From a bacterium (Candidatus Blackallbacteria) CG13_big_fil_rev_8_21_14_2_50_49_14 (GTDB lineage Bacteria > Cyanobacteriota > Sericytochromatia > UBA7694), in the NCBI GenBank assembly GCA_002783405.1, contig PFGG01000013.1:1-34123 (forward strand): a stretch of 34,123 nucleotides of DNA. Reading direction: 5' to 3'. A program made the position numbers and the translations under genes. The notes under the pieces were generated by a model. The model saw only the letters and a list, made by a program, of their open reading frames with translations, did no database searches and was not told where the DNA came from. Positions within the stretch are counted from its first letter, which is position 1; the number at the start of each line of letters is the position of its first letter. Below, in pieces: positions 1 through 34,123 of the stretch.

Positions 1-583
1 GCAAACGCATCCGCTCTTGATTTGACAATTTCTCCCAATTTGGAATTTCCTGTAGTTCATTATAATCACGTGCCGTCAATCCCGCTTCGCCCGCTTTTTT
101 GAAAAACATCGGTGTCTGAAGCGCAGGCCCTGGCGTCAGGGCTGGCCATGAGAGCAAAAGATCGGCCTGAAAACTGGTTTTTCGCCGCAGGAGAAAGTAA
201 ATTCTTGCCTCACGGGTTTGCCTGTGAAGCAAAAGCACAGCATAATCTGACAAGCCATCCTGGTCGAAGTCTGCCCGGATCAAAGTGACCCCCCGATCGC
301 TTTCTGACAAGGCAGGAAGGTAATCTTCTGGATTGGCCAGACGGTAGGCTGGCAGATTGTTTTGTAGAAAAACTGCAAGTTCTTTCTCAAGGGGCTGAAG
401 TGGGGGCTTGGCCTGGGTTGGCAGGCTCAGCAGACTGCTGAGCAGCATTCCACAGCACATGTTCAGAATTTGCCGATGAGCCGTTTTGCGTTTTTGCTTG
501 TCGCGTCTTTGCCGCATGGGTCGATTCAATCCGTTCAGGGGGAGAACCCAAGTGGTTAATCGAAGGTTGAGAGGGGTGTGCAT
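1..583 (-). CDS. Secreted protein with a DxDxDG-like calcium-binding motif, cut by the left edge
   Basis: The frame is open from an ATG at 583 down to the window edge, giving 194 visible residues with no stop. A long basic stretch (residues 24-38) precedes a hydrophobic segment at about 42-58 (MCCGMLLSSLLSLPTQA), which looks like a signal peptide. The mature part contains DFDQDGLSDYAV at about 105-116, typical of EF-hand-like or FG-GAP/VCBS-type secreted proteins. The start is uncertain: the methionine at residue 23 would leave a more normal n-region before the signal helix, and neither start has a strong Shine-Dalgarno. The function is not recognised. The C-terminus lies outside the window. 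Confidence 0.65.
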   Translation of the reverse strand, partial: MHTPLNLRLTTWVLPLNGLNRPMRQRRDKQKRKTAHRQILNMCCGMLLSSLLSLPTQAKPPLQPLEKELAVFLQNNLPAYRLANPEDYLPALSESDRGVTLIRADFDQDGLSDYAVLLLHRQTREARIYFLLRRKTSFQADLLLSWPALTPGPALQTPMFFKKAGEAGLTARDYNELQEIPNWEKLSNQERMRL

Positions 584-681
584 TTTTGACATATTCTCAA
601 CATACACTTAAACAAAAAAATGGACAAGAGGGGCATGCCTGCTGCTGAACTGGAGTGGGCGGTCAGGGGGCCAGAAAGCCA

Positions 682-714
682 ATTATAACGAGCGTATCTT
701 GACGTTAAGGTCAA
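682..714 (-). promoter_or_regulatory. Candidate promoter with inverted repeat upstream of the left-edge gene
   Basis: On the minus strand a TATAAT hexamer (687-682) lies about 100 bp upstream of the start at 583. An inverted repeat TTGAC-6-GTCAA at 699-714 overlaps where a -35 region would sit, but the TTGACC hexamer is 21 bp from the -10, which is too far for a normal promoter. This is a weak call. Confidence 0.25.
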
Positions 715-727
715 ACGAACTTTTGCG

Positions 728-1513
728 TTAACCAGGGAATGCTTCAAGCAATTCTATGACTCTTTTAAACTCGATTTGATTCTGTTCTTCAGATTCTTTT
801 GAAAGTGCGCTCTGAAGCGCTGAAAGGGCTGATTTGGCCTTCAAATTTCCGAGGGCCTTTGCCGTTGCATACCTGACATCGGCATCTTGATCCTGGAGAC
901 TCTGAATCAGGTCGGGAACTGCGCTGGAATCTTGCAGTTTACCCAGGGCTTCGGCTGCGTAATACCTCACATTCCGATTCAGATCCTGAAGGGCCTGAAC
1001 CAAAGCTGGTACAGCGGAAGGATCTCCCAGTTTGCCCAAATTTTTTGCGGCAAAATACCTTGGCACTGAATTTTCATCGCTTAAATCTTGAAGGGTTTGG
1101 AGCAAGGCAGGGAGCGCAGAAGGATCTCCCAAATCACCCAAGGCATCGATCACAAAGGTTCTTACTCCAACGTCTTGATCTTGCAGGACTGGAAGCAAAG
1201 CTGAGACGGCACTGCGATCTTTTAATTTTCCCAGGGCTTCTGCAACAGACATTCTGACTTCAGCGCTTTGATCTTGGAGTGCGCTCAGCAAGGGCCTGAC
1301 AGCAGAGGGAGCTCCAGATTCACCCAGGGCTTTCGCTGCTGCTACGCGAATCTCAGGATTCTCAGATTTCAGCTCTGAGATTGAGGCTTGCAATGCCAGC
1401 GTTTCTTGAGGGGACTCTGTTGCTTGTTTGTTCTGGGATTGAAACCAGGTAGAACAGCCTGTTACTAAGCACAGGTTTGACAAGATCAGCAGGGCGAAGA
1501 TACGTGGGTTCAT
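728..1513 (-). CDS. HEAT-repeat (PBS-lyase type) lipoprotein
   Basis: This 261-aa protein has a lipoprotein signal: a hydrophobic segment at residues 5-18 ending in VTGC with the lipidated Cys at 20. From about residue 40 to 250 it consists of tandem repeats of about 31 residues of the type VRxxAAxALGxLxDxSAVPxLxxxLQDxD, the signature of PBS-lyase HEAT repeats. Such repeats form an alpha-solenoid used for protein binding. The chromophore-lyase activity of the family's name is not implied. Being a lipoprotein, it probably acts in the periplasm or at a membrane face as a scaffold. No clear partner gene is adjacent. The start at 1513 is supported by the signal peptide; the Shine-Dalgarno is weak. 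The repeat boundaries are clear; the specific role is unknown. Confidence 0.85.
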   Translation of the reverse strand: MNPRIFALLILSNLCLVTGCSTWFQSQNKQATESPQETLALQASISELKSENPEIRVAAAKALGESGAPSAVRPLLSALQDQSAEVRMSVAEALGKLKDRSAVSALLPVLQDQDVGVRTFVIDALGDLGDPSALPALLQTLQDLSDENSVPRYFAAKNLGKLGDPSAVPALVQALQDLNRNVRYYAAEALGKLQDSSAVPDLIQSLQDQDADVRYATAKALGNLKAKSALSALQSALSKESEEQNQIEFKRVIELLEAFPG

Positions 1514-1754
1514 TTGTTACGCTCATTTCAAACTAAGCGACCCAGCTACCTCAGTTTTGAAGTGTGAGGTATCCGATGCTTTAAAATTATTATTTTATAA
1601 GTGAATTAAGTATACTTGTTTTGATTGCCCAATGGACTTGTTTTTTTTGATTTTAAACACGTTGAAGTGCTAAAGCAGTGTTTGGCTCAAGGAGCGCTTC
1701 AAAGGGGCTGGAGTTGGAGAAAATCGCTTCCTGGGATAAGATAAGGTATTTGTA

Positions 1755-2006
1755 TTGGAAGGAGATTCCAGAACCCAGTTTGATTCCAGAGTCTCACCCC
1801 AAGAAGGTGAAAGGGTACTAACCAAGCATGATGTCAGCGCATTTGCGGGAACTTCCCTGGAGCAAATCTTGCTAAACAATCAAACTGCCCTCAAGCATTT
1901 AGGTAAAGCGATTTCTTTGGATGCAACCTATAGAACTCAAGCTCAACAAGACAAAGATTTAGAGGGGATCCAACACATGCAGGAATTCAAAATGCTTCTC
2001 AAATAA
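1755..2006 (+). pseudogene. Decayed C-terminal fragment of a TPR-repeat protein
   Basis: The last roughly 45 residues of this short frame (ALKHLGKAISLDATYRTQAQ, then a conserved-looking tail ending FKMLLK) match the way many TPR proteins end: one helix-turn-helix TPR unit followed by a tail of the type 'DPDFEPLRxDPRFQxLL'. The first 35 or so residues look nothing like a TPR, and no other frame upstream (1514-1755) restores more repeats. I read this as the 3' end of a gene whose front part has been lost. A genuine 83-aa protein is possible but less likely. Confidence 0.4.
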
Positions 2007-2032
2007 GTAGTGAAGTCCGGATCATTGCTTTT

Positions 2033-2257
2033 GTGGACATGATGATATTTAGCGTTGTTGCAGGCATACTCTGTAGCAAACTGATCCGCAGAAAATGGGA
2101 AGATATTGAATTTCTAAGTCTTCGCGTTTTGGGGGTAAGTGTGCTTTGTCTTATTCCACTCTATTTTTTACCGGTCTCAGATTTTGCTCTGGTCGTTATC
2201 TTGGCCCATATATTTGTCTTCTGGCTTAATATGGCCATGTTTAGGTTTTCGTTTTAA
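2033..2257 (+). CDS. Small hypothetical membrane protein
   Basis: A 74-residue frame starts at GTG 2033, with ATG alternatives at 2039 and 2042. It encodes two clear hydrophobic segments (about residues 3-16 and 32-70) separated by a charged stretch (SKLIRRKWEDIEF). That profile suits a small integral membrane protein with two or three helices. No Shine-Dalgarno is obvious and no family is recognised. It follows the TPR remnant closely and might be part of the same decayed locus. Confidence 0.35.
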   Translation: MDMMIFSVVAGILCSKLIRRKWEDIEFLSLRVLGVSVLCLIPLYFLPVSDFALVVILAHIFVFWLNMAMFRFSF

Positions 2258-2261
2258 TGGG

Positions 2262-2292
2262 CAAACTGGGTTAGGTTTGCAAACCCAGCTTG
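2262..2292. repeat. Hairpin sharing its stem with the 25.2-kb hairpin
   Basis: CAAACTGGGTT (2262-2272) faces AACCCAGCTTG (2282-2292), an 11-bp stem with one mismatch. It lies between the small + strand ORF ending at 2257 and the - strand gene ending at 2361, so it may serve as a terminator of converging genes, although there is no T-run. The same 11-mer occurs in the hairpin at 25207-25247 and in inverted form at 1772-1782. Confidence 0.45.
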
Positions 2293-2360
2293 GAAATGAA
2301 AATAAGAATGAATTTCTCCAGTCTGGGGTTTTGGGGTAAATCTAATATCATAGGTTTAAC

Positions 2361-5300
2361 TTATTCTTGGATTGCATCTGAAATGATCTGTTGAACTTTA
2401 TCTGGTTGCCAGTACTTGATTGAAAGGGTCTCAAAAGGCATTGCTACTTGATTCTCGACAAAACTCAGTTTTTTTAGAAAATGACCCTGGCCAGCCATGA
2501 AACCATCACGGGTTACAAATAAGTTTGAGTTTGGGAAATCATAAAGTGTTCCCAGCTTTTTAAGGGGTGTTATTTCCCATACTTCAAGGGCGTTTCCTCG
2601 CAAGGGAATGTAGATGAGCCCTCTGTCATAAAATGGATTTGCCACAAGATTTTCAAGCGGGATGGTCCCACTTTGTTGTTCCTGCTCTAAATCATAGATG
2701 CTCACTTCTTCAGCATCGTGTTTTGAAAGTAAATATTTGTTTTTTACGAGTGCGAACCGTTCTCCAAACTTCAAATTGTTTGTTTTGATCCGTTTCAGAA
2801 CCGTGAACTGTGAGTTCAGGAGTAAAAGTTCGTTTTCATTTTCAATCAGGAGATACTCTTGGTTTGAAACCATCTGTAGGCAATTTGGTATGGATTTGAT
2901 CAGTTTTAAATTGGTTGAATCAATAATATCAAGGTTTTTGTCGAAGCCATGGTCTACCAAAATGAATTTGCCGAATTGAATCAATTTGCTATCATAGTAA
3001 ATCGAATTGAGTTGCGTACTTGCGATAATTTGTCCAGATTGAAGCTCTCTTTTCGTTATCAGATCTTCTCTTTGCAAACTGTACAAAAATGGAGATTGAA
3101 GAATGCCTCTCTTAAGTTGATAGGCATCGAATGAATCGGTGTCTTGACGAAAAGTATATTTTTGTTTTTCATCGTTAAGATCAATAAAACTGATCCAGTC
3201 TTCAAAATAATCGCTTGCAAGATAATGATTTTTCAGCAAGGCATTTGTAATGAAGGGGAAACTTTGGGGGGGCTTGTTTTCAAGAGCAGGAAAAACACCT
3301 GTTTTTAGCATAAGGTTGCGCTTGGATGAGGGGAAAACTTTATCTGGATTGAAAAGGTGACTCACCGACCCTGCTTGAAGAACATATCTTTCAGCATCGT
3401 TCTCCGGAACAGATAAAGTTTGTAGAAGGGATAAGGATTTGAGATCCCAAATTTCCAAGTGCCCCTGAGTTATAAGGGTAATTTTTTGTTCACCGAGATC
3501 AAAATCTGAGTGCTCTGCCCATTCTTTCTCAATTTTTTGAGTCTTAAGATTGAACAATACAAGTTTATGTTTGTTGGAAAGTGCAAGATGTGTGCGGTTT
3601 GCTATGATTTTCTGAATCTCTTGAAAACTGCCAAATTCTTTTATTTTATGCAGGTCAAGTGAGAATGCTTTCACTTGACCTGAATTTAGACCTATGTAAA
3701 CCCAAGGCTTTGAAAAGGTGATGGCCTTGATCCCCTCTTCGAAATTTAGGTGTTGATATTCCTTACCATTGAGCCGATCTTTGATCAGCAAATTGCCTGA
3801 AACATCTCCCATGAAGAGAAACTCAGAGCTTAAAAAAACGGCTTGGGGTTTTTCTTGGGGGATAATGACGTGGGATAATTTTTTTGTTGAGAGGGTTTTC
3901 AATTGAATCTGGAGATCTTCAGCAGAAGTCAACACTTGATTTTGAGAAAAGGCGATGGTTTGAATTGCTTGATTATGCCTTTTGTTAGAGGAGAGCAATT
4001 GTCCCGTGAGAAGTGCTCTTTCTTCTAAACTGCCATCTTCATAGCCAATGAAAAGACTTTGGTGATTGATATTAAGACTGCTAATCGATTTAGATGAGAG
4101 TGGGCTTAAATATAGGGGTTGCTTGCGTTTTATATCCCAGACTTGATACTGTCTGAACCCTCTGTTGTAGGGCCAGTCATTTTGATGAATTCCCATGACA
4201 TAATACTGATTGAACAAAGCTGTTGGAGCGCTTCCCTCTCGATTTTCAGTATGAAAACCGGCGATTCTTTTGCCTGATTGTGGTGAAAAAACTTCAAAAC
4301 CACTTTCTCCTCCGATGGTTAAATAGTGATTGTTTCTGTTGATTTGATTTAAGCGATCTATCGCTGAAAGATTTTTCAAGTTTGGCGAGCCCGGTTTCCA
4401 GAGATAGAGAAGACTTACTTCACCGCTGTCTGCGAGTAGAAAGTTTCCCTTTTCCAGCGGTTCAAAGGCGATAATATTGCGCTCAGTGGGGGGGATAATT
4501 CCCAATTGAGACCATTTTCCGGCTTGAAATTGCCAGACTTCATATTGAGTGTTGTGTTTCGCCATTATGAATAAATTTTTTGCAGACATTCTGATTTCTA
4601 TTTCTTCAAAATTGGGAAGCGTGCCTGTTTTCAGGGGAGCTAAGTTGAAATTTACAGCCCTTACCTGACAGTGAATCACTTGATTGTAGGTGTAATTTTT
4701 TTTTGAGTGGATGGCCCAAATTTTCTGGTCTTGAATTATGATTTTATCAACTGGGCCATTCAATACTTTTTGTGCTTGAAAATCTTGAAAATCAGGGCCA
4801 GACCATTTTCTGAGTGTTCCACTCTGATGACCTGTCAGCAGATCTTTGCCTTGAAACTGATAGCTGCGAATGGGGTCTTCCGAGTGAATGAGATGCACTG
4901 GGGAGTTGCTTTTTAAACCTGAAATCTTTAAAACAGGTAAAGGGTGTATTGAGACGATTTGACCCGAATGAATCGATGCACTGTGATAGTTTTCAATCCA
5001 GAGTGGAAGATCCGACTTGAAATTCAATTTTCCTTCGGGCAAGGTGTAAACCTTCAATTCAAGTGGGTCTCTACATTTTTCAAGTAAATATTGCGCATTG
5101 ATTTGATGAAAACAGGTATAGCTGAGAATTCCTGCTTCTGCAAATTCTTTGAAAAAGTTTCGGTATTTCAATGTCAGGAGTTGATTCTCTGCATTCCAAA
5201 GTCCTAGGGTATTTCTTGTTTGACTGTAAGTACCCATATAGTCTTTGCTGACTGCAACACTGCTGAGCTTCGTTAAACCATCTGCTTTTACCAGAACTTT

Positions 5301-5375
5301 GAAGGGGGCTTCTGCGTAAGATGGCCAAGAGATCAAGAAACCCAGACAAAGAATAGTGAAAAAATAATGTCTCAT
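2361..5375 (-). CDS. Large secreted beta-propeller (WD40-like) protein
   Basis: This is a 1004-aa protein with a classic signal peptide (MRHYFFTILCLGFLISWPSYA, cleavage likely before EAPFK). The rest consists of many short repeating units of about 40 residues with patterns such as 'S-x-D-G-S-L-E', 'vFsgds/LLIKDR' and 'xVWDIKxK', ending in strands like LEIWDLKSL and LEVWEITPL. This is how WD40 or quinoprotein-like beta-propellers look; the length would allow two or more propellers. No catalytic motif is seen. It is probably a periplasmic or exported binding or scaffold protein. Its codon use is markedly A+T-richer than the polysaccharide genes beyond 7.2 kb. The adjacent FlgG-like lipoprotein gene ends 180 bp upstream, so they may be separate units. 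Function unknown. Confidence 0.8.
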   Translation of the reverse strand: MRHYFFTILCLGFLISWPSYAEAPFKVLVKADGLTKLSSVAVSKDYMGTYSQTRNTLGLWNAENQLLTLKYRNFFKEFAEAGILSYTCFHQINAQYLLEKCRDPLELKVYTLPEGKLNFKSDLPLWIENYHSASIHSGQIVSIHPLPVLKISGLKSNSPVHLIHSEDPIRSYQFQGKDLLTGHQSGTLRKWSGPDFQDFQAQKVLNGPVDKIIIQDQKIWAIHSKKNYTYNQVIHCQVRAVNFNLAPLKTGTLPNFEEIEIRMSAKNLFIMAKHNTQYEVWQFQAGKWSQLGIIPPTERNIIAFEPLEKGNFLLADSGEVSLLYLWKPGSPNLKNLSAIDRLNQINRNNHYLTIGGESGFEVFSPQSGKRIAGFHTENREGSAPTALFNQYYVMGIHQNDWPYNRGFRQYQVWDIKRKQPLYLSPLSSKSISSLNINHQSLFIGYEDGSLEERALLTGQLLSSNKRHNQAIQTIAFSQNQVLTSAEDLQIQLKTLSTKKLSHVIIPQEKPQAVFLSSEFLFMGDVSGNLLIKDRLNGKEYQHLNFEEGIKAITFSKPWVYIGLNSGQVKAFSLDLHKIKEFGSFQEIQKIIANRTHLALSNKHKLVLFNLKTQKIEKEWAEHSDFDLGEQKITLITQGHLEIWDLKSLSLLQTLSVPENDAERYVLQAGSVSHLFNPDKVFPSSKRNLMLKTGVFPALENKPPQSFPFITNALLKNHYLASDYFEDWISFIDLNDEKQKYTFRQDTDSFDAYQLKRGILQSPFLYSLQREDLITKRELQSGQIIASTQLNSIYYDSKLIQFGKFILVDHGFDKNLDIIDSTNLKLIKSIPNCLQMVSNQEYLLIENENELLLLNSQFTVLKRIKTNNLKFGERFALVKNKYLLSKHDAEEVSIYDLEQEQQSGTIPLENLVANPFYDRGLIYIPLRGNALEVWEITPLKKLGTLYDFPNSNLFVTRDGFMAGQGHFLKKLSFVENQVAMPFETLSIKYWQPDKVQQIISDAIQE

Positions 5376-5554
5376 GTTGATTCGCCCCCCAAAACCACTT
5401 AAATCAAAAGCTTCAAATTCGTTTAGTCAAATAATCCAATCTATGCAGAGCTGTCTCAGAAGATTATACTCTTTTTGTATGGATTAAGGGGTCGAGCATT
5501 CCAAATTGGACAATGATCTGTCACTGTTTTGAAAGCAATACGGCGATAAGTCAG

Positions 5555-6721
5555 TTAACCCATGATAGTAGAATGCAATAACGATTCTGGGAGTGTTACG
5601 ATATCCTGTTGCTCTGGTTCAAAGAGCATACCGGATTTTATTGTTCCCATTTCTTTTTCTCCTGGGAAAGCTTGGGTCATCTTGCCTGAATGTTGTGTTC
5701 TGACCAAAACATTTGGTCGCGAATATCCATAGGCTTGTAGACCCTGAGTATTTTCATGTAGATAAAGTGAAATTTTGCCCAGTTCAACTTGATCGCTTTC
5801 GCTGCGTTTAAAATATACTTTTCCAGAAGCCTCGAACCGAATATTCTCTTCAGGAGCTTGATAACCCAAGGGGACAATAATGGGGGGTTCAAGTTTCAGA
5901 CCATGCTCTGAGACCACTTGACCCGCACCATTGATAAAGAGTTTTGCCCGACGAGAGAAACACTGCATGCCCGAATGGGGATCCAGAAATGAAAAGTAAC
6001 CTTTGCCTTCAATCGCTAAATCAAGTGAACGCCCTGTTGTTTTTAGGGTTCCAGCAGCAGACTGATTGGTTTCGTTGGGCGTATCCATTGGAGAAGGGGG
6101 GAGACCTTGAGCAAAAGTAGCTTTATTTTCAGGCTCTTCCAGGGCACCGGCAATGACATAACCAAATGTATTTTGACCGGGTTGACCGTATTGGAAAGTT
6201 CCTGCTTCAGGAATGGCGCTGAAGTAGCCCTTTCCTTCGTTTTTAAGCAATTCAGGATATGAAAAATGAGAAAGTGTGAGGCGACCCACTTCTTTTTCCC
6301 AGATCTTTTGGTTTGTATCGTATGAGATGACCGAACCGTTTTGTAGAATATAAAAACTCTTGCCTTTGGATAGCGTCATTTCAGGTTGTAATACATATCC
6401 TTCAGCACTTTTGATGTGCCCGTCATCGTCTACATGAAATCTACCTATTCGGGTGTAAAAGTAACGGTTTTGAGCTGTATCAAGCAGCCTGAAAAAACCT
6501 GCTCCATCAATTGCTAAATCACCCATATTGCCTGTGGCGACAATTTTTCCTTGGGAATGAAATTTAAAAAAGAGGCGATCAGAAATCTCTGCAAGTGATT
6601 TTACAGAATCTGGTCGGATTTCCAATGCGGTTGAGCTTGGCGTTACAGTTGTGGCGCTGGTACAAGCACTGAATGAAATGGTGAGCAAAAGTAAACTTAC
6701 CGAACCTGTTTTATTGAGCAT
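5555..6721 (-). CDS. Lipoprotein with two tandem FlgE/F/G-like flagellar rod/hook domains
   Basis: The 388-aa product begins with a lipoprotein signal (LLLLTISFSAC, Cys20). Residues about 60-205 read like the core of flagellar rod proteins FlgF/FlgG: GNMGDLAIDGAGFFRL, then YTRIGRFHVDDDGHIKSAEG, LQPEM, a 'GxLTLSHFSYPELL' strand and GQPGQNTFGYVIAGALEEPE. Residues about 220-375 repeat the plan: LDLAIEGKGYFSFLDP, a FINGAGQVVSEHGLKLEP stretch, then 'VELGKISLYLHENTQGL' and 'MGTIKSGMLFEPEQQ'. True FlgG has an N-terminal rod helix and a C-terminal coiled coil; both are absent and a lipid anchor replaces them. No other flagellar gene is nearby. Start 6721 has AGGAA upstream. The domain homology is my reading of motifs and is fairly sure; the role (surface or periplasmic rod-like structure, or a domesticated paralogue) is inference. 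Confidence 0.75.
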   Translation of the reverse strand: MLNKTGSVSLLLLTISFSACTSATTVTPSSTALEIRPDSVKSLAEISDRLFFKFHSQGKIVATGNMGDLAIDGAGFFRLLDTAQNRYFYTRIGRFHVDDDGHIKSAEGYVLQPEMTLSKGKSFYILQNGSVISYDTNQKIWEKEVGRLTLSHFSYPELLKNEGKGYFSAIPEAGTFQYGQPGQNTFGYVIAGALEEPENKATFAQGLPPSPMDTPNETNQSAAGTLKTTGRSLDLAIEGKGYFSFLDPHSGMQCFSRRAKLFINGAGQVVSEHGLKLEPPIIVPLGYQAPEENIRFEASGKVYFKRSESDQVELGKISLYLHENTQGLQAYGYSRPNVLVRTQHSGKMTQAFPGEKEMGTIKSGMLFEPEQQDIVTLPESLLHSTIMG

Positions 6722-6787
6722 TGAGGTATTCCTATCGTAGTGGATTAAAACGTAATCCGTAGTTTTGATTTTAGCAAGTTTTATCCT

Positions 6788-6817
6788 ATTTTAATACAAT
6801 ACGCCGTATTATTTCAA
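6788..6817 (-). promoter_or_regulatory. Promoter with an internal palindrome for the FlgG-like lipoprotein gene
   Basis: Minus strand -35 TTGAAA (6817-6812), 18-bp spacer, -10 TAAAAT (6793-6788), with the gene start about 67 bp downstream. The spacer contains a perfect palindrome AATACG-C-CGTATT (6798-6810), a likely operator for a repressor because it sits between -35 and -10. Confidence 0.45.
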
Positions 6818-7210
6818 CCTGCTAAAATGAGTAATGAGCAGGGTAGGAAAGGTTCCTTTAAATTTGAAAAAATTGCTTGATAACTTTATAAATCGTTCAA
6901 TATCTTGCTGGCAGAGTGTATATTTTATTCAATTTATTTTTCCAATCAAACAATTAGTTTAAGAATATCTTGAAATTTAGATAATTAAAAAGATAAATTG
7001 TTACTTTATCTCTATTTGAATAATTATGTTTTAATTGGATAAATAGATATGTGTATATAAAATAATATTATTGTATTGTATAGTTACTATTTATGCATTG
7101 TTTTATCGAAAATTATTAAATATTTCTAATTGTTTAGTATCGTAGATTAAAGCGATTTTTGCCTGGGACAATGGAGTTAAGCTTTATCCATTGAAAAAAA
7201 TGAGCTGTCT
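6818..7210. other. A+T-rich gene-free gap
   Basis: No coding frame, RNA gene or clear terminator is seen. From about 6880 to 7140 G+C falls to below roughly 20 percent by eye (the line from 6961 has 10 G/C in 60). A 7-bp stem CAATGGA/TCCATTG lies at about 7169-7194, but its A-run does not make it a terminator for the leftward operon that ends at 7211. The gap separates the A+T-rich left part from the polysaccharide locus. Confidence 0.7.
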
Positions 7211-8260
7211 TTAAGGCGTGACACTGCGGGAACGGAACAATTCATAGAGCAGTGCGCCCCCCTGCACGGCCTGCAAGGCTGGCAGGGCTACCTGCATGAT
7301 ATTCTGAAAGCTTTTCATGGGGCCAGAACTGATATAGAGCACATCGCCGGCCTGTAAAAGTACATCGGCTTCCTGGGCCTGTAAGATGGCCTGAAAATCC
7401 AGCACAAACAGTTCGGGCTGACTCAGACGCCCACGAACCAGCAAAACCTGTCTGAGATTCGCTGCGTCTTTGGGGCCTTTGGCATAGGCAATGGCCTGGC
7501 TGACGGTCATGCCATCATGAAACGAAAAACTGTTCTGTTCATAGACTTCACCCAAAACATAGACCTCTTGCTGAGCAATTGAAGGCACATAGAGATAATC
7601 TCCTGGCAAAAGCGGAATATTGTTTTGCAGTTTTCCCTGTTTGACCAGGGCTTCAAAATCGACGGGCAGAACTGTTTGCTTGCGCACCATAAAGGCGTGT
7701 TTGAGGTCTGCCAGTTCGGTGCTGTCATTTTTAATAATTCCCACAGAAAATCCACCGGCCAGACCGATGACATCCAGCACCCGCGTGGGTTGACTGAGAG
7801 AATAGCTACCGGGGCGGTTGACCTTGCCCAAAATGGTAATATTGCGCCCCGCAAACTGATAGGGACTGAGGGTCGGACGTGGATTTTGAATGTATTTTTC
7901 GAGTTCACGTTGGATCTTGGCGCGGGCCGAATCTACCGTCAGGCCGGTGACGGCAATATCGCCAATCAGAGGGCAGGCCAGAATGCCATCGGGCCGCACC
8001 ACCGCCCCCTTCATTTCGAGTTCGGGTTCACCATAGACGCTCAGGTTAAAGGCATCGCCCGGTTGAATGGTATCCACCAAGGCACTTTGCGACTGCAACT
8101 CTGCCAGCCACAGCTCCAGAGATTGATTCGGGCGTTCCAACTGGGCCTGTTCAGGGGCCGTCAGTTGCCGGGGCGGCAGGTTGATTTCCGTTGGACGCTG
8201 GGGGGGCAGAGTTTGATAACAACTGCTGAGTAAGCACAAAAGCAGGATTCCGCGTTTCAT
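7211..8260 (-). CDS. wza: Wza-type outer-membrane polysaccharide export lipoprotein
   Basis: The 349-aa protein has a lipobox (LLLCLLSSC, Cys14). A Poly_export domain (about 65-145) contains DAFNLSVYGEPELEM and VRPDGILACPLIGDIAVTGL. Two SLBB domains follow, the first at ITILGKVNRPGSYSL and the second at EVYVLGEVYEQNSFSF. In the Wza family these domains form the periplasmic and outer-membrane part of the export channel. The length is close to the usual 350-380 residues. It is the last gene of a leftward operon, one base after the Wzz/Wzc-like gene. GGGAG precedes the ATG at a good distance. It should form the export portal for the polymer made by this locus. Confidence 0.9.
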   Translation of the reverse strand: MKRGILLLCLLSSCYQTLPPQRPTEINLPPRQLTAPEQAQLERPNQSLELWLAELQSQSALVDTIQPGDAFNLSVYGEPELEMKGAVVRPDGILACPLIGDIAVTGLTVDSARAKIQRELEKYIQNPRPTLSPYQFAGRNITILGKVNRPGSYSLSQPTRVLDVIGLAGGFSVGIIKNDSTELADLKHAFMVRKQTVLPVDFEALVKQGKLQNNIPLLPGDYLYVPSIAQQEVYVLGEVYEQNSFSFHDGMTVSQAIAYAKGPKDAANLRQVLLVRGRLSQPELFVLDFQAILQAQEADVLLQAGDVLYISSGPMKSFQNIMQVALPALQAVQGGALLYELFRSRSVTP

Positions 8261-8261
8261 T

Positions 8262-10286
8262 TCAGTCTCCCTTTAAATTGCGGTAGGCCCAAGGCACTTG
8301 GTTGAGCAAGGCATAGGCCGGTAATTGGGGGGTAAGGGCGCGTAGTTCAGCCAATTCCCCTTTGAGCTGACGGGTGAGCACACTGCGAAAACGGGTCACA
8401 ACCAGCAGGGCTGAAGCCATGGGGGCCAACATCAGTAACCAGGGCAAATGGTCTTCAAGGGCAGGCAATTCCCAGAGGATATAACTGACTTCCTGGTGGC
8501 GCTGAAGCAGTTCAGGCAATTTATCCAAGAGCAAGGGGCGTTGCTGGGCCTTTTCATTTAAAGAAGTGGTATAAACCTGGGTTTGGCTATCGGCACGCAA
8601 GGGCAGGGGCAAGGATTCCTGATGCGATTGCAGCCAGGGAGTTAAGTCCTGATGGCCGCTGTCTGTGTCAAGCGCGGGGCGGATATGCACCAATTGCTCT
8701 CCGCGAAAACGCAGGGTTTCAAGCAATTGTTCGCTGACAAAACTGCACCCCTGCTCAGGGCGTTCACCTGCAATCAAGAGCAAGCAAGGCCCTTTTTCTG
8801 CGCCGGAAGGGGTGGCTTGCAAGCGAATGAATAAGCGGTTGATAAACAGCAACCAATTCTGATAATACAGTTTGTGTGATTTGCGGATTTGCTGGGGCAA
8901 AAGCCCCAGGTATTCCAGACCCAAGCCCTTGAACTGGCGCGGTGATTTGATTCTTAAATCGGCGAGTTCCCAGGCCAAGGCGCTGCCAAACCCGAGCATG
9001 AGTCCCACGGCCAGCCCTGCCAAAAGCAAAAGTTTGCGTCTCGTGGGCAGAGGGGCTTGGGGCAGGCTGGCATGTTCTACGATATCAAAGGAGGAAATAT
9101 TGGAGCGCATGGCGTGAAACGCTTCGGCCAGATGGGCATCGTTTTCACGCAGGTTTTCGCTCAAACGGTCAATATCCCGTTTGAGATTGTCAAAATCTTT
9201 TTCAAGCAGGGAGAGTTTGCTCAGACGTTTTTGATAGGCTTGTGAAGCTTTGCCCAAACTGGTGATTTGCTGCTCTGTCCCGCTCAGGCTGGCTCCCAAT
9301 TGGGCCTGCTGAATCCGCAATTCGCGTACGACAGGGTCCATGCCGAAACTCTCTTCTTCGGGATCGAGCTTGCCTTCGTTTTGCATTTGAACTTCCAGGG
9401 CATGAAGTTGGGCTTTGAGCGCGATCACCTTGGGGTTGGCTTCTGTATATCTTTCCAGCAGACCTTTCAATTCATTTTGAAGCTCGCCGTAGCGGACTTG
9501 GGTGCGGTGTCTGACGGTGGTGGTGACTCGGATATTTTCGGGGCGGCTTTTAAGTTGTTTGCCTAAATCTCCCAGACGCAAACGGTCTTTTTCAAGTTGT
9601 ATACGGGCATTGTACTGGTCGAGATCGAGTTGCTTGATTTGCTCAAGTATCAGGCGGGTGGTGTCTTGATAAAAACTGACATTGTTTTTTCGTTGAAACT
9701 GATCCAGGCGGTTTTGGGCAAGTTTTAGTTCTTTTAAGAGGGCTTCATGCTGCGATTGGCGAAAACGGTAAACCCGTTCGGCCACCGAGCGGGAAATGCC
9801 TGCAGATGAGGTCTGAAAAATACTGCTGAGGGTATTGGCCATATCTGCTGCCAATTGAGGGGAATCAGCCGTGGCCTGAATCTGGATAATATCGTTGCGG
9901 TAGCCCTGTTTGACCTCGATGGCTGAAAACAGATCTTCAGGGTCCAGTGCTAAGTTCAGCCGCCGTTTCAGTTCTTCGAGATTGCCCCGGACCTTGACCG
10001 TTTCAAGGATGGTGCGCAGACTGGGGTCGATATAAATATCTGGATTGCTGGCCGTGTTCTTATTGTGGTTAAGCAGTACGGTATGGGCCTGGTATTGCAC
10101 CTGAATCTTTTTCGAGGCGAAGAATCCGGCAGTGGTACCCAAACAGGTCAGCAAGAGCACGAGCGGCAATTTTCGCAGCAAGGATATGCTCAATAATTGT
10201 AAATCAAAACCCCCTCCCGCTGGTGGGGAGGAAGCGGGCTCTTCAAGCTCTAAACTGTCGAGCTGCTCAGCAGCACTTTGGGACAT
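8262..10286 (-). CDS. Wzz/Wzc-type polysaccharide co-polymerase with a degenerate kinase domain
   Basis: Residues about 30-440 have the plan of polysaccharide co-polymerases: a cytoplasmic N-tail, a membrane helix (about 40-58, LPLVLLLTCLGTTAGFF), a long periplasmic coiled-coil region and a second membrane helix (about 418-438). The remaining 235 residues sit where a BY-kinase domain sits in Wzc, but the Walker A is replaced by AGERPEQGCSF (no GKS/T lysine), no 'hhhD(A/T)D' Walker A' is visible, and the C-terminus (WAYRNLKGD) lacks a tyrosine cluster. It therefore probably regulates chain length and links to Wza without kinase activity. I chose the ATG at 10286 because AGGAAA lies 7 bases upstream; an ATG at 10316 would add 10 residues but has no ribosome site. 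Confidence 0.85.
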   Translation of the reverse strand: MSQSAAEQLDSLELEEPASSPPAGGGFDLQLLSISLLRKLPLVLLLTCLGTTAGFFASKKIQVQYQAHTVLLNHNKNTASNPDIYIDPSLRTILETVKVRGNLEELKRRLNLALDPEDLFSAIEVKQGYRNDIIQIQATADSPQLAADMANTLSSIFQTSSAGISRSVAERVYRFRQSQHEALLKELKLAQNRLDQFQRKNNVSFYQDTTRLILEQIKQLDLDQYNARIQLEKDRLRLGDLGKQLKSRPENIRVTTTVRHRTQVRYGELQNELKGLLERYTEANPKVIALKAQLHALEVQMQNEGKLDPEEESFGMDPVVRELRIQQAQLGASLSGTEQQITSLGKASQAYQKRLSKLSLLEKDFDNLKRDIDRLSENLRENDAHLAEAFHAMRSNISSFDIVEHASLPQAPLPTRRKLLLLAGLAVGLMLGFGSALAWELADLRIKSPRQFKGLGLEYLGLLPQQIRKSHKLYYQNWLLFINRLFIRLQATPSGAEKGPCLLLIAGERPEQGCSFVSEQLLETLRFRGEQLVHIRPALDTDSGHQDLTPWLQSHQESLPLPLRADSQTQVYTTSLNEKAQQRPLLLDKLPELLQRHQEVSYILWELPALEDHLPWLLMLAPMASALLVVTRFRSVLTRQLKGELAELRALTPQLPAYALLNQVPWAYRNLKGD

Positions 10287-10321
10287 GCTTTCTTTTCCTG
10301 TTTCAGATCTCATCATTGCAC

Positions 10322-11746
10322 TTAACGCTGTGCCATCAAGCTTTCAGTGGACAGGATTTCGCAGGGATTTTCAACCCAAGCCCCTGTTTCCTGGCTGGAA
10401 TCTACTTTAGCATGCTCTGAGCTTTTGCCTTTTGTCAGTGATCGCCACAGGATTTTTAAACTGATCTTCAGGGCTGGGCAAGAAGCCCGAAAAAAGGGAT
10501 AACTGGCATCATCCAGCAGGGCTTGGGCCCCTTCAGAACCCAGCCATTCAGAATAGGCAAAGGCGGCTGGAAAATAATCAGTATAGGGATTTTCGCTGTT
10601 TTTTTCAACTGGGGCTTGGCCGACCCAGGCCATTTGGTTGCGCATCACGGCCTGCAGCGCAGGCACCCGATCCAGATTCAAGCGGGCAAAGAGGCGGGAG
10701 CGCCAACCTTTAGTCTGGGCAAAGCGTGGCAGATCTACCGTTTGGTTTTTGAGTTGGTAGGCTTTACGGGTTTGGGGTTGGGAAGGCGCCAAAGCAGCAT
10801 AGAAGGGCAGCAAAAGCAGCCAGAGAAAGCCTGCGCAAAAACGTTCAAAAGGCGTGGCCAGCTCTGAGACTTGAAGCGTATCCAGCCAACCCGGTTCTTC
10901 CAATAAAATCACTTCTTCACTGAGGGGATCAATCAAACGCCGACCCACCACGATTTTATCTTCAAGGGTCAACTGGGGGCCAATCCAGGTGCCATCGAGA
11001 ACCACAGTGCGGAGAATATGGGTGCCTTGTGCCACCATCACGCCTTGCCCCAAATAGGCATCTTGCAATTCTACCTGGCTTTGAATGACAGAATGATTGC
11101 CAATAACCCCTTGGCCTTTGCAAACCAAATCTTTGGCCAAGCTCAGTTTGCTGCCACAATGAAAGCCTTGGTATTGGCCATAGGCCGGCAAACTGATTCT
11201 GGAGCTCCAGCTCGAAACCATTTCGAGATTGGCGCGATGATAATCTTTGAGATTGTTTAAGGCCCATGAGATGCAGTGTGAGCGTGTGGGCAGGTTCTTT
11301 AGTCTGTTTGCCGTTAAACTTCCAGCAAGCACGGCCTTGACGGCTTCTGACGTGAGCCCATAGACCCCCTCGCCCAAGCAAAAGCTTTGATCCAGCCTTA
11401 GACAATGGGGAGCGTGTACAGGGATCAGCAGGCGCAGCCCTTGAACCAGTACCAGCGGGACGTTTTGAATAAAGCTAAGCTGCTGGCGAAGGATCTTGGC
11501 CAAGCAGTTTTCACTGGGCAAAGCCCCATAGCTTAAATTCAATCCCAGAGCCTGGCCTGAGCCATAGCGTTTTTCAAGTTCAGGACTTGCTCCCAAAATG
11601 CGGATATCGCGCAGGCCCATCAGTCCCAGGGTTTCAAGCTGGTACTCGATCACGGCTTTGCCGGCCACGGGCAGCAGCCAAGGATTCATTTCCAAAGTCT
11701 GAAAGTCTTCAAGCGCAGCTTCAGAACAGATCACGAGGGCTTTCAT
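10322..11746 (-). CDS. Degenerate nucleotidyltransferase / left-handed beta-helix / sugar-transferase fusion
   Basis: This 474-aa protein seems to combine three parts. Residues 1-125 resemble sugar nucleotidyltransferases (NPWLLPVAGKAVIEYQLETL, then GLRDIRILG, GLNLSYGALP), but the nucleotide-binding GxGTR loop is missing. Residues about 195-275 carry hexapeptide-like turns (GVIGNHSVIQ, DAYLGQGVMVAQG, TWIGPQLTL), suggesting a left-handed beta-helix. After a hydrophobic segment (about 302-317, FLWLLLLPFYAALA) comes RLFARLNLDRVPALQAV and MRNQMAWVGQAP, recognisable as the C-terminal part of the WcaJ/PglC sugar transferases (LDELPQLxNVLxGDMSLVGPRP), but with the catalytic Glu of the DE dyad changed to Arg. 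It overlaps the STAS gene by ATGA, with GGAGGG inside the STAS 3' end. It is likely a structural or regulatory protein of the machinery rather than an enzyme. Confidence 0.7.
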   Translation of the reverse strand: MKALVICSEAALEDFQTLEMNPWLLPVAGKAVIEYQLETLGLMGLRDIRILGASPELEKRYGSGQALGLNLSYGALPSENCLAKILRQQLSFIQNVPLVLVQGLRLLIPVHAPHCLRLDQSFCLGEGVYGLTSEAVKAVLAGSLTANRLKNLPTRSHCISWALNNLKDYHRANLEMVSSWSSRISLPAYGQYQGFHCGSKLSLAKDLVCKGQGVIGNHSVIQSQVELQDAYLGQGVMVAQGTHILRTVVLDGTWIGPQLTLEDKIVVGRRLIDPLSEEVILLEEPGWLDTLQVSELATPFERFCAGFLWLLLLPFYAALAPSQPQTRKAYQLKNQTVDLPRFAQTKGWRSRLFARLNLDRVPALQAVMRNQMAWVGQAPVEKNSENPYTDYFPAAFAYSEWLGSEGAQALLDDASYPFFRASCPALKISLKILWRSLTKGKSSEHAKVDSSQETGAWVENPCEILSTESLMAQR

Positions 11747-12099
11747 GCGATTTGACCCTCCAGTTCCAAACCGGCAATTGCAGCGTCGACAGAATCGTAG
11801 ATATCAAAGAGGCGATGGGTGCGGGTCAACTGCAAGACCATACGGGGGCCGGATTTGACATTGGCAAGGTAAATGCTGCTGCGTGCAGCCAAACTCATTC
11901 TCAGACAGCGGATCAGTGCACCCAAGCCTGTGCTGTCGAGCAGGTTGAGTTCTTCAAAATCGAGCACCAGGGCGCGCGCAGTTTTCAAGGCGTTTGCAAC
12001 GGCATTCTCAAGATCCTGGGTATAGTCTGCCGTCAGGGTGCCTTTGAGGCTGAGCACAGCGCTGCCGGGATGGCTTTGGGTATTGACAGTGATTTTCAT
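11743..12099 (-). CDS. STAS-domain anti-anti-sigma factor
   Basis: The 118-aa protein is a single STAS domain: AVLSLKGTLTADYTQDLENAV, ALVLDFEELNLLDSTGLGAL. Ser56 in DSTGLG is the expected phosphorylation site, as in SpoIIAA and RsbV. Proteins of this family bind an RsbW-type HATPase kinase when unphosphorylated, releasing that kinase's partner, and are dephosphorylated by PP2C/SpoIIE phosphatases. Such a PP2C-HATPase protein is encoded at 28515-30026. It is the first gene of the leftward export operon, has a strong GGAGGAA site, and lies 60 bp downstream of the repeated bipartite element (12160-12203). Its ATGA overlap with the next gene implies coupled translation. Confidence 0.9.
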   Translation of the reverse strand: MKITVNTQSHPGSAVLSLKGTLTADYTQDLENAVANALKTARALVLDFEELNLLDSTGLGALIRCLRMSLAARSSIYLANVKSGPRMVLQLTRTHRLFDIYDSVDAAIAGLELEGQIA

Positions 12100-12159
12100 A
12101 GGTTCCTCCGATTTGATTTATGGGGTTCTGACTTTAGTCTACGGTTGGGAGGACTTTTG

Positions 12160-12203
12160 CCCTATCAGAGCCTGTCGTAAGAATCTGTGAGGATTTTCTG
12201 ACA
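12160..12203 (-). promoter_or_regulatory. Bipartite regulon element, copy A
   Basis: Minus strand: TGTCAGAAAATCCTCACA (12203-12186), 17 bases, CTGATAGGG (12168-12160). It lies 60 bp upstream of the STAS start and 14 bp from the terminator of the preceding unit, so it is the natural promoter region of the export operon. Confidence 0.7.
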
Positions 12204-12217
12204 GGCGAAAAGTTTAC

Positions 12218-12240
12218 AAAAAAAAGGCCCCGAAGGGCCA
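12218..12240 (-). terminator. UUCG-tetraloop intrinsic terminator
   Basis: On the minus strand GGCCC-TTCG-GGGCC (12239-12226) is followed by eight T (12225-12218). It lies about 25 bp after the stop of the GT4-GT26 gene and ends the phosphodiesterase/glycosyltransferase unit just before element copy A. Confidence 0.9.
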
Positions 12241-12265
12241 CGGAGGTGAATAGAGGAATCAAACT

Positions 12266-14167
12266 TTACGAGAAGCGGGGAGCCTGTCGACCTGCTCGCA
12301 GCATGCGCCAGACAAAGAGTGGATTGCCCAAAATATAGCGCTTCCAAAGCCGTGAGGGTTCCTGCAGGAGCCGCCAGGTCCATTCCAGGCCCAGGCGGCG
12401 CAGGAGCAGGGGGGCACGTGGAATCCGACCGGAATAGAAATCAAAAAGTCCTCCCACGCCCAAGATCAAAGGCACTTGCAGGAGCTCGGCGTGAACCTGA
12501 ATCCAACGCTCCTGCTGGGGGGCCCCCATGGCAACAAAGAGGATATCCGGGGCATCTTCGCGAATCTGCTTCAGGAGTTCTGCATGCTGATCGGGGGAGA
12601 TATAGCCGTGTTGAGAGCCTGCAATTTTTAATTGGGGCCACCGGGCTTGCACCTGGGTACACAGGGCCTGATTGACCTCGGGCCGCCCCCCAAAAAACCA
12701 GAGCTTGAGTCCCTGTTTTTGCGCCATTTCGCAGAGGGGCAGAAACATATCTGTGCCATTGAGATTTTCAATCAGGGTTTGGCCTGTCAATTTTGCCCCC
12801 AATGCCACACCGCTGCCATCGGGCAGGAGCAAATCTGCTTCCTGCAGGGCTGAACGGTAAGCTTTGTTCTGCCAGGCAAGATTGAGGCAATCGGCATTGA
12901 CGTAATAGAGGCGGGTTTGCTGGTGAGCACGGATCCGTGCCTTGAGCAGTTCCAAAACCTGAGACATGTGACCGTTATAAAGCTTCAGACCTTGTAAGGT
13001 CAGTGTTTCTGTGGGCTGGGCCAATTCAGCAATTACCTGGGTATGCCGGCTCCAACTGAAATCCTGGGCGCGCTGAATCCCCGCTCTGGCCATTTCTGCC
13101 CGCAGATCTGGGCTTTGCAGCAGGCGTTCCAAGGCTGTGGCCAGGGCCTGGGGCGTGGGGTCGACCAATTGCACAGCCTTTCCCCCCACTTCGGGCAAGG
13201 CACCGCAATTTGAACTGAGCACGGCCACGCCTGAAGCCATGGCTTCGACCAGGGGAATGCCAAATCCCTCATAGAGCGAGGGTTGCACATACAAACTGGC
13301 ATGGCGGTATAGGGCGGGAAGATCTTCATCCGGCACAAACCCCAAAAATTTGACATTTTCAGGTTGGTTTTCACGCACCCAGGCATGTACTGTTTCTGCG
13401 CCTTTCCAATCACTGCCTGCGAAAACCAGCTGATACTGCTGACGTAAGCCTTCGGGAAGCTGTTGCCAGGCCTTGAGCAGCCCCAAATGGTTTTTGCCGG
13501 GGTTTTCAATCCGGGCCACATAGAGCAAATAGGGCAGGGCCGATTCTCCGCGCAAGCCATGACGCAGCAGGACTTGAGGATCTTCAGGCTGGGCTTGGGC
13601 TTGAAAGCGCTGCGCATCATAGCCATTGGGCGCCAGGCTGATATCTGCGGCCGGAATACCCACCAGTTCGCTCAGGTCGTGGGCTGTGCTGCTGCTGATG
13701 GCGACCAATTTGCCGGCATGTTTCAAAAGCCAAGGCAAGATTCTGCGCAGATAAAACTGCCGCAGGGGGTCGTATTTACGGGCCAGACGCAGGGGGGCCA
13801 GGTCATGCACAGTGGTGACGACAGGCTTGGGGCTTTGAATCAGGCAGCGGCGGTTCCCGGCTGGGATAAAGACCTGTCCAATTTCAGGTTTTTTTACCAA
13901 ACGGGGCAAGACCCAGAAAAACCACAGCAAAGAGGCCAGGGGGTGGCCCCAAAATGCGGGCAGGGCCTGAAGGTTGTGCTCGCCCGGTTGAAGGCAGACT
14001 TTTAAGGCTGGCAAGTCGGATTCCAGGGCGACCAGACTGAGATTGCGACGTGCGGAAAGCTCACTCAAAGTGGCCCGGATATACGCAGAGATGCCGGATT
14101 TTCCCTGATCATAGGGCATGGCGACATAAAGCATTTGTTTCTGTGCAGAGCGAATTGTGGGGCTCAT
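12266..14167 (-). CDS. Fused GT4 glycosyltransferase and WecG/TagA/CpsF (GT26) glycosyltransferase
   Basis: The 633-aa protein has two complete enzyme modules. Residues 10-385 are a GT4 (GT-B fold) enzyme: GKSGISAYI near the N-terminus, LLYVARIENPGKNHLGLL as the start of the donor half, and YEGFGIPLVEAMASG (about 298-312) with the family's E-x7-E pair. Residues about 397-633 are a WecG/TagA/CpsF enzyme: DGSGVALGAKLTG, LNGTDMF, LWFFGGRPEVN, FVAMGAPQQERW (about 540-552) and LGVGGLFDFYSG. GT26 members transfer an N-acetylhexosaminuronate or ManNAc type sugar to a polyprenyl-linked acceptor. The fusion suggests two consecutive steps on one lipid-linked intermediate. It overlaps the phosphodiesterase gene by ATGA and is followed by a strong terminator. 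Confidence 0.9.
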   Translation of the reverse strand: MSPTIRSAQKQMLYVAMPYDQGKSGISAYIRATLSELSARRNLSLVALESDLPALKVCLQPGEHNLQALPAFWGHPLASLLWFFWVLPRLVKKPEIGQVFIPAGNRRCLIQSPKPVVTTVHDLAPLRLARKYDPLRQFYLRRILPWLLKHAGKLVAISSSTAHDLSELVGIPAADISLAPNGYDAQRFQAQAQPEDPQVLLRHGLRGESALPYLLYVARIENPGKNHLGLLKAWQQLPEGLRQQYQLVFAGSDWKGAETVHAWVRENQPENVKFLGFVPDEDLPALYRHASLYVQPSLYEGFGIPLVEAMASGVAVLSSNCGALPEVGGKAVQLVDPTPQALATALERLLQSPDLRAEMARAGIQRAQDFSWSRHTQVIAELAQPTETLTLQGLKLYNGHMSQVLELLKARIRAHQQTRLYYVNADCLNLAWQNKAYRSALQEADLLLPDGSGVALGAKLTGQTLIENLNGTDMFLPLCEMAQKQGLKLWFFGGRPEVNQALCTQVQARWPQLKIAGSQHGYISPDQHAELLKQIREDAPDILFVAMGAPQQERWIQVHAELLQVPLILGVGGLFDFYSGRIPRAPLLLRRLGLEWTWRLLQEPSRLWKRYILGNPLFVWRMLRAGRQAPRFS

Positions 14168-15330
14168 ACCAGGGCTTCCTTTCTGACCAAATCACTGACT
14201 TCTGCTTCCATCAGAGCGCGCAGATCGGTGAGGTCGTGCATCGTTTCTGGCAAGGGGCGATTGGAGAGCACGCAGGCATAGGAATCCTTGTCAGCGGGAT
14301 CGTAACCGTGCATGCCCGGAATGGCCTGCAAGCCCATATAACTGGGCACAATCAGCCAGCCGGGCTGAAGCAGGAAGATCAATTCACCAAAGCGCGGATC
14401 GCCAAAATCGCAGTGCCAGCGGCGATAATCTTCAGCATTGAGCATGCGTCCCTGCTGAACCTGGCTGAGAGCTGTTTCGACTTTGGCCCGTGCCTGGGGA
14501 TTGGGAAACCAGAACCTTGCCATGGTGGAGTCGTACATGGCGATATAGTCCTCGCCATAGCGCAGCCCGGTGGCTTCGATTTTTTCAATCAGATTGATAC
14601 TGCCGATCACATCGGCCATGCCGTGATCGGAAAAGGCGTAAAAGCTGACTTCGTCGTAGTGTTCACGGGCCAGGGCCAGGACCTTGCGCAGTTCTTCTTC
14701 ATACCAGCGCAGTTTGGCGGCGACTTTTTCATGGCGGGTGCCCACACCGTGCATCAAGCCATCCAGGGCTGGCAGGTAGAGATAGGCAAAGTTGATTTCT
14801 CCGGCTTGAATTTCTGATTTGAGGGCCTGCAGGTTTTCGACTTCACTGAGCCGCCAGTTGGAACAGTGGTAGGGAATGCCCCGCTGGGTTAGCCAGTCAA
14901 AGATCGTATCTCCCTGCAGGAGTCCACCTGGCACAAAATAGTCGCGTTTTTCGAGATAGTCAAAATGGGGAAGGGCTCCAAAGGGCACTGAATAAATTTC
15001 AAAATAACCGGTATAGCCATAGGCCTTGGCCAGAATCTTGCTGAGCCAGTGCCGGATCCGCCAGCGGTCAAAAATTTTGCGCGGCAGGTGGCTGATCCAT
15101 TTCATCAGTTTAAAGGGCGATTTTTCAGGGGCATAGTAAAAACTCGACCAATGGCCATGGGACTCCGGATAGCGGCCCGAGAGAATACTGGGATCGGCAG
15201 CTGATGAAAAGCCAAAGACGGTTTCCAGGGGCTTGGCTGCGCAGGTCTCGTCGGCCATAAAACCATAGTGCTGGTAAATTTCCCAGCCCAGGGCATCAAA
15301 GAAAGTAAACAGAGCGAGTTTGCGTTTCAT
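14164..15330 (-). CDS. Type I phosphodiesterase / alkaline-phosphatase-superfamily protein
   Basis: The 388-aa product fits the type I phosphodiesterase/nucleotide pyrophosphatase fold. D12 follows the first strand (LALFTFFDALGW). The nucleophile block FSSAADPSILSGRYPESHG resembles the family's 'PxxTxPnxxsLxTGxxPexHG'. LDGLMHGVG, FSDHGM and PGMHGYDP supply the remaining metal-binding Asp/His residues. The substrate is unknown; in this setting a nucleotide sugar, a polyprenyl-linked sugar phosphate or a phosphate-containing decoration is plausible. No signal peptide is present, so it is probably cytoplasmic. I chose the ATG at 15330 because GAGGTG lies 5 bases upstream; an in-frame TTG at 15348 would put that ribosome site inside the gene. 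It is the first gene of a two-gene leftward unit. Confidence 0.85.
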   Translation of the reverse strand: MKRKLALFTFFDALGWEIYQHYGFMADETCAAKPLETVFGFSSAADPSILSGRYPESHGHWSSFYYAPEKSPFKLMKWISHLPRKIFDRWRIRHWLSKILAKAYGYTGYFEIYSVPFGALPHFDYLEKRDYFVPGGLLQGDTIFDWLTQRGIPYHCSNWRLSEVENLQALKSEIQAGEINFAYLYLPALDGLMHGVGTRHEKVAAKLRWYEEELRKVLALAREHYDEVSFYAFSDHGMADVIGSINLIEKIEATGLRYGEDYIAMYDSTMARFWFPNPQARAKVETALSQVQQGRMLNAEDYRRWHCDFGDPRFGELIFLLQPGWLIVPSYMGLQAIPGMHGYDPADKDSYACVLSNRPLPETMHDLTDLRALMEAEVSDLVRKEALV

Positions 15331-15381
15331 AATTTCACCTCGTTTCAAGCTGTTATCAGTCTGACGCAGTCCAGTGCTTTT

Positions 15382-15425
15382 GACAGTCAGCGCCCGACCT
15401 AAGCCCCTGTCAGAAAGGATCCCCC
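15382..15425 (-). promoter_or_regulatory. Bipartite regulon element, half-site copy C
   Basis: Minus strand: only the right half TTTCTGACA (15416-15408) of the palindrome is kept, then 17 bases, then CTGACTGTC (15390-15382). Strand, spacing and the 52-bp distance to the phosphodiesterase start match the other copies, but the left half and the end of the downstream box have diverged. It lies back to back with copy B. Confidence 0.4.
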
Positions 15426-15428
15426 CCG

Positions 15429-15472
15429 CGTCAGAAAATTCTGACAGGCAGCTCAGTCAGTGCCTGATAGGG
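15429..15472 (+). promoter_or_regulatory. Bipartite regulon element, copy B (most symmetrical)
   Basis: CGTCAGAAAATTCTGACA (15429-15446) contains a perfect 7-2-7 inverted repeat GTCAGAA-AA-TTCTGAC. After 17 bases comes CTGATAGGG (15464-15472), 45 bp upstream of the GT4 start at 15518. Confidence 0.75.
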
Positions 15473-15517
15473 AGCCGAACTTTTCAAAGTTAGAATCATT
15501 TCATGGAGGTGAGAAAA

Positions 15518-16732
15518 ATGCTCAAACAAACCCAAGCCCCACTCAAATTGCTCTGGATTCATGACCGAGCCCGTGGCACCGGAGGCGCAGAACGCTATCT
15601 GATGCAGGTGGCCAGCGCCCTGCGTGAAAAGGGCATTGTTTCCAGCCTGCTCTATGGCCCCGGATACAGCGATCCCGATTTTCTTGCCGCGTTTGAATCG
15701 GCCTGGCCGGCCCTTGAATTCTCAACCCAAATTCAAAAAATTCAACCTGACCTGATCTATGTTCACCGTTTGCCCCAAGGGGTTCGCATGCAAGATCTGC
15801 TTCAATTAGAAATTCCTGTGATGCGCTTTTTTCATGATCACCAACTGCTCTGCCTGCGTGAACACAAATATACGGCGATCGGCCAAAAGACCTGTACCCG
15901 CCCCTTGGGCACACATTGTTATACCTGCCCTGGATTTGTTGTGCGTTCTGGAAGCGGAATCAGCTTGCGCAGCGTAGCGGGAATGAAACAGGAATTGGAC
16001 CTGCACAGGCATCTGGCCCAGGCCGTGGTGGCCTCTGATTACCTGGCCGATCACCTCGTGGCCAATGGCTTTGAGCGTGAAATGATCAGTGTGGTTCCCC
16101 TGTTTGCCTCTGCCCCCCAGCCTGCTCAGCCAGCCTTGGGAAAACCTGCGTTTGACCCCTGGCAATTGCTTTTTGCCGGACAGCTGGTTACCGGCAAGGG
16201 CTTGGACCTGCTTTTAAAAGCGCTGGTCAAAGTACCTCAGGCCAAACTCTGGGTCGCAGGGGAAGGCCGTCAGGCCGAAAAATACCAGCAGATCTGTGAA
16301 GCATTGGGACTGCGTTCCCGTGTTCAGTTTCTGGGCAACCAGAGTGCAGAAGCCTTGAGCCAATTGCAAAACCAAGCTGCCATGGTGGTGATTCCCAGCC
16401 GCGCACCCGAGACCTTTGCGCTGGCAGGGGTTGAAGCCATGTCCCATGGCCGAGCCGTGATTGCCAGTGATGTGGGTGGCATGCGCACCTGGTTGAACCC
16501 TGGCCAGAACGGTTTACTCTTTCCCAGCGGTGATATCCAGGCTTTGGCCGACGCGATCCGCCAATTGGGCGAAGCCCCTGAACTGACTGCAGAGATGGGA
16601 TCACAAGGGGTTCTGCTCTGGCAGGAAAAATTTCAGCTCAGCCAACATCTGCAAAAATTGGTGCCGCTGATGCACCGTCTCGTATTTGAATCCAAACAAA
16701 CCCAAAAATTCAACCTTCAGGAGGCTGCATAA
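15518..16732 (+). CDS. GT4-family glycosyltransferase
   Basis: The 404-aa protein begins with LLWIHDRARGTGGAERYLMQ, the Gly-rich acceptor loop of GT-B enzymes. The donor half starts at LLFAGQLVTGKGLDLLLKAL and includes LWVAGEGRQAEKY, VQFLGNQS and APETFALAGVEAMSHG (about 297-312), where the E-x7-E pair binds the nucleotide sugar. A Cys-containing insert (TCTRPLGTHCYTCPG, about 126-140) occurs in several GT4 enzymes of polysaccharide loci. I chose ATG 15518 because GGAGGTGA is centred 9 bases upstream; an ATG at 15503 would include that site in the gene. It opens a four-gene rightward unit. Cytoplasmic sugar transfer onto a lipid-linked precursor is inferred. Confidence 0.9.
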   Translation: MLKQTQAPLKLLWIHDRARGTGGAERYLMQVASALREKGIVSSLLYGPGYSDPDFLAAFESAWPALEFSTQIQKIQPDLIYVHRLPQGVRMQDLLQLEIPVMRFFHDHQLLCLREHKYTAIGQKTCTRPLGTHCYTCPGFVVRSGSGISLRSVAGMKQELDLHRHLAQAVVASDYLADHLVANGFEREMISVVPLFASAPQPAQPALGKPAFDPWQLLFAGQLVTGKGLDLLLKALVKVPQAKLWVAGEGRQAEKYQQICEALGLRSRVQFLGNQSAEALSQLQNQAAMVVIPSRAPETFALAGVEAMSHGRAVIASDVGGMRTWLNPGQNGLLFPSGDIQALADAIRQLGEAPELTAEMGSQGVLLWQEKFQLSQHLQKLVPLMHRLVFESKQTQKFNLQEAA

Positions 16733-16733
16733 A

Positions 16734-17954
16734 ATGATTCGCCAATGGACAGTATCTGGGAGCCCTGCGCTCGAAAAGAAAATTGACAGGATGGTCGCTG
16801 GCTTGCGGAGCAGACTGGCCCATCGCTTTGGACCTGAGGATTACCAGGCGGTGATGATTACCGGGGGCTATGGCCGTGGGGAAGGGGGGGTGGAGGTGAA
16901 AAATGGGCAGGAAACCCTTCACAATAACCTGGATTTGATCTGGGTCACTCCCCATGCTGCCAAACTTGATTTGATCCGTGAAAAACTGGAACAGGAAGCC
17001 CTTCATTTTCAGCGCAACCACGGCATTGCCCTCGATACCTTCGTGATCGATGAAGCCCATCTGCGCCGTTTGCCCTGCCTGGTCATGCTCTATGATATGC
17101 GCCATGGCCACCGCCAACTTTTGGGAAAACCTGGCTATCTGAAAGACATTCTGCGCTATGGGGTTCAGGATATTCTGCCCAGTGATGTGCGCAATTTAAT
17201 GGTCAACCGGGGCACCTTGCTCTTGATCAACCGCTGGTTGCTGAGTCTGGGCGAGCCTACCCCAGAACTGCGCAAACAAATTGTACGCCATGCTATGAAG
17301 GCCATGATCGGCATGGGCGATGCTCTGCTGTTTATGCGCGGAGAATATCACTGGAGTTATCTCGATAAAGCCCACCGCATGCAATTGGCGCTCGATATTC
17401 CCTTGAAGGTTCGCAAAGCCTATGACCAGGCCGCGCTGTTCAGATTCAAACCCGATTATCAAGCGTTTGAGAACATCGATCTCACTGCCTGGAATGAAGA
17501 CCTGATTCAGATGCTGCAAGAGAGTCACCTGAAGTTTGAAAGCTGGCGTTTGGGTATCAGTCAGAAAAGTTTTATGTGGGTGCATTACCCCAAGCAGGTG
17601 CTGCGCCACAACCTGGTCGCCGAGTGGCAGCACCGGGGTACCCGTTTACGCCGGATCAAGCATTTTCTCACCAATCAATCCTTCTCCAGCCATTTGAATG
17701 CCTTTGAAAATCTCGGTCTGCGCGCCACAGACTCAGCCAGCCTCTTGGCCTTGCTCTTTCCCGTGGTGGCCTATGAATTGACCCAGAAAAACTATATGGG
17801 GTTGGTGCGTGAACAACTTCAATCAACTTCTTTTTCCCGTCAGGAATTGCTCGAAGACTATCTGCGGACTTGGGCTACGTATATGGACCCTGCGCTGATC
17901 CAGAACATGAAGAAATGGAAAGCGGCCATGCACCTGCAGGAGGTGGCAGCATGA
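16734..17954 (+). CDS. Nucleotidyltransferase-fold protein with altered metal site
   Basis: The 406-aa protein has the opening of a pol-beta-type nucleotidyltransferase: MITGGYGRGEGGVEV (residues 41-55) followed by NNLDLIWV (64-71). In active members the second element is usually DxD; here it reads N65-L66-D67. The rest is rich in helices, with no further recognised motif. Proteins of this type occur within polysaccharide loci, but their reaction is not established to my knowledge. The ATG at 16734 follows the previous stop by one base and has AGGAGG 9 bases upstream. It ends in an ATGA overlap with the deacetylase gene, so it belongs to the same translational unit. The fold is fairly sure; the activity is unknown. 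Confidence 0.7.
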   Translation: MIRQWTVSGSPALEKKIDRMVAGLRSRLAHRFGPEDYQAVMITGGYGRGEGGVEVKNGQETLHNNLDLIWVTPHAAKLDLIREKLEQEALHFQRNHGIALDTFVIDEAHLRRLPCLVMLYDMRHGHRQLLGKPGYLKDILRYGVQDILPSDVRNLMVNRGTLLLINRWLLSLGEPTPELRKQIVRHAMKAMIGMGDALLFMRGEYHWSYLDKAHRMQLALDIPLKVRKAYDQAALFRFKPDYQAFENIDLTAWNEDLIQMLQESHLKFESWRLGISQKSFMWVHYPKQVLRHNLVAEWQHRGTRLRRIKHFLTNQSFSSHLNAFENLGLRATDSASLLALLFPVVAYELTQKNYMGLVREQLQSTSFSRQELLEDYLRTWATYMDPALIQNMKKWKAAMHLQEVAA

Positions 17955-18784
17955 TCTGTCTCAGCGCGGATATTCACCACAGCAGTTTGCGTACCGGCAA
18001 CCAGGCCCACAGTGATCTACCTGAAGTTCAAACCGCCGTGCTTTTCGCCCGTTTGCTAGCCCGTTACCAGGTTCAGGCCACTTATTTTATCAGCGGCAAG
18101 ACCTTTGCCGAAGAATGGGAGCAACTGGCCCCGATCTGTGATGAGCCCCTGATTGAAATTGGCGGACATACTTGGGATTGTTTTGAACCTCAGCTCTGGC
18201 ACCGTTTCTGGAACAAAGCCACGGGCTCTTACAATGGCCCCGCCTGGTACCAGAAACGCGATGTCGAAAAAACGGTGGCGATCATTGAAGCCAAAACCGG
18301 CAAACGGATTCGCAGCTGGCGCAACCATATGTATATGCATGGCCCCCATACTGAAAAAGTTTTGGCCAGCTGCGGCATTCAGATCTGTTCTGATGGGGTC
18401 AAGCGCCGTGCCGTTGCGCCTGAACAGCATGCCTCGGGTATATTAAACTTTCCACTCAATATTATTCCCGATCATGAACATCTCTACCATGCCGAACGGA
18501 CCCCGGAGTGGGTGGCGCAATGGGTCAAACGCTACGATTGGTCTGACGATTTTGGTTCTGAATCCTATGATATTGAAACCTGGACCGAGATGGTACTGGC
18601 GCAGTTAAAGGCCAATGAAGCCCGTGGGATTGTCTCCAACCTGATTCTTCACCCGATTACCATGTATCTCTGCGATGGTTTTCGCAGTGCAGAACGGATT
18701 TTGCAATATATTGCGACCCGTTCGCAGGTTCAGATGGGCTCCTTGGCTGAGCTGCATTCCGCTCCAGAAAGTTGGGTGGCCTGA
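17951..18784 (+). CDS. NodB-type polysaccharide deacetylase-like protein
   Basis: The 277-aa protein has a divergent NodB fold. ICLSADIHH (D7) stands for the usual TFDDG motif, QATYFISGK for the second strand, EIGGHTWDCF (about 70-79) for the H(S/T)xxH metal motif, RIRSWRNHMYMHGP for the Arg motif, and LILHPITMYLC (about 231-241) for the final Leu-His-Pro motif. In the family such residues hold a metal and remove acetyl groups from N-acetylhexosamines. No signal peptide is seen, so it would act in the cytoplasm on precursors, unlike most exported members. It overlaps the previous gene by ATGA, with GGAGGTGG as ribosome site. The substrate is unknown. Confidence 0.8.
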   Translation: MICLSADIHHSSLRTGNQAHSDLPEVQTAVLFARLLARYQVQATYFISGKTFAEEWEQLAPICDEPLIEIGGHTWDCFEPQLWHRFWNKATGSYNGPAWYQKRDVEKTVAIIEAKTGKRIRSWRNHMYMHGPHTEKVLASCGIQICSDGVKRRAVAPEQHASGILNFPLNIIPDHEHLYHAERTPEWVAQWVKRYDWSDDFGSESYDIETWTEMVLAQLKANEARGIVSNLILHPITMYLCDGFRSAERILQYIATRSQVQMGSLAELHSAPESWVA

Positions 18785-18786
18785 AC

Positions 18787-19713
18787 ATGAACACAAGCTC
18801 TCAATCTCACCCCCGTCTGAGCATTATTATCCGCTCTAAAAACAGTGCCGAAACCCTGGCTGAAGTGCTCAAAGCCTTGGCTGCTCAAACAGTTCAGGAT
18901 TTTGAACTGATTGTTGCTGATTCGGGCTCTCAGGACCAAACCCTGGAGTGGTTGGCAGCCTACCCCCATCAATTATTAAAAATTCAAGCCCAGGACTATT
19001 TCCCCGGCAAAGTGCTCAATCAGGCTGCCAGTATGGCCCGCGGTGAGATATTGGTCTTTTTGAACAGTGATGTGGTGATGCTCGATCAAGATACGCTGGC
19101 GGAACTGCTTGCTCCCTTTGCCAACCCCGAGGTCAAAGCCAGTTTTGCCCGCCAGGTTGCCCGCCCCGAAGCCGATGCCTGGGTCCGGCGTGATTATCTC
19201 AAGGCTTTTCCAAGTCAGGGATCAGCCCCTGATTGGATGCGCTATTCACTGCCCTTGGCTGCCATGCGCCGCAGTGCCTGGGTACACATGCCATTTTATA
19301 CCTGGGCTTGGGGTTCAGAGGATACCGAATGGGGCCAGGGGGCCCAAGCCAAAGGCTGGCAGGTGGTTTATACGCCCCAAGCCCGCGTGATGCACTCTCA
19401 CAACTATACCCTGCGTCAACTGGCCGGTCGCCGTTTCATCGAAGGCGAAGCCGATGCCTGGATGCAGCAGGCAGCTTATCCCCTGTATAAGCTGCCTCTG
19501 CGTATTCTCGCAGACGGCTTGCGCGATCTGAACGCTGCCTTTAAGACAGGCTCTCTTACTGAACTGGCGCTGGCGCTGCCCCGCCGCGCTGTTTTTCACT
19601 GGGCCCATCTGCAGGGATGGAAACATGGCTGGCAAAGACTGAAAGCCGGTAGCCAGGAGTCCAGCAAGGGCCAGCAGTTCGTGCTGGAACGTCATCCTGC
19701 CGTGCTTCGATAA
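18787..19713 (+). CDS. GT2-family glycosyltransferase
   Basis: The 308-aa protein starts like a GT-A enzyme: LSIIIRSKNSAETLAEVLKA, FELIVADSGSQDQTLEW, then GEILVFLNSDVVML with the DxD-type NSD at about 92-94. FYTWAWGSEDTEWG fits the 'ED' catalytic region of rhamnosyl- and galactosyltransferase-like GT2 enzymes, followed by MHSHNYTLRQLAGRRFIEGEA. I chose the ATG at 18787, two bases after the deacetylase stop; a TTG at 18772 lies inside that gene. It is the last gene of the first rightward unit. No terminator is seen before the next element copy at 19741. Confidence 0.9.
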   Translation: MNTSSQSHPRLSIIIRSKNSAETLAEVLKALAAQTVQDFELIVADSGSQDQTLEWLAAYPHQLLKIQAQDYFPGKVLNQAASMARGEILVFLNSDVVMLDQDTLAELLAPFANPEVKASFARQVARPEADAWVRRDYLKAFPSQGSAPDWMRYSLPLAAMRRSAWVHMPFYTWAWGSEDTEWGQGAQAKGWQVVYTPQARVMHSHNYTLRQLAGRRFIEGEADAWMQQAAYPLYKLPLRILADGLRDLNAAFKTGSLTELALALPRRAVFHWAHLQGWKHGWQRLKAGSQESSKGQQFVLERHPAVLR

Positions 19714-19740
19714 GCGCCAGGTCTGGGGCACTCCCACCCG

Positions 19741-19784
19741 ATTCAGAATTTTCTGACAGCAAACCGGGGATTTGCCTGAATGGC
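19741..19784 (+). promoter_or_regulatory. Bipartite regulon element, copy D
   Basis: ATTCAGAATTTTCTGACA (19741-19758), 17 bases, CTGAATGGC (19776-19784). The palindrome core is TCAGAA-TT-TTCTGA. The downstream box is weaker than in other copies. It lies 62 bp upstream of the acyltransferase start. Confidence 0.6.
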
Positions 19785-19846
19785 CCCCACACAGTTTGGG
19801 CCTATGCTGGAGATATCAAGATGAAATATTCCAGCAGGAGGAACCG

Positions 19847-20398
19847 ATGCTGAAAGAACTCCAGGCAGATTTGTGTAAGTTTTATGACCAGTGGCCCTTT
19901 CAAATGCGTCTGTACAAAGGGCTGCTCCACCCCCGTTTTGCGCCGGTGCTGCTGTTTCGATTGGCCAGTGCATTTTATGCCCTGCGTTTGGGAGTCTTGT
20001 CGAAATTTTTTGCGCTGGCCAATCAGATTGTTTTCGGCTGCGATATTGCCCGTGGTGCGAAAATTGGGGGCGGTTTGTTTTTGCCCCATCCCAATGGAGT
20101 GGTGATTGGTGCCCATGTGAAAATTGGCAGGAACTGTATTATTCACCAGGGCGTCACCCTCGGTGCGCGGGGCGAAGAACATGAACTCGCCAATCCGATC
20201 ATCGGCGATCAGGTTGAAATTGCCACAGGTGCTAAGATTTTGGGCGGCGTTCATTTGGATGACTATGCCCGGATCGGAGCCAATGCCGTGGTGCTCAAAG
20301 ATGTTCCCGCTTATGCTGTGGCCGTGGGTATTCCGGCCCGAATCGTGCGTCAGCGCGCCGATGCCCAAGAACTGCTGGCAACCCCCTCGGCCGCTTGA
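19847..20398 (+). CDS. CysE/EpsC-type hexapeptide acyltransferase
   Basis: The 183-aa protein has an N-terminal helical part (about 1-60) and a left-handed beta-helix (about 65-165): FGCDIARGAKIGGGLFLPHP, GVVIGAHVKIGRNCIIHQGV, GDQVEIATGAKILGGVHLDD, ARIGANAVVLKDVPAYAVAV and GIPARIV. This is the pattern of serine O-acetyltransferases and the related EpsC proteins of polysaccharide loci; the short N-terminus argues for the latter kind. It may acetylate a sugar of the polymer. The ATG at 19847 has AGGAGGAA upstream, unlike an in-frame TTG at 19772 that would overlap element D. The Wzy-like gene follows after 3 bases. Confidence 0.85.
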   Translation: MLKELQADLCKFYDQWPFQMRLYKGLLHPRFAPVLLFRLASAFYALRLGVLSKFFALANQIVFGCDIARGAKIGGGLFLPHPNGVVIGAHVKIGRNCIIHQGVTLGARGEEHELANPIIGDQVEIATGAKILGGVHLDDYARIGANAVVLKDVPAYAVAVGIPARIVRQRADAQELLATPSAA

Positions 20399-20401
20399 CC
20401 G

Positions 20402-21811
20402 ATGTTCAAATATTTGGTCTTTTCAATTGCTTTGGTCTTTCTGCCACCGGTTCTGGCAATGGCCTTAAATCATTCGCTCCGCTTGCGCAGCGCGATCATT
20501 CCCCTGCTGGTTTTTTTGACCGTGAAAACCCAGGATATCAACTTCATTTCCATGGAGACCTATAGGGGGACCGCCAAAGGCTTTGAAGTGTCGCTGATTG
20601 ACCTGCTGGTTTTGGGCTGTCTGGGCTATTTGCTGATGCGCAGGCGGCAAATCAAGCTGACCCTGTGGCCCCCGGGCAGTACGCTCTATGCGCTGTTTTT
20701 CTGCTTTTCGGCGCTCTCGGTTGTGAATGCGGCCAGCCCCCTGTTGGTGGCCTTTGAACTGTTTAAAATGCTGCGCATGTATCTGCTTTTTTGGGTTTTC
20801 AGCCATTGGCTGCAGGAACCCCAGCAAATTAAATGGTTTTTGCGCTCCGTTGCGATCGTGATGCTGTATATCTTTTACGAAATGCTCAACCAAAAGTACC
20901 GCATGGGCATGTGGCAGGCACGGGGGCCCTTTCCCCACCAAAACTCGCTGGTGATGTATGTCAATTTATTCAATTGCATGCTCTTTGCCTATGTGCTCAA
21001 CCAAAAGCGCGCAAAAGCAATGGTCAGCTTATTTTGGCTGGGTTTGCTGGCCGTTGGCATGCTCTGTACCGTCTTTACCTTTTCACGCGGCGGCATGATG
21101 TTTCTGGCCCTGGGCCTGGCGTTGGTCTTTGCCTTTTCGTATACCCCCCGACAAATCAGCCTGCGTAAAACGGTGGTTTTGACCCTGGCTCTGTTGGCCG
21201 GCAGTGGCATTGCCTGGAAAGCCAGTGATTCAATCAAAGAGCGCTTTGACACCGCCCCAGAAGAATCGGTAGAGGTGCGGCAGGTCCTGGCGATTGCCGC
21301 CCTGCGCATGGTGGTCGACAAGCCCCTGGGGGTGGGCTTGAACAATTGGGGCATCAAGATCAACCCCCCTTACCCTTACGGCGACCATATTCCCCGCAAA
21401 GAAAGCAATGACCCCGAAGATGAAGAAGAAAAAGGGGGCTTGGTGGAGACCGTCTACCTGATGACGGCTGCCGAGTGTGGTTGGCATACGCTTGCCCTCT
21501 ACCTGGCCTTGATCTGGAGTTTTTGCCTGCGTGCCTACCGCTTGTATTTTAAAAGCTCCGACCCGCTGATCAAGTCCCTCAGTCTGGGCTTGGCTGTGGG
21601 CATGACTTCGATTTATCTGCAATCCTGCTTTGAATGGGTTTTGAAGCAATCGAATAATTTTTATCAGCTGATGTTGGTTTTTGGCCTGGTTCTTGCCCTG
21701 GAACGCTTTCATAAGAGTCTCAGTACCGCAAAGCGCAGGCCTGTCAGAAAAGTCTCACAGCAGAAGCCCCAGCCTTCTGATAGGTCGAAAATCCTGGCTC
21801 AGGTACGCTAA
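20402..21811 (+). CDS. Wzy/WaaL-like O-antigen polymerase or ligase
   Basis: This 469-aa membrane protein has about ten to twelve hydrophobic segments and the features of the O-antigen ligase/polymerase superfamily: a large extracytoplasmic loop with a conserved 'KPLGVGLNNW' turn (about 306-315), preceded by the segment 'VFTFSRGGMMFLALGLALVF' and followed by a highly charged stretch (DPEDEEEKGG). Since the locus also has a flippase and a co-polymerase, a Wzy polymerase role is most likely; a ligase cannot be excluded. The basic C-terminal tail (RRPVRKVSQQKPQPSDRSKI) is encoded by the DNA that carries element copy E, which may explain its low-complexity look. Confidence 0.8.
   Translation: MFKYLVFSIALVFLPPVLAMALNHSLRLRSAIIPLLVFLTVKTQDINFISMETYRGTAKGFEVSLIDLLVLGCLGYLLMRRRQIKLTLWPPGSTLYALFFCFSALSVVNAASPLLVAFELFKMLRMYLLFWVFSHWLQEPQQIKWFLRSVAIVMLYIFYEMLNQKYRMGMWQARGPFPHQNSLVMYVNLFNCMLFAYVLNQKRAKAMVSLFWLGLLAVGMLCTVFTFSRGGMMFLALGLALVFAFSYTPRQISLRKTVVLTLALLAGSGIAWKASDSIKERFDTAPEESVEVRQVLAIAALRMVVDKPLGVGLNNWGIKINPPYPYGDHIPRKESNDPEDEEEKGGLVETVYLMTAAECGWHTLALYLALIWSFCLRAYRLYFKSSDPLIKSLSLGLAVGMTSIYLQSCFEWVLKQSNNFYQLMLVFGLVLALERFHKSLSTAKRRPVRKVSQQKPQPSDRSKILAQVR
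21742..21785 (+). promoter_or_regulatory. Bipartite regulon element, copy E, inside the upstream coding sequence
   Basis: TGTCAGAAAAGTCTCACA (21742-21759), 17 bases, CTGATAGGT (21777-21785), 45 bp upstream of the GT4 start at 21831, the same distance as copy B. It lies wholly within the last 70 bp of the Wzy-like gene. Confidence 0.65.
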
Positions 21812-21830
21812 AGACACGAGGTGAAAAATT

Positions 21831-22991
21831 ATGCGTATTTTAGTCATCAGCAATTATTATCCACCCCTGAGTGTCGGGGGCTACGAAATCGCCTGTGCCC
21901 AGACTGTTGACTGGCTGCGTGCCCGCGGCCATGAAGTGCGGGTTCTGACCAGCAATTGGCGGGCAGACGAAGTGCCTGAAGAAAACCATGTTTTGCGTGT
22001 CTTTGAAAGGATCGATTATCAAAAAGGGGGGTATCAGCAGAAATGGCAGACTGAGCAGTTCAATTATCTCAGAACGCGTCAGGAACTGAATGATTATGCC
22101 CCAGATCTGGTCTATTTCTGGAGCCAGCGTTTGATCTCCCTGGGGCCCGTCTATGCCGTGCAACGCATGAAGTTTCCCCGGGTTTTTGAAATCGGAGACT
22201 TTTGGCCGGATTCCTATCTGAAACCCGGTTGGAAACCCAAACTGAAACGCGAAATCAAACGCTTTCTGCCCGGACTTTTGGGCGATAAATGGAGGCTCGA
22301 TCCTGTGATTTCTGTCGCCCAGTGGATGGTGCCCGAACTGCGCAGTAAATATGGCAGCCAAGACATTCAAGTGGTGCCCAATGGCTTGCCCATCCCCAAG
22401 CAGCGCAACACGCTTCATTTCAATCAGCCCCTGAAGGCTCTCTTTGTCGGGCGTCTCGATCCTGAAAAGGGACTGCATCTTGCGCTGGAAGCACTCGCGC
22501 TCTTAAACGCAAAAGGCCTGATCCTGCCCCTGACCGTGGCTGGCCAGGGAGACCCTGAGTATTCTGCCTTTTGCCGCAAAAGGGTATCAGAGCTGGCGCT
22601 TGATGATCTGGTCAGGTTTGTAGGCTGGCAAAAGGACACCGACGCCCTCTATGCTGAGCACCAGATTTTGCTCATGCCGACCACCATGCGTGAACCCTTC
22701 GGTTTGGTGATTGTCGAAGCCATGATGCGTGGCCTGGTGGTCTTTGCCTCAAATGCCTACGGCCCAGCAGAAATTATCCAAGATCGCAAATCTGGATTTT
22801 TATTTCAACCGGGAGACAGCCGTCAGCTTGCAAATCTGCTGCAAGAACAGTTCGCGAACCCTATGAATCTGGCGACCATCAGCCAGCGGGCCCGTGTTTA
22901 TGCCCAAGATACCTTCGCTTTGGATCGGGTCAAAACCCAAGTCGAAGCCATTCTGTTCGAAAAGGGAGGCCGCGCATGGAAAGCAGCTTAA
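21831..22991 (+). CDS. GT4-family glycosyltransferase
   Basis: The 386-aa enzyme has the GT-B plan: ISNYYPPLSVGGYEIACAQT at the N-terminus (Gly-Gly acceptor loop), VPNGLPIP at the domain junction, ALFVGRLDPEKGLHLALEAL at the start of the donor half, VAGQGDPEYSAF, and REPFGLVIVEAMMRG (about 286-300) with the E-x7-E pair. The usual GT4 length is about 370-400. GAGGTGAAAAATT precedes the ATG. It overlaps the flippase gene by 16 bases, so the two are translationally coupled. Donor and acceptor are unknown. Confidence 0.9.
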   Translation: MRILVISNYYPPLSVGGYEIACAQTVDWLRARGHEVRVLTSNWRADEVPEENHVLRVFERIDYQKGGYQQKWQTEQFNYLRTRQELNDYAPDLVYFWSQRLISLGPVYAVQRMKFPRVFEIGDFWPDSYLKPGWKPKLKREIKRFLPGLLGDKWRLDPVISVAQWMVPELRSKYGSQDIQVVPNGLPIPKQRNTLHFNQPLKALFVGRLDPEKGLHLALEALALLNAKGLILPLTVAGQGDPEYSAFCRKRVSELALDDLVRFVGWQKDTDALYAEHQILLMPTTMREPFGLVIVEAMMRGLVVFASNAYGPAEIIQDRKSGFLFQPGDSRQLANLLQEQFANPMNLATISQRARVYAQDTFALDRVKTQVEAILFEKGGRAWKAA

Positions 22992-24523
22992 ACAGCAAAC
23001 AGGCTCAAACCTGGCGCAAAAGCACGCTCAGCAATTATCTGCTGCTCTTTTTACGCATGGCGAGTGTTCTGATTCTGACCCGTGGCCTGTTTCTGAACCT
23101 CAGCGCAGAAGATTATGGTTTTTGGGCTTTGCTCTGGTCGATGTTTGGGTATACACTTTTGCTGGATTTTGGATTTGGAACCGCGGTTCAAAAATGGACA
23201 AGTCAGACCCGTGTCAATGGAGATTGGGGCCGCTATGGTTCACTGCTCTCTTCTTTGCTGGCTTGTTATGGCCTGATGGGGGGCTTGATTGCCCTCAGTT
23301 CCCTGCCAATTGCCTATTATCTTCCCCAATGGTTTCATTTCAGTGCAGATCCCAGACCCTTTCAACTGATTTTTATCCTCTTTGGCGTGGGCAGTGGTTT
23401 GATCTTTCCCACGGGACTGGCTGCTGAAATTTTGCGGGGTTTGGAACAGATCCCCCTGCGCAACCGGATTCAAGCCTGGACTTTGCTGGCCCAGACCCTG
23501 GGAAGCCTTTTGCTGGTGCAGTTTTACCCTGATCTTTTCAGTTTGACCTTCTGGACGCTTTTGACTACTTTCATCAGCAATCTGCTCATGTTGCGGGGAG
23601 CGCTTCGGGTTTTGCCCGAGAATTTTAAACTGGGAAAACCCAGCCGCAAGCTTTTGCGGGAAGTCGCCAGTTTCAGTGTCTATGCCTGGTTGATTACCTT
23701 GACCAATCTGGTGATTTTTCGCAGCGATCAGCTGATCATTGGGGCCAGCATCGGCGTCGGGGCGATAGCGGGGTATCAGATTGCCAACCGGCTGGCCGAT
23801 CTGTTTCGCCAGCTCACGACCCAGGTGCATGATTATCTTGGCCCCCTGGCGGCTCGGGCCTATAGCCAGGGGCAAAAAGAACTCTTGAACCTCACCTTGC
23901 TGAATACCAGCCGTTGGGTCAGTCTTTTGGCGGTATTGATGGGCTTGCCCCTGGCCTGGTTTTTACCTGAGCTGCTCAGTCTGTGGCTCAAACTCGACAG
24001 CCCCGAGGTGCGTTTCTCGGCTTGGATTCTCTTGGCTTCGATGTTTGTTCAAGTCAGTCTGAGAAGCACCGGTACCCAGGTGCTGCTGATGTGCCAGCGC
24101 GAAAAGACCTTGATGTGGGGGGCCTTGGCGGAAGCCGTGCTCAATCTGAGCGTGAGTTTATTGCTGGCCCCCCGCATTGGGATTCTGGGGGTGGCCCTGG
24201 GCACCCTTTTGCCCAATCTGGTTTTGGCCCTGAGCTTTAATCTGCCCCTGGCCAGCCGCGCCAGTGGCGTGAGTTTCGCCAGATTTTTTCGCCAAACCAG
24301 TGCTTCTGCCTGGTTGGCGGGCGGAATTTCAGCCCTGCTGTTTTGGCCCCTCTCGGCTCTGATGGGCAGCTGGCCCGCCCTGCTGCGTCTCTTGGGGGGA
24401 GGCTTTCTCTGCGGCATGATCACGCTTGTAGTTCTGCTCGGCGTGGGGCTGACCCGCGAGGAACAGAAAACACTGCTGAGCAAGTTGCGCTTGCAAAAGC
24501 GGGGGATTCTGGCTTCGGTTTAG
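22976..24523 (+). CDS. wzx: Wzx-type polysaccharide flippase (MOP superfamily)
   Basis: This 515-aa protein has some twelve to fourteen hydrophobic helices. Landmarks of Wzx-like transporters are the N-terminal SNYLLLFLRMASVLILTRGL, then FGFGTAVQKW after the second helix, the mid-protein FRSDQLIIGASIGVGAIAGY, and LMCQREKTLMWGALAEAVLN in the C-terminal half. In the family these proteins translocate undecaprenyl-linked repeat units across the inner membrane. The ATG overlaps the end of the GT4 gene and has AAGGGAGG upstream. A strong terminator follows at 24570, ending the rightward block. Confidence 0.9.
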   Translation: MESSLNSKQAQTWRKSTLSNYLLLFLRMASVLILTRGLFLNLSAEDYGFWALLWSMFGYTLLLDFGFGTAVQKWTSQTRVNGDWGRYGSLLSSLLACYGLMGGLIALSSLPIAYYLPQWFHFSADPRPFQLIFILFGVGSGLIFPTGLAAEILRGLEQIPLRNRIQAWTLLAQTLGSLLLVQFYPDLFSLTFWTLLTTFISNLLMLRGALRVLPENFKLGKPSRKLLREVASFSVYAWLITLTNLVIFRSDQLIIGASIGVGAIAGYQIANRLADLFRQLTTQVHDYLGPLAARAYSQGQKELLNLTLLNTSRWVSLLAVLMGLPLAWFLPELLSLWLKLDSPEVRFSAWILLASMFVQVSLRSTGTQVLLMCQREKTLMWGALAEAVLNLSVSLLLAPRIGILGVALGTLLPNLVLALSFNLPLASRASGVSFARFFRQTSASAWLAGGISALLFWPLSALMGSWPALLRLLGGGFLCGMITLVVLLGVGLTREEQKTLLSKLRLQKRGILASV

Positions 24524-24569
24524 GTGACGCAGACGCATTTGACGTTTTCTACTTCCAGGTCCTTTTTTC

Positions 24570-24623
24570 GAATCAGCCAAGGTTCCTTGATCTTTAGATC
24601 AGAAACCTTGGCTGATTCTTTTT
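24570..24623 (+). terminator. Long-stem intrinsic terminator after the flippase gene
   Basis: GAATCAGCCAAGGTT (24570-24584) pairs perfectly with AACCTTGGCTGATTC (24604-24618). An inner TGATCT-TT-AGATCA hairpin fills the loop, and TTTTT follows. It ends the rightward unit 47 bp after the flippase stop. Confidence 0.9.
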
Positions 24624-25113
24624 GTCTGATCTGACTCCAACCTGGTATTTCAACGGCCAGGAAACCTCTAAATACTGGAACCGCGATAAGCAGGGGCAGC
24701 AACAGACTGAAACAAAAGTAGCGACGCCTCAGCTTCAGGAACTCTTGGCGACTGTAAAACCAGATGTTGTGGTGGTCACCATGGGGGGGAATATGATTGC
24801 CTCCAATGCCTCTCAAGCGGATGTGACCTTGCAGGTCAGCCAGATTGGCAATGCTGTTTCTGCCTCTGGTGCTGAATTGGTTTGGGTGGGCCCGCCCAAA
24901 TATGATCCTCAAAAACGAAGCCCTGCATTGGTAGAACAGTTTTATCAAAAGCTTGAGCATATTGTGCCAGAATTTGGTTCTTTGATAGACTCCCGAAAAT
25001 ATGTGGAGACCTGTGCCGGTAAAGACGGGCTTCACTATTCAGGTAAAAACGGGGAGCGCATTGCCAGACAATGGACTCAAGGGGTCTTTGGCGAAATTCA
25101 GAAATTGGATTAA
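24616..25113 (+). pseudogene. 5'-truncated SGNH/GDSL hydrolase remnant
   Basis: The frame runs for about 165 residues from a stop at 24613 and encodes what looks like the second half of an SGNH hydrolase: TPQLQELLATVKPDVVVVTM followed by GGNMIASNAS, AELVWVGPPKYDP, FGSLIDSRKY, and KDGLHYSGKNGERIARQW with the expected Asp and His of the catalytic pair. The N-terminal GDS block with the nucleophile Ser is absent, the only start candidate is a TTG at 24622 lying in the tail of the flippase terminator, and no ribosome site is seen. I therefore read it as a gene remnant whose first 60 or so codons are gone. If made from the TTG it would be inactive. Confidence 0.6.
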
Positions 25114-25206
25114 GTCGGCTGTGCGCCGAATTTTTGCTGTCAGATTTGAACTTCACTTCGAATTAAAGATCTAAATTGGAATTCCTGAGATACGTGGTGC
25201 ATGCTA

Positions 25207-25247
25207 AGAAACCCAGTTTGGAATTGAATCTTCCAAACTGGGTTTCT
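25207..25247. terminator. Perfect 17-bp hairpin between convergent units
   Basis: AGAAACCCAGTTTGGAA (25207-25223) pairs with TTCCAAACTGGGTTTCT (25231-25247) around a 7-base loop. It lies 20 bp beyond the stop of the leftward sugar transferase gene and after the SGNH remnant. There is no T-run on either strand, so it may be a terminator of both directions, an RNA 3'-end stabiliser, or a repeat of the same family as the hairpin at 2262. Confidence 0.55.
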
Positions 25248-25266
25248 AAATGTTCTCAGCCCTTCG

Positions 25267-26010
25267 CTAATACGCTCCTCGCCCGCTAAAGACTGCCCGC
25301 ACGGTTTTGAGCAGCAAGATGAAATCCAGTTTCAGGTTCTGGCGTAGAATATAGTCCTGATCCATTTGCACCTGGCGATGAAAGGGAATTTCGCTGCGCC
25401 CACTGACCTGCCAGATACAGGTCAGCCCAGGGCGTATGTCCAGGCGTTTGCGATCTTCAGGGCGATAATCCTGAACCTCACGGGGGACCGGTGGACGGGG
25501 GCCGACCAGGCTCATATCGCCCCGCAGCACATTCCACAGTTGCGGCAGTTCATCGATGCTCAAACGGCGGATGATCCGACCCACACGGGTAATGCGGGGA
25601 TCCCGGCGGGCCTTAAATATCACCCCATCTGAAGATTCGTTTAAGTGGGTCAGGCTGTCTTTTAAGGCTTCGGCATTGCGCACCATGGAGCGAAATTTAT
25701 AAAATTGAAAGACCCGCCCAAACTGGCCCACCCGCTCTTGGGAAAAGAGCACAGGGCCGCGATCTTCCAGCCAAATTGCCAGCGCTGTGAAAATCAAAAG
25801 CGGCGAGAGCATCAGCAGGGCGGCCAAGGCCCCTAAAACATCGATGGCGCGTTTCAGGAAAGTTTCGCAGTGCTGCAAAAACAAAGTTTGGGTGGGCAGC
25901 AGGTGACGTTCCCATTTCACACCGAGGTAGCGTTGCTCAAGCTTTTTAAGCTCCTGTGCAGACAGTTTGGGATGGGCTTGGGTTTTATTGGGTAAAAGAA
26001 AATTTTGCAT
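25267..26010 (-). CDS. Initiating undecaprenyl-phosphate sugar-phosphate transferase (WcaJ/RfbP/PglC family)
   Basis: The 247-aa protein is a bacterial sugar transferase: a membrane segment near residues 50-70 (IDVLGALAALLMLSPLLIFT), VLFSQERVGQFGRVFQFYKF followed by RSM (about 105), then RITRVGRIIRRLSIDELPQL (DE catalytic dyad at about 148-149), WNVLRGDMSLVGPRPPVPRE and RPGLTCIWQVSGRS. The family moves a hexose- or acetamidohexose-1-phosphate from a nucleotide sugar onto undecaprenyl phosphate, the first committed step of repeat-unit assembly. Only the single C-terminal membrane-anchored catalytic module is present, unlike full-length WcaJ with its extra helices. It lies 20 bases downstream of the double glycosyltransferase gene; GGAGAG precedes the ATG. 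Confidence 0.95.
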   Translation of the reverse strand: MQNFLLPNKTQAHPKLSAQELKKLEQRYLGVKWERHLLPTQTLFLQHCETFLKRAIDVLGALAALLMLSPLLIFTALAIWLEDRGPVLFSQERVGQFGRVFQFYKFRSMVRNAEALKDSLTHLNESSDGVIFKARRDPRITRVGRIIRRLSIDELPQLWNVLRGDMSLVGPRPPVPREVQDYRPEDRKRLDIRPGLTCIWQVSGRSEIPFHRQVQMDQDYILRQNLKLDFILLLKTVRAVFSGRGAY

Positions 26011-26030
26011 TGACGGCTCTCCTGATCTTT

Positions 26031-28388
26031 CTATGAATTGATGGGGGCAATGAAGTTTTGTGCCAAAGCAGGGGCTGTAGATTTTTGCGGCAAGAGTTTC
26101 TCGTAGAGCGTTTCGTAAATTTCAATCAGAGCCGCATAGGTATATTTTTGGCGCACAAGTGTCTGGCCCTGCGCAGCCATTTCAGGGAGTTTTGCCCGCT
26201 CAAGATAGGCCGCTTGCATTTTTTCTGCCAGAACCTTCAAATTTTGACTGGGAAAGACATAGCCATTGACACCCTCGATCACCAGGTTGGGATCGACGGC
26301 ATCACTTTGCAGAACAGGAATACCTCCCATCCAGCTTTCCACGACCACCGCCCCCGAGTTCATGAACCGCACAGGGATGACATGAATTTGCGCGAACTGT
26401 AACCAACCCAGCGCTTCTTCGCGTTCGACCATGCCAGTGAAAATGACACGATCTTCAAGCCCCTTGGCACGGATTAGGGCCTGCATTTTGGCGAAATATT
26501 CGGGTTCATAGTCACTGCGCCCAACAAATACCAGACGACTTTGGGGAAGATCGGCTTCAATAAAGGCCTTAAGTGCCAAATCCTGACCTTTGATGGCAGA
26601 AACCCGTCCCAGGGATAAAAATACAAATTCGTCGGGCTGAATTCCATATCTGCTGCGTGGGTCAGGCATTTTTAAATTGAATTCTTCAGGCAGAATCGGT
26701 ACAGGGGAATAAGCTACCTGCGCGTTAAAGCGTTTGAAAAAGGCAAGTTCACGATCAGAAATGGCGAAGATGGCATCGAGCAGGCGCAGAGCCAGGCGTT
26801 CTTTTAAACCCGGTTGGTGCTGCTTGAGAATATCAGGCGTGAGTTTTCCGCTGGGAATCAAAGCGGCATAGTCGAGATAGTCAAAGGAACACAAAACGGT
26901 TTTTTTACCTGAGAGTTTAGCCGCTGCCAAAGCCAAAAAATTATTGGGATTCAAGGCAGGAAACAACTGCACGATTTCATGCTTGCCTGTCAGGATTTTC
27001 CAAAACAGAGAAGGGCAGAAGGTTTTGGCCTGAATATTGGGTAATTTTTTTGCCAAACGATCTTTCAGCCGCCAGGTGGCAAATCCATGTGTGTATTCAA
27101 AGGTGGGTTTGTCAATCCGGCGAGGGCAATAGACAGTGACCTGATTGTGCTGGGCCAAAGCCTTGGCCTGGTGATAGATATTGATTTCGGCCCCGCCGAT
27201 TTCTGGAAAAAAACGGTTGGTGACAATGGCGATCCGGTGGTGTTTGGCAGAGAATTCCTGTTCAAGGGCTGCATAGAGAATTTGAGCCACCTGATGGGGT
27301 GAGTAAAGCGCTTCGGCTTCCTGCTTTAAACGTTGGCCCAGCGCCATTCCCTGAGCGGGCTCCGCTAAAATTTTGATGACCTGATCTGCCAAAGCACGGG
27401 GGCTTTCGGCCAGGGCCAAAGCCTGAAGCTTCAGCCCTTCTGCGCCCAAACGGGTGGTCACCACAGGGCGTGAACAGGCCGCTGCTTCAAGAATACGGGT
27501 GCGGGTGCCGGAAGCTACGCGTAGGGGCAAAAGCACACAGCGGGCAGCTGAAATTTCTGCGGCTATATCTGTACAGGCTCCGATGATGTCCATCCGGGGC
27601 TGGGCCTGATAGATCACGCTCGGACGCTGGCCGACAATCCGAATGCGCAGGTCTCTGCGAATCAGCTCAGGTTCCAGTAAGGGGTAGATTTCATCTCTGA
27701 GGTATTGAAAGGCATTGATATTTGCTGCTGAGTCCAAAGTGCCAAAGAAGAGAATATCTTTGCCCAGGACAGGGGTTTGTGCTGACACCGGTGCCTCTGG
27801 CATGAAATTGGGCAAAACCTGAAAGCGCTCGGTCTGCAGGGGTGAATGCGTGGCCAAGACCGCATCTCTTTCCTGCGGGTTGCTGAAGAAAAAAGTATAG
27901 TCTTTGGCAAAAAGCTTGCGCTCAAAGCCTTTGAGCTTTTGATTCTGAATCCAGTAATAGCGGTTTTTGAGTTGGGGAGATTGTTTCCAGGCCAATTCTG
28001 AAAGTCGCGAAAAAACCATGTCAATATCCATCAGGATTTTGACATGGGGCAAGACCTGCTGCGCGATCTCAGCCAGGGCGGCAGGCGCCGCGAAACGCAG
28101 AACGATGGCATCATAGCGGCGAGTTAGTAAGAGGTCTTTAAAATCTTGAAGTGTTTTCTGATCAAAACGATAAAGGGCCTCGGGGTGCAGACCTTTGCCC
28201 TGGTGGTAGGGCAGGAAATGGATTTCCTGGGCCTCGGGATAGTTTTCCTGGGCTTCAGTTTCGCTGCTTAAGAGCAAGAGATCGCACTTATAGCGAGGGG
28301 TCAGGGTTTTCCATAAAAAACGACTGCGGTTTTTGTCTCCCCCTGCCTGTGTGGCGAAAGGGCGGTCGATATACAGGATAGTTTGCAT
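26031..28388 (-). CDS. Tandem GT4-GT4 glycosyltransferase
   Basis: At 785 aa this is about twice the size of a GT4 enzyme. The first module (1-375) begins QTILYIDRPFATQAGGDKNR and contains ILFFGTLDSAANINAFQYL and LRVASGTRTRILEAAACSRP (about 288-308), with a conserved Glu. The second module (about 385-770) begins IAIVTNRFFPEIGGAEINIY, then FLSLGRVSAIKGQDLALKAF, RLVFVGRSDYEPEYF, VIFTGMVEREE and NSGAVVVESWMGGIPVLQSD (about 678-697). Both have Gly-rich acceptor loops and donor-binding regions, so two consecutive sugar additions by one chain are likely. AGGAGGA precedes the ATG; element copy F lies 53 bp upstream. It forms a unit with the sugar transferase gene. Confidence 0.9.
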   Translation of the reverse strand: MQTILYIDRPFATQAGGDKNRSRFLWKTLTPRYKCDLLLLSSETEAQENYPEAQEIHFLPYHQGKGLHPEALYRFDQKTLQDFKDLLLTRRYDAIVLRFAAPAALAEIAQQVLPHVKILMDIDMVFSRLSELAWKQSPQLKNRYYWIQNQKLKGFERKLFAKDYTFFFSNPQERDAVLATHSPLQTERFQVLPNFMPEAPVSAQTPVLGKDILFFGTLDSAANINAFQYLRDEIYPLLEPELIRRDLRIRIVGQRPSVIYQAQPRMDIIGACTDIAAEISAARCVLLPLRVASGTRTRILEAAACSRPVVTTRLGAEGLKLQALALAESPRALADQVIKILAEPAQGMALGQRLKQEAEALYSPHQVAQILYAALEQEFSAKHHRIAIVTNRFFPEIGGAEINIYHQAKALAQHNQVTVYCPRRIDKPTFEYTHGFATWRLKDRLAKKLPNIQAKTFCPSLFWKILTGKHEIVQLFPALNPNNFLALAAAKLSGKKTVLCSFDYLDYAALIPSGKLTPDILKQHQPGLKERLALRLLDAIFAISDRELAFFKRFNAQVAYSPVPILPEEFNLKMPDPRSRYGIQPDEFVFLSLGRVSAIKGQDLALKAFIEADLPQSRLVFVGRSDYEPEYFAKMQALIRAKGLEDRVIFTGMVEREEALGWLQFAQIHVIPVRFMNSGAVVVESWMGGIPVLQSDAVDPNLVIEGVNGYVFPSQNLKVLAEKMQAAYLERAKLPEMAAQGQTLVRQKYTYAALIEIYETLYEKLLPQKSTAPALAQNFIAPINS

Positions 28389-28441
28389 TTTTTATTCTTC
28401 CTCCTGGGCTTTCTTTTAGCATACGCTGGCCCCGACAAGGC

Positions 28442-28485
28442 CTCTATCAGAGGGGGGCTGCAGTCAGTGTAGGAATTTTCTGAAG
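28442..28485 (-). promoter_or_regulatory. Bipartite regulon element, copy F
   Basis: Minus strand: CTTCAGAAAATTCCTACA (28485-28468), 17 bases, CTGATAGAG (28450-28442). It lies 53 bp upstream of the GT4-GT4 gene. Confidence 0.65.
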
Positions 28486-28514
28486 CCTTGAAGGCAGTCG
28501 TTGAGTCTCGGTTT

Positions 28515-30026
28515 TCAGCCCTTGAGAGCGACTTTTTCCTGAACACGCGAGAAGAGCATGACCGCCAGATTGGAGCCTCCCTCACGCTTTACCTCAAAGC
28601 TTTGGCAAAGTTTGTCGATCAACCACAGACCCCGTCCTGAATCCTGCATCGGATCAATGGCCTCTGGACAGGGGGGCAATTCCCAATCTGGGCCAAAATC
28701 GCGAATTTTTAATTCTAAGCTTTCTGCCGAAATCGAGGCTTCGAGATCGATGGTCTGGGTTTGGCCGTGAATGACGAGATTATTGGCATACTCCAACCAG
28801 GCCAGGGCTATTTCCTGACTGTTAAAAGCCAGTTCTTGGGCTTGAAGCCAATCTGTCAAGGCATACATTTCTGCTTCTACCTGGGAGAGACTGGCTGGGA
28901 TGCTGTTTTTTCGCACGCGCATCTGAAAACCGATTGCCAATAGACTCACATCGTCTTGAAAACCTTGTCCGCGCATGCGCTCAGGAAGTTCACGGCAGAG
29001 GGCCTCTGGGCTCAGGGCAGCGTGTTCTGCCGCTCTTTGGGTCAAGCGGGTAAAGGCTGAAACCTCTGAGATCTGGTGTTCAAACAATCCGTCACTGCAA
29101 AGCAGGAGCCGATCCTCGGTCCTCAATTGCCAATGGGTTTCCATTTCCGGGTGGATCGTTTCGATGGGTTGAATCCCAATTGGCATCGCACCTTTGTCGG
29201 GTTGATCCAAGAGCTGTACCTGGCCCTGACGCAAAAGCAGGCCGGGCGGGTGACCTGCATTGCAGAGAGTGAGTTTGCCAGTTTGCAAGTTGAGATGCCC
29301 CAAGATCAGCGTCAGGTAATGTTGTTTTAGCAAGGGATTCATATGCAGAGCCAAACCTCTCATGATTTGCCAGGGCTGGGTTTCACCCGCTTCAAAAAGG
29401 GTATCCAAATGGGTTTTAATGGCGGCAACGAGCAAGGCGGCATGTACGCCATGACCGGATACATCGCCTAAATAAAACAGATAGTTTCCTGATTCAAGTT
29501 TTTTGATGTCGAGCAGGTCACCACTGACCGTTTCAAGCGGCAGGTAGGTATATCCGATCTGCACAGCGGGGTCTTGGGTGAGTTTGGGTAAAAACAATCG
29601 CTGTACCTGGCCTGCCAGTTCGCGATCCGCCTGTAAAGCCTGATTTAATTTTTTAATCGCGCGCAGATGGCGTTGGGTGTTGATAATGCTTGAAACCCGT
29701 GCCAATAATTCCCTTTTGTTGAAGGGTTTTAGAACATAGTCCTGTGCGCCCAGGGCAAATGCTTCAGCCAATTCGCCTGAGCTGGCCGTTAACATAATAA
29801 CAGGAGGAGACTGGGGCTGGGCTTTGAGCAGGGCCAATACTTCCATGCCTGTGATATCTGGCAGTTGAATATCCAATAGAACCAGATCAATGGCTTCTTT
29901 GCGCAGGATTTTCAAGCCTTCTATACCAGAACTGGCCAAACTGACCTGATACCCCGCCTGGTGTAAAAACCGATCGATGAGGATGCCGGTATCAGGATGA
30001 TCTTCGACGATGAGGATATGTTCCAT
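28515..30026 (-). CDS. Receiver - PP2C (SpoIIE) phosphatase - HATPase partner-switching regulator
   Basis: The 503-aa protein has three domains. Receiver 1-120: ILIVEDHP, phospho-acceptor D52 in LLDIQLPD, LTASS and KPFNKRE. PP2C/SpoIIE about 150-370: ETVSGDLLDIKKL, YLGDVSGHGVHAALL, CNAGHPPGLLL, LLLCSDGLFEH and GFQDDVSLLAIGF, with the metal-binding Asp residues in place. RsbW-like HATPase about 375-500: LAWLEYANNLVIHG (N-box), KIRDFGPDWE and DSGRGLWLIDKLCQSFEVKR. The same order is found in HsbR of Pseudomonas and CrsR of Shewanella, where the phosphatase dephosphorylates and the HATPase phosphorylates a STAS partner. The STAS protein at 11743-12099 is the obvious partner. I prefer ATG 30026; GTG at 30035 would add three residues. 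Element copy G lies 91 bp upstream. Confidence 0.9.
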   Translation of the reverse strand: MEHILIVEDHPDTGILIDRFLHQAGYQVSLASSGIEGLKILRKEAIDLVLLDIQLPDITGMEVLALLKAQPQSPPVIMLTASSGELAEAFALGAQDYVLKPFNKRELLARVSSIINTQRHLRAIKKLNQALQADRELAGQVQRLFLPKLTQDPAVQIGYTYLPLETVSGDLLDIKKLESGNYLFYLGDVSGHGVHAALLVAAIKTHLDTLFEAGETQPWQIMRGLALHMNPLLKQHYLTLILGHLNLQTGKLTLCNAGHPPGLLLRQGQVQLLDQPDKGAMPIGIQPIETIHPEMETHWQLRTEDRLLLCSDGLFEHQISEVSAFTRLTQRAAEHAALSPEALCRELPERMRGQGFQDDVSLLAIGFQMRVRKNSIPASLSQVEAEMYALTDWLQAQELAFNSQEIALAWLEYANNLVIHGQTQTIDLEASISAESLELKIRDFGPDWELPPCPEAIDPMQDSGRGLWLIDKLCQSFEVKREGGSNLAVMLFSRVQEKVALKG

Positions 30027-30117
30027 CTTCTCCACTCCAGAAACGCATCAAAGAGTATCCCAAATTTTGCAAAGGGAAATGGGATCTGTACTCAGTCAAT
30101 CATTTTTGAGCATAAGA

Positions 30118-30161
30118 CCCTATCAGGAAGTGAGAAGATGGGGTGTCAGAAAATTCCGACA
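30118..30161 (-). promoter_or_regulatory. Bipartite regulon element, copy G
   Basis: Minus strand: TGTCGGAATTTTCTGACA (30161-30144), 17 bases, CTGATAGGG (30126-30118). It sits in the 138-bp gap between the NarL-type regulator and the PP2C regulator, 91 bp upstream of the latter. Confidence 0.7.
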
Positions 30162-30164
30162 ACC

Positions 30165-30791
30165 TCAGATCAAATTGTTTTCAATTGCATAGTGAATAAT
30201 CGCCGAACGATTGACAAGGTTCATTTTTTCCAGAATTCGGCTTTGATAGGTACTTACCGTTTTTTCACTCAAAAAGAGTTCGGTTGCAATTTCTTTGTTC
30301 TTATGGCCTGCAGCAATCAGACGAAAGATTTCAAATTCCCGGTCGCTCAAACGCTCATGGGGAATATCTGATTTCTGACCGATATCCATGACCAATTGCT
30401 CAGCCAGGCTTTCGGTGATATAACGGCCGCCTTTGGCAATTTTACGCAAAGCGGCAACCAATTCTTCTGAAACAGAACCCTTGTTCAAAAAACCTGCGGC
30501 ACCGGCTTTGAGCATGCGGGTTGCATATTGTTTCTCAGAGTGCATGGTCAGGATCAAAACAGGCATGTGTGGCCATTGTTGTTTGATTTGTTTCAAGACT
30601 TCAAGACCACTTTGGTCGCCGAGGTTGATATCCAAAATAACCAGATCAATTTCTTCAGACTCAAGTTGGCGAATCGCTTCATAGCCGCTGTCGGCCTCTG
30701 CTTTAACGGTCAGATCGGGCAGGCCCGATAAAATTTGTTTGAGCCCTTCTCTAACGATGGCATGATCATCGGCAATCAAAATTCGAATCAT
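30165..30791 (-). CDS. NarL/FixJ-family response regulator
   Basis: The 208-aa protein has a receiver (1-120: IRILIADDHAIVREGLKQIL, phospho-acceptor D54 in LVILDINLG, LTMHSE, GAAGFLNKGS) and a LuxR-type helix-turn-helix (about 140-205: RLSDREFEIFRLIAAGHKNK, then EIATELFLSEKTVSTYQSRI). Such regulators dimerise on short inverted heptamers. The start at 30791 overlaps the kinase stop as ATGA and has GGAGGA upstream; a longer start at 30872 would run into the kinase gene in another frame. It is cotranscribed with its likely kinase. It is my candidate for the protein that reads the repeated element, because the palindrome has the 7-2-7 form known for NarL; this is inference. Confidence 0.95.
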   Translation of the reverse strand: MIRILIADDHAIVREGLKQILSGLPDLTVKAEADSGYEAIRQLESEEIDLVILDINLGDQSGLEVLKQIKQQWPHMPVLILTMHSEKQYATRMLKAGAAGFLNKGSVSEELVAALRKIAKGGRYITESLAEQLVMDIGQKSDIPHERLSDREFEIFRLIAAGHKNKEIATELFLSEKTVSTYQSRILEKMNLVNRSAIIHYAIENNLI

Positions 30792-31975
30792 TGGGGATCC
30801 TCCAAAGCGACTGTGACATAAATGGTTGTTCCCTGGCCAGGGCTGCCGCTGATACGCACTTCGCCATTCCAAGACAGCAGACGTTCGCGGATACCCATCA
30901 GCCCCAAAGAGCTGGGATGCTCGATTCGATCAGGGGGGATGCCTTTGCCATTGTCGACGATCTCCAGCCGCAAAGTCGAATCCTGCGCTTCAAGCAGAAT
31001 TCTTACGTTCTGGGCTTCAGCATGGCGCATGACATTGGTCAGCGATTCCTGACAAATTCGAAACAAGGGCGTGGCCAGATCTGAGGGAATATCCAGATCT
31101 TCTGGCATAACATCGAATTGCGTATGAATGCCTGTGCGTTCCCCAAATTCCTGTACCAACCATTCCAAAGCATCGACCAGGCCCAGATCATCGAGTAAAC
31201 CGGGGCGCAGTTCGGCACAAATGCGCTGAATGGTGAGTATGGTATCGCTGACCAGCGGGATCATGCGTTGGATTTTGGCGTGAAGCTCAGTCTGTTCCTG
31301 GGGTAAATTTTTCGCCAACCAACCCAAATCGAGTTTCAGGGCGGTCATGGCCTGACCTAATTCATCATGAATTTCGCGTGAAATGCGCTTTTGCTGGTCT
31401 TCTTGAATCGAGAGTAAACGGCTGGCCAAGGCACGCAATTGATCGCGGGTTTGAGCCAAAAGCGCTTCTGCAGTGCTGCGCTGTTGAATTTCATCTTGCA
31501 AAGCCTGAACCGTGTCTGAAAGCGCTTCGGTGCGATCAAGCACTCGCTGTTCAAGTTCTAAGTGGTATTGTGCCAGGGCATTTTCTGCTTTGCGGCGTTC
31601 CTGTAGATGATGAACCTGTTGTTCCGCTATTCTGGCTCGCACTTCGAGCAATTGCATATCGATGGGTTTGGCGAGATAGTCATTGGCACCGGCAGCCAAG
31701 ACCTCCAAAAGATCTTCGCGGGCATCTCGGGCGGTAATCACCCAAATATACAGGTATTCACTGTTCGGTCGTTCACGCAAAAGCCGACAGAGTTCGAGAC
31801 CACTCATGCCGGGTAAAATCCAATCCAGAATCAGAAGATCAAAATGATCTTTTTGGATGAGTTCCCAGGCTGCTTCAGCACTTTCAAGACTTGTGACCTG
31901 GTAACCATAGCGGGTCAACTTCTGTTGAAACAGCAAACGCAGACTGGGATCATCTTCAACCAGGAGAATCTTCAT
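30788..31975 (-). CDS. Hybrid histidine kinase: receiver - coiled coil - HisKA_3 - HATPase
   Basis: The 395-aa protein starts with a receiver domain (1-120; D51 in LLILDWILPGMSG, VITARD, KPIDMQLLEVRA), then a coiled coil (about 120-180, ENALAQYHLELEQRVLDRTE). The HisKA_3 dimerisation helix has the phospho-His in RISREIHDELGQAMTALKLD. The HATPase domain (about 290-392) shows ESLTNVMRHAEA, LEIVDNGKGIPPD, LGLMGIRERLLSW and GSPGQGTTI. There is no membrane segment or sensor domain, so it is a cytoplasmic kinase whose input is its own receiver. HisKA_3 kinases pair with NarL-type regulators, and the next gene is one. It begins 9 bp after the manC stop, in the same operon. Confidence 0.95.
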   Translation of the reverse strand: MKILLVEDDPSLRLLFQQKLTRYGYQVTSLESAEAAWELIQKDHFDLLILDWILPGMSGLELCRLLRERPNSEYLYIWVITARDAREDLLEVLAAGANDYLAKPIDMQLLEVRARIAEQQVHHLQERRKAENALAQYHLELEQRVLDRTEALSDTVQALQDEIQQRSTAEALLAQTRDQLRALASRLLSIQEDQQKRISREIHDELGQAMTALKLDLGWLAKNLPQEQTELHAKIQRMIPLVSDTILTIQRICAELRPGLLDDLGLVDALEWLVQEFGERTGIHTQFDVMPEDLDIPSDLATPLFRICQESLTNVMRHAEAQNVRILLEAQDSTLRLEIVDNGKGIPPDRIEHPSSLGLMGIRERLLSWNGEVRISGSPGQGTTIYVTVALEDPQ

Positions 31976-31984
31976 GAAAGCCTT

Positions 31985-33382
31985 TCAATTGCGCTGGTAA
32001 CGGTCCTCAAAGCGCACGATATCGTCTTCGCCTAAATAGGGGCCAGATTGAACTTCAATCAATTCAAGATCAATGGTACCAGGGTTTTCTAAACGATGCA
32101 CGCTGCCCAGGGGAATATACGTGGATTGATTTTCGGTCAGAAGAAAAGTCTCATCGCCCCGTGTGACCTGGGCTGTTCCTTTCACCACAATCCAATGTTC
32201 GGCACGGTGATGGTGCATCTGTTTCGAGAGGGCCTGTCCAGGATGGACGGTGATGCGCTTGACCTGAAAGCGTTCTCCCTGATCCACGGTTTCATAAGCG
32301 CCCCAGGGTCTGGCCACCCGGCGGTGGTTTTGGGCTTCAGGGCGATTCGCTTCCCGCAATTTGCCCACCAGCTCCCGCACGTCTTGGGCATGATCCTGGC
32401 TGGCGACCAGCACTGCATCAGGGGTTTCGATGACCAAAAGATTCTCAACACCCACGGCGGCAACCAGACGGCCACTGCTCTGCAGGAGATTTCCTGAAGA
32501 TTCAAGCGAGATCACATCTCCCTGACAGGCATTGCCATGGGCATCTGTGGGATAAAGTGCCTTGAGCGCATCCCAGGAGCCTACGTCTGACCAACCCGCT
32601 TTTAAGCCAAGCACGGCGCCACGGCGGGTTTTCTCCATGACAGCATAGTCGATTGACCGTGCAGGACAGGCGGCAAAACTTGTGCTTTCAGGGCGGAAGA
32701 AATCTGCATCAGTTTTTCCTTGGGCAAAGGCTGTCTGGCAAGACCTTAAGATTTCAGGCGCATAGCGTTCGATCTGCTCGATCCAGGTTTGGGCGCTGAG
32801 CACGAACATGCCGCTGTTCCAAAGATAAGTTCCCTGTTCCAGATATTGGCGTGCAGTGGCTTCATCCGGTTTTTCGACAAAACCCAAGATTTGCTCTCCA
32901 TCTGCATGGATATAGCCATAGCCTGTTTCTGGACGTTCGGGAACGATTCCGAAGGTGACAATCCGATCTTCCTGAGCCAGCTCTGCTGCTTGGGTCAATC
33001 TGCTACGAAAGGCTGCGGGGTCTTGCATGGCATGATCGGAAGGCATGACCAGCATGAGGGCGTCGGGTTGATGGGCTTGTACCCAAAGTGCGGCCAGGGT
33101 GAGTGCAGGTGCAGTATTGCGTGCCTGGGGTTCAAGCAGAATAACAGCAGGGGTTTGGTTCATTTGACGCAATTGATCACTGACCAGAAAACGGTGTTCC
33201 TCATGGGTGACAATCAAAGGGGCTTGCACGCCGTTTAAGCCCTCTAAACGCTGAAGGGTTTCCTGAAAGAGGGAGCGCTCAGATTGAAGGGTTACAAATT
33301 GTTTGGGAAAATGCTCACGGGAGAGGGGCCAGAGTCGGGTGCCAGAGCCCCCACAGAGTACAACAGGAATCCATTTTTGCAT
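31985..33382 (-). CDS. manC: Bifunctional mannose-1-phosphate guanylyltransferase / mannose-6-phosphate isomerase
   Basis: The 465-aa protein has the standard length of ManC/AlgA-type enzymes. The N-terminal nucleotidyltransferase shows VVLCGGSGTRLWPLSRE with PKQF, LVMPSDHAM, FGIVPERPETGYGYI, FVEKPD, YLWNSGMFV and GWSDVGSWDAL. The C-terminal cupin shows RPWGAYETVDQGERFQVKRI, HPGQALSKQMHHHRAEHWIV and YIPLGSVHRLENPG, the zinc-binding His motif of type II phosphomannose isomerases. The enzyme makes GDP-mannose from mannose-1-phosphate and can interconvert fructose-6-P and mannose-6-P. It therefore supplies the polysaccharide locus. AAGGAGA precedes the ATG. It is first in an operon with the hybrid kinase and NarL regulator; no copy of the repeated element is seen upstream. 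Confidence 0.95.
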   Translation of the reverse strand: MQKWIPVVLCGGSGTRLWPLSREHFPKQFVTLQSERSLFQETLQRLEGLNGVQAPLIVTHEEHRFLVSDQLRQMNQTPAVILLEPQARNTAPALTLAALWVQAHQPDALMLVMPSDHAMQDPAAFRSRLTQAAELAQEDRIVTFGIVPERPETGYGYIHADGEQILGFVEKPDEATARQYLEQGTYLWNSGMFVLSAQTWIEQIERYAPEILRSCQTAFAQGKTDADFFRPESTSFAACPARSIDYAVMEKTRRGAVLGLKAGWSDVGSWDALKALYPTDAHGNACQGDVISLESSGNLLQSSGRLVAAVGVENLLVIETPDAVLVASQDHAQDVRELVGKLREANRPEAQNHRRVARPWGAYETVDQGERFQVKRITVHPGQALSKQMHHHRAEHWIVVKGTAQVTRGDETFLLTENQSTYIPLGSVHRLENPGTIDLELIEVQSGPYLGEDDIVRFEDRYQRN

Positions 33383-33674
33383 TTAATTTCTCCTTGCTTT
33401 CAGTTGCATATGCGTTCTGAGCTTTTTAAGTCTGGGCTGGGAAAACGCATTTCATTCCCTGGGCCATATCCTTATTATTTAACAAATTCATTCAAGCAGT
33501 TATCAGTCTTTGGCGTTTATGATTGTAAGAATTTACCTACAGCATTCCACAGCCTATTGTTTCTCAATTATTAGGAGTTGATTAAATCAGCACGCATGAC
33601 TCTTAACTCACTCTATAATAGGTTTATACCCAATTTTTCCAAAATCACGAAATTCTGTTTGAGGAGCCGCCTGG
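33383..33674. other. Divergent intergenic region between manC and the LysM gene
   Basis: The 292-bp gap holds no gene. A perfect TATAAT (33614-33619, plus strand) lies 55 bp upstream of the LysM gene, but no matching -35 hexamer is seen at 16-18 bp. For manC I see no convincing promoter, and neither side has the bipartite element of the polysaccharide units. Confidence 0.5.
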
Positions 33675-34123
33675 ATGCCCAATATTCATAATTCGAATTC
33701 TCCTATCACCGTTCAACCCCAGACCCCCCTTTCTTTTCCAGCGCAAACTTCCCCTGTACAAGCGAATACGCAGGAACAGACTCCGGCTGCAGCGACTGCC
33801 CCCAAGGATCAATTCAATTTGGGAAGTTTGAGTGGAACTCAGACCAGCCCTCATTTTACGGAGTATCAGGTCAAACGTGGGGATACCCTGAGTAAGATTG
33901 CCCAAAAGCAATGGGGCAGTTCTGAAAATTATCTGGATATTTTTGAAGCCAATAAAGATGTTTTACGAAATCCCAACGATTTGCATATTGGCATGACCCT
34001 GAAAATTCCTACGCCTCCCAACAGCGTCGACTTTCCAACAGGAACCCCAGCAGCCGAAACCCCAGCAGCTGAAACCCCAGCAGCCGAAACCCCAGCAGCT
34101 GAAACCCCAGCAGCTGAAACCCC
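33675..34123 (+). CDS. LysM-domain protein with PAAET repeats, cut by the right edge
   Basis: The frame is open to the window edge (149 residues visible). The first 60 residues are a Pro/Thr/Gln/Ala-rich linker without a signal peptide. A LysM domain follows: TEYQVKRGDTLSKIAQKQWG, then NYLDIFEANKDVL and NPNDLHIGMTLKIP, the usual fold for binding peptidoglycan or other N-acetylglucosamine polymers. The protein then runs into TPAAE repeats of five residues. GAGGAG lies 8 bases upstream of the ATG. The lack of a signal peptide is odd for a cell-wall binder; similar LysM modules also occur in phage- and secretion-related proteins. The C-terminal part, which would decide its role, is outside the window. 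Confidence 0.8.
   Translation, partial: MPNIHNSNSPITVQPQTPLSFPAQTSPVQANTQEQTPAAATAPKDQFNLGSLSGTQTSPHFTEYQVKRGDTLSKIAQKQWGSSENYLDIFEANKDVLRNPNDLHIGMTLKIPTPPNSVDFPTGTPAAETPAAETPAAETPAAETPAAET
34041..34123 (+). repeat. 15-bp tandem repeat encoding PAAET
   Basis: Units of the form GAAACCCCAGCAGCY repeat from 34056 (four perfect copies to 34115, plus a slightly altered first copy at 34041 and a partial one at the edge). The last base alternates between C and T. The repeat keeps the reading frame and adds TPAAE per unit; such arrays can change in copy number. Confidence 0.9.

Follow-up and report, generated by a model that had tools for sequence, protein, structure and literature searches.

The 34,123-nucleotide stretch of DNA analysed here, hereafter the window, is filled by a polysaccharide cluster that probably forms a self-contained unit, run by its own two-component pair and fitted with a co-regulated PP2C/STAS gate. 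A composite promoter element of fixed layout precedes the operon of the two-component pair, several genes of polymer synthesis and the genes for the PP2C and STAS proteins.

A polysaccharide locus with its own regulators

Pfam searches identified glycosyltransferases, Wzy- and Wzx-like proteins, a WecG-type transferase, a sugar-phosphate transferase, ManC, SLBB/Poly_export and GNVR proteins across the window, together with four regulators: a sensor kinase, a NarL/LuxR-type response regulator, a REC-PP2C-HATPase protein and a single-domain STAS protein. An Rfam search of the window gave no match. The host genome is a 5.65-Mb draft (96% complete) in which a search for photosynthetic reaction-centre genes returned none and the Synechococcus control was positive; we infer that the host belongs to a non-photosynthetic class of the cyanobacterial phylum. 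The genes on which the analysis centres are as follows (domains from Pfam).

31985..33382, (-): ManC-type mannose-1-phosphate guanylyltransferase/isomerase, first gene of a presumed manC-kinase-regulator operon
30788..31975, (-): sensor kinase REC-HisKA_3-HATPase with an N-terminal receiver; overlaps the response-regulator gene
30165..30797, (-): NarL/LuxR-type response regulator, REC plus GerE HTH; proposed binder of the element
28515..30026, (-): REC-PP2C(SpoIIE)-HATPase_c_2 protein, 503 aa; presumed kinase/phosphatase of the STAS protein
11743..12099, (-): single-domain STAS protein, 118 aa, with Ser56
10322..11746, (-): 474-aa hexapeptide-repeat protein (weak LbH/Hexapep match), translationally coupled to STAS

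The locus was compared with those of two relatives, G001 (of the same genus) and G004. In G001 it is almost wholly syntenic, including the kinase, regulator, PP2C and STAS genes, and identity to the G001 orthologues is 82% for the response regulator, 68% for the kinase, 48% for STAS and 41% for PP2C. The STAS gene was not found in G004, an assembly that is 73% complete.

Two repeats were also observed. The end of a wzx-like gene and a convergent sugar-transferase gene are separated by what looks like a terminator serving both, an inverted repeat at 24570-24618 whose 18-nt arms (94% complementary) enclose a 13-nt loop. Tandem repeats of 15 bp, a five-codon unit resembling CAGCCGAAACCCC, stand at the window's right edge (34021-34123) and again just beyond it (L067:83-144).

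Seven promoter copies of a fixed-spacing element

The initial annotation had placed the element at two promoters, and its description lacked the long layout. We found seven copies, one of them before the manC-kinase-regulator operon (33474-33541). Each consists of the 18-bp palindrome TGTCAGAAAATTCTGACA, 17 bp, the box CTGATAGGG (the third box), 18 bp and a TANNNT -10. At ≤3 mismatches the palindrome matched the window seven times, at 5 places, versus 0.02 matches expected in shuffled sequence. Across the genome, all matches with ≤2 mismatches lay inside this locus, and 3-mismatch matches outside it were at control level. A weight-matrix scan added one further copy, the one upstream of manC-kinase-regulator, as well as copies in the relatives. 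The copies and their orthologues are listed below.

33474..33541, (-): manC-kinase-regulator promoter; TGTAGGTAAATTCTTACA-17-CTGATAACT-18-AATAAT; a weaker match, from the weight-matrix and palindrome-only scans; orthologues at G004 L179:836 and, weak, at G001 L061:18944
30094..30161, (-): PP2C promoter, directly 3' of the response-regulator gene; TGTCGGAATTTTCTGACA-17-CTGATAGGG-18-TTGACT
28418..28485, (-): promoter of glycosyltransferase 26031-28388; CTTCAGAAAATTCCTACA-17-CTGATAGAG-18-TATGCT
21742..21809, (+): promoter of glycosyltransferase 21831-22991; TGTCAGAAAAGTCTCACA-17-CTGATAGGT-18-TACGCT; orthologues at G001 L062:19334 and G004 L065:2998
19741..19808, (+): promoter of hexapeptide transferase/wzy genes; ATTCAGAATTTTCTGACA-17-CTGAATGGC-18-TATGCT; orthologues at G001 L063:1412 and G004 L065:873
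15429..15496, (+): promoter of glycosyltransferase 15503-16732, in a divergent intergenic region; CGTCAGAAAATTCTGACA-17-CTGATAGGG-18-TAGAAT; a palindrome at the orthologous position in G001, L063:5739
12136..12203, (-): STAS operon promoter; TGTCAGAAAATCCTCACA-17-CTGATAGGG-18-TAGACT; orthologue at G001 L063:9037

To keep the count of spacings from being circular, sites in the window, G001 and G004 were selected on the palindrome only. Among these sites from the three genomes, the third box stood at offset 17 in 12 cases, with no other offset reaching more than 2, and TANNNT followed exactly 18 nt on in 10 of 15 sites, with no other distance reaching more than 3. If TANNNT is set at -12 to -7, the third box spans -39 to -31 and the palindrome spans -74 to -57. 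In its letters the third box is similar to a palindrome half-site plus flank (TTCTGACAGG versus TCTGATAGGG), and the best reading is that of an additional half-site standing in for a -35 hexamer; the other half of this proposed second regulator site, within the 17-bp spacer, shows no conservation. The -10 is an ordinary TANNNT, with no conservation of an extended -10. A reading in which CTGATAGGG was the -10 box and CTGATA an ordinary -35 was dropped in view of the TANNNT at a fixed 18 nt; CTGATA lies 21 bp from that -10.

The element was also seen in the relatives. G001 carries it at the manC (weak), post-regulator, glycosyltransferase, hexapeptide-transferase and STAS positions, with a palindrome in the divergent region. 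In G004 it precedes the manC-kinase-regulator genes, follows the 3' end of the regulator gene and stands ahead of hexapeptide and glycosyltransferase genes. The composite pattern matched six times in this genome, three times in G001 and twice in G004, and was found neither in 15 other members of the class nor in the reversed control. A regulator of 81-100% identity occurs in only 3 of 18 class members, the same three that have the composite element.

In the divergent region, the palindrome also has a CTGACAGGG box 15 bp off on the other strand (15405-15446, minus strand). From this arrangement, the phosphodiesterase/WecG operon may share the divergent regulator site with altered spacing.

The local response regulator as the predicted binder

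The element is very probably a response-regulator site, and there is a good likelihood that its binder is the local regulator. E. coli UvrY binds the 18-nt palindrome TGTGAGAGATCTCTTACA, with the consensus TGTAAGN6CTTACA (PMC4682653), and TGTCAGAAAATTCTGACA, present at the locus promoters, has the architecture of the UvrY/GacA box, TGTNAG-N6-CTNACA. The best NCBIfam model for the regulator is UvrY/SirA/GacA (NF007018), at 165 bits, below the curated cut-off of 280, and the protein has no AAA+ domain in Pfam. It is 81-82% identical in the relatives. Elements precede the regulator's own operon and, in the relatives, also lie just 3' of the regulator gene.

We then fetched distant homologues of the regulator, 80 loci of 48-55% identity from many phyla, and a kinase homologue accompanied the regulator in 79 of them. 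Boxes with ≤1 mismatch from the UvrY consensus were located ≤35 nt past the end of the regulator gene in Melioribacteraceae (L102) and Methylobacter (L125), the same position as that of the window's copy at 30144. Among 79 downstream regions, 2 had a box at ≤2 mismatches versus 0.18 expected, a modest enrichment. Further palindromes 3' of distant regulators were TGTAGGAAAAATACTACA (L126) and CGTAGGAATCGTCCTACA (L118), which point in the same direction but come from a matrix scoring that was partly post hoc, and generic palindrome scans downstream of the 80 homologues returned mostly noise and a few good boxes.

Palindromes of the type TGTAGGAA..TTCCTACA were observed just 3' of the regulator gene at L102, L125, L126, L118, L141 and L087. 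The genes after the palindromes of distant regulators are often receiver-, PAS- or HD-type signalling-like.

The PP2C and STAS proteins as a plausible switch

The initial annotation had described the product of 28515-30026 as a receiver-PP2C-HATPase protein and that of 11743-12099 as a STAS protein, and Pfam confirmed both identities (Response_reg 2e-28, SpoIIE/PP2C 1e-36 and HATPase_c_2 1e-12 in the first, STAS 5e-14 in the second). The 16-kb separation that it gave also holds, with 16.4 kb between genes that are not side by side, as does a copy of the element in front of each (palindromes at 30144-30161 for PP2C and 12186-12203 for STAS). The two genes had been placed at the two ends of the locus; both are in fact internal. 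Downstream of STAS the operon runs on to SLBB (7211), and past PP2C on the map lie the response regulator, the kinase and manC (to 33382).

In the PP2C protein, REC D52 and PP2C D170/D188/D312/D358-359 are conserved in two relatives, and the N, G1 and G2 boxes of the HATPase domain are intact and likewise kept in two relatives (E412/N416, D443/G445, SGRG 463-466). Ser56 of the STAS protein is invariant across orthologues, and its nearest solved structure is TM1442, an anti-sigma factor antagonist. The stop of the STAS gene overlaps the start of the next gene, that of the hexapeptide protein, by 4 nt, and this adjacency is also found in G001. An HsbR/HsbA- or CrsR/CrsA-like switch had been proposed for the two proteins, and this part of the proposal is plausible from the domain order, the key residues and the conserved split, a SypE/SypA-like switch being another form of it; the further claim, under which a sigma factor released by the switch would use the element as its promoter, found no support.

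We consider it probable that the PP2C and STAS proteins are partners. The pairing is weakened because the orthologues are only 41-48% identical, and the two proteins might instead each have other partners (the unlinked RsbW-like kinase, for instance, in the case of STAS), with the regulator's promoters as their sole shared feature. This is an unlikely reading, though it draws on several observations: the genes are distant as well as diverged, they are linked only by domain logic and co-regulation, and a stand-alone RsbW-like HATPase adjoins another STAS gene at C75. Against it, near-complete SpoIIE/PP2C matches occur in only three proteins of the whole genome, soluble STAS proteins are few, and G001 keeps both genes in the same locus behind the same promoter type.

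A second STAS gene was found in G001 (L064:9654-9986) behind a full element (10017-10084), unlinked to the polysaccharide locus, and no sigma gene was recognised beside it. Its neighbours, read from sequence, are phospholipase-D-like and beta-propeller-like proteins. At L064:11944-14433 there is a CRISPR-like repeat array (repeated ORF peptides) that adjoins Cas1- and Cas2-like proteins.

Sigma factors as a possible output of the switch

As the initial annotation had stated, the window holds no sigma factor gene: the main ORFs carry no sigma domain, and none of the 10 Sigma70_r2 matches in the genome lies on this contig. These matches include two SigB/F/G-like genes (C80:131656 and C11:190430) and FliA/WhiG-like ones. 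Across the whole genome, the neighbourhoods of the soluble STAS genes and of the RsbW-like HATPase genes held no sigma gene, and neither of the two SigF/SigB-like sigma genes has a STAS or HATPase_c_2 gene next to it. A linked sigma partner was rejected on this ground. A better-matching STAS/HATPase pair beside a sigma gene elsewhere had been allowed for; the most RsbW-like pair of the genome, adjacent STAS and RsbW-like HATPase genes at C75:257205-257915 (L163), has no adjacent sigma gene. By sequence, this pair adjoins a GAF-GGDEF-type protein and a cyclase-like protein, and it looks like a further partner switch. Another STAS gene, at C45, was observed near a HATPase-acetyltransferase-like fusion.

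On balance, we lean towards an output of the switch other than a sigma factor; STAS might nevertheless target one. An arrangement with a sigma factor as output is an AND gate in which the regulator binds the palindrome and the polymerase carries a group 2/3 sigma controlled by the switch. The CTGATAGGG box replaces the -35, so that sigma identity cannot be read from the -35, and HsbR-type HATPase domains can bind sigma factors (PMC6482189). This arrangement is nonetheless doubtful: TANNNT is the -10 of the primary sigma, with nothing further conserved as an extended -10, and no particular sigma gene is linked to the locus.

The initial annotation had offered the element as the promoter of an alternative sigma, here a SigF/SigB-like group 3 factor that an anti-sigma factor would hold and the PP2C/STAS switch would free, with positive feedback on the STAS and PP2C genes. 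The SigB/F/G-like and FliA/WhiG-like genes of the genome speak for such a promoter, as does the promoter-like fixed spacing of CTGATAGGG and TANNNT. SigF promoters of Synechocystis have TAGGC near -32, which the TAGGG in the third box resembles. CrsR and HsbR, moreover, are anti-sigma factors of RpoS (PMC6482189). Sigma factors do not, however, contact an 18-bp palindrome around -65, and the third box matches the palindrome half-site TTCTGACAGG. Searched for without the palindrome, the promoter part gave 30 genomic matches versus 9 in the reversed control, and 22 of the 25 outside the window lie inside ORFs; alone, it forms no intergenic promoter class outside the locus. Because the promoter part does not recur, no sigma gene is linked to STAS and the plain TANNNT -10 lacks the GGG of the SigJ J-box (GGGaAtacT), this explanation is very improbable for an element that is confined to one locus and whose palindrome is of response-regulator type.

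Proposed circuit

In the circuit that we favour, the sensor kinase (30788-31975) would phosphorylate the NarL/UvrY-like response regulator (30165-30797), a dimer of which would bind the 18-bp palindrome centred near -65. A second regulator unit on the CTGATAGGG box, at about -39 to -31, would substitute for the -35 and recruit housekeeping RNA polymerase to the TANNNT -10. The seven promoters would thereby drive the glycosyltransferase and polymerase genes, manC-kinase-regulator, the STAS operon and the PP2C gene, with predicted positive autoregulation through the manC-kinase-regulator promoter. Since the seven regulator promoters include those of STAS and PP2C, both proteins would be co-regulated outputs of the regulator.

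Most likely the two proteins would form a switch of the SypE/SypA or HsbR/HsbA kind: the HATPase domain would phosphorylate STAS Ser56, the PP2C domain would reverse this and the receiver would set the balance between kinase and phosphatase. The switch would probably gate polymer production after transcription; the syp precedent and the HsbR/CrsR domain order led us to weight such a post-transcriptional gate best. A specific form of it, in which the polysaccharide machinery is itself the direct target of STAS (the coupled hexapeptide protein, 10322-11746, being one example) and Ser phosphorylation gates glycan assembly, seems rather improbable. The hexapeptide protein is a speculative candidate for the STAS partner, and single-sequence structure prediction of this 474-aa protein was uninformative (pLDDT 33).

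This circuit would extend the syp-type design, in which a polymer locus brings its own activator and a co-regulated kinase/phosphatase/STAS gate, to a non-photosynthetic cyanobacterial relative and with another class of activator. With seven copies of one promoter at fixed spacings, the locus would make an unusually clean local regulon whose regulator, site and targets are all legible at once. The gene that follows STAS and is translationally coupled to it is a concrete candidate for the long-sought target of SypA-like proteins; direct STAS action on glycan machinery, if true, would be a partner switch with an enzyme complex as its output and would hint at the target of SypA.

Comparison with known systems

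By analogy, the syp locus of Vibrio (Aliivibrio) fischeri is the closest working model. SypE has its kinase domain first, whereas the order here is REC-PP2C-HATPase, and sypA is first in its locus, whereas the STAS gene here is internal. Both are polysaccharide loci with their own sensor kinase and DNA-binding activator; within syp, SypE phosphorylates and dephosphorylates SypA Ser56, and SypG activates the locus (PMC4517449). The target of SypA is not known, and a role as an anti-sigma antagonist is without support (PMC4517449). SypG is a sigma54 enhancer-binding protein (PMC10162802), in contrast to the NarL/UvrY-like regulator and TANNNT -10 found here. Common to the two systems are also a receiver protein whose outputs are a serine phosphatase and a serine kinase, and a STAS protein of one domain in which Ser56 is conserved.

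The STAS and kinase/phosphatase genes of HsbR/HsbA and CrsR/CrsA lie side by side, whereas here 16.4 kb of a polysaccharide locus separates them. HsbR/HsbA of Pseudomonas aeruginosa and CrsR/CrsA of Shewanella, which control sessile and planktonic life, have the same receiver-phosphatase-kinase order and a STAS partner (PMC6482189). Those switches act on sigma factors or a cyclase, with FlgM, HsbD or RpoS as their targets, and no such partner is encoded in the locus here. The Hmp switch of Nostoc punctiforme (HmpU/V/W) is a cyanobacterial STAS/phosphatase/kinase switch; it is linked to motility and polysaccharide, and its target is not known (PMC8256260). Its kinase and phosphatase are separate proteins, unlike here, and transcription of hmpV is sigC dependent (PMC6495340).

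BarA-UvrY and GacS-GacA share with this locus a NarL-family regulator and the 18-bp palindrome TGTNAG-N6-CTNACA (PMC4682653), binding here being predicted. They differ in that UvrY acts mainly on the csrB/csrC small RNAs from far upstream (about -180), whereas the element here stands at a fixed -65 at seven local promoters, and in that the regulator here scores below the curated UvrY/GacA cut-off. LetA of Legionella has a similar box. BvgA-activated promoters of Bordetella have a high-affinity inverted repeat and a phased second site that reaches the -35 region, a layout similar to the present one; motif and genus differ, and the likeness is one within the NarL family.
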